From: Lachnospiraceae bacterium
Lineage (GTDB): Bacteria; Bacillota; Clostridia; Lachnospirales; Lachnospiraceae
DNA length: 64,000 bases
Reading direction: 5' to 3'
NCBI GenBank assembly: GCA_017624835.1
Contig: JAGAMG010000026.1
Location: forward strand, 101,857 to 165,856
Below, in pieces: positions 1 to 64,000 of this stretch. The notes under the pieces are model-generated. The model worked only from the letters and a program-made list of their open reading frames with translations. It was not told the DNA's origin and searched no databases. Each line of letters starts with the position of its first letter. Positions within the stretch are counted from its first letter, which is position 1. The translations under genes were made by a program, and so were the position numbers.

Positions 1-693
1 TGGCGAGATACCCATCTGCGAATTAAGGGAAGTGCAGTTTTAGGTTTGCAGATGCGATTTATTATGGATTGGAATTATGCAGCCAGAGAGAATCTGCTGC
101 AGAATCCCAAGGTGTTTTTGGGAATTGAGGCAGGAAAAAGAGACTTTTGTGAAATGCAGATTATCAGCAGTGGTCCGGATAATACTGCCCAGCAGATTCG
201 TGATAATTATATGCGACTGATTACCAAGGCAGAAAAAAGTATTTACATTCAGACTCCTTATTTTATTCCGGATGAATCCATCTTTAATGCGTTGCTCATT
301 GCAAGTCATTCAGGGATTGAGGTAAATGTAATGATTCCCTGTATGCCGGATCATCCCTTTGTGTATTGGGCAACCTATTCCTATATCGGTGATTTGGTAA
401 TGGCCGGGGCAAATTGTTATACCTACAATAATGGTTTTTTGCACAGTAAGGGAATTATTGTGGATGGCAAGGTGTTTTGTTATGGAACTGCCAACATGGA
501 TATTCGCAGCTTTGCATTAAATTTTGAAGTGAATGCAATGGTTTATGATAAAAAGAAGGCTTTGGAAATGGAACAGCTATTTGTGGAGGATTTGCAGTTT
601 TGCAGTCAGATTACCAAGGATTCTTATGCGGGGAGAAGCCTGAAAATTCGTTTGAAGGAACAGGTTTGTAGATTACTTTCGCCTCTTCTGTAG
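1..693 (+). CDS. cls: Cardiolipin synthase, C-terminal part (5' end outside window)
   Basis: The frame is open from base 1, so the gene starts before the window; 230 residues are visible. The enzyme is a membrane-bound phospholipase-D-family protein that condenses phospholipids into cardiolipin. The visible part begins with RDTHLRIKGSAV and a DWNYA segment, both typical of the region between the two catalytic motifs. It then carries the second HKD motif (HSKGIIVD, starting near base 442, followed by GTANMDIRS). The first HKD motif and the membrane anchor lie upstream. The C-terminal end, RLLSPLL, is the usual short hydrophobic tail. The ATG at 46 is internal and is not the start. The family call is firm. 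Confidence 0.93.
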   Translation, partial: WRDTHLRIKGSAVLGLQMRFIMDWNYAARENLLQNPKVFLGIEAGKRDFCEMQIISSGPDNTAQQIRDNYMRLITKAEKSIYIQTPYFIPDESIFNALLIASHSGIEVNVMIPCMPDHPFVYWATYSYIGDLVMAGANCYTYNNGFLHSKGIIVDGKVFCYGTANMDIRSFALNFEVNAMVYDKKKALEMEQLFVEDLQFCSQITKDSYAGRSLKIRLKEQVCRLLSPLL

Positions 694-778
694 AAAATGC
701 TTTTAAATCAGCAGGGTTTGTGGTATTATAAATGATTATAGTGCGCGGAAAGCGTAGCTTTGAATGTGAGGAATTATT

Positions 779-1828
779 ATGAAAAAGAAAATGTTAAGTT
801 TGATGACCTTGTGTCTGACAGTGTTTTGTCTTGCCGGATGTGGTGGAAACAATGACGGTACTGCATTAAAGGATATGAAGGTTGATAAGTATGTTACCCT
901 GGGAGAATACAAAGGAATACAGGTAACAGTACCTGCACCCGCTGTGGACGAGGAAGAACTGACCTATTGGATGAACAGTATTTATCAGGGAAGTGTTACG
1001 GAAGAAAACGGCATTAAGGATCGTGCAGTTGCAGTTGGAGATACCGCTAATATTGATTATGTGGGTAAGAAGGATGGAGTTGCCTTTGATGGCGGTACTG
1101 CGGAAGGGTATAATCTGACCATTGGTTCCAGACAGTTTATTGACGGTTTTGAGGATGGGCTGGTAGGTGTTATGCCCGGTGAAACAGTGGATTTGAATTT
1201 GAGTTTTCCGGAAAATTACGGAAGTGCAGATTTGGCAGGTCAGGCGGTAGTATTTACCGTAACCGTAAATTATATTATGCCTACTGAGATGGATGATACC
1301 ATTATTGCAGGTTTGGGGCTGGAGGGTGTAACCGACCGGGAAAGTTTTCGTCAGTATGTGCAGGATTATCTGTATGCCACCGCAGAGCAGAATTATGATG
1401 CATCTGTGCAGAATGCGGTACTGAATGCATTTATGGCAAGCAATACCTTTACTGAGGTGCCGGAAGATTTGGTTACTAAGTATGAGGAAGCTGCAAGAAC
1501 AAACATTGAGTCTACGGCAACCTCCTATGGTACGGATGTAGATACCTTTACCAATGTATATTATGGAATGGACTTTGAAAGCTTTGTGACAACTTACAGC
1601 GCAGATGCTGCAAAGCAGGATTTGGCATTACAGGCGGTTGCAAATGCAGAAAATCTGAATATCAGTGACGAGGAATTGGACAGCATGCTGTTGGAGCATG
1701 CCCAAGCATCCGGTTATACAACCATTGAAGAATTTATAGGAGAGACTTCTAAAGAGGATTACAGAGAGTATTTCCTGTTTGATAAGGTTTTAAATTTCTT
1801 AGTAGAAAATGCTGTAGTAAGTGAATAA
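779..1828 (+). CDS. FKBP/trigger-factor-like peptidyl-prolyl isomerase lipoprotein
   Basis: 349 residues. The N-terminus is a lipoprotein signal with lipobox LAGC at residues 18-21, so the protein is probably anchored outside the membrane. Residues about 85-168 form an FKBP-type isomerase domain ([15 protein letters not shown], then [16 protein letters not shown] and FPENYG). The helical C-terminal third resembles the trigger-factor chaperone C-domain. The likely role is folding of exported proteins. A GAGG-type ribosome site lies 6-10 bases before the ATG. It ends 17 bases before asnS and may be co-transcribed with it. Cytosolic trigger factor is excluded by the lipobox and the missing ribosome-binding N-domain. 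Confidence 0.85.
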
Positions 1829-1845
1829 ATGAGGAGGCGCATGAG

Positions 1846-3237
1846 ATGAAAGCAACAGATATCAGAGAATTGTATCGAGAGAAAGAGAAATTTATTGACC
1901 AGGAGGTAACCATTGGCGGTTGGGTAAGAAGCAACCGTGATTCTAAGAATTTTGGTTTCCTGGTAATTAATGATGGTACCTTTTTTGAACCCTTACAGGT
2001 GGTTTATGGTGATCAGTTAAATAATTTCGAAGAACTGTGCAAAATCAATGTAGGTGCTGCTGTTATTGTACGTGGTAAGATTGTGGCAACTCCTCAGGCA
2101 AAGCAGGCATTTGAAATGCAGGCAGAGGAGGTAATGATAGAAGGTGCTTCCACTGCAGATTATCCTTTGCAGAAGAAGCGTCACAGCTTTGAATACCTGC
2201 GTACCATTTCCCATTTACGTCCCAGAACCAATACCTTCCAGGCAGTGTTCCGTGTACGTTCCCTGATTGCTTATGCAATTCATACCTTCTTTATGGAGAG
2301 AGGTTTTGTATATGTGCACACTCCTTTGATTACCGGAAGTGACTGCGAGGGTGCAGGAGAAATGTTCCAGGTAACAACCATGGATTTAAATAACATTCCT
2401 AAGACCGAGGATGGTAAGGTTGATTTCAGCCAGGATTTCTTTAACAAGCCTACAAACCTGACTGTAAGTGGACAGTTGAACGGAGAAACCTTTGCCTGTG
2501 CGTTTAAGAATATTTATACCTTTGGACCTACCTTCCGTGCAGAAAATTCTAATACCACCAGACATGCAGCAGAGTTTTGGATGATTGAGCCTGAAATTGC
2601 ATTTGCAGATTTGAAGGATGATATGCTGTTGGCAGAGAGTATGTTAAAATATGTTATCCGTTATGTGCTGGAGAATGCCCCTGAGGAAATGGCATTCTTT
2701 AACCAGTTTGTGGATAAGGGATTGATTGAGAGATTGGAGCATGTGGTAAACTCTGATTTCGGTCATGTAACCTACACCGAAGCTATTGAAATCTTAGAGA
2801 AGCATAATGATGAATTTGATTATAAGGTATATTGGGGATGTGATTTACAGACTGAGCATGAAAGATTCCTTACCGAGAAGGAATTTAAGCGCCCTGTATT
2901 TGTAACTGATTATCCTAAGGAAATCAAGGCATTCTACATGAAGCTGAATGAGGATGGCAAGACAGTTGCAGCTATGGACTGTCTGGTTCCCGGTATCGGA
3001 GAAATCATCGGTGGAAGTCAGCGTGAGGATAAGCTGGAGCTTTTGGAGCAGAGAATGGAAGAGTGTGGTCTGAATAAGGAAGACTATGATTTCTATCTTG
3101 ATTTGCGCAGATATGGTTCTGTAAGACATGCCGGATTTGGTTTGGGCTTTGAAAGATGTGTAATGTATCTGACCGGTATGGGTAATATTAGGGATGTGCT
3201 TCCTTTCCCCAGAACTGTGAATAATTGTGAGTTGTAG
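1846..3237 (+). CDS. asnS: Asparaginyl-tRNA synthetase
   Basis: 463 residues, the normal length. The class II enzyme charges tRNA-Asn in the cytoplasm. Residues about 17-100 form the OB-fold anticodon-binding domain ([19 protein letters not shown]). Motif 2 is [21 protein letters not shown]-like, and the C-terminal motif 3 is [16 protein letters not shown] followed by IRDVLPFPR. AsnRS is preferred over AspRS by the TRHAAEFWM context and the PFPRT ending. The start has GAGGAGG about 10 bases upstream. No T-box leader is visible, because the gene follows the preceding stop by only 17 bases. Confidence 0.95.
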
Positions 3238-3254
3238 AATATAAAAAGATTTGG

Positions 3255-3291
3255 TACCTCTGTACGGGCAAGCTGTACAGAGGTATTTTTT
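3255..3291 (+). terminator. Rho-independent terminator after asnS
   Basis: An 11-bp perfect stem (TACCTCTGTAC at 3255-3265 pairing with GTACAGAGGTA at 3275-3285) has a 9-base loop and is followed by a run of six T. It lies 18 bases after the asnS stop. The right half of this terminator is also the outer arm of a much longer inverted repeat. Confidence 0.85.
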
Positions 3292-3500
3292 CTTCTCGAC
3301 ACTGCATGCTTAAGGAATTCTAATGTTCTGCCTGTACGGTTGTGGTTGGCAACGCGCACGGTGCATGTGCGCATCCTTGCGCAGATGCACCTTATCGCCC
3401 CTTCCGTGGGGCGATATCGCTGGGTATGGAGGCAGAACATAAGAATTTCTAAAGCATTCCGTAACGTTCAGAAAAAATACCTCTGCACAGCTTGCCCCTG
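3255..3500. repeat. Long imperfect inverted repeat with nested hairpins
   Basis: The outer arm 3266-3292 is complementary to 3471-3497 at 26 of 27 positions. A second arm pair, 3315-3333 and 3430-3449 (core ATGTTCTGCCT), continues the pairing inward. Two compact hairpins sit in the middle. One is GGTGCAT...ATGCACC (3360-3391), continued by TGCGCA/TGCGCA. The other is ATCGCCCC...GGGGCGAT (3394-3415). The whole is a hairpin of roughly 230-245 bases without an open reading frame. It could be a non-autonomous palindromic (MITE-like) element that supplied the asnS terminator, or a structured RNA. I cannot tell which from one copy. It fills most of the gene-free stretch 3238-3638. Confidence 0.75.
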
Positions 3501-3638
3501 CTAAGGGTATTGAGGTTTTTATATTCTATAAATTATCGTCTTATTTCTGATGGTTAGTAAAGGTTTTAGTAAAGTTTGTAAAGAAACTTTAAGGAATTGG
3601 GGGATGAAAATTTTGGGGGAGTATGGTATGCTTTTAGT

Positions 3639-4874
3639 ATGAAAAGGCGAATGAAAAAAATATTGAATTACATATTGATAAGTAGTCTTACCGCGGGGAT
3701 TGTGGGCTATATGGCTGAAAACCATGAAATGGTGGTGCAGGCGACCTCGGCGGCTATTGCTGATGTGAAGAATCAGATAACTCAGACTCAGAATCAGATA
3801 GAGGATATCAATGAAAAGATTGAGGGGTATGAGGATGAGTTGGCGTTGGCAGAAGAATTAATTGCGGACTTGAATGCGGAAATCATTAATACCATGACCA
3901 GTATTGGTATGAAGGAGGATGAAATCGCTGCAAAGGAAGTGGAGCTTGTTGATAAACAGGGAGAAATTGATGTAACTGAGCAGGAGTATGAGTCGGCAAA
4001 GTTACAGGAGGAACAGCAGTATACCGCTATGATAAAACGGGTTCGGGACATGTATGAGATGGGCTCCGTGGATTATATGAGTTTCTTTCTGGCAGGAGAA
4101 GGCTTAAGCGGTGTGCTGAATCGTATGGATTTTGTGGAAGAGATTTATGAGTATGACCGTCTGAAATTAACTGAATATGAAACAACCAGAGAATTGGTGC
4201 TTGCACTTTGGAATCAATTGGAGCAGGAAAAGACACAGTTGGAAGCAGATAAGGTTTCATTGGAAAACGATAGAGCTGCTTTAGAAGCTCAAAAGGTAAA
4301 TTTAGATGGAATGCTTGCCAAAAAGAAGCAGGAGTCTGCAAACTTTGAAGCTGAGATAGAAAAAGCAAAGCAGGAGGCTGCAGTAGCAAAGAAACTGTTG
4401 CAGCAGGAGCAGAAAAAACTTCAGCAGCTTCAGGCGCAACAAAAGCAGTCTCAAAAGGGTAATACCGCCGCTGCAAACGGTAAATATACAAGCACCAGTT
4501 ATACCTCTACTATTGAGGATGCCAACGGCAGTGACATGGGAAAAAAGGTGGCGAAGTATGCCTGTCAGTATATTGGGAATCCCTATGTGTATGGCGGTAC
4601 CAGTCTTACAAATGGTGCAGATTGTTCGGGATTTACCTATCGAGTATATCAGGATTTTGGATATAGCTTACCACGTACATCCACAGAACAGAGAAGTGCC
4701 GGTAAAGGTGTGGATTATAGTGATGCTGAGCCCGGTGATTTGATTTGTTATAGCGGACATGTAGGGATTTACATCGGTGGAGGTAAAATTGTTCATGCCA
4801 GCACCGAAAAAACAGGTATTAAGGTGAGCAATGCTACCTACCGAAGTATTCTTTCTGTTAGAAGAATTCTTTAA
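3639..4874 (+). CDS. Coiled-coil (CwlO-like) NlpC/P60 peptidoglycan endopeptidase
   Basis: About 411 residues. A basic N-terminus plus hydrophobic segment (KKILNYILISSL) is a signal peptide. A long Glu/Gln/Lys-rich coiled coil follows to about residue 270, then a Gln-rich linker. The C-terminal ~115 residues are an NlpC/P60 cysteine peptidase. Its catalytic Cys is in ADCSGF, its His in SGHVGIYIGG and its third polar residue in IVHAS. The layout matches CwlO/PcsB-type hydrolases, whose coiled coil is held by FtsEX. A TTG at 3597 would add 14 non-signal-like residues. I chose the ATG at 3639 because it leads directly into the signal peptide, though its ribosome site (GGGGGAG) is rather distant. 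Confidence 0.85.
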   Translation: MKRRMKKILNYILISSLTAGIVGYMAENHEMVVQATSAAIADVKNQITQTQNQIEDINEKIEGYEDELALAEELIADLNAEIINTMTSIGMKEDEIAAKEVELVDKQGEIDVTEQEYESAKLQEEQQYTAMIKRVRDMYEMGSVDYMSFFLAGEGLSGVLNRMDFVEEIYEYDRLKLTEYETTRELVLALWNQLEQEKTQLEADKVSLENDRAALEAQKVNLDGMLAKKKQESANFEAEIEKAKQEAAVAKKLLQQEQKKLQQLQAQQKQSQKGNTAAANGKYTSTSYTSTIEDANGSDMGKKVAKYACQYIGNPYVYGGTSLTNGADCSGFTYRVYQDFGYSLPRTSTEQRSAGKGVDYSDAEPGDLICYSGHVGIYIGGGKIVHASTEKTGIKVSNATYRSILSVRRIL

Positions 4875-4920
4875 AAATAGACTCTTTACATAAAAAGTTG
4901 ATTGTGATAATCTGTTAACA

Positions 4921-4953
4921 AGAGTTTCCGAGTGAATCTCGGAAGCTCTTTTC
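4921..4953 (+). terminator. Terminator after the NlpC/P60 gene
   Basis: A 12-bp stem (4921-4932 with 4938-4949, one G-T pair) has a 5-base loop and is followed by TTTTCTTT. Confidence 0.8.
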
Positions 4954-5078
4954 TTTATTCGTGACCGTTCGGTCTTTATTTCCAAATTTATTATTATATT
5001 TTTTATATTTTCTATTTACATTTTACCTGTTGTTTGGGGTTACTATTTTGTGTACTGAAAGGAGCAGAAGGTTTTTTT

Positions 5079-6086
5079 ATGACGTATGAACAATTCAAAA
5101 GAGAGCTTTTCCGTAATGTATCGGAGCAGGGAAGCCATAACAGGCAGTTCAGTCTGTTGGAGCGAGGAACCAAAGCTGCGGATGTAGTTTTGTCGGAAGA
5201 AAAAGAAGTTAGTGACCCGGGAGAGTTTTTTCCGGAGACAAGTATGAGTTCTTTAAATGGAAAAAGAGTGAAGGAGGATTATCTTTATGTACAATGGAAT
5301 GCCCCTATTCCGGCTTATATGAGAAGCTGGAATATTCGTGCATTATATGAGAAATATAAGCAGGAAGGGTGGCAGGGCGTTTTACCGGAAATCATAGGAG
5401 AAGGCTGTATTGTCCATTTGCCGGATAAGGACACAAAAAGGACAATTTATGAGAAAAACAGTGAACATTTTATCTTAAGACCGATGAATTACAGGCGAAA
5501 CAGAGAGGAACTTGCAGACTGTATCTATTGGCGATATGGAGATATTGCGCTGGTGTTGCATGAAGGATTGGGGGAAGAGGGGAGGGATTATATTACCGTG
5601 AAAATTCGCCGCTATATGGTAGAAAAGTGGAATATAGTACCGGAGAGAATGCTGACCAATGCTTTAATAAATACATATGCTAAGATGCCGCCAAGATTAT
5701 TTTTGGCAGGAGATGTACGTTTTTTCTATAATTGGGAAGATGGTGTTTTTATGCCCGGAGAATCGGGCAGAAGGACGATGGTTAAGCCCAGAAATCGTGA
5801 AGAAGCATTACGGGGTTATCGACTTACTACCACTAAAATGAAAGATGGAGCAATTGCAATTTTTTACCCGGGAGTGCAGGAACGAATTGGAGAACTTTTG
5901 GGTGGAGATTTTCTGGTAGGCTTTACCAGCATACATCAGGTGGTAATTCATCCTGCGCGCTACAAAAGTATAAATGACATGAAATCAGCAATTCGACGTA
6001 TAAACGCTGTGTATGATGAAAAGGATATGTTGACAAATACCATATATAGATATTGCTGTACAAAGAAGAAAATGGTGGAAGTATAA
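5079..6086 (+). CDS. DUF5688-like protein of unknown function
   Basis: 335 residues from the ATG at 5079. Upstream codons from the TTG at 5034 look like leader sequence, and AAAGGAG at about 5058-5064 serves the ATG. There is no signal peptide or membrane segment. I recognise the organisation of the DUF5688 family common in Lachnospiraceae. It has an N-terminal YEQFKREL helix, a YLYVQWNAPIPAYMRSWNI block, a central DIALVLHEGL strand, and a C-terminal block with FYPGVQERIGELLGGDF followed by TSIHQVVIHP. Members are usually recovered as stand-alone cytosolic proteins of unknown role. The family assignment is from memory of the motif pattern, so the function is unknown. Confidence 0.6.
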   Translation: MTYEQFKRELFRNVSEQGSHNRQFSLLERGTKAADVVLSEEKEVSDPGEFFPETSMSSLNGKRVKEDYLYVQWNAPIPAYMRSWNIRALYEKYKQEGWQGVLPEIIGEGCIVHLPDKDTKRTIYEKNSEHFILRPMNYRRNREELADCIYWRYGDIALVLHEGLGEEGRDYITVKIRRYMVEKWNIVPERMLTNALINTYAKMPPRLFLAGDVRFFYNWEDGVFMPGESGRRTMVKPRNREEALRGYRLTTTKMKDGAIAIFYPGVQERIGELLGGDFLVGFTSIHQVVIHPARYKSINDMKSAIRRINAVYDEKDMLTNTIYRYCCTKKKMVEV

Positions 6087-6106
6087 TGGCAGAATATTAA
6101 AAGAAG

Positions 6107-6160
6107 AACTCCGAGACTTTAGCCCTTGGATATATTATGAGTGCTTTGAGTCCCGGAGTT
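6107..6160. terminator. Convergent hairpin, possible bidirectional terminator
   Basis: AACTCCGAGACT (from 6107) pairs imperfectly with AGTCCCGGAGTT (to 6160) between two convergent genes. On the minus strand it is followed by a pyrimidine-rich stretch (CTTCTTTT). The T-run is weak on the plus strand. Confidence 0.5.
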
Positions 6161-6191
6161 ATAATATAGATTTCTTTTATGAGGTAATGAC

Positions 6192-7919
6192 TTAAATATT
6201 GCGGAAGCGTCCTACGGCGCGCATTAATTCCTGACTGATAGAATCATTATTGCGGGATTCTGCTTCAATGTCGGTCATGCCGGCATTTAGCATGCTTACG
6301 CTTTCGGCAGCCTCTGTAATACCACGACTGCTTTCCTCGGTACTGATGGAAATGCCATTAATACCATTTGTCATTTCTGAGATAACGGATTTTAAGCCTT
6401 CAGCCTGCTGACGGAAGAATGCCATTTCCTTTTCCATTTCTACGGCATCTTCCTGATATTGCTGTGTGGAATTTAGGAAAACTTCATAATCCTGCATTAC
6501 ATTTTCACTGGTAAAGGTTAGCATTTCTTCTGCATTATTTGCAAGCTGTTCCACTGCGGCAATTACCATCTGACTGATTTCCTGAATATTATTGGCAGTT
6601 TTGCTGCTTTGCTCTGCCAATAGACGAATCTGGTCTGCTACTACAGCAAAACCTCTTCCTGCTTCACCGGCTCTGGCTGCCTCGATAGAAGCATTTAATG
6701 CAAGGAGATTGGTCTGACTTGCAATGTCCAAAATGTCTCCGGTTAATTCTTCAATCTTGTTTACATCATGGCTACGGGTAATGGCTTCGCCGAGAGATGC
6801 CTTAATGGTGCTAACCATGCCTTGAGCGGATTGATAGCTTTCCTCAGCGCGGTTTTGAACCTGAATAGCACGTCCCTTCATATCAACAGCAAAAGCAGAA
6901 CCGGTATTGGTCTGGTTACTAACCTGTTCCATAGTGGTCATGATATTTTCAGCACCGGCATCCATTTCTGTAACGGTTGCAGATACTTCTTCCATGGTTG
7001 CAGAGAGTTCCTCCATAGCAGCGGAAATATCACTTGCACGGTCAGTTGCCTGCTCTACCTGAGCATTTACGTTGGATGCACTTTGCTCTAATGCATAGGA
7101 GTGATTTTTAATTTCCAGCATGATTTTCTGTAATTGATCGATGAAAAGATTGATACCATTGACCAGACGTCCGATTTCATCCACTTTTTTGGTTTTGATA
7201 CGAGTGGTCAGGTCACCGTCATCATTTTCAATTTTTTTAATCATTTGATCTAATTGTGCGGTTGCCTTGATGGTAGGTGTTACGACACTACGAATCATGA
7301 TGAACATAATGGCAAAGGATATAACCAAAGTAACAATACCAAGGGTGGTATTTACGGTATAGGTTTCGTTGCTGGCATCATTGTTGGCAGTAACCTGCTC
7401 AGTAATTTTAATATTGTAGGCTTCCACTAATGAATCCACCTTGCCGGTTAAATCATTAAGGGCATTATCTAACTTTTTCTTACCTTCGGCCTGTCCTAAA
7501 TCAGCCATTTCTTTGCGAACTGCGGTTAGAGCGTCATAGGAAGTCAAAATCTCTGCATACATAGCATTCAGATTAGCATCCCCCGCAGCTTCGTTATAAA
7601 CATTTAACTCTTCAATTGCCGTGGTTAATTCTGTAGCAGCATTGGCAACGTTGGCACCTGCCTCGGTAATATTCAAGTTCTGACCACCATTGTACAGAAT
7701 TTCAAGAGCGGCACTCATTTTGCCCATGGCAACTTCCATTTCATTGGTCTTTTGAATACCGGGCAAATAAATCTGACTGATATTATTGCTGTAGCCCCGT
7801 AGTTCTTTAATACTGAAGGTAATATAACCATTCAGAAAGCCGGCCATGAGTACAATAACCATAATCAAGGCAATGACTTCAACTCGCAAGCTTTTTCGTA
7901 AGAAGTTTAGAAATTTCAT
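6192..7919 (-). CDS. Methyl-accepting chemotaxis protein with four-helix-bundle sensor
   Basis: 575 residues. A first membrane helix (about 13-31) is followed by an extracytoplasmic, mostly helical sensor of ~150 residues rich in NAATEL and YNE patterns (4HB type). A second membrane helix lies at about 189-210. A HAMP domain with [18 protein letters not shown] follows, and then the long cytoplasmic signalling coiled coil. The conserved hairpin tip reads [20 protein letters not shown], the CheA/CheW contact site. No C-terminal CheR-tethering pentapeptide is present. It implies a motile cell, although no flagellar genes are in the window. An AGGGTGA-type ribosome site precedes the ATG. Confidence 0.93.
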
Positions 7920-8201
7920 TTGAAATCACCCTATTAACCTTTCTTTATGTAATGATAAAATAAACATATATTAAGAGTACCATATTTGAGAAAAGAAGTA
8001 AATAATTTGTGCGAAAATGCGTAAAATATGATAAAAATTGCTGGAGAATTGTGCAGATGGTACAAAAATAAGAAATGAAATGTATTGCTGATGTGGAAGT
8101 CGTATCCGATGGCGTTATGCATGTGATGTGTGAAAAGACCGAATGCATTTCAATTGTGTCGCTTTGGTTTTTGGTTGTATGGAAATGCAAAATATAAAAG
8201 A
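7920..8201. other. Intergenic region between divergent genes
   Basis: About 280 AT-rich bases lie between the receptor and the ParB-like gene. No gene is visible. One weak inverted repeat pairs GAAATGTATT (8077-8086) with AATGCATTTC (8142-8151). It would enclose about 55 bases but has no other support. Confidence 0.4.
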
Positions 8202-8230
8202 TTGACATGTGCAAGAAATAATGCTAATAT
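8202..8230 (+). promoter_or_regulatory. Consensus sigma-A promoter for the ParB-like/AbiEi operon
   Basis: TTGACA (8202-8207), a 17-base spacer and TAATAT (8225-8230), with an extended -10 TGC immediately before. It lies about 30 bases upstream of the AAAGGAG ribosome site. Confidence 0.85.
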
Positions 8231-8263
8231 ATGTGTGAATAAAAATGCAAAGGAGAAATGTAT

Positions 8264-8995
8264 ATGCACGATTTGCTTTTGGTATATCTAGATTATGATA
8301 TGGATGATGCGGAGGAAAGATTCTGTATTGAGGAAGAAATTAAATATCTTGATAAGATTGTTGAAAAGCAGGGCTGGAAGTATTCTGGGTTTGCGAATGC
8401 CTATATTCCAATAGTAAGAGAAAGAAGGGAAGAAACAGTAGATAAAGTATTAGAAGCCATTGCTTCAGATGAGCGACTTAAAAAATATTCACCTAAAGTA
8501 ATTAATAGCACTGTGACAAATTTCTGTTCTTTGAGAGAAATTGACCTGCAACACATGACAAAACCAAGTGATATAAAGTATAATCGTTATGAGAAGTATT
8601 ATCTGGAGAATAAAAAGCTGGCACATGGAATTATAGTGGATGAGGACAAAAAAATTCGAGATGGATATATATCGTATCTATTAGCAGAGAAATATGGGTG
8701 TAAGGTAGATATTATTGAAGTTCCAAAAGAAAGTTCTATTTCTAAGCTGGTAATTGGGCATCATGTGAAATATGATAAGGAGCAAAAAGCTTATGTTACG
8801 AAAACAAGTAGGAGATACGCTTGGGTTTACAATCTTCCGGAGGCGGTTGTTCCTAGAGACATTCTGCTTGTACGAACGAGCAAAGGAAATGCTTATATGC
8901 AGGTTGAAAGCATAACCTACATTGCGGGAAAGAGAGCCATTAATAAATATAAAAGAGTTAAAAGAAATATTACTGCGATTAAAGAGATTGATTAA
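8264..8995 (+). CDS. ParB-like-domain protein with DUF5839-like C-terminus, unknown function
   Basis: 243 residues. The ATG at 8264 is 8 bases from AAAGGAG; the ATG at 8258 is only 2 bases from it. There is no signal or membrane segment. Residues ~108-155 (YYLENKKLAHGIIVDEDKKIRDGYISYLLAEKYG) follow the ParB/sulfiredoxin-like pattern. There, 'IVVDE...DGYISYLLA' strands and helices form the nucleotide-binding core. The last ~65 residues (YAWVYNLPEAVVPRDILLVRTSKG) resemble the small beta-barrel DUF5839 module. It forms a tight operon with an AbiEi-type antitoxin gene 13 bases downstream, so a DNA-binding or nuclease-like partner is possible. The function is not known. Confidence 0.55.
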   Translation: MHDLLLVYLDYDMDDAEERFCIEEEIKYLDKIVEKQGWKYSGFANAYIPIVRERREETVDKVLEAIASDERLKKYSPKVINSTVTNFCSLREIDLQHMTKPSDIKYNRYEKYYLENKKLAHGIIVDEDKKIRDGYISYLLAEKYGCKVDIIEVPKESSISKLVIGHHVKYDKEQKAYVTKTSRRYAWVYNLPEAVVPRDILLVRTSKGNAYMQVESITYIAGKRAINKYKRVKRNITAIKEID

Positions 8996-9008
8996 AGGAT
9001 GATTTGAT

Positions 9009-9620
9009 ATGCAACAGAAAATTTATGATAGGTTAACAATAATAGAAAAAAATTGTACCGGATACATTGGTACGAAAGAATTATTACAGTATGGTTTAAC
9101 CAATCGTCAAATTGGTCGGTTGCAAGAAGAGGGTTATCTGGAAAAGATAGTGAATGGATTATTTTGGTTATCTAAAGCAAAACAAGATAAACCCAGCGAG
9201 TACAAACTAATTGAAGTGTGTTTGGTAAATCCCAATGCAGTTATTTGTGCAGAAAGTGCATGCTACATACATGGTTTGATTGATGTGGAACCTGAAAAAT
9301 TATCAATTGCTACAAAACGCAGCGATAGACATAAAATGGACATGCCCTTTGAAACCTCAAGGCATTATTATGCAGATTCTTATTTTGATAATAATATTAT
9401 AACGGTAGAGACTGCATATGGTGCTTATCGTATATATGATTTGGAACGGAGTATAAGTGATTGTATTCGTTTCAAAGACGAAATACATCCGGAAATTTAT
9501 GAGATGATTATTTCAAAGCATAGGAAGATGCAAGAAGATGCTATGGTGAAGAGAATGATAGCTTATGCAAAGGCAATGAAGTTTGAAAAGAAAATGCGTG
9601 AGGAGATTAGGAAGGAATAG
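9009..9620 (+). CDS. AbiEi-family (type IV) antitoxin-like protein
   Basis: 203 residues. The N-terminal ~55 residues form a winged helix (TGYIGTKELLQYGLTNRQIGRLQEEGYLEKIVNGLFWL) as in AbiEi antitoxins, which repress their own promoter. The remainder matches the AbiEi C-terminal fold, with AVICAESACYIHGLID, the VETAYGAYRIYDLERSISDCIR block and a Lys-rich tail. In AbiE systems the next gene encodes the AbiEii nucleotidyltransferase toxin. Here the operon ends in a strong terminator and no such toxin follows. Either the upstream ParB-like gene is its partner or the antitoxin is an orphan regulator. Family confidence is good; the role is inferred. Confidence 0.78.
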   Translation: MQQKIYDRLTIIEKNCTGYIGTKELLQYGLTNRQIGRLQEEGYLEKIVNGLFWLSKAKQDKPSEYKLIEVCLVNPNAVICAESACYIHGLIDVEPEKLSIATKRSDRHKMDMPFETSRHYYADSYFDNNIITVETAYGAYRIYDLERSISDCIRFKDEIHPEIYEMIISKHRKMQEDAMVKRMIAYAKAMKFEKKMREEIRKE

Positions 9621-9657
9621 TAATATATGGAGAATGAAATTTGGAATCGTGCTGAAT

Positions 9658-9701
9658 GCCCCCATAAGACTATTTAATTATGGTCTTATGGGGGCTTTTC
9701 T
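9658..9701 (+). terminator. Terminator after the AbiEi-like gene
   Basis: A perfect 13-bp stem (GCCCCCATAAGAC at 9658-9670 with GTCTTATGGGGGC at 9683-9695) has a 12-base loop and is followed by TTTTCTT. The next 320 bases to 10023 are AT-rich; I see no supported gene in them. Confidence 0.88.
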
Positions 9702-10023
9702 TATGCTATAGTCAAATAAAATGCATAAAATAGAGGGGAGGACTGTGCTAAAAAGGTATAATTTTAAGACATCGATTATTGTAGATACTACAGTGAAAGG
9801 TGTCTTTTTTGCTTTGCAGTATGTCTTGGAAATTCTTTATCAATATAATAATGGGAGTTCGACCTATTTGTGTAAGTTTGACTTACTTTCAGACTCGCAT
9901 AAGCAAAATGCGGACTTATTTTATTATGAATATGCATATAATGAATAAACTTTGGTATGAGGGGTGTAAGGGTTATACTATAAATATGAACAGAAAACAT
10001 ACGGGATGCAAAATCTACAGGAT

Positions 10024-10055
10024 ATCTTGAATTTTCTCAAGATTCGTGGTATGAT
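10024..10055 (+). promoter_or_regulatory. Promoter and palindromic operator of the restriction-modification operon
   Basis: A promoter TTGAAT (10027-10032), 17-base spacer, TATGAT (10050-10055) has an extended -10 TGG. A perfect inverted repeat ATCTTGA-N6-TCAAGAT (10024-10043) covers the -35 hexamer. The placement suits repression, plausibly by the helix-turn-helix domain fused to the methyltransferase encoded next. Confidence 0.75.
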
Positions 10056-10113
10056 ATTTGGGTATACAATCATTAGGTGGGTAAGGATTAGAATTAGGCA
10101 GGAGAGTAAACTA

Positions 10114-11406
10114 ATGCAAATAAGCTATAAGCCGCTATGGCACACTCTTTTAGAAAAAGGTATGTCCAAAGAGGACCTTAGGATAAAGGCGAAACTTACA
10201 ACAAATGCAATTGCTAATATGGGAAAGAATCAAAATATTAGCATGGCAACGTTGCTGAAGATATGTGAGGCATTACAATGCGGCTTTGACGGCGTGGTTG
10301 AAATTGTTGGGCTTCCACCTAAAGTCGCTCCAGAAGGTCAAACAACAATAACAAAGAAGGAAGTAGAAACAATGCACAGATTGAATCCGCCGAGATTAGT
10401 TTCACTATTCTCTGGGTGTGGAGGAATGGACAAGGGATTTGAGGATGCTGGATATCAGCGAGTGTGGGCTAATGATTTTGACGCAGATGCCCAGGCGGTA
10501 TTTAAGCTCAACCTTGGAGAAATAGATGGTAGGGATATAACAAAGGTGCCCGTTGAGGATATTCCTGACTGCGATATCATTACAGCAGGCTTTCCGTGCC
10601 AGCCTTTTTCCAATGCTGGAAATCGGCGTGGAGTATATGATTCGCGTGGTGAATTGTACTTAGAGTGCTTACGCATTATAGAGCATAAAAAACCCAAGGC
10701 GGTCTTGTTTGAGAACGTTAAAGGTCTGTTATCTTCAAAGCATCAGAGTGGAAAACAACTCATAGAAGTCATCAAAGAAGATTTAGAAAAACTCGGTTAT
10801 AGGGTCAATTACAAAGTTGTGAATGCATCAGATTATGGTGTTCCTCAAAATAGGGAAAGAATGATTCTTATCGGACTTCGTGAGGATTTACAGAAAACTT
10901 TCGAGTTCCCTCCGGTGCAGGAAGATAAGAGCAGTTTGACTTTACGCCATATACTTGATGTTCCTGTCGAGGTTCCAAATCAAACATACTGGCCATATTC
11001 GCCACAGGCACAGGCAATGATTGAGATGATTCCTGAAGGAGGCTCATGGAAAAGTATCCCGTATGAAAAGCTTTCACCTCGTTTCCAAAGAATCCGTGAT
11101 GATATGAAACGCTATCATGCGCCTAACTTTTATAGACGCTTTAGCAGAGATGAAATAAATGGAACCATAACAGCATCCGCTCAGCCTGAAAACTGCGGGA
11201 TAACTCATCCTATTGAGAACAGAAGATATACCATTAGGGAAATTGCCAGAATACAGACATTCCCAGATGACTTTGTTTTTATTGATGATTCACTTAAAGA
11301 CATTGTGGCTATGTATAGGGTGATTGGAAACGCAGTTCCCTGTCACTTAGCAGAAGTAATTGCAAATGCTATATATGAACAAGCGTTTAAGGAGGAGAAA
11401 GAATAA
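10114..11406 (+). CDS. XRE-type HTH fused to DNA (cytosine-5) methyltransferase
   Basis: 430 residues from the ATG at 10114, which has AGGAGAG 7 bases upstream. Residues ~1-65 are a Cro/CI-like helix-turn-helix (LEKGMSKEDLRIKAKLTTNAIANMG...ISMATLLKICEAL). The rest is a complete C5 methyltransferase. Motif I is LVSLFSGCGGMDKGF, the catalytic PCQ is at Cys162, ENV lies at ~200-202 and QNRER at ~245-249. A target-recognition region follows, then motif X (VIGNAVPCHLAEVIANAI). It would methylate cytosine in a specific site to protect self DNA. M.SsoII-type enzymes are known to use an N-terminal HTH to repress their own promoter, and a palindrome covers this promoter. The stop overlaps the next start by one base. 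Confidence 0.92.
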   Translation: MQISYKPLWHTLLEKGMSKEDLRIKAKLTTNAIANMGKNQNISMATLLKICEALQCGFDGVVEIVGLPPKVAPEGQTTITKKEVETMHRLNPPRLVSLFSGCGGMDKGFEDAGYQRVWANDFDADAQAVFKLNLGEIDGRDITKVPVEDIPDCDIITAGFPCQPFSNAGNRRGVYDSRGELYLECLRIIEHKKPKAVLFENVKGLLSSKHQSGKQLIEVIKEDLEKLGYRVNYKVVNASDYGVPQNRERMILIGLREDLQKTFEFPPVQEDKSSLTLRHILDVPVEVPNQTYWPYSPQAQAMIEMIPEGGSWKSIPYEKLSPRFQRIRDDMKRYHAPNFYRRFSRDEINGTITASAQPENCGITHPIENRRYTIREIARIQTFPDDFVFIDDSLKDIVAMYRVIGNAVPCHLAEVIANAIYEQAFKEEKE

Positions 11407-13103
11407 TGGCAACAGTATATGTTGATCCTGTATGCGTTAAGGATTCGATTGATTTTTTTATTTCGCAAGAGTACACATCGCCAGAGCAGATAGGACTCTT
11501 TTTCCTGTTCAAGGCAAATAAGTTCAATAGTCGTGAATACCAAACTTATGATGCTACGGGAGCGCAAAAGGCAAGACTAACACGATACCTTTATGATTTA
11601 TGTGCGCTGTTCGATGCAAAGCAGGAAAACGGCGGTAAGTATGTATCACTATTTCCGTTCTCAATGGATCGGACAATTAAAAAGACCACTTATTATAATG
11701 GCGGGACGGAGTTCAAGCAGGTCATTGGGCGTGTGAAAGATACAATGGATAATACGCTCATTGACGATGGTAAATATCTTAGGAAAGATGAACTTGATGG
11801 TTCAAAGTACAAGTTCGCACCAAATTATGTCGATATGCTGTACTCTGATTTTTTGAAAGGGCACAGAATCTCGTTACAGAAACTTGCTGCTTGGTATTTC
11901 CGCTTCTATGCATTTGATGTAGATGATGAGTGGGTTGAAAATCTGACAGCGGATAATTTTGAGACCTTTACCCGTATTTGCACCAAGAAGCTGATTGAAG
12001 ATTTGAACATTACGGCAGATGAACTGTCAACGATGTTTGATACAACAGACGGAATTATCAAATACAGTCAGACGGGTATAACGGGCGAAGAGATACGCTC
12101 GAAGTTTGCGTATGAAACAAATGCGACACCAGAGGTTTTTCCGCTTACAGCACCAGTTTCGTATATGTTTTCAGATATTAGCATCACCAGGGAGGAAGTG
12201 ACTAATTTGGCTGCTCCTCATGGCGATAATATTACTGAAGAAGAATTATCGGAGCTATTGATTGATACGAGGCAGGTGGTTTTGTCGGGGCCTCCGGGAA
12301 CGGGCAAGTCTTATATTTCCGACAAGGTAAAAGTGGGTTTCGACCATAGCTATTTAATTCAGTTCCATCCTAATTTGACATATGAGCAGTTCATTGGCGG
12401 TAGCACATTTGATGAGAATGGTGTGGTGCATCCTAAGGCCGGTGTGTTTCTCGAATTCTGTCACGAGGCTGGAAAGGCTGAAAATGCCAATCAGAAATAT
12501 CTCTTCATGATAGATGAGATAAACCGTGGAAATGTATCTAAAATATTCGGTGAGACCATACTCGCTTTGGACAGGGAGTATACAGTTCAATTGCCGACAA
12601 CGTTAATCTCAAAAGATGGAACAACAATTACGGAATTTAGAATTCCAGAGAATGTATTCATTCTTGCCACAATGAATTCTGCTGATAGAAGCATAGCCCT
12701 TGTAGACTATGCTATTCGGAGACGATTCGCATTTGTTGATTTCTATCCGAATAGTGAAGTTGTTGATTATGAATCGGATTATTCCCTGCTTGACGATATT
12801 AAGGTCGGCAAAGTCATGGATGGAATAAACGAAAAAATGTATAGCGTTTTAGGAGATGCTGATCTTTTGCTTGGACAGTCATACTTTTTACCGAAATGGG
12901 CAAGAGATGAAGTAAGCGGAAAAATCAAATGGACACCACAGATTCTTAAAAGGCTTTTCAATTACTATGTAATACCAATTATTGAAGAATACACCTACGG
13001 GAACAAGAGATACTTGCAGAATATTCTCGGCGATAAATTGGTTGGACGAATCAGCAATGAGGAGGAATTTATCGAGGAGCTGAAGGCACAATTGTTAAAG
13101 TGA
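11406..13103 (+). CDS. McrB-like AAA+ GTPase restriction subunit
   Basis: 565 residues. Residues ~1-270 are a family-specific N-terminal region without a recognised modified-base-reading domain. The C-terminal half is a McrB-type AAA+ motor. Walker A is GPPGTGKS (295-302), Walker B is MIDEINRGN (368-376), and the McrB signature MNSADRS (423-429) is followed by the arginine-rich AIRRRF. In this family GTP hydrolysis drives translocation, and the McrC partner supplies cleavage. The start codon overlaps the methyltransferase stop (TAATG), implying translational coupling. That coupling argues for a LlaJI/BsuMI-type restriction-modification enzyme rather than a stand-alone methylation-dependent type IV enzyme. 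Confidence 0.9.
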   Translation: MATVYVDPVCVKDSIDFFISQEYTSPEQIGLFFLFKANKFNSREYQTYDATGAQKARLTRYLYDLCALFDAKQENGGKYVSLFPFSMDRTIKKTTYYNGGTEFKQVIGRVKDTMDNTLIDDGKYLRKDELDGSKYKFAPNYVDMLYSDFLKGHRISLQKLAAWYFRFYAFDVDDEWVENLTADNFETFTRICTKKLIEDLNITADELSTMFDTTDGIIKYSQTGITGEEIRSKFAYETNATPEVFPLTAPVSYMFSDISITREEVTNLAAPHGDNITEEELSELLIDTRQVVLSGPPGTGKSYISDKVKVGFDHSYLIQFHPNLTYEQFIGGSTFDENGVVHPKAGVFLEFCHEAGKAENANQKYLFMIDEINRGNVSKIFGETILALDREYTVQLPTTLISKDGTTITEFRIPENVFILATMNSADRSIALVDYAIRRRFAFVDFYPNSEVVDYESDYSLLDDIKVGKVMDGINEKMYSVLGDADLLLGQSYFLPKWARDEVSGKIKWTPQILKRLFNYYVIPIIEEYTYGNKRYLQNILGDKLVGRISNEEEFIEELKAQLLK

Positions 13104-13113
13104 GGGTGAGTAT

Positions 13114-14322
13114 ATGCAAATGCAGTCAATAACACTCGATCAAGGCGGACTGCTAAGCCTATATCCTCATGAGATACCTGTAATTCAGGGAATATTGTCA
13201 AAAAGAGGTATGTCATGGGACTGCCTTGACACAAAGCAAGGTATCATTAAGCTCCCACAGCAGTATATTGGCTATATCGGCTTGCCTGATCGCAAAATTA
13301 TAATAAAGCCAAAGCATCCTGGAATAACAATCAGCCACATTCTGAGGGTGTATTTCTTCTTGTACTCTGCTCAGTATTCAGATTTGGATACGCCCATGTA
13401 CGATGTGGAAACAGGAAATGATGTGAACTTGATAGCTATGTTCATTCAAGAAATGCTGTCTGTTGTTCATAAAGGTTTACCTGTAGAGTATAGCGAAAAA
13501 GAAGAAGACCTTAGTTTTATTAAAGGCAATATGCAGGTTGTCCCAACCTCATTGAATATCATGATGCGAAGAAGGGATGCTTTTCGATGCGTTTATGATG
13601 ATCTTACACGAGATATTCCTATAAACAGATTGCTTTTGGCTGCCGCAAAAAAAATAGAATCTCATGTTCAAAATTCAGATATAGCATATATAATCCGGCA
13701 GTTTGAGAACGTAGACTATACGAACATCCCTGATGATGTTGGGTTTAATAAGAACACGGCTTATTGTAAGAAGGCCGCTTCTCTTGCTTATATGATTTTG
13801 AACGATCTTACATTATCAACAGATGGAGAATCTTCATCTGGAGAAAGTCTGTTGATAAACTTTGATAGAGTTTTTGAGGACTTTATAAAGAAAGTGTTGA
13901 TGGAATACTCAAACCTTGGAAAGTTTTCATATTGGACATCATCAAAAAGTTTTGCCTTTTGCCATCAAGGAGATGAGTATTTTGAACGGTCATATCTCCC
14001 TGATTTGCTCTATGATTATATGGATAAAAACGGACGGCAAACCGCACGAGCGATTTTGGATATGAAGAACAAAACCTCTCTTCCGTTCCGTAATGATGAC
14101 ATATATCAAATGGTGTTTTATGGACAGATGCTTTCGTGTAAAAAGATAATTTTATGCTATCCGGGAAATGAGAATAGGAGCAACACAGCTCTTAGGTTTA
14201 ACGATGAGAAATTCTTTCTGCATAAAATATATGGTTCATACATGAACCTTGCAGGAAATAGTGCAAAGGAATTTAAGGACAACATATCTTCGTTTGTATA
14301 TCGAGTAGAATGTTTATTATAA
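13114..14322 (+). CDS. McrC-like nuclease subunit
   Basis: 402 residues, starting 10 bases after the McrB-like stop behind a GAGGG site. An N-terminal beta-rich region (IIKLPQQYIGYIGLPDRKIIIKPK) is typical of McrC. A PD-(D/E)XK nuclease follows, with Asp297 in YLPDLLYD and the D-x-K at 316-318 (ILDMKNK). Family members bind the McrB hexamer, stimulate its GTPase and cut DNA. It is the last gene of the operon. A nested hairpin with a T-rich tail lies 50 bases downstream. Confidence 0.88.
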   Translation: MQMQSITLDQGGLLSLYPHEIPVIQGILSKRGMSWDCLDTKQGIIKLPQQYIGYIGLPDRKIIIKPKHPGITISHILRVYFFLYSAQYSDLDTPMYDVETGNDVNLIAMFIQEMLSVVHKGLPVEYSEKEEDLSFIKGNMQVVPTSLNIMMRRRDAFRCVYDDLTRDIPINRLLLAAAKKIESHVQNSDIAYIIRQFENVDYTNIPDDVGFNKNTAYCKKAASLAYMILNDLTLSTDGESSSGESLLINFDRVFEDFIKKVLMEYSNLGKFSYWTSSKSFAFCHQGDEYFERSYLPDLLYDYMDKNGRQTARAILDMKNKTSLPFRNDDIYQMVFYGQMLSCKKIILCYPGNENRSNTALRFNDEKFFLHKIYGSYMNLAGNSAKEFKDNISSFVYRVECLL

Positions 14323-14372
14323 CTATTACAGATTTTATCTGAAAGAAGAATTTTATATGTTTACAGCAGGGG

Positions 14373-14465
14373 CTGATGTGCTAAGCTGTTAAAAGGGCGA
14401 TAGGCTCTGGTTTCTATTGAATGGTAGGGATCAGAGCCTTTCTTATTTGCCTATCAGCACATCAG
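14373..14465 (+). terminator. Nested hairpin and likely terminator after the restriction operon
   Basis: The inner stem AGGCTCTG (14402-14409) pairs with CAGAGCCT (14432-14439), followed by TTCTTATTT. The outer stem CTGATGTGCT (14373-14382) pairs exactly with AGCACATCAG (14456-14465). The inner part would terminate transcription. The outer 10-bp arms are unusual for a terminator. Confidence 0.65.
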
Positions 14466-14615
14466 TGGGTTCATGCTGTCAACATATGAGGAAGGGATAA
14501 CAAATGCCAAGTTTCGGGTTCTAGGTCTCCTAGTGTGAACGCCCTGGGCGTGAAGTTTTCTGCGTAAAGTTCATGCAACTTTAGGCGTATCCTGCTTTCT
14601 TTATGTATTGGCTTG

Positions 14616-14756
14616 TTCGATAGTGCCGAATTTGTTCGGAGTTGCCGAATTGCTAGGATTTATGCGGGTTTGAAGCTGTTCGGCATTGCCGAACGGTCAT
14701 AAGTGGAATAAGTGGTGTTCGACAGTATCGAATGGAATTTGTTCGATGTCATCGAA
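14616..14756. repeat. Five TTCGR-N5-YCGAA palindromic sites
   Basis: Sites are at 14616-14630, 14635-14649, 14679-14693, 14718-14732 and 14742-14756. Each is a 15-mer with TTCG and CGAA arms separated by seven bases, each preceded by G and followed by T or C. The half-sites extend to TTCGA/G and C/TCGAA. Centres are 19, 44, 39 and 24 bases apart. Such clusters are typical of operator, partition or replication (iteron-like) sites of a DNA-binding protein. There is no intact gene within 290 bases on the left or 615 bases on the right. Confidence 0.8.
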
Positions 14757-14912
14757 TTTAATTTGGTTAATAAATTACAACTTTTTTTGCAATCAGCTTT
14801 TTTTGACCCTAAGTACTAAACATAAGGAAAAGAAAACGCTGAGAGGTCTAACTTGAGAAATACTCTCATAGTATTGGAAAGAAGGACAAGCTTAAGGAGG
14901 TGGAGATTCCGC

Positions 14913-15146
14913 TTGGAGCAGAGGAAACTAAATTATCGTTTTCACAATCCGAATTCGGCGGAGGATACCGCTGACTTCTAGTGTAAGCTTTTGATTGAAG
15001 CAAACGCAGGTAAGGTGGAACGTGCGATTAAAGAAGCTGCATCAAGGTGTGCAGAGGAAAGTGAGTACATAGCAGAGCCGGAGGAAATGAAGGCAGATAC
15101 ACCGGAGGAAGAAACGGTGAATATAAGACGAAGAAGAGCAAGGTAA
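14913..15146 (+). pseudogene. Remnant of a small mobile-element-type protein gene, in-frame stop
   Basis: Reading from 14913 gives 77 sense codons interrupted by TAG at 14979-14981. The translation contains LNYRFHNPNSAEDTADF before the stop and LLIEANAGKVERAIKEAA after it, ending in an Arg-rich tail (INIRRRRAR-like). The sequence remains fully open on both sides of the stop and reads like a real protein. From memory it resembles small proteins carried by clostridial integrative elements. The overlapping frame also stays open over the first part, so a frameshift is possible too. It lies in a gene-free stretch of about 1 kb (14323-15371). Confidence 0.55.
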
Positions 15147-15172
15147 ATTTAAGTTGTTTTTTACAGAAACTA

Positions 15173-15241
15173 AAGGAACTTAAATTATTTTATGAAAATT
15201 TGAGTTCCTATTTAAGTTCGTGAATGATTTTTAAGTTCCTT
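15173..15241. promoter_or_regulatory. Inverted and direct AAGTTCC-type repeats
   Basis: AAGGAACTTAAA (15173-15184) is the exact reverse complement of TTTAAGTTCCTT (15230-15241). Two related copies (GAGTTCCTA and TTTAAGTTCG) lie between them. The layout resembles a cluster of protein-binding sites upstream of the AlbA_2-type gene. Confidence 0.5.
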
Positions 15242-15279
15242 GTAATATCGCTTGATTAATGGTAAATTAAATTATAAAA

Positions 15280-15341
15280 TTAGTCATAGAAAGTCATTGT
15301 TTAGTTATAGAATTTAGTCATAGACACACAATAATGACTAT
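15280..15341. promoter_or_regulatory. TTAGTCATAGA direct-repeat array upstream of the AlbA_2-type gene
   Basis: TTAGTCATAGA occurs at 15280-15290 and 15314-15324, with TTAGTTATAGA at 15301-15311. An inverted copy of the TAGTCAT core (AATGACTA) lies at about 15332-15339. The array ends 30 bases before the start codon and probably binds a regulator, perhaps the encoded protein itself. Confidence 0.55.
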
Positions 15342-15371
15342 ACGAAGAAATATAGTAAAGGGGCTGATGAT

Positions 15372-16715
15372 TTGAACTTAGGTATTGAAACAGAAACATT
15401 AGAATTTAAAAAATCTACCGGCGAGTTAAAAGAAGCAGTGCAGTCAATTTGTGCAATTTTGAATAAACATCAGCATGGAGAATTATATTTTGGAGTAAAG
15501 CCTGACGGAACGGTAATAGGACAAGTTGTTACAGAGGAATCTTTGCGAGAAGTTAGTCAGAAAATCAAAAATTTTATTGAACCGAAAATTTATCCGGAAA
15601 TCAAAAAGGTAGTTATTGATGGTAGAGACTGTATTCATGTAAAATTTGAAGGGAACCAGGTTCCTTATTTTGCGTATGGCGTGGCAAAGATTCGTGTGGC
15701 TGATGAAGATTTGACCATGTCTCCGGAGCAGATAACAGAATTGTTGTTGGGTAGTGGCAGAGAAGGTAATCGTTGGGAAAGTCTGGTGTCCAATAAGACG
15801 ATTGATGATATCGACGAGGATCTTTTAAAGAAATATACAACACAGGCACACGAGGTAGGAAGAATCGCAATCTCATATACTGACAAAGAAACTGTCTTAA
15901 ATCAGTTAGAATTGACAGAGGGTAACGCTTTGCTAAATGCAGGAAAAGTGCTGTTTAGTGATGATATTGTACAAGACTTGCAGATGGCGATTTTTGCTAC
16001 GAACGAAAGGTTGACTTTTAATGATATCCAACGTTATCATGGACCGGTGTTAAAGTTGGTAGATATAGCCGAAAGTTATATTAAGAGCAATATTCATTGG
16101 AGAGTAGAATTTACCGGAGCTTTACAGCGTACTGAGATACCTGAGATTCCGGTGGATGCGATTCGTGAGGCATTATTAAATTCGTTCTGTCATAAGGATT
16201 ATGCATCTGGGCAGAGCAATGAGGTCGCAATTTATAAGGATAGAGTTGAGATTTATAATCCTGGAGCATTCCCAGAAGGATATGAGCCACAAGACTTTAT
16301 TGATAAGGCTGAGAGACCGATTCGTAGAAATCCTAAGATTGCAAGAATGCTTTACTATTCTAAAGATATTGAGAGTTTTGGAACAGGATTAAAGCGTATT
16401 GCAGAGGCTTGTGATGCTGCCGGAGTCAGATACGAATTTAAGAAAATGAAGTCCGGATTTGTAGTTTGTTTTTATCGGTCAGAAGAAAAAGCCGATAAAA
16501 AGCCGATAAAAGCTGATAAAAAGCCGATAAAAACTAATAGATATGAAATTATTATAGAATATGTGAAAGTAAATGGTTCTATTAATAATAAAGAAGCAAG
16601 AGAACTATTGGCATTGGCAGATTCAACAGTAAAACGTATATTGAAAGATATGGTGGAAAAAGATATGCTAATTATAGAGGGTGAACGCAAGGCAAGGAAA
16701 TATTTATTGAAATAG
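15372..16715 (+). CDS. AlbA_2 (Schlafen-type) ATP-binding transcriptional regulator or helicase-like protein
   Basis: 447 residues. The TTG start at 15372 has AAAGGGG 8 bases upstream and gives the canonical N-terminus NLGIETETLEFKKSTGELKEA; no ATG is near. Residues ~8-125 form the AlbA_2/Schlafen domain (GELYFGVKPDGTVIG). Residues ~240-330 form a GHKL-type ATP-binding region (IREALLNSFCHKDYASGQSNEVAIY...NPGAFPEG...FGTGLKRI). The last ~60 residues are a winged helix (NKEARELLALADSTVKRILKDM). Between them is a Lys-rich linker of two DKKPIK-type repeats. Such proteins occur often in defence islands and on mobile elements as regulators. Biochemical function here is unproven. Confidence 0.8.
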   Translation: MNLGIETETLEFKKSTGELKEAVQSICAILNKHQHGELYFGVKPDGTVIGQVVTEESLREVSQKIKNFIEPKIYPEIKKVVIDGRDCIHVKFEGNQVPYFAYGVAKIRVADEDLTMSPEQITELLLGSGREGNRWESLVSNKTIDDIDEDLLKKYTTQAHEVGRIAISYTDKETVLNQLELTEGNALLNAGKVLFSDDIVQDLQMAIFATNERLTFNDIQRYHGPVLKLVDIAESYIKSNIHWRVEFTGALQRTEIPEIPVDAIREALLNSFCHKDYASGQSNEVAIYKDRVEIYNPGAFPEGYEPQDFIDKAERPIRRNPKIARMLYYSKDIESFGTGLKRIAEACDAAGVRYEFKKMKSGFVVCFYRSEEKADKKPIKADKKPIKTNRYEIIIEYVKVNGSINNKEARELLALADSTVKRILKDMVEKDMLIIEGERKARKYLLK

Positions 16716-16756
16716 TTAGATTTTAATTAGTAAAGAACTACAAAACATCAGTCATA

Positions 16757-16807
16757 CCCCAAGAATCCATTACATACAATGTAAAAACGATTCTTGGGGG
16801 TTTTCTT
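16757..16807 (+). terminator. Terminator between the AlbA_2-type gene and spoIIID
   Basis: An 11-bp perfect stem (CCCCAAGAATC at 16757-16767 with GATTCTTGGGG at 16789-16799) is followed by GTTTTCTTTT. Its 3' arm supplies the only G-rich ribosome-site-like sequence for spoIIID, whose TTG start overlaps the end of the T-tract. Confidence 0.8.
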
Positions 16808-17068
16808 TTGAAGGATTATATTGAGGAGCGGGCAATTAATATTGCCACCTATATTATTGACTGTAATGCTACAGTACGGCAGACCGCAAAGGCTTTTGGA
16901 GTAAGTAAGAGTACGGTACATAAGGACGTCACGGACAGATTAATGCAGATTAATCCATCCCTAGCCAAACAGGCAAGGAAGGTTTTGGATGTAAATAAAT
17001 CCGAGAGGCACATCCGTGGAGGTTTGGCAACCAAAGAAAAATATCAGCATCTTCATCAGGATGCATGA
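16808..17068 (+). CDS. spoIIID: Sporulation transcription factor SpoIIID
   Basis: 86 residues, family length. It starts at TTG 16808 with the canonical MKDYIEERAINIATYII. The helix-turn-helix is TVRQTAKAFGVSKSTVHKDVTDRL. The C-terminal basic segment RHIRGGLATKEKYQHL is the second DNA-contacting part. SpoIIID controls mother-cell genes with sigma-E and sigma-K, so the organism is, or descends from, a spore former. A G-run (16795-16800) 8 bases upstream is the only candidate ribosome site, and it lies in the 3' arm of a terminator-like stem. Confidence 0.93.
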   Translation: MKDYIEERAINIATYIIDCNATVRQTAKAFGVSKSTVHKDVTDRLMQINPSLAKQARKVLDVNKSERHIRGGLATKEKYQHLHQDA

Positions 17069-17091
17069 AAGGCATAAAGTGAGAAATTACA

Positions 17092-17120
17092 TTTACATTT
17101 TCGTTTAACCGCGTTAAACT
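17092..17120 (+). promoter_or_regulatory. Promoter with palindromic operator for the MATE gene
   Basis: TTTACA (17092-17097), a 17-base spacer and TAAACT (17115-17120). The perfect palindrome GTTTAACCGCGTTAAAC (17103-17119, 7-bp arms) occupies the spacer and -10, the position expected for a repressor site. Confidence 0.65.
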
Positions 17121-17160
17121 GTACAGGAATATAAAGCGATAGGCGGAAAAGAGGATTACC

Positions 17161-18489
17161 ATGTTATATTCCGGAAAAGACTTAAGAAAACTAATTATAC
17201 CACTTATATTTGAGCAATTGCTGTCCCTTTTGGTGGGATTGGCGGATACCATTATGATTTCAGGCGTGGGAGAGGCAGCAGTATCAGGAGTTTCCCTGGT
17301 GGACACGGTAAATGTACTGATTATTAATGTGTTTGTGGCATTCGGAACCGGGGGCGCTGTTGTGGCAGGCCATTTCTTGGGGCAAAAGGATGAGGAGAAT
17401 GCGGGTCGTGCGGCATGGCAGGTGAATTTGTTTGCTGCATTGACAGCAATTGTGGTAACCTTTCTCTTTATTGCCTTTCATGATGGCTTACTTAGGCTAA
17501 TGTTTGGACGGGTGGATGAAGCTGTTATGAGCAATGCCAAGTCCTATTTGATTATCACAGCCATTTCCATTACGCCTCTGGCTGTTTATAATGCCTGTGC
17601 AGCATTGTTCCGTGCCATGGGTGATTCTAAAACCACATTATATATATCCTTACTTATGAACGTATTAAATGTGATGGGCAATGCTATCTTAATATATGGA
17701 ATCCATATGGGAACGGCGGGGGCTGCCATATCTACTACAGTATCAAGAACCATAGCTGCGGCAATTATTTTTATTTTGATGTTTCAGAATAAGCGTACCA
17801 TTAATTTTCGCGGAAAGTTTACTCTTCGCTTTGAATGGGGAATGATTCGAAAGATTTTATATATCGGCGTGCCCAACAGCTTAGAAAACAGCCTGTTCCA
17901 ATTGGGGAAAATATTGACCTTAAGTATGGTTTCCACCTATGGAACTTATGCCATAGCAGCCAATGCAGTATGTAATACGCTTGCTGCCTTTAATATGCTT
18001 CCCGGTCTGGCTGTTAACAGCGCCCTTCTGGCAATTGTGTCGGTTTGTATTGGAGCAGGAGAAGTGGAGCAGGGACGGTATTATACTAAGAAATTAATGA
18101 AAGTAGCAAATATTACCCTGATATTTATGTCTGCCTTTATTATAATCTGTTCCAAGTGGATTATTGGTTTCTATCATTTAAGTCCTGAGGCGGCAACACT
18201 TGCAAGACAAGTACTTTGTTATCATGCGGTTATGGCAGTATTCTTTTGGATACCATCCTTTTCCTTGCCCAATACTTTCCGTGCAGCAGGAGATGTTTTT
18301 GTACCAATGGGTATTGCCATATTTTCCATGTGGGTTTTCCGATTGGCGTTATCCTATGTGTTGGGCACCACGCTGGGTCTTGGTCTTATGGGAATCTGGA
18401 TTGCCATGTCAGTGGATTGGATATTCAGAGCGGTTTGTTATCTCATCCGTTTTCATGGAAGAAGCTGGGAACGCAAGATTTTGGCATAA
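17161..18489 (+). CDS. MATE-family efflux transporter
   Basis: 442 residues with about 12 hydrophobic segments and the MATE opening (LIIPLIFEQLLSLLVGLADTIMI). The family exchanges Na+ or H+ for cationic drugs or metabolites across the cytoplasmic membrane. Other conserved features are GTGGAVVAGHFLGQKDEENAGRA-like loops and the RAMGDSKTTLYISL segment of the first half. The substrate is not predictable. The promoter is overlaid by a perfect palindrome, so expression is probably controlled by a repressor whose gene is not adjacent. Confidence 0.92.
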   Translation: MLYSGKDLRKLIIPLIFEQLLSLLVGLADTIMISGVGEAAVSGVSLVDTVNVLIINVFVAFGTGGAVVAGHFLGQKDEENAGRAAWQVNLFAALTAIVVTFLFIAFHDGLLRLMFGRVDEAVMSNAKSYLIITAISITPLAVYNACAALFRAMGDSKTTLYISLLMNVLNVMGNAILIYGIHMGTAGAAISTTVSRTIAAAIIFILMFQNKRTINFRGKFTLRFEWGMIRKILYIGVPNSLENSLFQLGKILTLSMVSTYGTYAIAANAVCNTLAAFNMLPGLAVNSALLAIVSVCIGAGEVEQGRYYTKKLMKVANITLIFMSAFIIICSKWIIGFYHLSPEAATLARQVLCYHAVMAVFFWIPSFSLPNTFRAAGDVFVPMGIAIFSMWVFRLALSYVLGTTLGLGLMGIWIAMSVDWIFRAVCYLIRFHGRSWERKILA

Positions 18490-18518
18490 AAAACCTGTTA
18501 CGATTATTTCGTAACAGG
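18488..18518 (-). terminator. Minus-strand terminator of the small membrane-protein gene
   Basis: CCTGTTACGA (18494-18503) pairs with TCGTAACAGG (18509-18518). On the minus strand the stem is followed by six T (18493-18488). No T-run exists on the plus strand, so it serves the 47-residue gene. It abuts the convergent MATE stop codon. Confidence 0.8.
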
Positions 18519-18647
18519 AATGGAGAAACGCACTCTACGGTAAATTTTCCAAATTATAACGGCGGGAAGACTTACTACCAAATATAAAGTAGAGAGGATT
18601 CCGCAGGCACCTCCCACGATTGCAATAATCAGAGTTAATGGGTTCAT
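18504..18647 (-). CDS. 47-residue single-span membrane protein
   Basis: ATG at 18647 to TAA at 18504. The translation starts MNPLTLIIAIVGGACGILS, continues as one hydrophobic helix of about 30 residues, and ends in a basic tail (IWKIYRRVRFSIPVTK). AAAGG lies about 12 bases before the start. The terminator described above overlaps its stop codon, with a T-run only on this strand. That is strong evidence for a transcribed unit. No family recognised. It may be a toxin-like or membrane-associated small protein, but nothing here proves a role. Confidence 0.6.
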   Translation of the reverse strand: MNPLTLIIAIVGGACGILSTLYLVVSLPAVIIWKIYRRVRFSIPVTK

Positions 18648-18807
18648 TTATGATACCAACCTTTCTATAAATTATGTAACAAAATGTGTACTTTATTATC
18701 TTAAAGCCTTATAGAAAAATAAAAAATAGATTGAGCAAACCCTTAACGCTTTTTTGTCGGGATATTAACACTTTCTTAACAAGGCTAATTCCTTAAGATT
18801 TCTTCAT

Positions 18808-18836
18808 TTGCGTAAATATACATTATGATGTATACT
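18808..18836 (+). promoter_or_regulatory. Probable promoter of the UDP-sugar pyrophosphorylase gene
   Basis: TTGCGT (18808-18813), 17 bases, TATACT (18831-18836). The leader that follows contains a small imperfect hairpin (GAATTCCG with CGGGATTC, about 18858-18888). I do not recognise it as a riboswitch. Confidence 0.55.
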
Positions 18837-18918
18837 TTAACATGTTAACGAAAAAGTGAATTCCGGTAGGGCAGCCTCACGGGATTCAGCCACGGATAAA
18901 AGATGAGGAGAAGTAAAA

Positions 18919-20142
18919 ATGACTTTAGCAGAGGCAAAGGAAAAACTGACAAAGTATGGTCAGGAGCATGTATTGAAATATTATAATGAACTTTCAGGTG
19001 AAGAACAGCAGGAACTGCTTGCGCAGATTGAAGCTACAGATATGAGTATACTGTCTGCATGTAAGCATAAAGAAGATTTAGTAAAAAAAGGTGTTCTTTC
19101 TCCTTTGGCTGCTATGGAACTTGAGGAAATTGAACAGTGCAAGGACGGCTTTACTGCAACCGGTCTGGAAGCAATTAAGGCAGGCAAGGTAGGAGCAGTG
19201 CTTTTGGCAGGAGGAATGGGAACTCGTCTTGGTTCTGATAATCCCAAGGGAATGTACAATGTGGGAATTACCAGAGAACTTTATATTTTTGAGTGTCTGA
19301 TAAATAATTTGATGGATGTGGTGCGTCAGGCAGATTCCTGGGTGCATTTGTTTGTAATGACCAGCGACAAAAATAATGATGCCACCGTCAGCTTCTTGCA
19401 GGAGCATGATTATTTTGGATATAACAAGGAATATGTACATTTCTTTAAACAGGAGATGGCAGCAGCAACGGATTATGAGGGTAAGATTTACTTAGAGGAG
19501 AAGGGAAAGCTTTCAACATCTCCCAATGGAAATGGAGGTTGGTTTATTTCCTTGCAGACAGCAGGGCTTTTGGATTTGATTCATGATAAGGGAATTGAGT
19601 GGCTGAATGTATTTTCTGTGGATAATGTATTGCAGCGAATTGCTGACCCTTGCTTTGTGGGGGCTACCATTCAGAAAAACTGTGTGGTGGGATCCAAGGT
19701 GGTGCGTAAGAGTGCGCCCGATGAAAAGGTGGGCGTAATGTGCCTTGAGGATGGGAAACCCTCCATTGTAGAGTATTATGAACTGACCGATGAAATGATG
19801 AATGCAAAGGATGAGAAGGGTGATCCTGCTTATAACTTTGGGGTTATTTTAAATTATCTTTTCCATGTAAAGGAAGTGGAGGAGTTAATGGCAAATCTTC
19901 CCCTTCATATTGTGGAAAAGAAAATTCCTTATTTGGATGAAAACGGTAATCCGGTAAAGCCTGAGGAACCCAATGGCTACAAGTTTGAAAGCCTGATTCT
20001 GGATATGATTCATCAGATGGATAGCTGTCTGCCCTTCGAAGTAGTTCGTAATCGGGAATTTGCTCCTATTAAAAATAAGACAGGAGTGGATTCTGTAGAA
20101 AGCGCCAGAGCATTGCTGCAGGAAAATGGTGTGACTCTATAA
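18919..20142 (+). CDS. UTP--sugar-1-phosphate uridylyltransferase (UDPGP family)
   Basis: 407 residues. The nucleotide-binding signature LLAGGMGTRLGSDNPKGMYNVG starts near residue 95. The family also shows FVMTSDKNND, SPNGNGGWF and a VDNVL metal-binding segment. These eukaryotic-type pyrophosphorylases make UDP-glucose, UDP-GlcNAc or UDP-GalNAc from UTP and the sugar-1-phosphate. galE lies 142 bases downstream, so a joint role in UDP-glucose/UDP-galactose supply for cell-surface glycans is plausible. The exact sugar is uncertain. Confidence 0.85.
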   Translation: MTLAEAKEKLTKYGQEHVLKYYNELSGEEQQELLAQIEATDMSILSACKHKEDLVKKGVLSPLAAMELEEIEQCKDGFTATGLEAIKAGKVGAVLLAGGMGTRLGSDNPKGMYNVGITRELYIFECLINNLMDVVRQADSWVHLFVMTSDKNNDATVSFLQEHDYFGYNKEYVHFFKQEMAAATDYEGKIYLEEKGKLSTSPNGNGGWFISLQTAGLLDLIHDKGIEWLNVFSVDNVLQRIADPCFVGATIQKNCVVGSKVVRKSAPDEKVGVMCLEDGKPSIVEYYELTDEMMNAKDEKGDPAYNFGVILNYLFHVKEVEELMANLPLHIVEKKIPYLDENGNPVKPEEPNGYKFESLILDMIHQMDSCLPFEVVRNREFAPIKNKTGVDSVESARALLQENGVTL

Positions 20143-20284
20143 CATTTTGACAGATTTTATTAACAAAAGAGTATTGAGATAAACGAGAGTATCCTGTAAT
20201 CTTGGTAGTGTAAAGAGAGTCTTTTCGGAGACATTTTCCAAGGTGATAGACAGGGTTCTGAAAAAGAACCGGATAGGAGCGCGT

Positions 20285-21301
20285 ATGAGTATTTTAGTAA
20301 CAGGTGGTGCCGGTTTTATCGGTAGCCATACAGTAGTAGAGTTGCAGGAAGCAGGCTATGATGTAGTTGTTTTGGATAATTTAAGTAATGCCAGTGAAAA
20401 GTCTTTGGAGCGTGTGGAGGCAATCACAGGCAAGAAGGTTCCTTTTTATAAGGCAGATATTTTGGATCGTGAAGCATTGGAAGAAATCTTCTCCAAGGAA
20501 AAAATTGAAGCAGTGATTCATTTTGCCGGTTTAAAGGCAGTAGGTGAATCCGTACAGAAGCCTTGGGAATATTATGAAAACAATATTGCAGGTACCTTAA
20601 CCTTAGTAGATGTGATGAGAAAGCACGGTGTAAAGAATATTATCTTCTCCTCTAGTGCAACCGTATATGGAAATCCTGCATTTATTCCTATTACAGAGGA
20701 GTGCCCGAAGGGACAGTGCACCAACCCCTACGGTTGGACAAAATCCATGCTGGAGCAGATTTTATCCGATATTCAGAAGGCTGACCAGGAATGGAATGTA
20801 ATTTTACTTCGTTATTTCAATCCCATCGGTGCTCATAAGAGCGGTACCATGGGCGAGAATCCCAATGGTATTCCCAACAACCTGATGCCCTATATCACAC
20901 AGGTAGCAGTTGGTAAGCTGCAGCAGCTTGGGGTATTTGGTGATGATTATGATACCCCTGACGGAACCGGTGTACGTGACTACATTCATGTAGTGGATTT
21001 GGCAAAAGGTCATGTAAAGGCATTAAAGAAGGTTGAAGAAAACGCAGGCTTAAAGGTATACAATCTGGGTACCGGTGTGGGCTATAGCGTACTTGACATT
21101 GTAAAGAATTTTGAAGCTGCCAATGGAGTAAAGATTCCTTATGTGATTAAGGAACGTCGTGCAGGAGATATTGCTACCTGCTATTCCGACGCATCCTTGG
21201 CAAAGGAAGAACTTGGCTGGGTTGCTGAGTATGGCATCAAGGAGATGTGTGAAGATTCCTGGAGATGGCAGAAGAATAATCCTAACGGATATGAGAGCTA
21301 A
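20285..21301 (+). CDS. galE: UDP-glucose 4-epimerase
   Basis: 338 residues from ATG 20285, which has GGAG about 6 bases upstream; upstream in-frame codons from 20243 are leader. The NAD-binding motif [10 protein letters not shown] is at the start. The catalytic Ser-Ser-Ala-Thr and Tyr-x-x-x-Lys (YGWTKS) are present, with [10 protein letters not shown] and the [18 protein letters not shown] loop. It interconverts UDP-glucose and UDP-galactose (possibly also the N-acetyl forms). It completes a short sugar-nucleotide module with the preceding pyrophosphorylase. Confidence 0.94.
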
Positions 21302-21356
21302 GGTTTGAGTAGACAGTAAAGCACAAGCAAATAATAAAATCAAGAAATAATATAAT

Positions 21357-21402
21357 AGGACAATGTAGATGGTTACAAATGTAATATCTACATTGTCCTA
21401 TT
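21357..21402. terminator. Bidirectional terminator between galE and the hemolysin-III-type gene
   Basis: A perfect 14-bp stem (AGGACAATGTAGAT at 21357-21370 with ATCTACATTGTCCT at 21386-21399) has AT-rich sequence on both sides. It lies between convergent genes. Confidence 0.8.
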
Positions 21403-21466
21403 TATTTGCAAATTTTAGTTGATAAATGATGCATCTTAAGTTGAAGCATGATAAGGAGCAGGAAAG

Positions 21467-22117
21467 CTAAGCAACATACAAATACATAAAGATAAAGTGA
21501 CATACACTGCCCCCCATTACAAATAAATGGAAGAGCTCGTGGGAACCAAAATTTTTGTATTTGGAGTTGAAAACGGGGAGTTTTAGCGCGTATATAACGC
21601 CTCCTACTGTATAAATAATACCACCCACCAAAAGCCAAAGGAAAGCGGCATGGGGAAGGGTATCGTATAATTGTCCGAATACGAAAAGGCATACCCAACC
21701 CATTGCAATATAAATCAAAGAAGAAAACCATTTGGGACAGTTAATCCAGAAGATATTGATTAGCATGCCAACGGCAGCAATTCCCCAAACAGTAGAGAGC
21801 AGGGTCAAGCCTAACTGACCTTCCAATACAATCAGGCATACGGGGGTGTAAGAACCGGCAATTAGTACAAAAATCATCATATGGTCAATTTTGCGGAAAA
21901 GGCGAAGCTTGGAACCGGACAAATCCACGGAATGATAAGTAGTACTTGCGGCATAAAGTAAAATCATACTGCCTATAAAAATAGCCATGGCAGCAAAATT
22001 GCGCCCGCCGGAACTGACTCCGGCTTTTACAAGCAGCGGAATTGCTGCAAAAACTGCCAATAGCATTGCAATAAAATGGGTGAGTGCGCTTCCGGGTTCT
22101 CTTATTGTAATCTGCAT
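21467..22117 (-). CDS. trhA: Hemolysin III / PAQR-type membrane homeostasis protein
   Basis: About 216 residues with seven membrane helices. Family landmarks are the ALTHFIAMLLAV start, the Ser/His metal-site segment (STTYHSVDLSG), DHMMIFVLIAGSYTPVCL and the C-terminal HELFHLFVMGGSVCHF. PAQR-family enzymes carry a buried metal site and are linked to membrane lipid homeostasis. The ATG at 22117 is about 9 bases from AGGAA, while the one at 22126 is too close. The leader is about 145 bases and contains a perfect palindrome just after the promoter. Confidence 0.9.
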   Translation of the reverse strand: MQITIREPGSALTHFIAMLLAVFAAIPLLVKAGVSSGGRNFAAMAIFIGSMILLYAASTTYHSVDLSGSKLRLFRKIDHMMIFVLIAGSYTPVCLIVLEGQLGLTLLSTVWGIAAVGMLINIFWINCPKWFSSLIYIAMGWVCLFVFGQLYDTLPHAAFLWLLVGGIIYTVGGVIYALKLPVFNSKYKNFGSHELFHLFVMGGSVCHFIFMYLYVA

Positions 22118-22242
22118 AGTTATCATTTCCTTTCTGGTGTTGTGGTTTTTTTGATGAGTATTGCTGTTATCTATTTTATTTTATCCATATCTATAAAAAA
22201 TATTACACAAACTACATAAAACAAATAATAAAACAATAACAT

Positions 22243-22299
22243 GTAGTTTTGAAAACTACGTCATAAAAATATACTACGACTTTGAAAGGAAAATGTCAA
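22243..22299 (-). promoter_or_regulatory. Minus-strand promoter and palindromic operator for the hemolysin-III-type gene
   Basis: Read on the minus strand: TTGACA (22299-22294), a 17-base spacer and TAGTAT (22276-22271). About 12 bases further on is the perfect palindrome GTAGTTTT-N-AAAACTAC (22259-22243). The same ACTAC half-site recurs at 22211-22215 and in the -10 region (22273-22277). Confidence 0.7.
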
Positions 22300-22313
22300 G
22301 ACTGTTTCAGTTT

Positions 22314-22580
22314 TTAATCCTCTTCAATAATCTGAATTTCTAAATAATCAAAATCAATGGCTTCGATAAAATTATCCTGGGTAAAGCGGGCCTTGCTGTG
22401 ACGTTTGAATTCGGCAATGGTTTTGTCCAGCCAGATAGGCTTGCCCAAATCGAATTGATAGCATACCTCTTCTAAGGCGTGAAATACCTTGTGGGTACGG
22501 GTATCCTGCCTGCTGTCCTCTATACAGGTGTCTTTTATCATGCGGTTATTTTTAAATTCGCGTGCCCATAAACGAAACAT
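22314..22580 (-). CDS. Conserved hypothetical protein, 88 residues
   Basis: Soluble, charged protein starting MFRLWAREFKNNRMIKDT with AGGAGCAGATAA just upstream of the ATG. It has conserved-looking blocks DTRTHKVFHALEEVCYQFDLGKPIW and HSKARFTQDNFIEAI, and ends in an acidic tail. It reads like a small protein I associate with Lachnospiraceae genomes, without known function. It is oriented like the hemolysin-III-type gene, but that gene has its own promoter in between. Confidence 0.75.
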   Translation of the reverse strand: MFRLWAREFKNNRMIKDTCIEDSRQDTRTHKVFHALEEVCYQFDLGKPIWLDKTIAEFKRHSKARFTQDNFIEAIDFDYLEIQIIEED

Positions 22581-22753
22581 TTATCTGCTCCTTCCGATAA
22601 TGTGATGGTATTATCTTAAAATATTTGTAAATAAAGTGCAAGGACATTAAAAAAGGATTAATATTTTATGAATAATATACATTTTATTGCTTTTTTATGA
22701 TATACTATTAAAGTAAATTTTATTAAGGGTATAAGGAAAGTAAGGGAATAGCA

Positions 22754-23413
22754 ATGGAATTAAAAGCAGACGTAGGAGACGGAATTGATACTTGGAAAGA
22801 GGTTACTCTGATTTATAATGCGGCACTGAAGCAGATGGAAACCAAAATGGCAATTCTGAATGAAGAGTTTCAGCATGTACATAGGTATAATCCCATAGAG
22901 CATATCAAGGCAAGGATGAAAAGCCCGGAAAGTATCGTAAAAAAGCTAAAGAGAAACGGATATGAATCGACAATAGATAATATGGTAAAACATGTGAATG
23001 ATATTGCGGGTATTCGTATTATCTGTTCGTTCACTTCGGATATTTTTACAATAGCACAAATGATTAGTGAGCAGCAGGATATTAAAGTGGTTGCAGTAAA
23101 AGATTATATTACATATCCCAAGGCAAGTGGCTATAAAAGCTATCATATGATAGTTACGGTGCCTGTATATTTATCCAATCGTACAGTGGATACCAAGGTG
23201 GAGGTGCAGATTCGTACAGTTGCAATGGATTTTTGGGCAAGCCTGGAGCATAAGATTCATTACAAATTTGAAGGAGATGCACCGGATCATATCAAGAATG
23301 GATTGATTGCATGTGCCAGAATGGTATCTGATTTGGATGCAAGGATGCTTTCTTTGAATGAGGAAATCATAGCCATCAGTCAGGCAGGAGAAGCAGAAAA
23401 AGAAAATAAATAG
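22754..23413 (+). CDS. Small alarmone synthetase (RelQ/YjbM type)
   Basis: 219 residues containing a lone RelA/SpoT synthetase domain. ARMKSPESIVKKLKRNGY binds nucleotide, DIAGIRIICSF carries the metal ligand, and ASGYKSYHMIV is followed by VEVQIRTVAMDFWASLEHKIHY. There is no HD hydrolase, TGS or ACT domain, so it makes (p)ppGpp but cannot degrade it. It probably acts as a cytosolic oligomer controlled at transcription. A strong terminator follows, so it is monocistronic. Confidence 0.92.
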   Translation: MELKADVGDGIDTWKEVTLIYNAALKQMETKMAILNEEFQHVHRYNPIEHIKARMKSPESIVKKLKRNGYESTIDNMVKHVNDIAGIRIICSFTSDIFTIAQMISEQQDIKVVAVKDYITYPKASGYKSYHMIVTVPVYLSNRTVDTKVEVQIRTVAMDFWASLEHKIHYKFEGDAPDHIKNGLIACARMVSDLDARMLSLNEEIIAISQAGEAEKENK

Positions 23414-23414
23414 T

Positions 23415-23460
23415 AAAAAAGCGAGAGTTAATGTGTGAAAAGTAAGGCTCTCGCTTTTTA
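23415..23460 (+). terminator. Terminator after the alarmone synthetase gene
   Basis: An A-run and GCGAGAG (23421-23427) pair with CTCTCGC (23448-23454), followed by TTTTTAT. The flanking A and T runs lengthen the stem. Confidence 0.85.
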
Positions 23461-23837
23461 TGCCTATAAAATGAGGAGTGCCCAGGCACCTTTCAGCACC
23501 CGGGCTATTATGAAAAAATTTATCTAATGTGTTTGCAAAAGTAATGTTTTTCTATAAAAAGAGTATAGCAATAAAATATGAATAAATTATGAACGAAGTG
23601 TAAAAGAATGATTAAAGTTACAAAAAAATGAAAAAAGCAAAGAGAAAAATGTGCAAAATGCACAAAAAAGAAAAGTTTTTTTCTACGCATAGGAAAATCA
23701 AGGGCATTTGGTTATGGGTGTTGTCAGGTTAAGATAAAAATGATAAAATAAATACGATAGGCAATCACAGGTTTTGCCTGTGGTATAACAAAACCCCACA
23801 GGAAATGTAAATAAAGTACAGAAGGTGGCAGGTGACT
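23461..23837 (+). other. AT-rich leader region with mutually exclusive hairpins
   Basis: 377 bases without a gene. Near its 3' end CACAGG (23766-23771) can pair with CCTGTG (23777-23782). CCTGTGG (23777-23783) can instead pair with CCACAGG (23796-23802). The two stems share one arm, so only one can form. The start codon is 36 bases further on. No known riboswitch class is recognised. Confidence 0.4.
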
Positions 23838-24614
23838 ATGTTCGGAGGAAAATTGATGGATACGTTTATGGACAAGCTGGCGCAGAAGCTTACAGCACAG
23901 GAAATGATAAAAGCAAATATGGCAGCAGATGCAGAGGAAATGAATCAGCTGAAGGAAAAAAATAAAGAATATGCAGAATGTTTGGAACAGATGCAGAAGC
24001 TGGTGGAAGATAGTGTAAATAAATTGGAAAATGCCAAGGTAGATGGCGGGGAGATTACCCGATTAGTGGAAGAGGGGATTTCCAAAATTAATCAGGTTCG
24101 TGAGACTACCGAAAATCAAATGAATAAAGAAGTGCTGGCTGCAATGGAGGAATTAAAGAAGCTTGCAGCTGCCGAGCCGGAAGTGCTTCAGCAATTGAAA
24201 GTCCTACCCGAACTGCAAGCGCTTTTAAATGAAATAAAGACAACAAACGGCGATGTAAAAACTGCGATTAATGATATAGACGCAGCGGTAAAAAATGTTG
24301 ATGCAGCGGTAAAGGATGTTGATACAACTGTAAAAGCATTTGATACAACAGTAAGAAATATTGAAAATGAAATAAAAGAAAAAAATGAGTCCGTAAATGA
24401 TAATATTCATAAGGAATGTGTAAAAGTATACCGTAATGTACAGGCAGTGGTAGTAGAGGAAAACGGCAAGCAGACAGAAACACTTACCGGTACGGTGAAT
24501 GCCTTGAAAGGTAAGCTGAATGCAATTTTAGGAGTTTCCATAGCAGCATTAATTCTGGCTTTGGGAAGTATTGTGATTCAGGTTATGAATTTATTGAATT
24601 TTAAGCCTTTTTAA
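23838..24614 (+). CDS. Coiled-coil protein with C-terminal membrane anchor
   Basis: 258 residues from the ATG at 23838 (AAGGTGG about 9 bases upstream; the GTG at 23832 is too close). Nearly the whole chain is predicted helical and coiled. Residues ~135-180 are near-perfect seven-residue repeats built on VKxxDxx (INDIDAAVKNVDAAVKDVD). A hydrophobic helix at the very C-terminus (ILGVSIAALILALGSIVIQV) would tail-anchor the protein. It could be a scaffold or receptor-like signalling protein; there is no catalytic motif and no recognised family. Its own long leader suggests separate control. Confidence 0.7.
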   Translation: MFGGKLMDTFMDKLAQKLTAQEMIKANMAADAEEMNQLKEKNKEYAECLEQMQKLVEDSVNKLENAKVDGGEITRLVEEGISKINQVRETTENQMNKEVLAAMEELKKLAAAEPEVLQQLKVLPELQALLNEIKTTNGDVKTAINDIDAAVKNVDAAVKDVDTTVKAFDTTVRNIENEIKEKNESVNDNIHKECVKVYRNVQAVVVEENGKQTETLTGTVNALKGKLNAILGVSIAALILALGSIVIQVMNLLNFKPF

Positions 24615-24641
24615 ATTAGGAAGTGAAAGGATAAAAGTGTT

Positions 24642-25211
24642 ATGGCAAAGGAATTATGGAAACCGGGCAATATGCTCTATCCATTACCGGTGGTAATGGT
24701 CAGCATGGCGGATACAGATGGTAAGCCCAATATTATTACCCTTGCCTGGGTAGGAACTGTTTGTTCCGATCCGGCGATGGTGTCAATATCCGTGCGTCCC
24801 GAAAGATATTCTTACCCTATATTAAAGAAAACCGGGGAATTTGTGATTAATCTGACTACCAAGGATTTGGCTTATGCTACTGATTATTGTGGGGTAAAAA
24901 GCGGCCGGGATGTGGATAAATTTAAGGAAATGGGACTGACCCCCATTCCGGCGACTCATATAAAGGCACCTATGATAGAGGAGAGCCCTGTTAATATTGA
25001 GTGTCGTGTTAAGGAAATCATTCCTTTGGGATCCCATGATATGTTCCTGTCAGAGGTGTTGGCAGTACATGCGGATGAGAAATATATGGATGAAAAACAT
25101 AAATTTCATTTGGAGCAGTCAGAGCCCATTATATATTCTCACGGCTCTTATTTGACTTGTGGTGAGCAATTGGGAACCTTTGGTTATAGTGTTCGCAAAA
25201 AAACAACTTAA
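24642..25211 (+). CDS. Flavin reductase-like (flavoredoxin) protein
   Basis: 189 residues with the split-barrel FMN-binding fold. PLPVVMVSMAD is followed by PNIITLAWVGTVCSDPAMVSISV and YSYPILKKTGEFVINL. FMN-binding signature residues and the YCGVKSGRDVDKF block follow. Clostridial members are flavoredoxins or low-potential flavin reductases in the cytosol. The start has GAAAGGA upstream, and the gene follows the coiled-coil gene by 27 bases. Its terminator lies inside the 3' end of the convergent dinB. Confidence 0.88.
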   Translation: MAKELWKPGNMLYPLPVVMVSMADTDGKPNIITLAWVGTVCSDPAMVSISVRPERYSYPILKKTGEFVINLTTKDLAYATDYCGVKSGRDVDKFKEMGLTPIPATHIKAPMIEESPVNIECRVKEIIPLGSHDMFLSEVLAVHADEKYMDEKHKFHLEQSEPIIYSHGSYLTCGEQLGTFGYSVRKKTT

Positions 25212-25226
25212 AACTTGGATAGGGGA

Positions 25227-26450
25227 TTAATGATCCCAATGTTCAGAATGCGCGGGGGAGTCTAAAAGACTCCCCCTTTTGATGGAATCCTTTCCATAAC
25301 GATTGCGAATGGAATCCAAGGCAGCATCCAGACGCTTTTGTTTTTCGGAAACAGGAGCAATATAATCAAATAGATTTAACTGTATGGGTTCGTCCTCCGC
25401 AACCAGCTTGGTGGTGCGAATGCCCAAAAGGCGAATAGGTGTACCGTCCCATAGCTCATCAAACAGGATACATGCGTTATGGTATATGATTTCCGTGGAG
25501 GCTGTGGGAGCGGTTAATAGTGCCTGATGGGATACGGATTTAAAGGTGTTATATTTTATTTCTGTACATACCTGGGAAGCCAATTGCCCGGAAGTGCGCA
25601 GGCGTTTCCCCACGGATTCTGCAAGCCATAGTAAAACCTTGCAGGCTTCTTCGCGGGTAATTACATCAGCACTGAGAGTGGTAGAGTTTCCGATTCCTTT
25701 TGCTTTGACAGGTTCGGGAAGCACTTCGGCAGAATCCTCCCCATTGGCATATTTCCAAAGTGTGATTCCATGACTTTTTAAATGGGATTCCAGAATTTGC
25801 AAATCCGCCTGTGCCAACTCACCGATAGTTAATATCCCCAGCTTATGCAGGGTTTCTGCACTGGAATGTCCGCACATAAATAAAGAAGAAACCGGCATGG
25901 GCCACATTTTTTCCTGAATTTCCCAAGAGTATAATGTGTGAACCAGATTGGGCTTTTTAAAATCGGAGGCCATTTTTGCAAGAACCTTCCTATCGGAAAT
26001 TCCTACATTTACAGTAAATCCAAAGCGTTTATATACCTCGTCCTTGATTTGGTGGGCTGCTGCTTCGGGGGAGGTATATTTGGACGCAATGGGGGTATAA
26101 TCCATATAGCATTCATCAATGCTGACCTTTTCAATATCGGGACAAATCCCGGATAAATATTGCATTAGGGAATGGCTCATTTGTTCATACATTGCATGGT
26201 CCGGAGCGGCGGATACCAAATTGGGACATTTGCGAAAGGCATTTACCACAGGTTCTCCGGTGGTAATACCATAAGCCTTTGCTGGAATGGATTTGGCCAA
26301 AACTACCCCATGACGTTTTGCCATATCGCCTCCGATGATGGAGGGGATTTCCCGCAGGTCAAGAGAGTCTCCCTGACGTAAACGTGTTAATGCTGTCCAA
26401 CTTAAAAATGCAGAATTCACATCAATATGAAATATAATGTGGTCAGTCAT
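25227..26450 (-). CDS. dinB: DNA polymerase IV (Y-family translesion polymerase)
   Basis: 407 residues. The palm begins IIFHIDVNSAFLSW (first catalytic Asp), and the second acidic pair is in KVSIDECYMDYT. The helix-hairpin-helix part reads LFMCGHSSAETLHKLGILTIGEL, and the little-finger domain contains GIGNSTTLSADV. There is no obvious beta-clamp QxSLF motif at the end, although QLNLFD at about residue 368 is a good match. It copies damaged templates. I looked for a full LexA site upstream and found only GAAC half-sites. Confidence 0.93.
   Translation of the reverse strand: MTDHIIFHIDVNSAFLSWTALTRLRQGDSLDLREIPSIIGGDMAKRHGVVLAKSIPAKAYGITTGEPVVNAFRKCPNLVSAAPDHAMYEQMSHSLMQYLSGICPDIEKVSIDECYMDYTPIASKYTSPEAAAHQIKDEVYKRFGFTVNVGISDRKVLAKMASDFKKPNLVHTLYSWEIQEKMWPMPVSSLFMCGHSSAETLHKLGILTIGELAQADLQILESHLKSHGITLWKYANGEDSAEVLPEPVKAKGIGNSTTLSADVITREEACKVLLWLAESVGKRLRTSGQLASQVCTEIKYNTFKSVSHQALLTAPTASTEIIYHNACILFDELWDGTPIRLLGIRTTKLVAEDEPIQLNLFDYIAPVSEKQKRLDAALDSIRNRYGKDSIKRGSLLDSPAHSEHWDH
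25254..25280 (+). terminator. Flavin reductase terminator embedded in the dinB coding end
   Basis: A perfect 9-bp GC-rich stem (GGGGGAGTC at 25254-25262 with GACTCCCCC at 25268-25276) has a 5-base loop and is followed by TTTT. It lies within the last codons of the opposite-strand dinB. Confidence 0.85.
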
Positions 26451-26611
26451 GGAAAACGCCTCCTAAAAACAAATGTATGTTCTGTTCTTATATTAACATG
26501 TTTGGTGCAGGAATGGAAGAATTACTTTACAAGCTTGATGTTTGCTGATAGAATAAGTCTGTTACGAAATTGTTACAAGAATATTGCATTGGAAAATGAG
26601 AAACAAAAAAG

Positions 26612-28183
26612 ATGAATATTAACTTTAAAAGATTAAAATATACATATGTGAAAACTACGTTATTTACCCTTTTTGCATGTACCTTATTTTTAAAGGGATA
26701 TACCGTTTTTGAAAAAACAGGACAGAATTATTTTCATGTTTTTGTAAATGGCAAGGAAATAGGAACCATAGGGGATGCCCAAAAGGCGGAGGAACTGTTA
26801 CTTACCGCTCGAAAAAATGTTGCCTCCGGCAGCGAAGAGTTAACATTTATTGATGCGCAGATGACTATGGAAGGTGAAGAGGTTCTGTGGGGTAAGGTGG
26901 ACGATGAAGAAACTATTCTTGAGCAAATGGAAACCGTGTTGAAAAACAGTATTGTAGAAACCATGCATCGTTCCTATACCTTGAAGGTGAATGAGTATAT
27001 GGTTAATCTTGCCAGCGTGGATGAGGTGAAAAGTCTGTTGCAGGCTGCAGTTGATAAATATGGCGGCGCAAATCAGTTTGCGGTGGAGCTGGTACATGAT
27101 GCAGAGAGAGAATTTAATGTATTGACGGCGGATGTTGTTAATATAGAAGAAAAGAAAGCAGAGGCGGATACTGTTGCATATTTCTCGGCAGGAGTGGAAA
27201 ATCTCCTTAAGAATGTGGGAGAAAATGCACAGGTTCAGAGAGAAAAAGACTTTCAAGATTATTCATTGGGACTTCTAAGTATGAATTTTGCAGAGGAAGT
27301 GGAAATCGTGGAAGCATATCTTCCCGAGAGCCAGCTTACTTCCTTGGAGGATGCTATTAATGAGGTTACCAAGGAGCAGGAAACTCCAAGTGAGTACGAA
27401 GTAGTAGCCGGTGATACCTTATCAGAAATTTCCATCAAGGTAAATATTCCCATGGATAAAATTATAGAGATGAACAACCAAACTCTGGAAGATGAAAATT
27501 CTACAATCAGAATTGGAGACAAGCTCTTTATTACAGTGCCGGAGCCGGAATTGTCCGTGGAAAGAGTGGAGCAAAAATTTTACGAAGAAACCTATGATGC
27601 TGAAATTGTTTATGTTGAAAATGATGATTGGTATACCAACCAGACGAAGGTTTTACAACAGCCCTCTGCCGGTTTCCGCAAGGTAGTGGCAGATGTATCT
27701 TTCCTGAATGAAAAGGAAGTATCCAGGGTAATACTAAAAGAAGAAATTGTGATGGAGGCAGTTCCAAAGATTGTAGAACGAGGAACCAAAATACCTCCTA
27801 CCTATGTGAAGCCTATTTCAGGAGGAAGATTATCCTCCAGCTTTGGTCGCAGAAGTGCACCTAAGAAGGGAGCCAGCACTTATCACAAGGGTGTTGACTG
27901 GGCTGTTCCTACCGGTACAGCAGTATTTGCTTCCAGCGGTGGTACTGTTGCAAGAGCCGGTTGGGGAAGCGGATATGGTTATGTTGTTTATATTGACCAT
28001 GCGGACGGCAGACAAACCCGATACGCGCACTTGAGTAAGGTGCTTGTAAAAGCCGGAGAAACGGTAAAACAGGGTGAAAGAATTGCGCTTAGTGGAAATA
28101 CCGGTGTAAGTACCGGACCGCACTTGCATTTTGAGATTCTGATAAACGGAAGTCAGGTAAATCCTTTGAAATACCTGGAGTAG
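26612..28183 (+). CDS. LysM-G5-M23 cell-wall metallopeptidase
   Basis: 523 residues. A signal anchor lies at residues ~11-30, and a long extracytoplasmic region follows. A LysM peptidoglycan-binding domain (YEVVAGDTLSEISIKVNIPM, ~263-312) is next, then a G5-like segment (VLKEEIVMEAVPKIVERGTK). The C-terminal M23 peptidase (~405-520) has zinc ligands in YHKGVDWA and HLHFE. M23 enzymes cut peptide cross-links in the wall. The start has only a weak purine-rich ribosome site (GAGAAACAAAAAAG). It may assist growth or spore-cortex remodelling; the sequence does not say which. Confidence 0.92.
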   Translation: MNINFKRLKYTYVKTTLFTLFACTLFLKGYTVFEKTGQNYFHVFVNGKEIGTIGDAQKAEELLLTARKNVASGSEELTFIDAQMTMEGEEVLWGKVDDEETILEQMETVLKNSIVETMHRSYTLKVNEYMVNLASVDEVKSLLQAAVDKYGGANQFAVELVHDAEREFNVLTADVVNIEEKKAEADTVAYFSAGVENLLKNVGENAQVQREKDFQDYSLGLLSMNFAEEVEIVEAYLPESQLTSLEDAINEVTKEQETPSEYEVVAGDTLSEISIKVNIPMDKIIEMNNQTLEDENSTIRIGDKLFITVPEPELSVERVEQKFYEETYDAEIVYVENDDWYTNQTKVLQQPSAGFRKVVADVSFLNEKEVSRVILKEEIVMEAVPKIVERGTKIPPTYVKPISGGRLSSSFGRRSAPKKGASTYHKGVDWAVPTGTAVFASSGGTVARAGWGSGYGYVVYIDHADGRQTRYAHLSKVLVKAGETVKQGERIALSGNTGVSTGPHLHFEILINGSQVNPLKYLE

Positions 28184-28196
28184 AACGTGCATTCTG

Positions 28197-28225
28197 TTTA
28201 CAAAAGCCCCAAAATGTGGTATAAG
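28197..28225 (+). promoter_or_regulatory. Promoter of murA
   Basis: TTTACA (28197-28202), 17 bases, TATAAG (28220-28225), with an extended -10 TGG immediately before. The start codon is 60 bases downstream. Confidence 0.7.
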
Positions 28226-28284
28226 AACATAAGAAGGATTATTTTTAGATAGCAAGAACTGTACCAAATAAGAGGTAAGAATAG

Positions 28285-29577
28285 ATGGAACAATACGCAA
28301 TCAAAGGCGGTAATCCATTAGTCGGAGAAGTTGAAATAGGAGGTGCCAAGAATGCTGCACTTCCTATTCTTGCTGCTTCTGTAATGACGGATGAAACTGT
28401 ATATATAGAAAATGTGCCTGACGTGCGAGATACCAATGTGTTGTTGTCTGCTATGCAGAGTATCGGCGTAATGGTTAAGCGTAACGAAAGACATAAGATA
28501 GCATTAAATGCTTCTAATATCAGCAACTTAATAGTGGATGATGATAATATTAAAAAGATTAGAGCTTCCTATTATTTGATAGGAGCACTGTTGGGAAAGT
28601 ACAAGCATGCAGAGGTTGCGCTTCCCGGAGGCTGTGATATCGGCTGTCGTGCCATTGACCAGCATATAAAAGGATTTAAAGCGTTGGGCGCTGAGGTGCG
28701 CATAGAACATGGTTTGATTAAGACAAAAGCGGAGCGTCTGGTTGGCAGTCATATTTATATGGATGTGGTTAGTGTAGGTGCTACTATAAATATTATGATG
28801 GCGGCAACCATGGCAGAGGGTACTACCATTATTGAAAACTCTGCAAAAGAGCCCCATGTGGTTGATTTGGCAAACTTTTTAAACAGTATGGGTGCCAATA
28901 TTAAGGGCGCCGGTACGGATATTATTCGCGTAAAGGGTGTAAGTAAGCTTCACAGTACAGATTATGCGATTATTCCGGATCAGATTGAGGCAGGAACCTT
29001 TATGTTTGCAGCAGCCATTACTAAGGGTGATGTTACTGTCAAGAATGTAATTCCTAAGCATTTGGAGTCCATAACAGCAAAGCTTTTGGAAATTGGATGT
29101 GAAGTAGAGGAAGCGGATGACTGTATTCGTGTGGTTGCATCAAAGCCTCTTCAGCATACTCATGTAAAGACCTTACCCTATCCCGGATTTCCTACGGACA
29201 TGCAGCCTCAGATTGCGGTTGCGTTAGCACTTTCCAAGGGAACCAGTATTGTAACGGAAAGTATATTTGAAAATCGTTTTAAATATGTGGATGAGTTGAT
29301 TCGCATGGGTGCCAATATTAAGGTAGAAGGTAATACTGCCATTATTGATGGTGTGGATAAATATACCGGAGCCAGTATTTCAGCACCGGATCTTCGTGCC
29401 GGAGCTGCACTTGTGATGGCAGCATTGGCGGCAGAAGGTTATACTATGGTGGATGATATTAAATATATTGAGCGTGGATATGAGGATTTCCATTTGAAGC
29501 TCCATAGTCTTGGTGCGCAGATTGAATTGGTGGAATCCGAGAGAGATTTCCAAAGATTTAAGTTGAAGACAGGCTGA
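28285..29577 (+). CDS. murA: UDP-N-acetylglucosamine 1-carboxyvinyltransferase
   Basis: 430 residues. First committed step of peptidoglycan synthesis: transfer of enolpyruvate from PEP to UDP-GlcNAc in the cytosol. Visible landmarks are GGAKNAALPILAAS, the catalytic loop LPGGCDIGCRAIDQHIKGFKALGA with the fosfomycin-reactive Cys, DQIEAGTFMFAAAIT and FPTDMQPQ. With Cys rather than Asp in the loop it should be fosfomycin-sensitive. GAGGTAAG lies 8 bases before the ATG. It has its own promoter. Confidence 0.95.
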   Translation: MEQYAIKGGNPLVGEVEIGGAKNAALPILAASVMTDETVYIENVPDVRDTNVLLSAMQSIGVMVKRNERHKIALNASNISNLIVDDDNIKKIRASYYLIGALLGKYKHAEVALPGGCDIGCRAIDQHIKGFKALGAEVRIEHGLIKTKAERLVGSHIYMDVVSVGATINIMMAATMAEGTTIIENSAKEPHVVDLANFLNSMGANIKGAGTDIIRVKGVSKLHSTDYAIIPDQIEAGTFMFAAAITKGDVTVKNVIPKHLESITAKLLEIGCEVEEADDCIRVVASKPLQHTHVKTLPYPGFPTDMQPQIAVALALSKGTSIVTESIFENRFKYVDELIRMGANIKVEGNTAIIDGVDKYTGASISAPDLRAGAALVMAALAAEGYTMVDDIKYIERGYEDFHLKLHSLGAQIELVESERDFQRFKLKTG

Positions 29578-29648
29578 TATAATTATTTGTTGACAAGTGA
29601 TTCTATTCATAGTATTGTAAATATGATAAGAAAATTTCATATTGTTTT

Positions 29649-29750
29649 CTCTTATTCAGAGTTGGTGGAGATACAGAGGATCGATGAAGCCACGGCAACC
29701 CCTTATATGGAAGGTGCCCACCTGAGCGAGTAATAGTCGAACAATAAGAG
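29649..29750 (+). promoter_or_regulatory. SAM-I (S-box) riboswitch
   Basis: P1 is CTCTTATT (29649-29656) with AATAAGAG (29743-29750). Inside are the conserved blocks CAGAGTTGGTGGAG, GATGAAGCCACGGCAACC and GGTGCCCACCTGAGCGAG. These give the four-way junction with its kink-turn and the SAM pocket. It is followed by an intrinsic terminator and then metK. When SAM is abundant the terminator should form and lower SAM synthetase expression. Confidence 0.95.
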
Positions 29751-29772
29751 GATTTGATTATCGTAAATTAGG

Positions 29773-29801
29773 TCCGCTTCTTGTGAAGCGGATTTTCTTT
29801 T
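29773..29801 (+). terminator. Riboswitch-controlled terminator upstream of metK
   Basis: A perfect 8-bp stem TCCGCTTC/GAAGCGGA (29773-29792) has a TTGT loop and is followed by TTTTCTTTT. It is the expression platform of the SAM riboswitch. A second small hairpin (ACTCG...CGAGT, 29804-29831) and ATCCG...CGGAT (29867-29881) lie between it and the metK ribosome site. Confidence 0.9.
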
Positions 29802-29894
29802 GCACTCGAAACGCCTGTAGGCATTCCGAGTCTGCTTATTCATTAACACATTCAAACACATAAATATCCGATAAGCGGATAGAAAGGACAAGAA

Positions 29895-31082
29895 ATGGAA
29901 AAAAGATTATTTACTTCAGAATCAGTAACCGAAGGACATCCCGACAAAATCTGTGATGCTGTGTCTGATGCAGTATTAGATGCGCTTATGGAGCAGGATC
30001 CTTTTAGTCGTGTAGCATGTGAAACCTGTACCAATACCGGTTTTGTATTGGTAATGGGTGAGATTACCACCAAGGCAAATATTGATATCCCTGCAATTGT
30101 GCGCAAGACAGTAACCGAGATTGGCTATGATGCCTCTGAAAAGGGCTTTGACGGCAATACCTGTGCAGTTATGGTTTCCTTGGACAAGCAGTCTGCAGAC
30201 ATTGCAATGGGTGTAGATAAGGCTTTAGAGGCAAAAGAGAACCAGATGAGCGATGAACAGTTGGAAGCAATCGGAGCCGGTGACCAGGGTATGATGTTTG
30301 GTTATGCATCCAATGAGACAGAGGAATTAATGCCTTATCCTATTTCTTTGGCTCACAAGCTGACTCAGCAGTTAACTAAGGTTCGTAAGGATGGAACTCT
30401 GTCCTATTTAAGACCCGACGGCAAGAGCCAGGTTTCTGTAGAATATGATGAGAATGGAAAGCCTTTCCGTTTGGAAGCAGTAGTTCTTTCCACTCAGCAT
30501 GATGAAAAGGTAACCCAGGAACAGATTCGTGCGGATATCGAGAAATATGTATTTGGTCCTGTATTACCTCAGGAAATGATTGACGCAGATACCAAGTTCT
30601 TTATCAATCCTACAGGACGTTTTGTTATCGGCGGACCTAACGGTGACAGTGGTTTGACCGGTCGTAAGATTATTGTAGATACCTACGGTGGCTATGCACG
30701 TCATGGCGGCGGTGCATTCTCCGGTAAGGATTGTACTAAGGTGGACAGAAGTGCTGCATATGCTGCTCGTTATGTGGCAAAGAATATTGTTGCAGCAGGT
30801 TTGGCTGAAAAGTGTGAAATCCAGCTTTCCTATGCAATTGGTGTTGCACAGCCTACCTCTGTTATGGTGGATACCTTTGGAACCGGTAAGCTTAGCGATG
30901 AAAAATTAGTGGAAATCATTCGTGAGAATTTTGATTTAAGACCTGCCGGAATCATCAAAATGCTTGATTTACGTCGTCCTATTTATAGACAGACAGCGGC
31001 ATACGGTCACTTCGGTCGTACCGATGTATCCCTGCCTTGGGAAGCAATTGATAAGGTGGATGTATTGAAGAAATATCTGTAA
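29895..31082 (+). CDS. metK: S-adenosylmethionine synthetase
   Basis: 395 residues, the normal length. It makes SAM from methionine and ATP in the cytosol. Motifs: [17 protein letters not shown] at the start, [12 protein letters not shown] in the middle, and [22 protein letters not shown] near residue 270. AGAAAGGAC lies just before the ATG. The SAM-I riboswitch and terminator in the leader give feedback control by the product. Confidence 0.97.
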
Positions 31083-31103
31083 GAGATTATAAGTAAAACT
31101 TGA

Positions 31104-31146
31104 ATTCCTCTCAGGACATTTGGGATGTCTTGGGAGGAATTTTGTG
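31104..31146 (+). terminator. Terminator after metK
   Basis: AATTCCTCTCAGGACAT (31104-31120) pairs with ATGTCTTGGGAGGAATT (31126-31142), with one small bulge, and is followed by TTG and T-rich sequence. Confidence 0.75.
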
Positions 31147-31225
31147 TTATGATAGAGAAAATATCAAATATAATAAGTCTGCGTGTAAGATGAGTTTCTT
31201 GAAACAAACGAAAAAACGATTATAC

Positions 31226-31254
31226 TTGCACAATATATTTTAGTGTGCTATGAT
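31226..31254 (+). promoter_or_regulatory. Promoter of the Rpn-type nuclease gene
   Basis: TTGCAC (31226-31231), 17 bases, TATGAT (31249-31254), with an extended -10 TGC. The leader is about 155 bases. It contains ATCAATTTC...GAAATTGAT near 31294-31325 and a stem pairing CTCCTTGCT with AGCAGGGAG just before the ATG at 31379. Confidence 0.65.
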
Positions 31255-31417
31255 AAACGTAAGCAACGAATTCTAACATTCTAATAATTCTTAATCAATT
31301 TCGAGATAGAAATATAAGAAATTGATCTCGTGCAATTTTGCAGAACTCCTTGCTGAAAATTTAATATGAGCAGGGAGAATGGAGAAAGTCTCTCTTGCTC
31401 AGGGAAGAGAGGAAAAA

Positions 31418-32302
31418 ATGAAGGATTTTTTTGAAGAGAATCACTTTAATTTAAGTGATTTTGCGTTTTTCTTATCTGTGATGAAAGATAAAAGGGCGCA
31501 TCGAGATGTACTTAGTATTATTTTAAACGAAGAAGATTTAGAACTTGTGGAAGTAAAAGTTGAGCAGGTAGTTTTAAATAGCTTGGGTAAGCGGGCAATT
31601 CGCCTAGATGCTTGGGCTATGGATACAAAGAATCGTCAGTTTTCTACGGAAATGCAGAATGATAGTAGAAGTGATGATGTAAAGAAGCGTTCTCGGTTTT
31701 ATCAGGGATTGCTTGATACACCTTTGTTAAAATCCGGTAAACAGACAAAGTATAAAAATTTACCATCTACCGTGATTATTTTTATTACACAGGAGGATAT
31801 TTTTGGGAAGGATTTGGCATGTTATACATTTACTGAGCAATGTGAAGAAGTTCCCGGGCTACCACTTGGAGATGGAACCAAGAAGATATTCCTGAATATG
31901 AAGAGTAAAAATGGTCGCCCCGAGCTTGTTAGCTTGTTGCAGTATATGAAACATACTACAATGGAAAATCCTGAAATTATCATAAAGGATTCTAGGATTG
32001 TAGAACTGTCAGAAGTGGTAGAGGAAGTAAAACAATCGGAAGAATGGGAGACTATAAGAATGAATATTTTGGAGTATGGTATAGAGAAAGGTATAGAGAA
32101 AGGTATAGAGAAAGGCAGACAACGATTGTTTATTGAATTGGTTTGCAAGAAATTAAGTAAAGGAAAGGCACCGGAGGTAATTGCAGAAGAGTTAGAGGAA
32201 GATTTGGTTAAAATTCGCAATATCTGCGAGGCGGCATTGCCGTATGCTCCCGAATATGATTTGGATAAAGTATGTGATGCTTGCAGAAATCATTTGAATT
32301 GA
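31418..32302 (+). CDS. Rpn/PD-(D/E)XK nuclease family (putative transposase-type) protein
   Basis: 294 residues from the ATG at 31418, which has AGAGGA 6 bases upstream. The ATG at 31379 is crowded against its own G-rich site. The N-terminal domain has the nuclease core: RLDAWAMD with the catalytic Asp, then FSTEMQ as the E-x-Q motif. LPSTVIIFITQEDIF and KKIFLN follow. Rpn proteins are RecA-independent recombination-promoting nucleases, often labelled transposases. The C-terminal part contains GIEKGIEKGIEKGRQ, encoded by three identical 12-bp units, and ends in a helical EELEEDLVKI region. It is single-copy in the window with no inverted repeats around it. Confidence 0.82.
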   Translation: MKDFFEENHFNLSDFAFFLSVMKDKRAHRDVLSIILNEEDLELVEVKVEQVVLNSLGKRAIRLDAWAMDTKNRQFSTEMQNDSRSDDVKKRSRFYQGLLDTPLLKSGKQTKYKNLPSTVIIFITQEDIFGKDLACYTFTEQCEEVPGLPLGDGTKKIFLNMKSKNGRPELVSLLQYMKHTTMENPEIIIKDSRIVELSEVVEEVKQSEEWETIRMNILEYGIEKGIEKGIEKGRQRLFIELVCKKLSKGKAPEVIAEELEEDLVKIRNICEAALPYAPEYDLDKVCDACRNHLN

Positions 32303-32322
32303 TAGTATAGGAGAAAAGTGAA

Positions 32323-32859
32323 ATGAAAAAGTATTTAATTGTAGTAGATATGCAGAAGGACTTTGTAAATGGAGCCTTAGGTACCAAGGAAGCAGAAGCA
32401 ATTGTTCCGGCAGTGGTAGAAAAAGTAAATTGCTTTGATGGAGAAGTGATTTTTACAAAGGACACACATTTTGAAAACTATCTTTCTAGCAGTGAGGGGA
32501 AACAGTTGCCTGTGGAACATTGCATAAAAGGAACAGAAGGATGGCAGCTTATAGAGGCATTGGAATGCTATTGTAAGAAAAATTCCTGTAAGGTGTATGA
32601 AAAACTGACATTCGGCAGTGTGGAGTTGGCACAGGATATGTTGAAAATTCAGGAAACAGAGGGAATTGACTCTGTAGAAGTAGTTGGTTTATGTACGGAT
32701 ATCTGTGTGGTATCCAATGCTTTGATGTTGAAAGCATTTCTGCCGGAGATTGCAATAATGGTGGATTCTTCCTGCTGTGCGGGAGTAACACCGCAGAAGC
32801 ACGATGCAGCTTTGGAAACGATGCGTAGCTGCCAGATATGTGTTGAATACAGTGTGTAA
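32323..32859 (+). CDS. Cysteine hydrolase (isochorismatase/nicotinamidase-like)
   Basis: 178 residues. The catalytic Asp is in LIVVDMQKDFV, the Lys in KLTFGS and the nucleophilic Cys in VVGLCTDICVVSNAL. A likely metal-site histidine lies in THFENYL. The pattern is closest to nicotinamidase-like amidases, which would feed NAD salvage, but the substrate is unproven. It starts 20 bases after the Rpn-type gene with GGAGAA upstream and may be co-transcribed. It ends before a bidirectional terminator. Confidence 0.85.
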   Translation: MKKYLIVVDMQKDFVNGALGTKEAEAIVPAVVEKVNCFDGEVIFTKDTHFENYLSSSEGKQLPVEHCIKGTEGWQLIEALECYCKKNSCKVYEKLTFGSVELAQDMLKIQETEGIDSVEVVGLCTDICVVSNALMLKAFLPEIAIMVDSSCCAGVTPQKHDAALETMRSCQICVEYSV

Positions 32860-32894
32860 TCCTTGGATTTCATACTTGTTATAAGGTAAAAAGC

Positions 32895-32935
32895 AAAGGG
32901 CTGAATTTTGTATGTTACAGAATTCAGCCCTTTTT
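32895..32935. terminator. Bidirectional terminator between convergent genes
   Basis: AAAGGGCTGAATTTTG (32895-32910) pairs with CAGAATTCAGCCCTTT (32918-32933) with one G-T pair. T-runs occur on both strands. Confidence 0.88.
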
Positions 32936-32947
32936 AGGAAAAAAGAT

Positions 32948-34450
32948 TTACTTATCCAAGGTTACGGAATTGATTTCTAATATATCAGCAACTTTTTCAA
33001 ACAGACTTCCGTTGTGACCAACGCTCATTGCGAAGTGATGGGTAGGTACTTCTGCAAACCATTCGTCCATGTAGTCATCGGGACTCTTTTTGAATTTCAC
33101 AGGGGTCTGAGTATTTCCAATGGTCATAATAGGTCCGTTAGTTGCTTCCGCCTCGGTAATAATAAATTTCAGCTTGCCGTCCACTGTCTGGGTACAAGCC
33201 AAATTGGTAATGGCACCGGATTTTACTTTGGCTTCTACGGAAACACCGCTGCCCTGTTTGCCGTGGTAAACACCAAGACCGCGGAGCATGGGTTTTCCTT
33301 CGGCAATTGCAAGGTGGAAGGGACCGTCATGTCCAAGAAGGATAGTGTTATCAATATAATCAGTCACTACAATTTCGCAGAAGGAGCCACCTACACCCAA
33401 TAAATCACAAATCTTCATGGCAAGGCAGGTTTTTAAATCACCTTCACCGGCACAGGGGATTCCCTTTGCGGTTAACAGGGAATGTCCTACAATAAAACCG
33501 GACTGAAGCTCCTCGTAATCGCCACCGGGAGCACCGTGATAATAGTAGGCAAGACCGTCTAAATCAAATTCTTTCACTAATTTCTCCTGTGCAACAGCAA
33601 CCTTAGCGGACCAATTAAGCTGTTCTTCCGTAGGCTTCTGATTTCGGGGGTCTGCGGATTCTTTGTTTGCAATTTGGAAGAAATTTTCTATTTCAGTACG
33701 CTTATCATAAATTTCAGCATCTGTTACAGTTTCCAACATGCGGTTTAAATCACACATTTCCAATAATTCTACATGAATACCGGCTTGTGCTGACATCATG
33801 GTAAAATCACTATATAAATCTAACATACCGGAGTAATTGTTGCCTAGGAAGCCAAAACGACAATAGGAGAGTGCAGCTTTTACCTGAGCAGCTTTTACCC
33901 ATTCCTCTATTTTAGTCCATGCGGTAATTGCCTCAGGTCTGCTTACCGTATTTTCATCCGTAAGAGATAATTCAGGAGTTTCTGACATACCTAACAGACC
34001 ATTTACAATGCGGAATTTTATGCCGGCTCTGTGGAAGGCATTGGTTAATTCGGGTACGGGGCAGGCACCGCAGTGAGCAAGCCATTCCCCGGTGGTAGTT
34101 CTTTCATAATCAATCCGTGCAGTGGGCTGCAAATTTAAGATAACGACAGGAGCCTTACAGAGCTGATGAACAGGCAAAACGGACGCGCTGGTAACATAGG
34201 TACCGCTGTGGGCTAAAATCATATCAACATTGTTTTGATTAAAATATTCTCCGGCAGCTCGACCTTCCTTTTCGCAGTCAACCAGACCGTAAAAAAATAC
34301 TTCTGCTCCCATTGCTTCTACTTTGGAAACAATGAAATTGCCATAAAGCAGCATTCTGTCTCTTAAACCTTCAAATTGATTCCAATAGGTTTTTAATCCC
34401 ATGGTATAGATTCCGATTCTCGCTTTGCGAGGCATTTTTAATTTGTTCAT
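32948..34450 (-). CDS. L-fucose/L-arabinose isomerase-family protein
   Basis: 500 residues, cytosolic. The N-terminal Rossmann-like part reads IGIYTMGLKTYWNQFEGLRDRM. The central domain has SYCRFGFLGNNYSGMLDLYSDFTM. The C-terminal half carries putative metal-ligand segments (GEGDLKTCLAMKICDLLG, DGPFHLAI and THHFAMSVGH). It would interconvert an aldose and a ketose. The exact sugar is unclear because members of this group act on fucose, arabinose or unassigned sugars. GGAGGA lies just before the ATG. It is divergent from an AraC regulator and close to a rhamnose-type ABC importer, so it likely processes the imported sugar. Confidence 0.85.
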   Translation of the reverse strand: MNKLKMPRKARIGIYTMGLKTYWNQFEGLRDRMLLYGNFIVSKVEAMGAEVFFYGLVDCEKEGRAAGEYFNQNNVDMILAHSGTYVTSASVLPVHQLCKAPVVILNLQPTARIDYERTTTGEWLAHCGACPVPELTNAFHRAGIKFRIVNGLLGMSETPELSLTDENTVSRPEAITAWTKIEEWVKAAQVKAALSYCRFGFLGNNYSGMLDLYSDFTMMSAQAGIHVELLEMCDLNRMLETVTDAEIYDKRTEIENFFQIANKESADPRNQKPTEEQLNWSAKVAVAQEKLVKEFDLDGLAYYYHGAPGGDYEELQSGFIVGHSLLTAKGIPCAGEGDLKTCLAMKICDLLGVGGSFCEIVVTDYIDNTILLGHDGPFHLAIAEGKPMLRGLGVYHGKQGSGVSVEAKVKSGAITNLACTQTVDGKLKFIITEAEATNGPIMTIGNTQTPVKFKKSPDDYMDEWFAEVPTHHFAMSVGHNGSLFEKVADILEINSVTLDK

Positions 34451-34488
34451 ATGTCCTCCAATCCAGTCGTTGTGACTTTGGTGTCTTG

Positions 34489-34544
34489 AACTATTCAGAG
34501 CCTATATTCACAAAACCACTGCTATGAGGGGACTCTGAATAGTT
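34489..34544. promoter_or_regulatory. Inverted repeat between divergent isomerase and AraC genes
   Basis: AACTATTCAGAG (34489-34500) is the exact reverse complement of CTCTGAATAGTT (34533-34544), separated by 32 bases. This is the kind of spaced site used by AraC-type activators and could control both directions. Confidence 0.65.
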
Positions 34545-34666
34545 GAATAAATATCAACTTTACGATTTTATTATATTATGTAATAATAAAACCACATAGA
34601 CATTTCTTGATGAAAAATAACAGATTCTTGCCGTCATTAAAAAGAGAACAAAGTGAGGTGGATTTT

Positions 34667-35578
34667 ATGCATAATTCTCCTACATTTAATCCTGCAATTT
34701 CTACAGATTATTATGAAAATGCGTCCTATAATTGGACGGAGGATTCCAGGCGATATATGAATACTGTTAGTGCCCATACCCGTGCAAATTATCTGTATAT
34801 GCAGGAATGTGGACATTTTAAGACAAATTATCCATATTATACGGAAAGAGCTTCTTTGCCGTCCTATTTGCTCCTATATACCATTTGCGGAAAGGGAGTT
34901 TTAACCTACCATAATCAAAAATATTTCTTGGAGGAGGGCTGTTGTTGTTTTATTGATTGCATGAATCCTCATCGTTATGAAATAGCAAAGGAGAGTGGAA
35001 AAGAGGGGCAACAGTGGGAGTTTCTGTGGGTCCATTTTCACGGAATGAGTGCAGAAGGGTACTATGAGGAATTTGCGGGCAATAATTTGCCCGTAATACA
35101 GATTCAGGATACATTTTTGATAGAAAGTAACTTAAGAAGGATTATAGCAATTCATCAAAAGAAAGCTGTATACGGGGAGGTATTAACCGCTAATGTGATT
35201 CATACCATATTGACGGAACTGCTGATTCAGAGAATGACAGATTTTAATGAGCATTTTCATATACCGGATGACATCAGCCAAGCCATTTCCTTTATTCAGA
35301 CCCATTATACAGAGGAGATTTCGCTGGAGGATATTGCCGGACAGGTAAATTTAAGTAAATTCCATCTTGCCAGAGAGCTTTCCAAATATATGGGAATCAG
35401 CATGAATCAATATGTAATTAATTGCCGAATCAGTCGGGCGAAGGAGCTGCTTCGTGAAAGTAATCTGCCTGTCAGTGAAATTGCTTTTTTGGTGGGAATT
35501 CCTCATGTCAGTCATTTCATTCAGCTTTTTAAGGAGAGAGAGGGTGTAACACCTTTAAAATACAGAAAACTATGGTAA
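34667..35578 (+). CDS. AraC-family transcriptional regulator
   Basis: 303 residues from the ATG at 34667, which has GAGGTGG 6 bases upstream. An earlier in-frame ATG at 34610 lacks a ribosome site. The N-terminal cupin-like sensor includes YLLLYTICGKGVLTYHNQKYFLEEG and the HRYEI strand. The last ~100 residues are two helix-turn-helix motifs (EISLEDIAGQVNLSKFHLARELSKYMG and PVSEIAFLVGIPHVSHFIQLFKEREG). It probably binds the sugar and activates the isomerase and possibly the importer genes. Confidence 0.92.
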   Translation: MHNSPTFNPAISTDYYENASYNWTEDSRRYMNTVSAHTRANYLYMQECGHFKTNYPYYTERASLPSYLLLYTICGKGVLTYHNQKYFLEEGCCCFIDCMNPHRYEIAKESGKEGQQWEFLWVHFHGMSAEGYYEEFAGNNLPVIQIQDTFLIESNLRRIIAIHQKKAVYGEVLTANVIHTILTELLIQRMTDFNEHFHIPDDISQAISFIQTHYTEEISLEDIAGQVNLSKFHLARELSKYMGISMNQYVINCRISRAKELLRESNLPVSEIAFLVGIPHVSHFIQLFKEREGVTPLKYRKLW

Positions 35579-35608
35579 ATAGAAGAATGCTGAGTTGAAC
35601 GGATTTAG

Positions 35609-35648
35609 AAAAAGAGGCATAGGAACGAGTTGTTCCTATGCCTCAAAA
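35609..35648. terminator. Bidirectional terminator between the AraC and binding-protein genes
   Basis: A perfect 13-bp stem GAGGCATAGGAAC/GTTCCTATGCCTC (35614-35626 with 35632-35644). The minus strand is followed by CTTTTTCT. The plus strand is followed by AAAATTTTC, which is weaker. Confidence 0.85.
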
Positions 35649-35679
35649 TTTTCATGCAATCTTTTGAGAATGCTACAAA

Positions 35680-36720
35680 TTAATATACGTCTTTCCAATC
35701 GTTGATGTTAGAAGGCTCGAATTTGAAAGGAGCACCAAGGATAACTTCAGTACCGCCATCATCTGCGCCAACAACAGTGTAAGGGCTGTTAATCATTTCG
35801 CCTGCTTCGAAGGTATCACCAGCTTTACCGGTAATCTTGCCATCAACTAATGCGATAGAGGTGTAAGCGCCCAGACGACCTACGTCGATAGGATTCCAAA
35901 GGAACATGTAAGGGCAGGAGTGAGCTGCGTCATCACCAATGTAAGCTGCCATCTCGGAAGGTAAGCCGAGACCGGTTAACTTAACAGCAGAACCCTGATC
36001 CTGAAGAACCTTTGCAGCTGCTGCAATACCAACGGTTGTAGGAGCACAGATAACCTTCAAATCAGGATACTTGGAAAGTAAAGCCTGGGTCTGGTCGGTA
36101 GACTTCTGAGGCTCGTCATCACCGTAAGCAACTTCAACAAGGTTTAAGTTAGCATACTTGGAGTCGGATTCCATAATGGACTTCATAGACTCAATCCATG
36201 CATTCTGGTTAGATGCCTGAGAGGTTGCGGAAAGGATTGCCCAATCACCTGAACCGCCGGAAATGTCATATACAGCATCCATTAATGCCTGACCGATTTC
36301 CTGAACACCAGCCTGGTTAACGAAGGTCATACGGCTTGCTGCATTTGTCTTAGAGTCAAGACAGGAAACCTTAATACCGGCATCCATAGCTTCTTCCAAA
36401 GCTGCCTGTAAAGCGTTTTCGTCATTAGCTGCGATACAGATACTGTCAACGCCCTGAGAAATTAAGGACTGGATGATGGATACCTGTGCATCAGCAGTTG
36501 CTGCTTCGGGATGTTTGATAATACATTCAGCACCGATGGATTCGATTACTTCCTTGAAACCTTCAGCTTCCTTTTCGTTGTAAGGATTACCAGCAGATTT
36601 GGTAATGATAGCGTAGGTTTTTTTGCCGGAATTTCCGGAAGCGGATTCACTTCCACATCCTGCAAGCATGGTTGCTGCCATAGCAACACAGAGAAGAGTA
36701 GCTAAAATTTTTTTCTTCAT
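35680..36720 (-). CDS. Sugar ABC transporter substrate-binding lipoprotein (rhamnose type)
   Basis: 346 residues from the ATG at 36720 (GGGAGG 7 bases upstream). The signal peptide ends in the lipobox LAGC, followed by a Gly/Ser linker. The periplasmic-binding-protein fold begins TYAIITKSAGNPYNEKEAEGF. Late segments GLGLPSEMAAYIGDDAA and LWNPIDVGRLGAYTSIALV resemble RhaS of rhamnose importers and LsrB-type proteins. It is the last gene of the importer operon. Substrate is inferred only from similarity. Confidence 0.88.
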   Translation of the reverse strand: MKKKILATLLCVAMAATMLAGCGSESASGNSGKKTYAIITKSAGNPYNEKEAEGFKEVIESIGAECIIKHPEAATADAQVSIIQSLISQGVDSICIAANDENALQAALEEAMDAGIKVSCLDSKTNAASRMTFVNQAGVQEIGQALMDAVYDISGGSGDWAILSATSQASNQNAWIESMKSIMESDSKYANLNLVEVAYGDDEPQKSTDQTQALLSKYPDLKVICAPTTVGIAAAAKVLQDQGSAVKLTGLGLPSEMAAYIGDDAAHSCPYMFLWNPIDVGRLGAYTSIALVDGKITGKAGDTFEAGEMINSPYTVVGADDGGTEVILGAPFKFEPSNINDWKDVY

Positions 36721-36795
36721 GATTTTTCCTCCCAAAATCAGTATAGTTTTATATCAAGTGGATTTTCCACCAGATAACGTGAATTGTTTGTGGCA

Positions 36796-37797
36796 TTAAG
36801 CCTTCTTTTTACGGATGTTTAATTTGCCGGAAATGTTAGGAATCAATACTGCACATACTAACAGGGTTCCGAGAATAATCAGGATAACCTGAGGATTCAT
36901 ATTAATCTGTCCAAGACCGATTCGTAAGCATACGATAATGAATGCTGAAATAATACCGCCCAACAGCTTACCCTTACCGCCGATGGTAGCAATACCTCCA
37001 AATACGGCCATTGCAATGGCATCCATTTCAAAACCGCTACCGGTGGTAGTGTTTGCCCCGTACAGAGCAGAGGTTAAGAATAATGCTGCCAGACCGGCCA
37101 TGGTACCGGTAATGGTAAATACAATGAAACGAATCTTTTGTACCTTGATTCCTGCATAATAGGCAGCCTTGGAGTTGCTTCCGATTGCATACAGGCTTCT
37201 TCCGAAGGTGGTTTTGGTAGAAATCAGGGTAAAAATAACTGCTGCAATAATTACAATAAAGAATACATAAGGGAAAGGTCCGATTTTTCCGGCAATTGCA
37301 CGGAAACCATCGGTATTGCTTAAAGAAACAGAGCCACCGCTTCCCAATACAATTTCTGCAATACCACGGAATACAATCTGGGTTCCCAAAGTTACTATCA
37401 TGGCAGGCAATTCAGTAAATTTGGTTAAAATCAAACCATTTATCATACCGCAGACCATACCTGTCAAAAGAGTTACCAGAATTACCACAGGGAATGGCAA
37501 ACCGGCATTGCAGGTAATACATGCCATAGTAGCAGAGAGACATACTGTTGAGCCTACCGAAATGTCGATATCGCCCAGGATTAAAATGTATGCCATGGGG
37601 AATAACAAAAATATTTCACACAAATACTTGGGCATTTCACGCAAAACATTGATAATGGTGTAGTTTGGAGAAATGCATCTGCAAAAAATGTTAATTACAA
37701 AGAATAACAGGAGAAGCATGCCTTCCCAGCTGAAAATTCTGTTTTTCCATGTAGTGTTGACTGTTGCGTCAATTGTTCTTCCGGATTTTCCAGCCAT
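36796..37797 (-). CDS. Sugar ABC transporter permease 1
   Basis: 333 residues with about ten hydrophobic segments of the RbsC/AraH type. AYILILGDIDISVGSTVCLSATMAC is the conserved segment after the first helices. It also has NGLILTKFTELPAMIVTLGTQIVFRGIAEIVLG, and the coupling-loop region FGRSLYAIGSNSKAAYYAGI. It starts 3 bases after the other permease gene, so the two are translationally linked and probably form a heterodimer. Confidence 0.9.
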   Translation of the reverse strand: MAGKSGRTIDATVNTTWKNRIFSWEGMLLLLFFVINIFCRCISPNYTIINVLREMPKYLCEIFLLFPMAYILILGDIDISVGSTVCLSATMACITCNAGLPFPVVILVTLLTGMVCGMINGLILTKFTELPAMIVTLGTQIVFRGIAEIVLGSGGSVSLSNTDGFRAIAGKIGPFPYVFFIVIIAAVIFTLISTKTTFGRSLYAIGSNSKAAYYAGIKVQKIRFIVFTITGTMAGLAALFLTSALYGANTTTGSGFEMDAIAMAVFGGIATIGGKGKLLGGIISAFIIVCLRIGLGQINMNPQVILIILGTLLVCAVLIPNISGKLNIRKKKA

Positions 37798-37799
37798 GA

Positions 37800-38798
37800 T
37801 TACATCTCCCTTCTTTCCAGATTACGCTTATCAAACATTCTCTTGGTGATTACATTCAGCATAATTACCACCAGAATGATTAAGCCTTTCACAGTGTTCT
37901 GGGCGATTGCATCAATTCCTACCAGAGGCAGAGCCTTAGAGATAATTGCCAGAATCAGTGCACCCAGAAGAGCGCCGCCTACAGAACCGCGTCCACCGGA
38001 CATGCTGACACCACCGATAACGCAGGCTGCGATAACATCCATTTCCTTATTCTGCTGCATGTTGGGCTGAGCAGAAGCGTAAACTGAGGTTGCCAGTGCG
38101 CCACATAGACCACACAAGAAGCCCATAATGGTGTAAACGGCTAATTTTACTCTGTCTACGTTAATACCGGAAATTTCAGCAGCTTCCGTATTGCTTCCTA
38201 CTGCATAAATGTTACGACCAAACTTGGTCCATTTCAGCATAATAAAGAAAACAATATAGCAGATAATTACGATTACAAGTACATTATTAATTATGCCGAA
38301 GCCTAAATAGGACTCCAAAGCAAAATTATTAAAATCACCTAAAGCATCAGCACCTGCCCATTGACTATTGGCTACCAGATAGGCAAAACCACGATATATG
38401 TACATGGCACCCATGGTTGCAATAATGGGGGTAACCTTACCCTTGGATACTACTAAACCTACAACAAATCCACATACCGTACCGATTACACTTGCTATAA
38501 TAAAGGCTAAAAGAGTACTGTGAACGATGTCGTATTTAATCAACATACCCATTGTCATTCCGGACAGAGCCAGGGATGAGGTAATGGAAATGTCAATTCC
38601 GCCAATCAGCAACACACACAGCATACCTAAGGACATAATCATAATAACGGAGTTATTTTTCAGAATCTCCAGTATATTTTTCATGCTTAGGAAACCGGGG
38701 CTTTTCATTTCTACCAGGAAGCAGAGTATAACTAATACAATGACAAGACTTGCTTCGTGGGAGCTTGTAAGCTTTTTCCACAAGGACTTCTTTTCCAT
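37800..38798 (-). CDS. Sugar ABC transporter permease 2
   Basis: 332 residues, related to the neighbouring permease. MLCVLLIGGIDISITSSLALSGMT, GKVTPIIATMGAMYIYRGFAYLV and FGRNIYAVGSNTEAAEISGINVDRVK are the landmarks. Its ATG overlaps the ATPase stop by one base (TAATG). Paired distinct permeases are the norm for rhamnose and autoinducer-2 type importers, unlike the ribose importer, which uses a homodimer. Confidence 0.9.
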   Translation of the reverse strand: MEKKSLWKKLTSSHEASLVIVLVILCFLVEMKSPGFLSMKNILEILKNNSVIMIMSLGMLCVLLIGGIDISITSSLALSGMTMGMLIKYDIVHSTLLAFIIASVIGTVCGFVVGLVVSKGKVTPIIATMGAMYIYRGFAYLVANSQWAGADALGDFNNFALESYLGFGIINNVLVIVIICYIVFFIMLKWTKFGRNIYAVGSNTEAAEISGINVDRVKLAVYTIMGFLCGLCGALATSVYASAQPNMQQNKEMDVIAACVIGGVSMSGGRGSVGGALLGALILAIISKALPLVGIDAIAQNTVKGLIILVVIMLNVITKRMFDKRNLERREM

Positions 38799-40309
38799 TA
38801 CTTTACTTCCTCCTTTGCTTTACTTTTTTCCATTGCAAATTCAAGAATGGTTTCCTGAGTTGCTTCTTCTCTGGAAAGTTCGCCGGTAACCTTGCCGTTA
38901 CACATAATGTAAATTCTGTCACACATACCCAGAATTTCCGGCATTTCAGAGGAAATCATAATGATGGCATAGCCCTGTTTTGCCAGCTCGCCCATAATCT
39001 GATAAATTTCAGCCTTTGCACCTACGTCCACACCCTTAGTAGGCTCATCCATGATAATAACCTTCATGTAATCCTGAGCTAAAGCCTTAGCAACAACTAC
39101 CTTTTGCTGATTACCACCGGAAAGAGAGCTTGCCGGGTCAAAAATGGTAACTGCTTTGGTATCTACTTCTTCCAGGAATTTCTTTGCAACTTCCCGCTCC
39201 TTTGCTTCATTACAGATTCCGCGGTTGCCTAATTCACTGATAATGGGAAGGGTAACATTGCGTCCCAAGCCCCAGCTTAATATCAAGCCGGCTTTTTGTC
39301 TGTCCTCAGGAAGAAGGATAATACCCTGCTTCATAGCCTGAGTGGGATTCTTGATGTGAAGGGCTTTCCCTTCCAGATAAACACAGCCGCTGTCCGGTTT
39401 GGTAATACCGCAGACACTTTCTACCACTTCCGTTCTTCCGGCACCAACCAGACCGGTAAGACCAACGATTTCTCCTGCACGTACATTTAAGGAAACGTTT
39501 TTGAAAAAGCCTGTTCGGGAAAGATTTTCTATCCTTAACACTTCCTCGCCGAGCTTTACCTCCGGCTTGGGGAACAAGTCGTTGATTTCACGACCTACCA
39601 TATGCTTAATCAGTTCAGCGTTGGATATCTCATCCACCTCATAGGTACCGATATACTGTGAATCCCGGAATACGGTAACTCTGCTTGCCAGACGATACAT
39701 ATCTTCAAAACGGTGGGAAATGAAAATAATGGATACACCGTCTTCTTTTAGCTTATCAACTATTTTATATAATTTTTGAGATTCATTGGCAGTCAGTGCG
39801 GCGGTAGGCTCATCCAGAATAATGATTTTTGCATTGGTGGATAATGCCTTGGCGATTTCTACCATTTGTTGCTGAGCCACACTTAATGTGCCCATTTCCG
39901 CAGTAGGAGCAAAGTCCGCATCCAACTGTGCCAAAAGGTTGGCAGCTTCCTGATGCATTGTTTTCCACTGAAGCATGCCATGCTTTTTGATTTCATGGTT
40001 CATGAAAATATTTTCTGTAACAGAAAGGTCGGGGTAAGAGGTGGGATGCTGATAAACAGCAGCAATTCCTGCTGCCTGGGCATCTCTGGGACCTTTAAAA
40101 TCAACCTTTTGACCATTCAAATACATTTCGCCTTCTTCTGCTTTATGTACACCGGTGATTACTTTAATAAAAGTGGATTTACCGGCTCCGTTTTCACCCA
40201 TCAGTGCATGAACCTCACCGGGCTTCAGTTGAAACTGTACCTGATTCAGTGCTTTCACACCGGGGAATATTTTTGTAATACCTTTTAATTCCAATATGTA
40301 TTCAGACAC
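38798..40309 (-). CDS. Sugar ABC transporter ATP-binding protein (two ABC domains)
   Basis: 503 residues with tandem ABC domains of the RbsA/MglA/RhaT class. The first has Walker A GENGAGKST, signature LSVAQQQMVEIAKAL and Walker B IIILDEPTAAL. The second has a degenerate Walker A (GLVGAGRTE), signature SGGNQQKVVVAKAL and Walker B IIMDEPTKGVD. The degenerate second Walker A is normal in this family. It is the first gene of the importer operon, whose promoter region faces the two-component genes. Confidence 0.94.
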   Translation of the reverse strand: MSEYILELKGITKIFPGVKALNQVQFQLKPGEVHALMGENGAGKSTFIKVITGVHKAEEGEMYLNGQKVDFKGPRDAQAAGIAAVYQHPTSYPDLSVTENIFMNHEIKKHGMLQWKTMHQEAANLLAQLDADFAPTAEMGTLSVAQQQMVEIAKALSTNAKIIILDEPTAALTANESQKLYKIVDKLKEDGVSIIFISHRFEDMYRLASRVTVFRDSQYIGTYEVDEISNAELIKHMVGREINDLFPKPEVKLGEEVLRIENLSRTGFFKNVSLNVRAGEIVGLTGLVGAGRTEVVESVCGITKPDSGCVYLEGKALHIKNPTQAMKQGIILLPEDRQKAGLILSWGLGRNVTLPIISELGNRGICNEAKEREVAKKFLEEVDTKAVTIFDPASSLSGGNQQKVVVAKALAQDYMKVIIMDEPTKGVDVGAKAEIYQIMGELAKQGYAIIMISSEMPEILGMCDRIYIMCNGKVTGELSREEATQETILEFAMEKSKAKEEVK

Positions 40310-40426
40310 CTTGATTCCTCCCTTGCTTAATAATTAGATGGTAACATTGTGAAAGAAAAAACATAAGAGTAAAAAATTTTGATGTTGGGTAAAAAATTTC
40401 GTTTCCCAAAAGAAATTTCTATTTGC

Positions 40427-40455
40427 TTGCATTTTGAAGGCTTTCACGATACTAT
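40427..40455 (+). promoter_or_regulatory. Probable promoter of the two-component genes
   Basis: TTGCAT (40427-40432), 17 bases, TACTAT (40450-40455), 34 bases before the start. The upstream divergent region 40310-40426 is AT-rich with two AAATTTC direct copies. Confidence 0.5.
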
Positions 40456-40488
40456 TTTTGTAACAGTCCTATGGCGGGAGGGTCAAAG

Positions 40489-42054
40489 ATGAAATTATTG
40501 ATTGTGGATGATGAGCAGCTTACAAGGGAGGGAATTGTCTCCTCTGTAGATTGGGAGACAGTTGGAATTACAGAGGTTTTGGAGGCTGATGATGGGGTCA
40601 ATGGTCTGGAGATGGCAAAGCGTCACCAGCCGGATATTGTGCTTTGTGATGTGCGTATGCCCAGAATGGATGGCATTGCCATGCTGGAACGGATAGAGGC
40701 ACTTTTCCCCGATACAGTAGCTATCTTTATGAGTGGTTATTCGGATAAGGAATATTTAAAGGCAGCCATTCAGTTAAAAGCAATTAATTATATAGAGAAG
40801 CCTTTTAGTCCGAAGGAAATTGAGGAGGCTGTGCAGCAGGCGGTGGAGCAGTGTCAATCCAAATTACGGCAGAAAAATGCAGAGGAGATTCATACCAATC
40901 TTGCGGCAACCCAGCTGGCTTTTCAGTTAACAGTACCCTACTATACCTGCCAAAGCATCATAGATGAGCTTTGCTCCCAATTTCATAGGCATTACGGAAC
41001 GGATAAATTTAAGAGTGTTACCACAGTAATTGTGAAGCTGGAGGAGCTCCCGGACGCTGCAACGGATTTAACTTATATCCATAAGCAAATTCATGATTTT
41101 TTGCAGCCCATGCATTTACATATTATTTATAGTGAAAAACGTAGCTTCCATATCGTATATCATATTTATGGAAGTCTACCTCCTGCCAAAAGTACCCTTT
41201 CCAGAATTGCCGGACGGCTGGGAGAACTGTTTGGGGAATTGGGAAGATATTATATTGCAGTGGGAGATACGGTGGAGGGAATTGAAAAAGCATACCATTC
41301 CTATGAATCCGCAGTTATTTTGCTGCAAAGCAGTTATTTTTTTGAACCCGGCTATATATTGCAGCCGGAGAATGAGAAAAATAAGAAAGTGACAGCTGTG
41401 TCGGAACTTTCTGAGTTATCCCAACAGTATATAGCATCGGTTTCAAATAAGGAAGAGGGTAAAGCAGGGGAAATTTTGGAGCAATTATTTGTAAATTGCA
41501 GTCATGCCTGCGGCTTAATGCCTAATCAGGTAAAGTCCCTTTATTATGAAATGCTTTCCCACCTTTATAAGGAAAGAAAAAATAATCAGCTTTTGCCGGA
41601 TTTTTCCATAGAAAATCATGAAAACATCATGGATATTATGGAGGGGTGTTTTTCCTATTTTATGCTGCATGAATTATTGAAGGAAAAGACGGAGAATCTG
41701 TTTGCGGATATTTCCCAGACAAAGCCGGAGAATGCTACCATATATATGATAAGGGATTTTATCAGCAGCCATTACAGCGATTCCTCCCTTTCGGTGAAGG
41801 ATATCAGTGAGTATGTGAATTTATCAACCTCTTATTTATGTACCTTCTTTAAAAATGGGGCAGGGGTTACCTTGAATCAATATATTACGGAGTATCGTCT
41901 GGAAAAAGCCAAGCAGTTACTTGCTGACCCCAGGTATCGTATTACGGATATTTCTTCTGCAGTTGGTTATAGTGACGGCAATTATTTCAGTAAAAGCTTT
42001 CGTAAGTATACGGGCTTGTCACCCTCGGAGTTTAGGGAGAAAGCCCTGAAGTAG
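40489..42054 (+). CDS. YesN-type response regulator with AraC DNA-binding domain
   Basis: 521 residues from the ATG at 40489 (GGGAGGG 6 bases upstream; the ATG at 40471 precedes that site). The receiver domain (1-120) begins MKLLIVDDEQLTREGI and has the phospho-acceptor Asp in IVLCDVRMPRMDG and the Lys in YIEKPF. A long middle region precedes two C-terminal AraC helix-turn-helix motifs (SLSVKDISEYVNLSTSYLCTFFK and RITDISSAVGYSDGNYFSKSFRKYTG). With the following kinase it probably controls the divergent sugar importer. Confidence 0.93.
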   Translation: MKLLIVDDEQLTREGIVSSVDWETVGITEVLEADDGVNGLEMAKRHQPDIVLCDVRMPRMDGIAMLERIEALFPDTVAIFMSGYSDKEYLKAAIQLKAINYIEKPFSPKEIEEAVQQAVEQCQSKLRQKNAEEIHTNLAATQLAFQLTVPYYTCQSIIDELCSQFHRHYGTDKFKSVTTVIVKLEELPDAATDLTYIHKQIHDFLQPMHLHIIYSEKRSFHIVYHIYGSLPPAKSTLSRIAGRLGELFGELGRYYIAVGDTVEGIEKAYHSYESAVILLQSSYFFEPGYILQPENEKNKKVTAVSELSELSQQYIASVSNKEEGKAGEILEQLFVNCSHACGLMPNQVKSLYYEMLSHLYKERKNNQLLPDFSIENHENIMDIMEGCFSYFMLHELLKEKTENLFADISQTKPENATIYMIRDFISSHYSDSSLSVKDISEYVNLSTSYLCTFFKNGAGVTLNQYITEYRLEKAKQLLADPRYRITDISSAVGYSDGNYFSKSFRKYTGLSPSEFREKALK

Positions 42055-42065
42055 GAGTTGGAAGA

Positions 42066-43820
42066 ATGGGGTTTCTGAAAAAACTAAAGCAGGAATATGA
42101 TAATTTTAAAATACAGACTAAATTTGCAATCTGCATTTTGATTGCCATCTTAACCCCCTTTATGGTTTTGGGAATGATGTTTGCCGGAAGAATTTATGAT
42201 ATGGTGGCATCGGATACCATCCGTAACGAGCAGGAAGCATCCTTGCGTATTGTGCCCACTGTGGAAGCGGTAATGAAACAGGTTTATGACAGTTATGGAA
42301 TCCTGGCAGAGCTGTTGGGAAATGACGGGGTAAGCGAAGTTCCTGAGGCTGTGGCGCAGATGCTGGATAGGGGAATGGTAGAGGCGGTTAAAATATATGT
42401 AGATATGCCGGTAGATAGTCTCCTTTTTTCCCATGAAGTATCCCAAGGGATTTTTGCGCCCTTGTCGCTGGCAAAGGGAACCTATTGGTATGGTATTTTA
42501 CAGGGAAGCAGAGAGAAATATTTATATTGTCCGCCTTTCTATTTGGGAAATCGGGAAATGAATCTGTATGGGGATTGTGCTTATATCGTGTCCAGAGAGT
42601 TGGTATATCAGGAGCAGGTATACCCCTGTTATGTGGCGGTTTATTATGATTCCGCCACCTTGGAAGAAATTATGCAAAAGGGGGCGTCCTTTCCCGGTGG
42701 TGTATCCTATATTATTAATGAAAGAGATGCGGTAATTGCGTCCACGGATGATTACCTGACAGGTATGTACTATATTAATTATGAAGATATCAGCAGCTAC
42801 TTGATGTCTTCCAATAACTTTATAGAGCGGAATATTTTGGGAGAAAAGCTGTATGTAAGTTTTAATGCCATTGCTCAGACGGGATGGTTTATGGTTACTG
42901 TTACCCCCAGCGGACCGTTGCTGCAGCATACTGCAAGGGTGCTGTTAGGATTTGTGTTAATCTGTATCTGCTGTATTGTAATAGCTTTTTTACTTGCCAT
43001 GTGGCAGGCACGTTCTATAACTACCCGTATATCCTTGTTGGTACAGCAGATGGCAGAAGGAAGAAAGGGTACCCCTGTGTCCATGCCCTCTCCCACAGTG
43101 CGTGATGAGGTGGGAGAGCTGATAGAAACCTACAATTACATGACGGGGAGAATTAATGAGCTTTTGGAAAAGCAGAAGGAGACTGCCGAAGAACTTCGCA
43201 TTGCGGAGTTTAATTCCCTGCAAGCCCAGATAAATCCGCACTTTCTATATAACACCATGGATATGATTCATTGGATGGCATTAAAGGGTCAGACGGAAGA
43301 AATCAGCAGTGCGGTGCAACGGCTTGCCAGATTTTATAAGCTGACCCTAAGTCATAAATCCAATTTCATGTCCATTGAAGAAGAATTGGAGCATGTGTCC
43401 ACTTATGTGGATTTACAGAATATGCGTTTTAAAAATGCCATTGATTTTGTAATAGACATTCCCGATGAACTACTAAATTCCAATATTCCCAAGCTGACGT
43501 TGCAGCCTATTGTGGAAAATGCAATCCTTCATGGTATTTTGGAAAAGGATATGAAGAGCGGAGTCATTGTGATTACAGGCTGGCGGGAGGATGATGATAT
43601 GATTCTGCTGGTGTCCGACGATGGTGTGGGAATTCCAAAGGAGAAGCTTCCCGGGATTCTTTCGGGACAGCGAACAGGAAGTACCGGGGGAACGAATATT
43701 GCAGTTTACAACATTCATAAACGATTAAAGCTGTTATATGGAGAAAGCTATGGTCTGCAGTATACAAGCACACTGGGACAGGGAACGGACGTAAGGATAA
43801 AAATTCCGGTTTCCATGTGA
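42066..43820 (+). CDS. YesM-type sensor histidine kinase
   Basis: 584 residues, starting 11 bases after the regulator stop. Two membrane helices (about 19-38 and 292-312) flank a ~250-residue extracytoplasmic sensor. A HAMP domain follows, then the His_kinase box with the phosphorylated His in QINPHFLYNTMD. The ATPase has QPIVENAILHG (N box) and SDDGVGIPKEKL (G box). In YesM kinases the outer domain senses oligosaccharides directly or through a binding protein. The neighbouring binding lipoprotein is a candidate partner. Confidence 0.93.
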   Translation: MGFLKKLKQEYDNFKIQTKFAICILIAILTPFMVLGMMFAGRIYDMVASDTIRNEQEASLRIVPTVEAVMKQVYDSYGILAELLGNDGVSEVPEAVAQMLDRGMVEAVKIYVDMPVDSLLFSHEVSQGIFAPLSLAKGTYWYGILQGSREKYLYCPPFYLGNREMNLYGDCAYIVSRELVYQEQVYPCYVAVYYDSATLEEIMQKGASFPGGVSYIINERDAVIASTDDYLTGMYYINYEDISSYLMSSNNFIERNILGEKLYVSFNAIAQTGWFMVTVTPSGPLLQHTARVLLGFVLICICCIVIAFLLAMWQARSITTRISLLVQQMAEGRKGTPVSMPSPTVRDEVGELIETYNYMTGRINELLEKQKETAEELRIAEFNSLQAQINPHFLYNTMDMIHWMALKGQTEEISSAVQRLARFYKLTLSHKSNFMSIEEELEHVSTYVDLQNMRFKNAIDFVIDIPDELLNSNIPKLTLQPIVENAILHGILEKDMKSGVIVITGWREDDDMILLVSDDGVGIPKEKLPGILSGQRTGSTGGTNIAVYNIHKRLKLLYGESYGLQYTSTLGQGTDVRIKIPVSM

Positions 43821-43897
43821 TTTGCTTGCAAGGCATATGGAAATTGAGATATACTTATACATGTACGTTATAAAACAGTTACGAAGGAGTACCCACA

Positions 43898-46800
43898 ATG
43901 GCATTTGCACATCTTCATGTACATACAGAATATTCCCTGTTGGACGGATCTAATAAAATTAAAGAATATGTTGCCCGAGTAAAGGAATTGGGAATGGACA
44001 GTGCAGCCATTACAGACCACGGTGTTATGTATGGAGTCATTGATTTTTATCGTGCAGCAAAGGCGGAAGGAATCAAGCCCATTCTTGGCTGTGAGGTATA
44101 TGTGGCGCCCAACTCCCGTTTTGATAAGGAAGTAACAGGTGGTGAAGAACGTTATCATCACCTTGTTTTGTTGGCTGAAAATAATACAGGCTATGCCAAT
44201 TTGATGAAAATTGTCAGTCGTGGATTTACAGAAGGTTATTATTATAAACCCCGTGTGGATATGGAAGTGTTGAATAAATACCACGAGGGGATTATTGCCC
44301 TTTCTGCCTGTCTGGCAGGTGAGGTGCAGCGCTATATCGTAAAGGGGCTTATGGAGGAAGCCAGAAAAACTGCTTTAAAGTATGAAGCCTGTTTTGGAAA
44401 AGGGAATTACTTTTTGGAGCTTCAGGATCATGGAATTCCCGAACAGAAGACGGTTAATATGGAGCTTATGAAAATGAGCAGGGAATTGAATATTCCTCTG
44501 GTTGCCACCAATGATGTCCACTATACCTATGCTCAGGATGCGGATTCCCATGATATTTTGCTGTGTCTTCAGACCGGAAAGAAGCTGGCGGATGAAGACC
44601 GTATGCGCTATGAAGGTGGACAGTATTATGTAAAAAGTGAAGAAGAGATGAAGGGGCTTTTTCCTTATGCATGGGAGGCGGTGGAGAATACCCAGCGCAT
44701 TGCCGACCGCTGTAATGTGGAAATTGAGTTTGGGGTTACCAAGCTGCCTAAGTATGAAGTGCCGGAAGGGTATGACTCCTGGACTTATTTAAATAAATTA
44801 TGTAACGATGGTCTGGAAGAGCGTTACGGAGACAGCAGTCAGCCGGCAGGAGATACGGGACAGACTCTTAGAGAACGACTGGATTATGAACTGGGTGTTA
44901 TTCGTACCATGGGCTATGTGGATTATTTCCTGATTGTATGGGATTTTATTAATTATGCCAAAAGTAATGGCATTCCCGTGGGTCCCGGAAGAGGTTCGGC
45001 GGCAGGAAGTATTGTATCCTATTGTCTGAAAATTACCAATATTGACCCCATTAAATATAGCCTGCTTTTTGAACGTTTCCTGAACCCGGAGCGTGTGTCC
45101 ATGCCCGATATTGATATTGATTTCTGCTTTGAACGAAGGCAGGAGGTAATTGATTATGTAGGGAAAAAATATGGCGCTGACAAGGTGGTACAGATTGTAA
45201 CCTTTGGTACCTTGGCGGCAAAGGGTGTTATTCGCGATGTGGGAAGAGTTATGGATTTGCCCTATGCTTTTGTGGATTCCATTGCCAAGATGGTGCCCAA
45301 TGAGTTGAATATTACCTTGGAAAGAGCCTTGGAGCTGAATCCGGAATTTCGCAAGCTCTATCAGGAGGATGAACAGGTTCATCATTTAATTGATATGTGT
45401 AAGCGTCTGGAGGGCTTGCCCAGTCATACCTCCATGCATGCGGCAGGCGTGGTTATCTGCCAAAAATCTGCGGATGAATTTGTACCCTTATCCAGAGGCT
45501 CTGACGGTTCTATTACTACCCAGTTTACCATGACCACTTTGGAGGAATTGGGACTTCTGAAAATGGATTTTTTGGGACTTAGAACCCTTACGGTAATTCA
45601 TGATGCGGTTAATTTTATAGAAAAAAGTACAGGAATCCGTATTGATGTAGATAGTATAGATTATAATGACCCTAAGGTGCTTGCTTCCATCGGAACCGGT
45701 AAAACGGATGGGGTGTTCCAGCTGGAAAGCTCCGGTATGAAGAACTTCATGAAGGAGCTTCGTCCTCAGAATCTGGAGGATATTATTGCGGGAATCTCGC
45801 TGTATCGTCCCGGTCCTATGGATTTTATTCCTAAGTATATCAAAGGAAAAAATAATAATGGTGCGGTGGACTATTCCTGTCCTCAATTGGAGCCCATTTT
45901 GTCTCCTACCTATGGCTGTATTGTGTATCAGGAGCAGGTTATGCAGATAGTCCGTGATTTGGGTGGTTATACCCTGGGACGAAGCGACTTGGTGCGCCGT
46001 GCCATGAGTAAGAAAAAACAGTCCGTAATGGAAAAGGAACGTGCCAACTTTATCTATGGTAATGCAGAGGAAGGGGTGCCGGGCTGTGTGTCTAACGGTA
46101 TCAGCGAGCAGGTAGCAGGTCAGATTTATGAGGATATGATGGATTTTGCAAAGTATGCCTTTAATAAATCCCATGCTGCATGCTATGCTGTGGTTGCTTA
46201 TCAGACGGCATTTTTGAAATATTATTATCCTGTGGAATTTATGGCGGCACTTTTGACTTCCGTAATTGACAATTCCAAGAAGGTGTCAGAATATATTTTG
46301 TCCTGTAGAAATATGGGAATTGAACTTTTGCCTCCTGATGTAAACCAGGGAGAGGCAGGTTTTTCCGTGTCAGGAAAAAGCATTCGTTATGCCCTGACGG
46401 CAATTCGTGGTGTGGGACGTCCTATCATTGACAGTTTGGTACAGGAGCGAGAGGACAGAGGTGCCTTTACCAATCTGAAGGATTTTATTACCCGCATGGC
46501 GGATAAGGATATGAATAAGCGCGCCATAGAAAATTTCATTAAGGCGGGAGCGCTGGATAGTCTGGGAGGAACACGGAAGCAGTTTATGAGTGTTTATGTT
46601 CAGATTGTGGATCATATTGTGAAGGATAAGAAAAATAATCTGGCAGGACAGATTTCCCTGTTTGATATTGCTGCGGAAGAGGATAAGGAAGAATTTGATA
46701 TTCGTATGCCACAGGTGGGTGAGTATACTAAGGAAATGATGCTTGCCTTTGAAAAAGAGGTATTGGGAATCTATGTCAGTGGACACCCCATGGAAGAATA

Positions 46801-47515
46801 TCAGGAATTATGGGAAAGATATATTACCAATCACACCAATGACTTTGCTCTGGATGAAGAAAGCGGTGCAGTTCGTGTGGCAGATCAGGCAACTGTGGTA
46901 GTGGGTGGTCTGATTGCAGACAAGACCATTAAGTATACCAAGAATGATAAGGTGATGGCTTTCTTAAATCTGGAGGATTTGGTAGGAAATGTAGAGGTTG
47001 TGGTATTCCCCAAGGATTATGAGCGCTATGGCAGTATGCTGGTGGAGGATTCCAAGGTCTTTATCAAGGGAAGAGCGGCTTTAGAAGAAGATAAGGATGG
47101 TAAGCTGATTTGTGAGCAGATTGTAAGCTTTGAGGAGGCAGCTCAGGCTCAGGGCGGCAGTTTGTTCCAAAATCGTTATAGCAGAGGCGGACAGCGAGTG
47201 GGACAAAACACTTATGGAGGTCAGAGGAACGGAAACAGTGTTTCTCAGAGCCGGCCCGGCAAAATGCCTCAGGGAGTCTGGATTCAGTTTCCCAACGCCC
47301 AGACTTATGCAGAAAGGGAAAAAGAACTGTTAAAGGCAATTGTGGATTCGGATGGAAATGATAATGTTGTTGTTTTTTTAAAGGACACAAAAGCATTCAA
47401 AATACTACCCCCCAATCTGCGGGTAAATGCAGATGAGGGTCTGAATCAGAGATTGTCGGCGATATTTGGTGAGGAAAACGTTAAATTTCTAACAAAACCT
47501 ATTGAAAAGCGTTAG
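43898..47515 (+). CDS. dnaE: DNA polymerase III alpha subunit (DnaE)
   Basis: 1205 residues. An N-terminal PHP domain begins FAHLHVHTEYSLLDGSNKI with TDHGVMYG. The polymerase catalytic aspartates are in MPDIDIDFCFERR, and the KMDFLGLRTLTVI segment is also present. GVFQLESSGM and the helix-hairpin-helix region precede the C-terminal OB-fold (VVVGGLIADKTIKYTKNDK). It is the replicative-type alpha subunit; in Firmicutes DnaE usually works beside PolC, which is not in this window. CGAAGGAG lies 7-8 bases before the ATG. Confidence 0.96.
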   Translation: MAFAHLHVHTEYSLLDGSNKIKEYVARVKELGMDSAAITDHGVMYGVIDFYRAAKAEGIKPILGCEVYVAPNSRFDKEVTGGEERYHHLVLLAENNTGYANLMKIVSRGFTEGYYYKPRVDMEVLNKYHEGIIALSACLAGEVQRYIVKGLMEEARKTALKYEACFGKGNYFLELQDHGIPEQKTVNMELMKMSRELNIPLVATNDVHYTYAQDADSHDILLCLQTGKKLADEDRMRYEGGQYYVKSEEEMKGLFPYAWEAVENTQRIADRCNVEIEFGVTKLPKYEVPEGYDSWTYLNKLCNDGLEERYGDSSQPAGDTGQTLRERLDYELGVIRTMGYVDYFLIVWDFINYAKSNGIPVGPGRGSAAGSIVSYCLKITNIDPIKYSLLFERFLNPERVSMPDIDIDFCFERRQEVIDYVGKKYGADKVVQIVTFGTLAAKGVIRDVGRVMDLPYAFVDSIAKMVPNELNITLERALELNPEFRKLYQEDEQVHHLIDMCKRLEGLPSHTSMHAAGVVICQKSADEFVPLSRGSDGSITTQFTMTTLEELGLLKMDFLGLRTLTVIHDAVNFIEKSTGIRIDVDSIDYNDPKVLASIGTGKTDGVFQLESSGMKNFMKELRPQNLEDIIAGISLYRPGPMDFIPKYIKGKNNNGAVDYSCPQLEPILSPTYGCIVYQEQVMQIVRDLGGYTLGRSDLVRRAMSKKKQSVMEKERANFIYGNAEEGVPGCVSNGISEQVAGQIYEDMMDFAKYAFNKSHAACYAVVAYQTAFLKYYYPVEFMAALLTSVIDNSKKVSEYILSCRNMGIELLPPDVNQGEAGFSVSGKSIRYALTAIRGVGRPIIDSLVQEREDRGAFTNLKDFITRMADKDMNKRAIENFIKAGALDSLGGTRKQFMSVYVQIVDHIVKDKKNNLAGQISLFDIAAEEDKEEFDIRMPQVGEYTKEMMLAFEKEVLGIYVSGHPMEEYQELWERYITNHTNDFALDEESGAVRVADQATVVVGGLIADKTIKYTKNDKVMAFLNLEDLVGNVEVVVFPKDYERYGSMLVEDSKVFIKGRAALEEDKDGKLICEQIVSFEEAAQAQGGSLFQNRYSRGGQRVGQNTYGGQRNGNSVSQSRPGKMPQGVWIQFPNAQTYAEREKELLKAIVDSDGNDNVVVFLKDTKAFKILPPNLRVNADEGLNQRLSAIFGEENVKFLTKPIEKR

Positions 47516-47588
47516 AAAATAGATTAAAATAAGGTCTTGAGAGATTATGGAAAGATTTTTGTTGGGATAGTTTTAGGAGGAAATATTT

Positions 47589-48563
47589 ATGGCAAAGGAA
47601 ATCAAGACAATCGGTGTTTTAACAAGTGGTGGAGATGCACCGGGTATGAACGCTGCCATTCGTGCGGTGGTACGTACTGCTATCGCCAGAGGATTAAAGG
47701 TTAAGGGTATCAAGAAGGGTTATCAGGGTCTTTTAAATGAAGAAATTATAGATATGGAAGCAAGAGATGTTTCCGATATGATTCAGCGAGGCGGTACGAT
47801 TTTGGGTACTGCAAGATGTCTGGAATTCAAGACAGAGGAAGGACAGAAGAAGGGTGCTGAGATTTGTAAGAAGCATGGTATCGATGGTATCGTTGTCATT
47901 GGCGGTGACGGTTCCTATCGTGGTGCCCAGAAGCTGGCACAGCATGGAATTAATACCGTTGGTATTCCCGGAACCATTGACTTGGATATTGCATGTACCG
48001 AGTACACCATTGGATTTGATACTGCTGTGAATACTGCTATGCAGGCAATTGATAAGGTAAAGGATACCTCCTCCTCCCATGAACGTTGCAGTATTATTGA
48101 GGTTATGGGACGTAACGCAGGTTATATTGCATTGTGGTGTGGTATTGCTAACGGTGCAGAGGATATTCTTCTCCCTGAGAAGTATGATTTTAACGAGCAG
48201 GAGATTATTAATAACATTATCAGCAACCGTAAGAGAGGAAAGACTCATCATATTATTGTCAATGCAGAAGGTATTGGACATTCCACTTCTATGGCAAGAA
48301 GAATTGAAGCAGCAACCGGTATTGAGACCCGAGCAACCATTTTGGGGTACATGCAGCGTGGTGGTAGACCTACTGCAAAGGATCGTTACTATGCGTCCAT
48401 TATGGGGGCTTATGCAGTGGATATTATGCTGGAAGGTAAGACCAACCGCGTGGTAGGTTATCAGCATGGAGATTTTGTGGATTTTGATATTGAGGAAGCA
48501 TTGCAGATGCAGAAGGGTATCAATGAGTACGAGTACGAGGTTGCACATTTGTTAGCAATTTAA
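47589..48563 (+). CDS. pfkA: 6-phosphofructokinase, ATP-dependent type
   Basis: 324 residues. It phosphorylates fructose-6-phosphate, the committed step of glycolysis. The motif LTSGGDAPGMNAAIRAVVR opens the protein. GGDGSYRGA keeps the glycines of ATP users rather than the Asp of PPi-dependent enzymes. IPGTIDLDIACTEYTIGFDTA contains both catalytic aspartates, but Leu replaces the usual Asn between them (TIDND). MGRNAGY and MQRGGRPTAKDR follow. The Asn-to-Leu change looks familiar from Lachnospiraceae enzymes and is probably not inactivating. AGGAGGAAAT precedes the start. Confidence 0.94.
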   Translation: MAKEIKTIGVLTSGGDAPGMNAAIRAVVRTAIARGLKVKGIKKGYQGLLNEEIIDMEARDVSDMIQRGGTILGTARCLEFKTEEGQKKGAEICKKHGIDGIVVIGGDGSYRGAQKLAQHGINTVGIPGTIDLDIACTEYTIGFDTAVNTAMQAIDKVKDTSSSHERCSIIEVMGRNAGYIALWCGIANGAEDILLPEKYDFNEQEIINNIISNRKRGKTHHIIVNAEGIGHSTSMARRIEAATGIETRATILGYMQRGGRPTAKDRYYASIMGAYAVDIMLEGKTNRVVGYQHGDFVDFDIEEALQMQKGINEYEYEVAHLLAI

Positions 48564-48606
48564 AGATTTTAGGAACTATATTTTCAAGTAAAGGGAGGTA
48601 AGCCAT

Positions 48607-49011
48607 ATATTTAAGAAAATATTTCTAACCATAGTTGTCATTGTAGTTACATTTGCTGCGGTTTATTTGGTTGGAACAGGCTTTCTAAAAGCGCCTAATG
48701 AGATGATTGTAGATTATTCCGTATCAGAAGATGGGACTGAACTGACTTTTCGCGTTGGCACATGGGAACCCATTGGATATATTCGAGGATACAAGGACAA
48801 AGGTGGCGGTGTGAAACCACATTATCTTACATTCTATCATACCTTTGGTGGAATAAATAGTTCCTTTGGATCAAAAAACACATTCACACTAGAATTGGCA
48901 CCAGATGATACTGAAATCTATTTCTACAGAGCTGGTGGAGGATATGAGCTTGTTTTAGTGAAAGGCGAAGAAACGGGTCAATGGCTCAAGCCAAGTGAAA
49001 TAGATAAGTAA
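48607..49011 (+). CDS. Small exported protein, apparent ATA start
   Basis: 134 residues if translation begins at the ATA at 48607. A strong AAAGGGAGG site ends 8 bases before it. The codons after it give a signal segment (FKKIFLTIVVIVVTFAAVYLVGTG) that would be MFKKIFL with an ATG. The alternative TTG at 48667 has no ribosome site and would delete the signal. The mature part has GYIRGYKDKGGGVKPHYLTF and FGGINSSFGSKNTFTLELAPDDTEIYFYR, a pattern I recall from small secreted Firmicutes proteins of unknown function. So either a rare ATA start is used or the gene has lost its start codon. A terminator follows. Confidence 0.65.
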   Translation: MFKKIFLTIVVIVVTFAAVYLVGTGFLKAPNEMIVDYSVSEDGTELTFRVGTWEPIGYIRGYKDKGGGVKPHYLTFYHTFGGINSSFGSKNTFTLELAPDDTEIYFYRAGGGYELVLVKGEETGQWLKPSEIDK

Positions 49012-49021
49012 TGTTTGTAAC

Positions 49022-49052
49022 GCTCTCCAAGTCAAAATGGAGAGCATTTTTT
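49022..49052 (+). terminator. Terminator after the small exported protein gene
   Basis: A perfect 8-bp stem GCTCTCCA/TGGAGAGC (49022-49029 with 49038-49045), then ATTTTTTACTTT. Confidence 0.88.
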
Positions 49053-49151
49053 ACTTTATAAGAAATAAACACTATGTTGTCGGAAAAAAATGTGATATCA
49101 TTGATAAATGTAATAAATAATAAAGTCCCTATGCTGGGAGGATGAGAAAAG

Positions 49152-49940
49152 ATGATTAAAAGCGTTTCCAATGGAAGGGTTAAACAAATTGTACAGTGGC
49201 AGACAAAAGCGAAGGAACGCCGAAAGGATGGTGTATTTCTTGCCGAGGGCATTAAAATGTTTGAAGAAGCCCCGGAGGAACTTGTGCAGGAGGTCTATTT
49301 GTCAGCAGACATAGAGAAAAAGCTGCGGGAGAAACAGACTACCTTTGAAAAACTGCAAAGAACAGGCTACGAGGTGGTTTTGCCCGAGGTGTTTGCGAAA
49401 ATGTCAGACACGCAAACGCCTCAAGGAATTTTAACGGTTTTGAAGCGATTGGAATATGATTTGGAGGAATTGCTGGACAAACCGGATTCCCTTTTTGTTA
49501 TATTGGAGAATTTACAGGATCCCGGCAATCTGGGAACCATTGTCAGAACCGGGGAAGGTGCTGGAATAACGGGTGTTATCATGAGTAATCAGACCGTGGA
49601 CATTTACAATCCCAAGACCATACGGGCGACCATGGGTTCGGTGTATCGGGTACCGTTTCTATATGTGGATGATTTGAGAGAGGTAATGCGAAAGCTCCGC
49701 GAAAAAGGGGTACATACCTATGCCGCTCATTTGCAGGGAAGTAATTATTATGATACCTTTTCCTTACGGGAGTCCACGGCATTTCTGATTGGAAATGAGG
49801 GAAATGGCTTAAGTAAGGAACTTGCAGACATGGCAGAAAATTATTTGAAAATCCCTATGGAAGGGCAGGTGGAATCCTTGAATGCCGCAGTGGCAGCGGC
49901 TTTACTCATGTATGAGACTCATAGACAGAGAAGTCAGTAA
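49152..49940 (+). CDS. TrmH/SpoU-family RNA 2'-O-methyltransferase
   Basis: 262 residues. An N-terminal substrate-binding domain (SVSNGRVKQIVQWQTKAKERRKDGVFLAEG) precedes the SPOUT knot domain. Motif 1 is LENLQDPGNLGTIVRTGEGAG, motif 2 is FLIGNEGNGLS and motif 3 is IPMEGQVESLNAAVAAALLMYE, forming the SAM pocket at the dimer interface. It methylates a ribose in rRNA or tRNA; the target is not predictable. GGGAGGATGAG precedes the start. Confidence 0.92.
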   Translation: MIKSVSNGRVKQIVQWQTKAKERRKDGVFLAEGIKMFEEAPEELVQEVYLSADIEKKLREKQTTFEKLQRTGYEVVLPEVFAKMSDTQTPQGILTVLKRLEYDLEELLDKPDSLFVILENLQDPGNLGTIVRTGEGAGITGVIMSNQTVDIYNPKTIRATMGSVYRVPFLYVDDLREVMRKLREKGVHTYAAHLQGSNYYDTFSLRESTAFLIGNEGNGLSKELADMAENYLKIPMEGQVESLNAAVAAALLMYETHRQRSQ

Positions 49941-50006
49941 GAAGCGAATGATAGCTTATAGAGAATGAATTATATATGGAAGAAATTCATAAAGGAGAGG
50001 GAAGAT

Positions 50007-50813
50007 ATGGAAAACAAAATAATCGGTTTTATTGGATTAGGAAATATGGCATCTGCAATCATTGGAGGTATGCTTCAAAAGCAGGTGGTAGAAGCAAAGG
50101 ACATTATTGGTTCAGATAAAATGGCTGAACAGAGAGAAAAAGTGAAAACAAAATTTAATATAGAAACAACGGAGAGCAATGCAGAGGTTGCCAAGAAAGC
50201 GGATATCCTTTTCCTTGCAGTAAAACCCCTCTTTTTAACCACGGCTATAGAGGAAATGAAAGGTGCTATTAAGCCTGATACCGTAATTGTCAGCATTGTA
50301 GCAGGTAAGGACATGCAGTTCATTGAAAATGCAATCGGAAATGAAAAGAGTAAGATTGTTCGTTGTATGCCAAATACCCCTGCATTGGTTTTGGAAGGTT
50401 GTACGGGCGTCTGCTCCAATGCCAATGTTACAAAGGAAGAGTTGGATGAGGTACTTACCTTACTTCGTTCCTTCGGAACAGCAAATGTAGTTCCCGAATA
50501 TCAAATGGATGTGGTAGTAGGAGTTAGCGGCAGTTCTCCTGCTTATGTATTTTTGTTTATTGAGGCAATGGCAGATGCTGCGGTTGCCGATGGAATGCCC
50601 AGAAAGCAGGCCTATGAATTTGCTGCCCAGGCAGTACTGGGAAGTGCTAAGATGGTATTGGAAACAGGAATGCATCCCGGCGAATTAAAGGATATGGTAT
50701 GCTCCCCCGGTGGAACCACCATTGATGCGGTAAAGGTTTTGGAAGAAAAAGGATTCCGTGCAGCGGTAATGAGCGCAATGGAAGCCTGTATTGAAAAATC
50801 CAAAAGGCTTTAA
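50007..50813 (+). CDS. proC: Pyrroline-5-carboxylate reductase
   Basis: 268 residues from the ATG at 50007, preceded by AAAGGAGAGGG; upstream in-frame codons from 49965 are leader. The Rossmann motif is FIGLGNMASAIIGGM, with VRCMPNTPALVLEG and the C-terminal signature CSPGGTTIDAVKVLEEKGFRAAV. It reduces pyrroline-5-carboxylate to proline with NAD(P)H in the cytosol. Confidence 0.94.
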   Translation: MENKIIGFIGLGNMASAIIGGMLQKQVVEAKDIIGSDKMAEQREKVKTKFNIETTESNAEVAKKADILFLAVKPLFLTTAIEEMKGAIKPDTVIVSIVAGKDMQFIENAIGNEKSKIVRCMPNTPALVLEGCTGVCSNANVTKEELDEVLTLLRSFGTANVVPEYQMDVVVGVSGSSPAYVFLFIEAMADAAVADGMPRKQAYEFAAQAVLGSAKMVLETGMHPGELKDMVCSPGGTTIDAVKVLEEKGFRAAVMSAMEACIEKSKRL

Positions 50814-50845
50814 AACCCTTTGAATTGTGGGAAAATTAGGAAAAC

Positions 50846-50874
50846 TTGACAAAAAATTTGCCGTCTGCTATGAT
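50846..50874 (+). promoter_or_regulatory. Near-consensus promoter of the SleB-type hydrolase gene
   Basis: TTGACA (50846-50851), 17 bases, TATGAT (50869-50874), with an extended -10 TGC. The leader is about 90 bases and contains an AACAAATT direct repeat. Confidence 0.85.
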
Positions 50875-50966
50875 AGTCAGCGTAACAAATTTAACAAATT
50901 CGTAATAAAATAATAGAAATACGGATACACTTGTTTTAGCGGTTATAATTTGTTGGAGGTAAAGAA

Positions 50967-52055
50967 ATGGCAAAAAGCAGAAGGCTGCTTGTGGCATTTA
51001 CCGGAGTGATATTATTTTTGGTTCTGGGAATGCAGACAGGTATGACCGTACAGGCTGGCAGCACTAAGAATTACCTAAATGAATTAAATGGTGGCATAGC
51101 AGCCATATTAAATCCTGTGGAGGAAAATTCTCAGGAAGTTATTATTGCTATGGCGGAAGAACTGAATTTGACTGAGGTTCTTGAAAAGGAGGAATCTACA
51201 TTGGTTATGGCCAATGTAAGGGATGCTCTGAATGTAAGAAGTGATGCCAGTGAGAATGCCTCGAAGGTGGGCAAGCTATACAAGGATTGTGGCGGAACCA
51301 TTTTGGAAAGAAAGGATGGCTGGACCAAGCTACAGTCCGGTAATGTGATTGGTTGGGCAAGTGATGAATATCTTTTGTTCGATGAAGAAGCGGAAGCTAT
51401 GGCGAATGATGTGGGCAGATTGATGGCCACCATTAACACGGAGACCTTGCGTGTTCGTACAGAGCCCAATGTAAATGCATCCGTATACGGATTGCTTCCA
51501 AAAGGAGAAATCGTGGAAGCTCTCAGTGAAGCTGTGGACGGCTGGGTATGCATTGATTATGAAGGTGAAGACGGTTATGTATCAGCAGAATATGTAGCAT
51601 TGGATTTCCAGATTGATTTTGGTGAAACCATTGAAGAAATTAAGGCTCGAGAAGCGGCTGAGGAAGCTGCAAAACGTGAGGCAATGCGTCACAAGAATTA
51701 TGGAGCGTATACTACCGACACCGATACTACAATGCTGTTAGCGGCATTGGTTAAATGTGAAGCAGGTGGAGAAAGCTATGAAGGTCAGCTGGCTGTTGCT
51801 TCTGTGGTTATGAATCGTGTGCGAAGCGGAGCTTATCCTAATTCCATTCACGGTGTAATTTACGCATCCGGTCAGTTTACACCGGCATTAAACGGAAAGG
51901 TAAATGCAGTGTTGGAGTCCGGTAAGATACCACAGAGTTGTATTACTGCAGCCCAGGAGGCAATTTCCGGTATTTCTAATGTAGGAACAATGACTCATTT
52001 CCGGCGTAACAACGGTCGAGAGGGACTTGTAATCGGAAACCATGTATTTTATTAA
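50967..52055 (+). CDS. SH3-domain cell-wall hydrolase with SleB-like (Hydrolase_2) domain
   Basis: 362 residues. The signal peptide ends near VQAGS. Two bacterial SH3 domains (ALNVRSDASENASKVGKLYKD...GWTKLQSG and TLRVRTEPNVNASVYGLLPKGE) bind the wall. A charged helical linker (EEIKAREAAEEAAKREA) follows. The C-terminal ~115 residues are a SleB/CwlJ-type hydrolase with the catalytic Glu in LVKCEAGGESYEGQLAVASVVMNR. SleB enzymes are lytic transglycosylases of the spore cortex, but SH3-bearing relatives act in vegetative cells. GGAGG lies 7-8 bases before the ATG. Confidence 0.9.
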   Translation: MAKSRRLLVAFTGVILFLVLGMQTGMTVQAGSTKNYLNELNGGIAAILNPVEENSQEVIIAMAEELNLTEVLEKEESTLVMANVRDALNVRSDASENASKVGKLYKDCGGTILERKDGWTKLQSGNVIGWASDEYLLFDEEAEAMANDVGRLMATINTETLRVRTEPNVNASVYGLLPKGEIVEALSEAVDGWVCIDYEGEDGYVSAEYVALDFQIDFGETIEEIKAREAAEEAAKREAMRHKNYGAYTTDTDTTMLLAALVKCEAGGESYEGQLAVASVVMNRVRSGAYPNSIHGVIYASGQFTPALNGKVNAVLESGKIPQSCITAAQEAISGISNVGTMTHFRRNNGREGLVIGNHVFY

Positions 52056-52087
52056 AAAGGTTAAATATAAAAAGAATATACGGAAGG

Positions 52088-52121
52088 AAAACAGCATCGT
52101 AATTAGAGCGGTGCTGTTTTT
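52088..52121 (+). terminator. Terminator after the SleB-type gene
   Basis: AAAACAGCATCG (52088-52099) pairs with CGGTGCTGTTTT (52109-52120), one T-G pair, ending in a T-run. Confidence 0.8.
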
Positions 52122-52156
52122 GCACGTTAATGCATTTTATCGTGGCGGAAAAAAGA

Positions 52157-52185
52157 TTGCTTAGGAGATTTTTTTGTAGTACACT
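52157..52185 (+). promoter_or_regulatory. Promoter of the nfeD-stomatin pair
   Basis: TTGCTT (52157-52162), 17 bases, TACACT (52180-52185), 41 bases before the start codon. Confidence 0.55.
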
Positions 52186-52226
52186 GAGAGTACATCAAAC
52201 GAACAAATAGAAAGGGCTGGTGTTCT

Positions 52227-52676
52227 ATGAATGAAATGATGATTTTGTGGTTGGTTATATTAATTTGTTCGATTGCTATAGAGGCCTTAACCTTAGGGCT
52301 GACCTCCATCTGGTTCGCAGGAGGTGCATTGGTGGCTGTGATTGCAACGGCATTACATGCTCCCATTATTTTACAGGTGGTTTTATTCTTTGTGGTTTCT
52401 TTGATGCTGCTGATTTTTACAAGACCCATTGCGGTAAAATATTTCAATAAAGACCGCGTTAAGACAAATGTGGAGAGTCTGGTGGGGCGTCAGGCGATAG
52501 TGACTGGCGAGATTGATAATCTGCAGGGGATTGGTCAGGTAACGGTGGGTGGTCAGGAATGGACGGCAAGAAGCTTGGAACCGGAAAAAATCATTACAGT
52601 GGGAAATGTAGTAAATGTGGTGGCAATTGATGGTGTCAAGCTGATTGTAGAGCCGGATGAACAAATGAAAAACTGA
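52227..52676 (+). CDS. Short NfeD-family membrane protein
   Basis: 149 residues. Two to three membrane helices (about 5-24, 28-45 and 50-68) are followed by a small OB-fold (VGRQAIVTGEIDNLQGIGQVTVGGQEWTA). Short NfeD proteins are partners of stomatin/SPFH proteins and help organise membrane microdomains. The next gene encodes such a protein 53 bases downstream, the usual arrangement. AAAGGGCTGG precedes the ATG. Confidence 0.9.
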   Translation: MNEMMILWLVILICSIAIEALTLGLTSIWFAGGALVAVIATALHAPIILQVVLFFVVSLMLLIFTRPIAVKYFNKDRVKTNVESLVGRQAIVTGEIDNLQGIGQVTVGGQEWTARSLEPEKIITVGNVVNVVAIDGVKLIVEPDEQMKN

Positions 52677-52729
52677 TAACAAAGTAAAAATAGTGAGTGC
52701 ACACTTAAAAGCACAGAAGGGAGTAACAA

Positions 52730-53653
52730 ATGGAAGTATTTATTATTGTATTGGTGCTATTAATTTTATGGATTTTTATATCCTGTATCAAGATTGTACC
52801 GCAGGCACAGGCTTATGTAGTTGAGCGTCTGGGTGCATATCAGGGAACCTGGTCGGTAGGCTTGCATGTTAAGGTTCCTTTTCTGGATAAGGTAGCCAGA
52901 AGAGTGAATCTGAAGGAACAGGTTGCGGATTTCCCTCCTCAGCCCGTGATTACCAAGGACAATGTTACCATGAGAATTGATACCGTAGTATTCTACCAGA
53001 TTACAGACCCCAAGCTCTTTACTTACGGTGTTGAGAATCCTATGATGGCAATTGAGAACCTGACAGCAACTACACTTCGTAATATCATTGGTGATATGGA
53101 GTTGGATCAGACTTTGACCAGCCGTGAAACCATCAATACCCAAATGCGTTCCGCATTGGATATTGCAACGGATCCCTGGGGTATCAAGGTAAACCGTGTA
53201 GAGCTGAAAAACATTATTCCTCCTGCTGAAATTCAGAATGCTATGGAGAAGCAAATGAAGGCTGAGCGTGAAAGACGTGAGGCAGTAACCCGTGCAGAAG
53301 GTGAAAAGAAAGCAAAGATTTTGGAAGCAGAGGGTGCAAAGGAATCCGCAATCCTCCGTGCAGAGGCTGATAAGCAGTCCGCTATTCTGCGTGCAGAAGC
53401 AGAAAGAGAAAAAAGAATCCGTGAGGCGGAAGGTGAAGCGGAAGCTATCCTTACCGTGCAAAAGGCAAATGCAGATGGTATCCGTATGCTGAAGGAAGCA
53501 GGTGCGGATGAGGCTGTATTGAAGATTAAGAGTCTGGAAGCCTTTGAAAAGGTTGCAGACGGTCAGGCTACTACCATCCTGCTTCCGGCAGAATTGCAGG
53601 GTATTGCAAGTGTGGCAGCAGCATTTAAGGAAGGCAGCAAGGCTGCTGAATAA
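52730..53653 (+). CDS. SPFH/stomatin-family membrane scaffold protein
   Basis: 307 residues. One N-terminal membrane helix (FIIVLVLLILWIFISCI) is followed by the SPFH domain. This opens with VPQAQAYVVERLGAYQGTWSVGLHVKVPF and also has VTKDNVTMRIDTVVFYQITDP and the WGIKVNRVELKNI segment. A long Glu/Ala/Arg-rich coiled coil follows (about 175-255) with repeated AILRAEA units. It oligomerises on the membrane and pairs with the NfeD protein encoded just upstream. Confidence 0.94.
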   Translation: MEVFIIVLVLLILWIFISCIKIVPQAQAYVVERLGAYQGTWSVGLHVKVPFLDKVARRVNLKEQVADFPPQPVITKDNVTMRIDTVVFYQITDPKLFTYGVENPMMAIENLTATTLRNIIGDMELDQTLTSRETINTQMRSALDIATDPWGIKVNRVELKNIIPPAEIQNAMEKQMKAERERREAVTRAEGEKKAKILEAEGAKESAILRAEADKQSAILRAEAEREKRIREAEGEAEAILTVQKANADGIRMLKEAGADEAVLKIKSLEAFEKVADGQATTILLPAELQGIASVAAAFKEGSKAAE

Positions 53654-53707
53654 GAGAAATGATTGGAGGGAGCAGTCCGATGGGGCTGCTCTTTTTAATG
53701 GAAACTA

Positions 53708-53736
53708 TTTTCTAAAAAGTTGTAATATGTTATGAT
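53708..53736 (+). promoter_or_regulatory. Possible promoter of the second chemotaxis receptor gene
   Basis: TTTTCT (53708-53713), 17 bases, TATGAT (53731-53736). The -10 is good and the -35 weak. I saw no clear sigma-28 site. Confidence 0.45.
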
Positions 53737-53793
53737 ATTTTTGAGCTGGTATTGGGAACGGTCTGAAGGACGACCGGCAGGAAGGAGAATGGT

Positions 53794-55506
53794 ATGAAGG
53801 GTTACAAAAGAAGTATTTTTATTCAACTTTTTTTATGGTTAGCTATTTTGCTGCTGTTCGGAAATGCAGTTTTAGGCTTTTTGGCGTATGCACGTTCTGA
53901 AGCAGCTTTGTTTGAACAAATACAGACAAATGCGAAGAATATAGCCAGATGTGCCGCTATGAATGTAAGCGGTGATGTGTTACAGGGAATTCTTGCAGGT
54001 GAGGAAGAGAGTGAAACCTATGCAAGGATTGTTGATGAATTGACTTTGTTTAGAGATAATGCAGATATAGAATACATTTATACGCTTCGTCAGGTAGGGG
54101 AGGAAACCTATGAATTTATTGTGGATGCAGACCCTGAGGAACCGGCAGCAATTGGTGATGAGTGTGAAGCTACGGAAGCACTGAATATAGCTTTTGCACA
54201 ACAAATTACAACAGCAGATGATGAACCGTTCTCGGATGAATGGGGAAGTCATGTATCCGCATATAGTCCTGTTATTTATCAGGGGCAAACAGTAGGTGTG
54301 GTAGGTGTTGATATCAGTGCAAACTGGATTGAAGATCAGACCACAGCCTTGCGTAATTTAGTAATTTTTACTTGTATCATTACATATATAGTAAGTTTGT
54401 TAGTACTTTGGCTTTTGATGTCGAAGTTTGTAAAAGGAATTAAGAAGTTAAATGAGAAGGTCAAAGACCTTGCAAGTGGTTCCGGTGATTTGACAAAAGA
54501 GATTGATATTTACACTGGCAATGAATTAGGTGAGATTGCGGAACATATGAATGTGTTTATTCGGCAGATAAGAGTTCTGGTAAAGGAGGTGGCTTTGTCT
54601 ACAGAGGGGATATTGTCCACAGGTGAAGAACTGAGTCGTACAGTAAAAGAAAACACGCAAATTATGTCCCATATGAATGCGGAGATAGAAGATATCAATA
54701 TAAATATGGAAAGAAGTGTGTCATCCAGTCGGTTGATGTCTGAAAGTCTTGCAGAAAGTGCAGAACGTGTTACCATTTTTGCAGATAATGTAGAAGCAAT
54801 CTGCAAAACGGTACGACAGGCAAATGAGAATGCTCAGCTAACGTCAAATGTAGCAAGGCAAAATCGTCAGAAGGCAATGGATTCTATCCGGGAATTGCAA
54901 GCAAGAATGCAAAAAACCAATCAGGATACACAGCAGATTATGCGTGTTAAACAGATTGCAGAGGAAATCGGAACCATTGCAAATCAGACGAGAATGTTAA
55001 GTCTGAATGCACAGATAGAAGCAGCTCGTGCAGGCACCATGGGAGCCGGATTTGCGGTAGTGGCAACAGAGGTTGGAAAACTCAGTGATGAAATTGATAG
55101 TGCAGTTACGGAAATCAATAGTATTAATAGTCAGGTACAAAGTGCAGTGGAAGCACTTTCGGATGTGTTTGCAGAAATGATTCGTTTTGTTTCAGAGGAT
55201 GTGGCAAGGGATTATGATTCTTTTGCAGCATTGGGAGAGGAATATGGTAATTCTACCGGAGTGATTTTGGGCCAGATGAATGAAATTGGAAATCAGAGTG
55301 GAGAGATAGCCGACACTATAAAAAATGTTAATAGAGACGTATACGATATTACGCAGATGGTTTCTTCCATAGCGGGAAATGCTAATGACCTTGCTAAATC
55401 GAATCAGCGGATTGCGGATAGCTTTAATAAATTGAACGAAGCGTCGGATAAAAATACAGAGCACTCAGAAAAATTAAGTACACAGGTAAATAAATATACA
55501 TTTTAA
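53794..55506 (+). CDS. Methyl-accepting chemotaxis protein with Cache-like sensor
   Basis: 570 residues. Membrane helices at about 10-30 and 188-208 flank an alpha/beta extracytoplasmic sensor. Its segments [25 protein letters not shown] and [19 protein letters not shown] are typical of single Cache domains that bind small ligands. HAMP follows, then the signalling helix pair with tip [20 protein letters not shown]. The tip differs from the first receptor ([17 protein letters not shown]), placing the two in different receptor subgroups. GAAGGAG lies 8 bases before the ATG. Confidence 0.92.
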
Positions 55507-55603
55507 CAGTTGTCGGGAGCGCTTAAGTGTGATATTCTCTTTTTATATCTTTAAAAATTGTATAAATATACAGATGGAATTGCAGATTTAGAGGAGGCTT
55601 ATT

Positions 55604-56593
55604 ATGGATTTAAAGGGACGCGATTTTTTGAAATTGCTGGATTTTACACCGGAGGAAATTACATATCTGGTTGACTTGGCAGCAGATTTAAAGGACAAGA
55701 AGAAAAAAGGTATTCTTGTGGATCATATGCATAGAGGCAAAAATATTGCTTTGATTTTTGAAAAAACCAGTACCCGTACCAGATGCTCCTTTGAAGTTGC
55801 AGCGCATGATTTGGGAATGGGTACTACCTATTTGGAGCCTGCCAGCTCCCAGATTGGTAAGAAGGAAAGCATTGCAGATACTGCAAGAGTTTTATCCGGT
55901 ATGTTTGAGGGAATTGAGTACCGAGGCTTTGACCAGAGTATTGTAGAGGAATTGGCAAAGTATTCCAAGGTTCCTGTTTGGAATGGTCTTACCAATGAAT
56001 TTCATCCTACACAGATGCTGGCAGATTTACTGACCATCAGAGAGCATTTCGGATACTTAAAGGGTATCAAATTGGCATATATGGGAGATGCTCGTTACAA
56101 TATGGGGAATTCTTACATGGTAACCTGTGCAAAGATGGGTATGCATTTTGTGGCATGTACTACTGAAAAATATTTCCCTGACGCAGCATTAGTGGAGCAG
56201 TGTAAGGAAATTGCTGCCCAGACCGGCGGAAGCATTACCTTGACAGAGGATGCTATGGCAGGAACCAAGGGTGCAGATGTGGTATGTACCGATGTATGGG
56301 TATCCATGGGTGAGCCCGATGAGGTGTGGGCTGAGCGTATTAAGGAACTGTCCCCTTATCAGGTGAATAAGACAATTATGGATAATGCGGGAGAGCAGGC
56401 CATCTTTATGCATTGTTTGCCGGCGTTCCATGATTTGAATACTAAGATTGGTGCAGAAATCGCAGAACGTTTTCACATTACTGAGATGGAGGTTACGGAC
56501 GAAGTGTTTGAATCCTCCCAGTCCCTGGTATTTGAGGAGGCAGAGAACCGTATGCATACCATTAAGGCAGTAATGGCGGCTACTTTGGAATAA
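55604..56593 (+). CDS. argF: Ornithine carbamoyltransferase
   Basis: 329 residues. The carbamoyl-phosphate site [16 protein letters not shown] and the ornithine-site motif HCLPAFHD are both present, as is [13 protein letters not shown]. It forms citrulline from ornithine and carbamoyl phosphate. It could act in arginine synthesis (argF) or the deiminase pathway (arcB); no other arginine gene is in the window to decide. The ribosome site is AGAGGAGG. Confidence 0.93.
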
Positions 56594-56603
56594 TTGGTAC
56601 TTT

Positions 56604-57386
56604 ATGAAGGAAGAATTGTTAAAAAAACTACAGACAAAAATAATGGGCAGGTCGGTATACTATTTTGAGTGTACCGACTCTACCAATATTCAGGCCGCAC
56701 TTGCAGCTAAGAATGGGGCCCGGCATGGTGCTGTTTTTGTGGCAGAGAAACAAACTGCCGGCAAAGGAAGGCGAGGGCGTACATGGGAAAGCCCGGCAGG
56801 AAAGAATTTGTATTTTTCTCTGCTGTTAAAGCCGGATTTTGCACCGGATAAGGCGGCTATGTTAACGTTGGTAATGGCAGTGTCGGTGGCAAGAGCTTTG
56901 GCTTTGGAAGATGTAAGGATTAAATGGCCCAACGATTTGGTTATAAACGGGAAAAAAATCTGTGGGATTCTCACAGAAATGAGTTTGGAGCAGAACTGCA
57001 TTGAACATGTGGTAATCGGTGTAGGGATTAATGTGAGAGAACAGGAATTTGACCCGGAGCTTGTGGATAAGGCTACCAGCATAGAAGCGGAGTGTGGACA
57101 AGTTTTGTCCAAGGAACTTCTTTTGGCAGAGATTTTGAAATCCTTTGAAGAGCTTTATGAGATTTTTCAGAAAACCTGCGATTTATCAGCTTTACAGGCA
57201 GAGTATGAAGAGTTACTTGTAAATAAGGACAGAGAAGTATGTGTGCTGGATCCTAAGGGGGAATATCGTGGAATTGCCAGAGGGATTAACGCCACAGGAG
57301 AACTTTTGGTAGAACGGGAAGAGGGTGCCTTGGAAACGGTCTATGCAGGAGAGGTATCTGTCCGCGGTATTTATGGATATGTTTGA
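56604..57386 (+). CDS. birA: Biotin--[acetyl-CoA-carboxylase] ligase, short form
   Basis: 260 residues. Catalytic core without the N-terminal repressor helix-turn-helix: FECTDSTNIQA, the biotin-AMP loop KQTAGKGRRGRTWESPAGKNLYFSLLL, IKWPNDLVINGKKICGILTE, and a C-terminal SH3-like domain (VCVLDPKGEYRGIARGI). It attaches biotin to carboxylase subunits. It starts 10 bases after argF with no strong ribosome site of its own, which suggests translational coupling. Confidence 0.92.
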   Translation: MKEELLKKLQTKIMGRSVYYFECTDSTNIQAALAAKNGARHGAVFVAEKQTAGKGRRGRTWESPAGKNLYFSLLLKPDFAPDKAAMLTLVMAVSVARALALEDVRIKWPNDLVINGKKICGILTEMSLEQNCIEHVVIGVGINVREQEFDPELVDKATSIEAECGQVLSKELLLAEILKSFEELYEIFQKTCDLSALQAEYEELLVNKDREVCVLDPKGEYRGIARGINATGELLVEREEGALETVYAGEVSVRGIYGYV

Positions 57387-57435
57387 GGAAGCGGGGAATG
57401 GAACCTGGCTTACTTGAAGTATTAGGAGAGGAAAA

Positions 57436-57786
57436 ATGGAAGATAAGAGAGTAGTGCTTTGCGGTGCAAATGCTTATGATATGAAGTACTATTTTAATGA
57501 GCAGTTTAATGGGATTCCGGATTCCATAAAGGACGAACTGCATATTATATGTGTATTGTTTACGGAGGAAGTGGGGGGCATCTTTACCATTGTATTTGAA
57601 CAAGATGGCTCTGTTTCCATGGAAACAAATGCGGAAGAGGATGATATTTATTATGATGAAATCTCCAGCGGTCTGCTGGTGGGGGAGATTAGAAGAAAAC
57701 GTCAGGAATTATTTGAATCCCTGAGCTTGTATTATAAGGTATTTATTTTGAAAGAAGATGTGTCTCAGCTTTTAGAAGAGGAATAA
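57436..57786 (+). CDS. DUF6145-like protein of unknown function
   Basis: 116 residues, acidic and soluble. The pattern VVLCGANAYDMKYYFNEQFNGIP, then DELHIICVLFTEEVGGIFTIVF and a Glu-rich C-terminal helix (RRKRQELFESLSLYYKVFIL) matches my recollection of DUF6145 from Lachnospiraceae. The function is unknown. GAGAGGA precedes the ATG, and its stop is 3 bases before dusB, so it is in the same operon. Confidence 0.7.
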   Translation: MEDKRVVLCGANAYDMKYYFNEQFNGIPDSIKDELHIICVLFTEEVGGIFTIVFEQDGSVSMETNAEEDDIYYDEISSGLLVGEIRRKRQELFESLSLYYKVFILKEDVSQLLEEE

Positions 57787-57789
57787 GGA

Positions 57790-58758
57790 ATGAGCAAATT
57801 ACAGATAGGCAATGTGACTTTGGACAACAATGTAATTCTGGCTCCCATGGCAGGTGTATCAGACCTGCCTTTTCGTTTGTTGTGCCGGGAAATGGGGGCT
57901 GGATTGGTGTGTATGGAAATGGTTAGTGCGAAAGCCATTCTCTATAATAATAAAAATACGGACAGTCTTATGGAGATTCATCCACAGGAAGTGCCGGTAT
58001 CCCTGCAGCTTTTTGGTTCCGACCCGGATATCATCAGTGAGCAGGCAAAAAGGATAAAGGAAAGACCATTTTCCATATTGGATATTAATATGGGGTGTCC
58101 TGTGCCCAAGGTGGTAAATAACGGGGAAGGCTCGGCTTTGCTTAAAAATCCCAAGCTTGTGGAAGAAATATTAAGTAAGCTGGTGAAGGCAGTAAATAAA
58201 CCCGTTACCGTAAAAATCCGCAAGGGCTTTGATGAGGACAGTGTAAATGCAGTGGAGATTGCCAAAATTGCTGAAAGCTGCGGTGTGGCAGCGGTGGCAG
58301 TTCATGGGCGTACCAGGGAGCAGTACTACAGCGGTAAGGCAGATTGGGAGATAATTGCCAAAGTAAAGGAAGCGGTCAAGATTCCGGTAATCGGCAACGG
58401 AGATGTAGTCAGTGGTGAGACGGCTTTAGAGATGTTGAAGCAGACCGGATGTGACGGAGTTATGATTGGCAGAGCTGCTCAGGGAAATCCCTGGATATTC
58501 CGTGAGGTGGTAGCGTATTTGGAAAAGGGAATTGTACCTCCGAAGCCTACCAATCGGGAGAAAAGGGAAATGATTTTGCGCCATGCGGCATTACAATTAG
58601 AATATAAGGGGGAATATACCGGTGTCCGGGAAATGCGTAAGCACCTATCCTGGTATACCGTGGGAATGCCTCATTCTGCAAGATTTCGTCAGACCATAAA
58701 TACCATGGAGAGCATGGAGGAGCTGGTACGAGGTGTGGAAATGATATTTGGAGTCTAG
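57790..58758 (+). CDS. dusB: tRNA-dihydrouridine synthase
   Basis: 322 residues. The TIM-barrel FMN enzyme opens with NVILAPMAGVSDLPFRLLCREMGAGL. The substrate loop DINMGCPVPKVVNNGEGSALLKNP carries the active-site Cys. HGRTREQYYSGKADW and GNGDVVSGETA are further family motifs. It reduces specific uridines in tRNA D-loops with NADPH. It begins 3 bases after the preceding gene. Confidence 0.94.
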   Translation: MSKLQIGNVTLDNNVILAPMAGVSDLPFRLLCREMGAGLVCMEMVSAKAILYNNKNTDSLMEIHPQEVPVSLQLFGSDPDIISEQAKRIKERPFSILDINMGCPVPKVVNNGEGSALLKNPKLVEEILSKLVKAVNKPVTVKIRKGFDEDSVNAVEIAKIAESCGVAAVAVHGRTREQYYSGKADWEIIAKVKEAVKIPVIGNGDVVSGETALEMLKQTGCDGVMIGRAAQGNPWIFREVVAYLEKGIVPPKPTNREKREMILRHAALQLEYKGEYTGVREMRKHLSWYTVGMPHSARFRQTINTMESMEELVRGVEMIFGV

Positions 58759-58834
58759 GTTGTTTGTGTCAGAAGAGTGACTGTGGGATGGATTCTCAAG
58801 AGCATAAATTGGACATTGCTGCATATAATGGAGC

Positions 58835-59710
58835 ATGGATACGATTATATATGTTTATTTAAAAAAGGAATATGGAGCCCGGAATCAAGAAAGTGAAAAT
58901 TATCAGCGTCAGGATTTCTCCATGGGTACCTATCATTTGGTAAAGGTGGGGGTATCTTCAACCCTTTGGCGCATATTACGGGAGCAAGATTTAGAGGAGA
59001 ATAATGCGGAGAAATCGGAAGAGGATGGCGTTTTGAGTGTTCTTCACTTTAGGAAGAAACGGGAACGTAGAAGAAGGGAAATAGCGCGGCAACAGAGGCT
59101 TATCAGGGAAGCAGAATGCAGGCAGAGCTTTCTGCAAGAACTCTTAGAGGACAGAGAACACAGCTATTTTGTGGCGGAGGAATCAATACCCATTCTGGAG
59201 GGCTGGACTTTTCGAGGATATTGGGAGGAAGAGTGGGTAATGCATCTGATGCAGCATGCCACCCTCAATCATTTTGTAATATTGGGAACGGCAGAGTGTA
59301 TTCCTGTGATAATATTAAAGTATGTCAGGAAAATGAAAAGTCTGCGCTGGATATTGCAGGAAAGGCAGTTTGGGGACGTGGAGCAGGAGCTGGTTGAGGA
59401 AATCTATGAGGAATATGGACTTGCAGTGGAAGTAAAACTCTTAACGGAAGAGAAGGATTACCGGAGAATGCAGTTGGTGTGTCCCCAGCCGGTGGTTGTG
59501 GTGGATTTTTCTGAAGAGCCACGAATCCCTACGTCAGATGTGGGAAAGGGCAGTATTTGGCTGGATATGAGTGCTTTGGAAGAAAAAAGACGCCGATTAG
59601 AGGAGCGGAATACGGGGATTGCCTATTTTTCTTTAAAAAAGGAGTGGAAACAGCCACAAAAAGCCCTCTATCAACTTGACACTAACAGTAAAAATGGTTA
59701 TAATACCTAA
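58835..59710 (+). CDS. Hypothetical protein with Arg-rich coiled segment, next to greA
   Basis: 291 residues, not recognised. An N-terminal part has IIYVYLKKEYGARNQ. A strongly basic helix at ~75-95 (FRKKRERRRREIARQQRLIREAE) follows. The middle reads GWTFRGYWEEEWVMHLMQHATLNHFVILGTA, and the C-terminal part has VDFSEEPRIPTSDVGKGSIWLDMSALEEKRRRLEERN. There is no signal peptide or membrane helix. The alternation of acidic and basic helices and a possible alpha/beta core suggest a cytosolic protein. It lies in the dusB-greA-lysS run, and its 3' end contains the greA promoter. Confidence 0.75.
   Translation: MDTIIYVYLKKEYGARNQESENYQRQDFSMGTYHLVKVGVSSTLWRILREQDLEENNAEKSEEDGVLSVLHFRKKRERRRREIARQQRLIREAECRQSFLQELLEDREHSYFVAEESIPILEGWTFRGYWEEEWVMHLMQHATLNHFVILGTAECIPVIILKYVRKMKSLRWILQERQFGDVEQELVEEIYEEYGLAVEVKLLTEEKDYRRMQLVCPQPVVVVDFSEEPRIPTSDVGKGSIWLDMSALEEKRRRLEERNTGIAYFSLKKEWKQPQKALYQLDTNSKNGYNT
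59676..59704 (+). promoter_or_regulatory. Full-consensus sigma-A promoter of greA-lysS, inside the preceding gene
   Basis: TTGACA (59676-59681), exactly 17 bases, TATAAT (59699-59704). Both hexamers match consensus perfectly. It lies in the last ~12 codons of the upstream gene. Confidence 0.92.
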
Positions 59711-59767
59711 GTTAATTGGGCTAGTTATGAACAGATTAAAATAGAAAAACAGGAAGGTGCGGGTAAC

Positions 59768-60250
59768 ATGCAGGAAAAGAAAAACATTTTGACCTACGAA
59801 GGCCTCAGAAAATATGAGGACGAATTACATGAATTAAAGGTAGTAAAACGTCAGGAGGTTGCTCAGAAGATTAAAGAGGCAAGAGAGCAGGGTGACTTAT
59901 CCGAGAATGCTGAGTACGATGCAGCAAAGGACGAGCAGCGTGATATCGAGGCAAGAATCGAAGAATTAGAGAAAATTCTGAAAAACGCTGAGGTTGTAGT
60001 TGAGGATGAGGTTGATTTAGATAAGATTAACATCGGCTGCAAGGTTAGAATTTTGGATGTAGAATTTAATGAAGAGCTTGAGTATAAAATTGTAGGTTCT
60101 ACCGAAGCAAACAGCTTAAAGGGTAAGATTTCCAATGAAAGCCCTGTAGGAAAGGCTTTGATGGGCGGAAAGGTAGGAGAAACCGTATCCGTTGAAACTC
60201 AAGCCGGTGTATTTGCATACAAGATTCTGGAAATTCAGAGAAGCAACTAA
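59768..60250 (+). CDS. greA: Transcription elongation factor GreA
   Basis: 160 residues, the normal length. The N-terminal coiled-coil hairpin includes [41 protein letters not shown], with the conserved acidic tip (D and E in [11 protein letters not shown]). A C-terminal FKBP-like domain follows ([25 protein letters not shown]). It rescues backtracked RNA polymerase by stimulating transcript cleavage. A strong own promoter lies upstream and lysS follows 56 bases later. Confidence 0.96.
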
Positions 60251-60306
60251 TAATAGATTGAAGCAGAAAATGCTGATTTTTGAGATGTAATAAAGGAGTG
60301 GAGAAA

Positions 60307-61803
60307 GTGGCAGAAGCACAGAACACAAAGGTACAGGAACAGGATATTAATCAGCTTTTAAAGGTTAGAAGAGAAAAGCTGGCTAATTTACAGGAAGCAG
60401 GCAAGGATCCTTTCCAGATTACCAAATATGATGTGACACATCACAGTACTGATATTAAAGATAATTTTGAAGCATTGGAAGGACAGACTGTTCGTATTGC
60501 AGGTCGTATGATGTCCAAGCGTGTAATGGGTAAGGCGTCCTTCTGTAATGTACAGGATCTTCCCGGTAACATTCAGTCCTATGTGGCAAGGGATAGCGTT
60601 GGTGAAGAATCCTATGCAGAGTTTAAGAAATATGATGTGGGCGATATTATTGGTATTGAGGGTGAAGTATTTAAGACCAAAACCGGTGAAACTTCCATTC
60701 ATGCTACCGGAATTACCCTATTGTCCAAGAGCTTACAGATTCTTCCTGAGAAGTTCCATGGTCTGACCAATACCGATATCCGTTATCGTCAGCGTTATAC
60801 CGACCTGATTATGAATGCGGATGTAAAGGAAACCTTTGTAAAGCGTTCCAAGATTATCAGTGCAATCCGTCGCTATTTGGACAATGAAGGCTTTATGGAG
60901 GTAGAAACACCCATGCTGGTGTCTAATGCCGGTGGTGCTGCTGCAAGACCTTTCGAGACTCATTACAATGCATTGGATGAGGATGTGAAGCTTCGTATTT
61001 CCTTGGAGCTTTATTTAAAGAGACTGATTGTAGGCGGTTTGGAGCGCGTATATGAAATCGGTAGAGTGTTCCGTAATGAAGGTCTGGATACCAGACACAA
61101 TCCTGAATTTACTCTTATGGAGCTGTATCAGGCATATACGGATTACTATGGAATGATGGATTTAACCGAGAATATGTTCCGCTATGTGGCACAGGAGGTT
61201 TGCGGTACCACTTTAATTCCTTATGCAGAGCATATGATTGACCTTGGTAAGCCTTTTGAGCGTCTTACCATGATAGAGGCAGTTAAGAAGTATGCAGGTG
61301 TGGACTTTGATGAAATCCCCGATACTGCGGCTGCTAAGAAGATTGCTGATGAAAAGGGTGTACATTATGAAGCTCGCCATGAGAAGGGCGATATCCTGAA
61401 CTTATTCTTTGAGGAGTTTGTAGAGGAGCACCTGATTCAGCCTACCTTCGTAATGGATCATCCGGTAGAAATTTCTCCTCTTACCAAGAGAAAGCCGGAC
61501 AAGCCTGAATATGTAGAGCGTTTCGAACTGTTCATTTATGGACGTGAAATGTGTAATGCATACTCCGAGCTGAACGACCCCATCGACCAGAGAGAGCGTT
61601 TCAAGGCACAGGAAGCAGCATTGGCAGCAGGCGACGAGGAAGCAAACACCACCGATGAAGATTTCATGAATGCATTGGAAATCGGTATGCCTCCTACCGG
61701 AGGTATCGGTTATGGTATTGACAGATTGGTTATGCTGTTGACTAATTCACCAGCGATAAGGGATGTTTTGTTGTTCCCGACGATGAAGAGTCTTGATAAG
61801 TAA
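60307..61803 (+). CDS. lysS: Lysyl-tRNA synthetase, class II
   Basis: 498 residues. The GTG at 60307 is the likely start, 8 bases after AAAGGAG. The TTG at 60280 lies before that site. An OB-fold anticodon domain ([24 protein letters not shown]) precedes the class II core. Its landmarks are [20 protein letters not shown], the motif 2 region [25 protein letters not shown], and motif 3 [26 protein letters not shown]. It charges tRNA-Lys. It is followed by a good terminator. Confidence 0.96.
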
Positions 61804-61818
61804 AAATGCGATAAAATG

Positions 61819-61849
61819 GGCACTTTCCGAGTACGGAGAGTGCCTTTTT
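61819..61849 (+). terminator. Terminator after lysS
   Basis: GGCACTTTCCG (61819-61829) pairs with CGGAGAGTGCC (61834-61844), one T-G pair and a 4-base loop, followed by TTTTTA. Confidence 0.88.
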
Positions 61850-61901
61850 AAGCGGTTTTACTGCAAATTTACTGCAATTCAATTTGATTTCAAAGAAAAT
61901 G

Positions 61902-61936
61902 CCCATTGTTCATGTGCGAACAATGGGATTATTTTT
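61902..61936. terminator. Bidirectional terminator serving the XRE gene
   Basis: A perfect 10-bp stem CCCATTGTTC/GAACAATGGG (61902-61911 with 61918-61927). The minus strand is followed by CATTTTCTTT and the plus strand by ATTATTTTTG. Confidence 0.75.
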
Positions 61937-62255
61937 GATTAGTGATTGCTTTGAGCAAAAAGAATAAATGCTCAAATTCTTCTTTGTTAAGTTTCTGTAA
62001 TTCTTGGATAAAATCTTCCATTTCTGTGGGATAGACTTTCCCATCGTTAAAAAAGTCCTGTGGACTAATATCTAAATATTCACACATGTAGAAAAAGGCA
62101 CTCATTGAGGGCAAAATCTTTTTGTTCTCAATGGAGTTAATATAACTTTCACATTGCCCGATGGATAAACTCATATTACGGGCAGAGATACCCTTTTGTT
62201 CCCTTAATTCACTTAAACGCTTGTAAAACAGTTCTTGAGACTTTTCGTATTGCAT
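61929..62255 (-). CDS. XRE-family transcriptional regulator
   Basis: 108 residues from the ATG at 62255 (GAGGTGG 5-6 bases upstream). The N-terminal helix-turn-helix reads FYKRLSELREQKGISARNMSLSIGQCESYINSIENKKILPSM, with DISPQDFF after it. The C-terminal ~35 residues are a helical tail (EEFEHLFFLLKAITNQ). It is a small DNA-binding repressor at the left of the accessory segment. Three AATCTATA sites lie between it and the divergent gene. Confidence 0.88.
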   Translation of the reverse strand: MQYEKSQELFYKRLSELREQKGISARNMSLSIGQCESYINSIENKKILPSMSAFFYMCEYLDISPQDFFNDGKVYPTEMEDFIQELQKLNKEEFEHLFFLLKAITNQK

Positions 62256-62279
62256 ATACACCACCTCTTAAATAATTAT

Positions 62280-62381
62280 AATCTATATAGTGCCTTATAA
62301 TATGGATTGGTAATCTATAAAAGAATTGACATATGGATTTGAAATATATAAAATTGAAGAAGTACTAATTATAAATCTATA
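62280..62381. promoter_or_regulatory. Divergent regulatory region with three AATCTATA sites and a promoter
   Basis: AATCTATA is found at 62280-62287, 62312-62319 and 62374-62381. A plus-strand promoter TTGACA (62326-62331), 17 bases, TAAAAT (62349-62354) lies among them. ATATGGATT is also duplicated (near 62301 and 62331). The sites flank both the XRE start and the plus-strand promoter, as expected for autoregulation plus control of the next gene. Confidence 0.55.
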
Positions 62382-62405
62382 TTGATGAAAGGAATGATGT
62401 AAATT

Positions 62406-62795
62406 ATGGGTATTTTTGGTTTTATTAAGAGTTCTGCAAGTGAGGCTATTGCAAAGCAGAAGAAAAAACAAGAGGATGCGTATATGGATGCAATGACATA
62501 TGGGGAAAGTATTTCAGAAGTTCGTACTGCTGAAGGAGCGGCAATGTATAGTTTAGAGTATGCACTTGAAAAATTTGATAAGTGTCAAGATAAGGGAGAT
62601 ATGATTACTGCAATGGGATATTTAAGGGCAATACAAGTATCTGCAAAATTGGTAAGTAATGAGACGTTAAAAACACGTTATGATGAAGCGTTGGATAGAC
62701 GAAGGTATAATCAGCTAAAAGTTTTACAGCCGATTTTACATAATCGTGATTTGTTGGAGAAGCAAGGAGATATTTATAGAAAGACTTGGAATTAA
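62406..62795 (+). CDS. Hypothetical protein, 129 residues
   Basis: Not recognised. Soluble and helical: GIFGFIKSSASEAIAKQKKKQEDA at the start, then YSLEYALEKFDKCQDKGDMITAMGYLRAIQVSAKLV, which looks like a helical hairpin or TPR-like pair. GAAAGGAATGATG lies upstream of the ATG. Forms a likely operon with the membrane protein gene 26 bases downstream, under the promoter with AATCTATA sites. Confidence 0.7.
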   Translation: MGIFGFIKSSASEAIAKQKKKQEDAYMDAMTYGESISEVRTAEGAAMYSLEYALEKFDKCQDKGDMITAMGYLRAIQVSAKLVSNETLKTRYDEALDRRRYNQLKVLQPILHNRDLLEKQGDIYRKTWN

Positions 62796-62821
62796 CAGAC
62801 AAAAGAAAGAGGTAAATTGAT

Positions 62822-63562
62822 ATGGAAAACAATAATAATGAAGTAGTAGAAAATAATGTATCTGTACAGGAAAATGAACCCGAAGATAAGAAGGGTTTAT
62901 TAAAGTGGGCTATTATTGGTTTGATAGGTGCCATATTGATAAGCAGTGTTTTGTCTAAGGTGTATGAGTTCGGTATGAATCTTTTATATACAGTAGTGTA
63001 CGGAGACGATGCTGAAATGTATGGTGCTACCGAAAGAATTACCTTTGGTAAAGAAGAGGAAGAAGAAAATAGTTATACTGTTGCTTATGGTAAGTCATAT
63101 CTGTTAGAGAATTACCAAGTAGAGTTGTTCAGTTATAATTCAGAAACAAAAACAACAAAATCAGAAGCATATGAATTTATGAGTTCACTTAGCGGTGATT
63201 ATGCTGGTGGTAGAACAGGATGGTTTGAGGATTATAGAGACATCAAAGCACCTCAATATATTAATAATGCTATGAGAAATGGCTGTGATGTTGCTATGAT
63301 ATTGGAAGGACAGGTATTATCTATTGAAGAAGGTGGAAACGTGATTATGTTACAGGATAACATTTTTAGTGATAATGACCTGTACAATGTCAATTCTGCT
63401 TTTGATGCATTAACTTGCTATGTAGATGTATCTATGCTTGAGGATACAGAATTATATACAGGTGATTATGTGACACTGTACGCTTATATGCCTGGTAAGA
63501 TGCCTATGCAGGATGGTTCTTATTCTCCTTGTATTATTGCACTTGCAGTAGAATTTCGATAG
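62822..63562 (+). CDS. Hypothetical single-span membrane protein
   Basis: 246 residues, not recognised. An acidic cytoplasmic N-terminus of ~35 residues is followed by one membrane helix (about 29-50, WAIIGLIGAILISSVLSKVY) and an acidic extracytoplasmic domain of ~190 residues. Candidate ligand-type segments are TGWFEDYRDIKAPQYINNAMRNGCDVAMILEGQVL and YTGDYVTLYAYMPGKMPMQDG. The latter resembles a small beta-barrel. AAAGAGGT precedes the ATG. Confidence 0.7.
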   Translation: MENNNNEVVENNVSVQENEPEDKKGLLKWAIIGLIGAILISSVLSKVYEFGMNLLYTVVYGDDAEMYGATERITFGKEEEEENSYTVAYGKSYLLENYQVELFSYNSETKTTKSEAYEFMSSLSGDYAGGRTGWFEDYRDIKAPQYINNAMRNGCDVAMILEGQVLSIEEGGNVIMLQDNIFSDNDLYNVNSAFDALTCYVDVSMLEDTELYTGDYVTLYAYMPGKMPMQDGSYSPCIIALAVEFR

Positions 63563-63588
63563 TTTTAAAGTGAATATTGTGAATATAA

Positions 63589-63663
63589 AGGGTAGCCGAA
63601 CTGTGGAAGTTTAAATTCTCAGAACTGGATGAATGGGTTAAAAGTGGTCAGAGTGCTGAATAA
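63589..63663 (+). pseudogene. C-terminal fragment of an excisionase-like HTH gene
   Basis: Only 24 codons remain, open from just after a TAA at 63586-63588 to a TAA at 63661-63663. The translation contains LWKFKFSELDEWVKSGQSAE. This is the usual last strand and helix of MerR/excisionase-type DNA-binding proteins (pattern lWrFkxsEIDeWvksG). The N-terminal helix-turn-helix is absent upstream. The fragment shows that a mobile or restriction-type cassette once occupied this site. Confidence 0.65.
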
Positions 63664-63901
63664 GTAAAGGAGCATTATGATGAATAAAAAACGTATGAAG
63701 AAAGAGAAAAAGAAAAACCTGATATTTGCTAATATAGGTAGGGTTTTGTGCAAACTTGGAAGTACAGTTAAGAGTAGTGCTGTGAGAACAAAAGACAAAC
63801 TAAGTCTTAAGGTTAATAATACAGATAATTATGGATATGTTGGTCTTGGACCGACTGATGATGCTGAGAATAGTTTTGAATATATGAGAGCCATGGAATG
63901 G

Positions 63902-64000
63902 TGTAAACGGCAAGTACTTTCCAGCAAAAAATGGCAATTAATTTCCAGCATTTTTGGGCAATTAAGCACCAGCATTTTATTTACACCCACGGATTGCTCC
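63902..64000. mobile_element. Probable IS21-type insertion sequence terminus
   Basis: It begins TGTAAACGGCAAGTAC. Three imperfect 24-bp tandem units start at 63909, 63933 and 63957, sharing GGCAA and CCAGCA cores. IS21-family elements begin with TG (often TGT) and carry multiple repeated transposase-binding sites just inside each end. The transposase genes would lie beyond the window, so the family call is inference. Confidence 0.55.
63909..63980. repeat. Three 24-bp tandem repeats
   Basis: Units are 63909-63932, 63933-63956 and 63957-63980. Copies 2 and 3 differ at 3 of the first 22 bases (TTT versus GCA at unit positions 10-12). Copy 1 matches copy 2 over most of its first 18 bases. The exact 24-base spacing is visible directly. 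Confidence 0.8.

Follow-up and report, generated by a model that had tools for sequence, protein, structure and literature searches.

Three consecutive genes in a 64,000-nucleotide stretch of DNA from a Lachnospiraceae bacterium (contig JAGAMG010000026.1; the whole stretch is called the window here) very probably form a restriction–modification (RM) cassette, in which a C5 methyltransferase (MTase) would mark a site with 5mC, the N-terminal domain (NTD) of an McrB-like protein would read the same site when unmethylated, and an McrC-like nuclease would cut. This reading is supported because an MTase is present in every locus found to carry the NTD, because the NTD and the target-recognition domain (TRD) of the MTase occur together, and because the TRD was kept despite separate histories of the genes. 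A preliminary description of the window had already preferred an RM system to a type IV nuclease accompanied by an unrelated MTase, and the recurrence of a C5 MTase in 11 of 11 NTD loci, together with the TRD evidence, speaks for that choice.

The cassette and its promoter element

The three genes are arranged head to tail, and the following features were assigned.

10024..10055, + strand: promoter/operator element (putative operator), from its conservation among HTH-MTase loci
10114..11406, + strand: HTH-C5 methyltransferase, 430 aa, from PF13443, PF00145, a ribosome-binding site and relatives
10939..11211, + strand: TRD region of the MTase, 91 aa, between QNRER and GNAV and including the border to motif IX
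11406..13103, + strand: McrB-like AAA+ subunit, 565 aa, from AAA_5, Walker A and E. coli McrB matches
13114..14322, + strand: McrC-like PD-(D/E)XK nuclease subunit, 402 aa, from PF10117

The region 10939..11211 is what we take to be the TRD from the general anatomy of C5 MTases. In Pfam searches, the first protein combined an N-terminal Cro/C1-type HTH domain (HTH_26, PF13443, E 8.9e-10) with a DNA_methylase domain as catalytic part (PF00145, E 2.7e-83), the second matched AAA_5 (PF07728) over residues 291–441 (E 7.9e-14), and the third matched the McrBC family PF10117 (E 1.5e-32) and no other McrC family. The fusion of HTH and MTase and the McrB- and McrC-like nature of its neighbours had been described before and were borne out, as were the overlap of the MTase stop with the McrB start (TAATG) and the 10-nt gap between McrB and McrC, both of which are exact. 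The start of the first gene had to be revised. Base 10024 is not a start codon; it is the first base of the conserved promoter/operator element. The longest MTase open reading frame opens at 10006, and the start was placed at 10114 because the proteins of relatives align from this ATG and an AGGAGAG ribosome-binding site precedes it.

The motifs of all three proteins are intact, namely GFPCQPFS, FENVK, QNRER and GNAV in the MTase, Walker A GPPGTGKS, IDEINRGN and MNSADRS in McrB, and PDLL at 296 and AILDMKNK at 313 in McrC. Compared with the two closest relatives (L002 and L003), dN/dS was 0.03–0.07 for each of the three genes, which are all under purifying selection. The equivalog models of NCBIfam gave 130.5 bits for McrB (cut-off 637) and 46.8 bits for McrC (cut-off 338). 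In PADLOC, the window McrB was matched only weakly, among the type II nucleases (E 2e-11), and the window McrC had no match.

Upstream of the MTase gene, the element at 10024..10055 reads ATC-TTGAAT-(17 nt)-TATGAT and resembles a sigma-A promoter with a 17-nt spacer. In the window, a palindrome (ATCTTGA-N6-TCAAGAT) covers the -35 region and the spacer and is followed by TTCGTG; its clearest form is CTTGA-N6-TCAAG, and it is degenerate in some members. The core ATCTTG-N7-TCAA-NN-TTCGTG lies 80–92 nt upstream of the MTase ATG in all seven of the closest HTH-MTase cassettes (the window, L002, L003, L036, L038, L039 and L056), and of the 21 possible pairs eight were compared, in which the 32-nt element is 72–88% identical, with flanks at 20–46%. 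An eighth HTH cassette with a diverged HTH (L035) had no exact match to the core pattern. In the 2.93-Mb genome, the pattern occurs exactly once; with up to three mismatches it was found at 25 places, compared with 17 for the reversed control. About 0.8 matches at this tolerance are expected by chance in the 64-kb window, and therefore weight was placed on the conservation of the element and on its exactness. Among viral contigs, 29 stretches matched the operator pattern, of which two belong to the L038 and L039 cassette contigs, and chance matches are to be expected among the other 27. The position of the palindrome over the promoter suggests autorepression by the HTH domain of the MTase.

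Loci carrying the N-terminal domain

The NTD, residues 1–280 of the window McrB, was found in 11 loci, the window and ten others on plasmids, a phage, viral contigs and genomes. L002 and L003 are genome contigs with McrB proteins 95 and 93% identical to that of the window, L034 is a Staphylococcus epidermidis plasmid, L035 a Fructilactobacillus plasmid and L036 a Ruminococcus phage. The viral contigs L038 and L039 were retrieved by the NTD and the viral contig L044 by its TRD, and L056 and L057 came from a family-level search. The cassette is sporadic, occurring in three of 397 genomes of the family and one of 398 of the phylum, with the window's own genome counted in both. McrB relatives in 196 related genomes had no match over the whole NTD, and searches of viral contigs with the window McrB and with the L057 McrB gave no further NTD relatives.

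Solved McrB chains match only the AAA part of the window protein; the best is E. coli McrB (E 4.4e-37 to 6hz4), whose chains match only within residues 279–550. Residues 1–280 had no Pfam match at E ≤ 1. When nine NTD members were compared with Pfam, eight had no match and the ninth a single hit at E 0.23, and a profile built from the nine gave nothing convincing against PDB sequences (best E 0.1). The earlier statement that the N-terminal ~270 residues of McrB are not recognisable thus holds for Pfam and for PDB sequences. By sequence, the domain is not among the known modified-base readers in Pfam or the PDB. It is probably the site reader of the system, and apparently an undescribed one: the literature consulted in part, which did not include REBASE or most subscription papers, yielded no description of the NTD family, of its partnership with the TRD or of the promoter element, and none was found in the available part of the CoCoNuT census (PMC11090510).

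Exactly one open reading frame matching a C5-MTase profile was present in the stretch around each of the 11 NTD loci (4001–20000 for the window), counted with profiles that were partly built from members of the same set and over loci that are not independent, as they include two sets of near relatives and L044 was retrieved via its TRD. The gene order varies. In L034, MTase and McrB are separated by an IS1182 element, the MTase is downstream of McrC in L035 and L057, and L003 has the same three genes set between unrelated genes. By sequence, the MTase carries an N-terminal HTH in eight of the 11 loci (examined with Pfam for the window and L035), another extension in L044 and L057, and none in L034. 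Recurrence in ten other loci and purifying selection show that the arrangement of MTase and McrB/McrC is not due to chance.

A common TRD family is found in 10 of the 11 MTases. The exception is L057, in which a divergent NTD (20–24% identity), retaining 14 of the 27 residues invariant among the other ten, is paired with a different TRD (20–23%). The two domains also recur in the same records. Among 72,556 plasmid records, two were matched by the NTD query (E ≤ 1), and the 91-aa TRD query (E ≤ 0.01) found the same two (E 6e-32 and 2e-31) and, besides, two Vibrio MTases at E 0.009, of which one was inspected and had no nuclease annotated beside it. In 50,697 phage records, each query matched one record, and it was the identical one. 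Eight viral loci were found by the TRD, and NTD-type McrBC is present in three of them (L041 and L042, which are the contigs of L038 and L039, and L044). A fourth, L043, has another putative nuclease pair beside the MTase, and the remaining four (L045–L048) had no AAA, McrC or NTD match in stretches that are truncated on one side for L045–L047 and have full flanks for L048. Among 398 genomes, the TRD matched four, namely the window's own, a genome (G404) whose locus L053 carries the same putative nuclease pair as L043, and two weak matches with other neighbours. Since MTases of this TRD family occur without McrBC (L043, L053 and L045–L048), the MTase does not need an McrBC partner. For the nuclease pair of L043 and L053, no confident match in Pfam, NCBIfam or PADLOC pointed to a site, the TRD had no convincing PDB match (best E 0.94), and no target site could be inferred from plasmid relatives, the PDB or this nuclease pair. 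By the usual logic of type II systems, the presence of only one MTase suggests a symmetric site.

Comparison of the genes across loci pointed to an exchange of modules. The core region of the window MTase is 87–89% identical to the MTases of L036, L039 and L056; against the same set, identity is 30% for the NTD, 40% for the AAA domain and 29% for McrC. Relative to L036, dN was 0.13 for the MTase, 0.65 for McrB and 0.77 for McrC, and relative to L038 it was 0.10, 0.14 and 0.12, with dS saturated in both comparisons. The MTase tree grouped L034 with L035 (support 99/99), whereas L035 grouped with the phage set in the McrC tree (99/98) and the AAA tree (92/98). In AU tests, for which the clades were picked after the trees had been seen and L057 was excluded, the MTase data rejected the groupings of the nuclease genes (p 3e-6 and 5e-4), and those of the MTase were rejected by the AAA data (p 2e-4 and 0.007) and by the McrC data (p 6e-5 and 0.016). 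As the MTase and nuclease trees conflict, it follows that modules were exchanged and have separate histories, with the TRD staying in one family. We read separate histories with a retained TRD as selection for a common target of MTase and nuclease.

Restriction–modification and its alternatives

In the proposed mechanism, the MTase would place 5mC on its target site, while its HTH domain, by binding the palindrome that overlaps its promoter, would probably limit expression of the operon. McrB would read the site of the MTase through the NTD when the site is unmethylated, and its AAA+ ring, probably driven by GTP, would recruit McrC. Ring and McrC would then translocate, and McrC would cut the unmethylated DNA.

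A chance neighbourhood within a defence island was rejected by a control survey of McrB loci. From 67 other McrB-matching places in 196 related genomes, 60 were used after the seven weakest had been left out, and McrC was called by an own PF10117-type profile within 200 bp of McrB. Such an McrC was present at 24 of the 60 places, and 20 of these 24 had no C5 MTase in their stretches, which are short on some sides owing to contig ends. In the other four (L078–L081, with McrB proteins of 920–983 aa), a C5 MTase lies no more than 200 bp away; Pfam recognised PF10117 in all three nucleases scanned and AAA at both ends of the two McrB proteins scanned. The difference between 11 of 11 NTD loci and four of 24 control loci with a C5 MTase corresponds to a Fisher p of 3e-6, calculated over loci that are not independent. 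The remaining 36 control places were without such an McrC; seven of these, which may be of LlaJI type, lie no more than 200 bp from an MTase.

McrBC nucleases are commonly assigned to type IV, and the window proteins could be taken for a type IV enzyme that attacks methylated DNA and happens to lie beside an unrelated or orphan MTase, since the nuclease belongs to PF10117 and the best solved matches of the AAA domain are E. coli McrB. Yet a C5 MTase accompanies the NTD in all 11 loci and other AAA and PF10117-type loci in only four of 24, the NTD occurs together with the TRD and, in searches of Pfam and PDB sequences, matched no known modified-base reader convincingly, and the NCBIfam equivalog models for McrB and McrC score far under their cut-offs. 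Type IV systems have no cognate MTase, but here the MTase gene overlaps that of McrB and its product is presumably cognate, and a nuclease directed against 5mC, if it shared an operon with the MTase that sets this mark, would be likely to attack its host. The type IV reading was rejected on the constant presence of the MTase and on an NTD that by sequence is no known modified-base reader, and it is considered unlikely.

Even less probable is a decayed or inactive cassette whose MTase now serves just as a regulator or to set an epigenetic mark. The sporadic distribution would agree with decay, but the catalytic motifs are intact, dN/dS is low in all three genes, and L003 has preserved the same genes amid an unrelated neighbourhood. 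RM systems in general can behave in an addiction-like manner, and an abortive or addiction-like function, in which the nuclease kills the cell upon loss or inhibition of the mark or the MTase and defence is a side effect, would suit the occurrence of the cassette on two plasmids, a phage and viral contigs besides genomes, as well as the upstream MTase gene with its stop/start overlap and likely regulated promoter. Sequence, however, cannot separate it from ordinary RM, and it is regarded as the least likely of these explanations. Ordinary RM therefore stays the preferred reading.

If the RM reading is true, the cassette is a further case of a PF10117 McrBC turned modification-blocked, probably by a change of its reader domain, and loci with PF10117 need a check for an adjacent MTase before they are annotated as type IV. 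Within the NTD family each MTase comes with its nuclease, so that readers can be compared while the specificity presumably stays the same, and the conserved element provides a candidate operator that is quickly testable. A more specific proposal, that the NTD is an undescribed DNA-reading module for the unmethylated target of the partner MTase and that nuclease modules of ~30–40% identity were exchanged while the specificity of the MTase stayed fixed, is judged to be evenly balanced between right and wrong. If it is true, divergent natural readers of one site exist, in addition to the diverged L057 with its different TRD, and the reading code of McrBC-type type II enzymes becomes directly testable.

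Comparison with known systems

LlaI, BsuMI and LlaJI have been grouped as McrBC-related systems with an MTase pair (PMC2614495). LlaJI possesses two MTases and in vivo restricts DNA that is unmethylated, and BsuMI and LlaI have a three-gene restriction cassette with an McrB-like protein of about 340 aa (PMC1459862). The preliminary description had called the window system LlaJI/BsuMI-like. The working principle fits, as an McrB-like subunit and an McrC-like nuclease stand beside a C5 MTase and an unmethylated target is proposed, as in those systems; membership does not, as those systems have an MTase pair and a nuclease of the LlaJI-type family. The LlaJI subtype was rejected since the nuclease is PF10117 instead of RE_LlaJI (PF09563) and each of the 11 loci has one C5 MTase per stretch instead of the two that serve an asymmetric site in that subtype. 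The BsuMI/LlaI type was rejected on two nuclease genes with a 565-aa McrB, compared with a three-gene cassette with a short McrB. By family, the window nuclease is nearer to canonical McrBC than to LlaJI.

With E. coli McrBC, the window shares the likeness of the AAA domain (6hz4) and the McrC family PF10117, whereas the E. coli system has no cognate MTase, an N-terminal part to which the NTD shows no match, and methylated DNA as target. The CoCoNuT census describes NxD GTPases, like those of the NxxD form, as often associated with DNA MTases (PMC11090510), and the window McrB motif MNSADRS is of the NxxD form. The C5 MTase M.SsoII controls transcription of its own RM system through its N-terminal region (PMC3978073). 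The window C5 MTase also has an N-terminal HTH (PF13443), for which, in contrast to M.SsoII, the HTH sequence and the candidate operator alone are known.

SpyI of prophage phi1207.3 (L037; PMC4260502) likewise consists of a single C5 MTase fused to an HTH, an AAA subunit and an McrC-like nuclease, and M.SpyI recognises CCAGG, CCTGG, CCCGG and CCGGG (PMC10082018). It differs from the window in that the MTase is on the opposite strand and has HTH_3 rather than HTH_26, the nuclease is PF09563 (RE_LlaJI) rather than PF10117, and the AAA subunit has no match to the NTD profile. The nucleases of Dorea phages are PF09563 as well, like SpyI. PcaI from Pectobacterium is a characterised single-MTase McrBC-like system that is reported to act on unmethylated DNA, and M.PcaI is Dcm-like with CCNGG as determined by nanopore (PMC8989522). 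By its description, it resembles the window in having one C5 MTase, an McrB-like and an McrC-like protein, and an N-terminal part unlike McrB. A single MTase with its own regulator, which had been put forward as a more compact design, is present in the window, though not new to it: SpyI and PcaI already have a single MTase, and that of SpyI also carries an HTH. The single-MTase McrBC-like architecture is thus an established one, and the window, with one C5 MTase, an McrB-like protein with its own NTD and an McrC-like nuclease, conforms to it.

Genes flanking the cassette and its relatives

The following genes lie on either side of the probable restriction-modification cassette of the window:

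8258-8995, gene preceding the AbiEi-like one, for which neither Pfam nor NCBIfam gave a match passing the cut-off
9009-9620, AbiEi-type antitoxin-like protein, directly upstream of the cassette (PADLOC, E 1.8e-35)
15372-16715, protein with a Schlafen/AlbA_2 domain and RecG-like HATPase_c_4, downstream of the cassette

Among relatives with the same type of McrB N-terminal domain and a C5 methyltransferase, look-alike three-gene sets including an ATPase adjoin the cassettes of a genome contig (L002:2210-5396, antiparallel to the cassette) and a viral contig (L038:391-3436, parallel). The ATPase is Rad50-like by eye in the former and by an NCBIfam match below cut-off in the latter (E 9e-7), and the set is perhaps a second defence system travelling with the cassette. 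In another viral relative, the methyltransferase (L044:4855-6456) has a different domain in place of the N-terminal HTH, which looks ASCH/PUA-like by eye and gave no Pfam match.

Long McrB proteins beside C5 methyltransferases

A second McrBC class adjoining C5 methyltransferases was observed in four control-survey loci from related genomes:

L078:2764-8317
L079:4407-9884
L080:2860-8298
L081:2746-8319

Their McrB proteins are 920-983 aa long, and the two scanned (L078 and L079) match AAA domains at either end; the McrC proteins measure 451-509 aa, with PF10117 in all three scanned. The methyltransferase-McrB pair of locus L082 resembles theirs.

Another putative nuclease pair beside methyltransferases of the window's TRD family

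Methyltransferases of the same target-recognition domain (TRD) family as the one in the window adjoin a different putative nuclease pair in a viral contig (L043:5395-8444) and in genome G404 (L053:2931-5978). The larger partner (464-467 aa) had no Pfam match in the L043 copy and no NCBIfam match in the L053 copy; the smaller is PD-(D/E)XK-like (PDDEXK_3, E 0.005 in L043, below cut-off). This arrangement may represent a further restriction-modification type, whose specificity would be the same.
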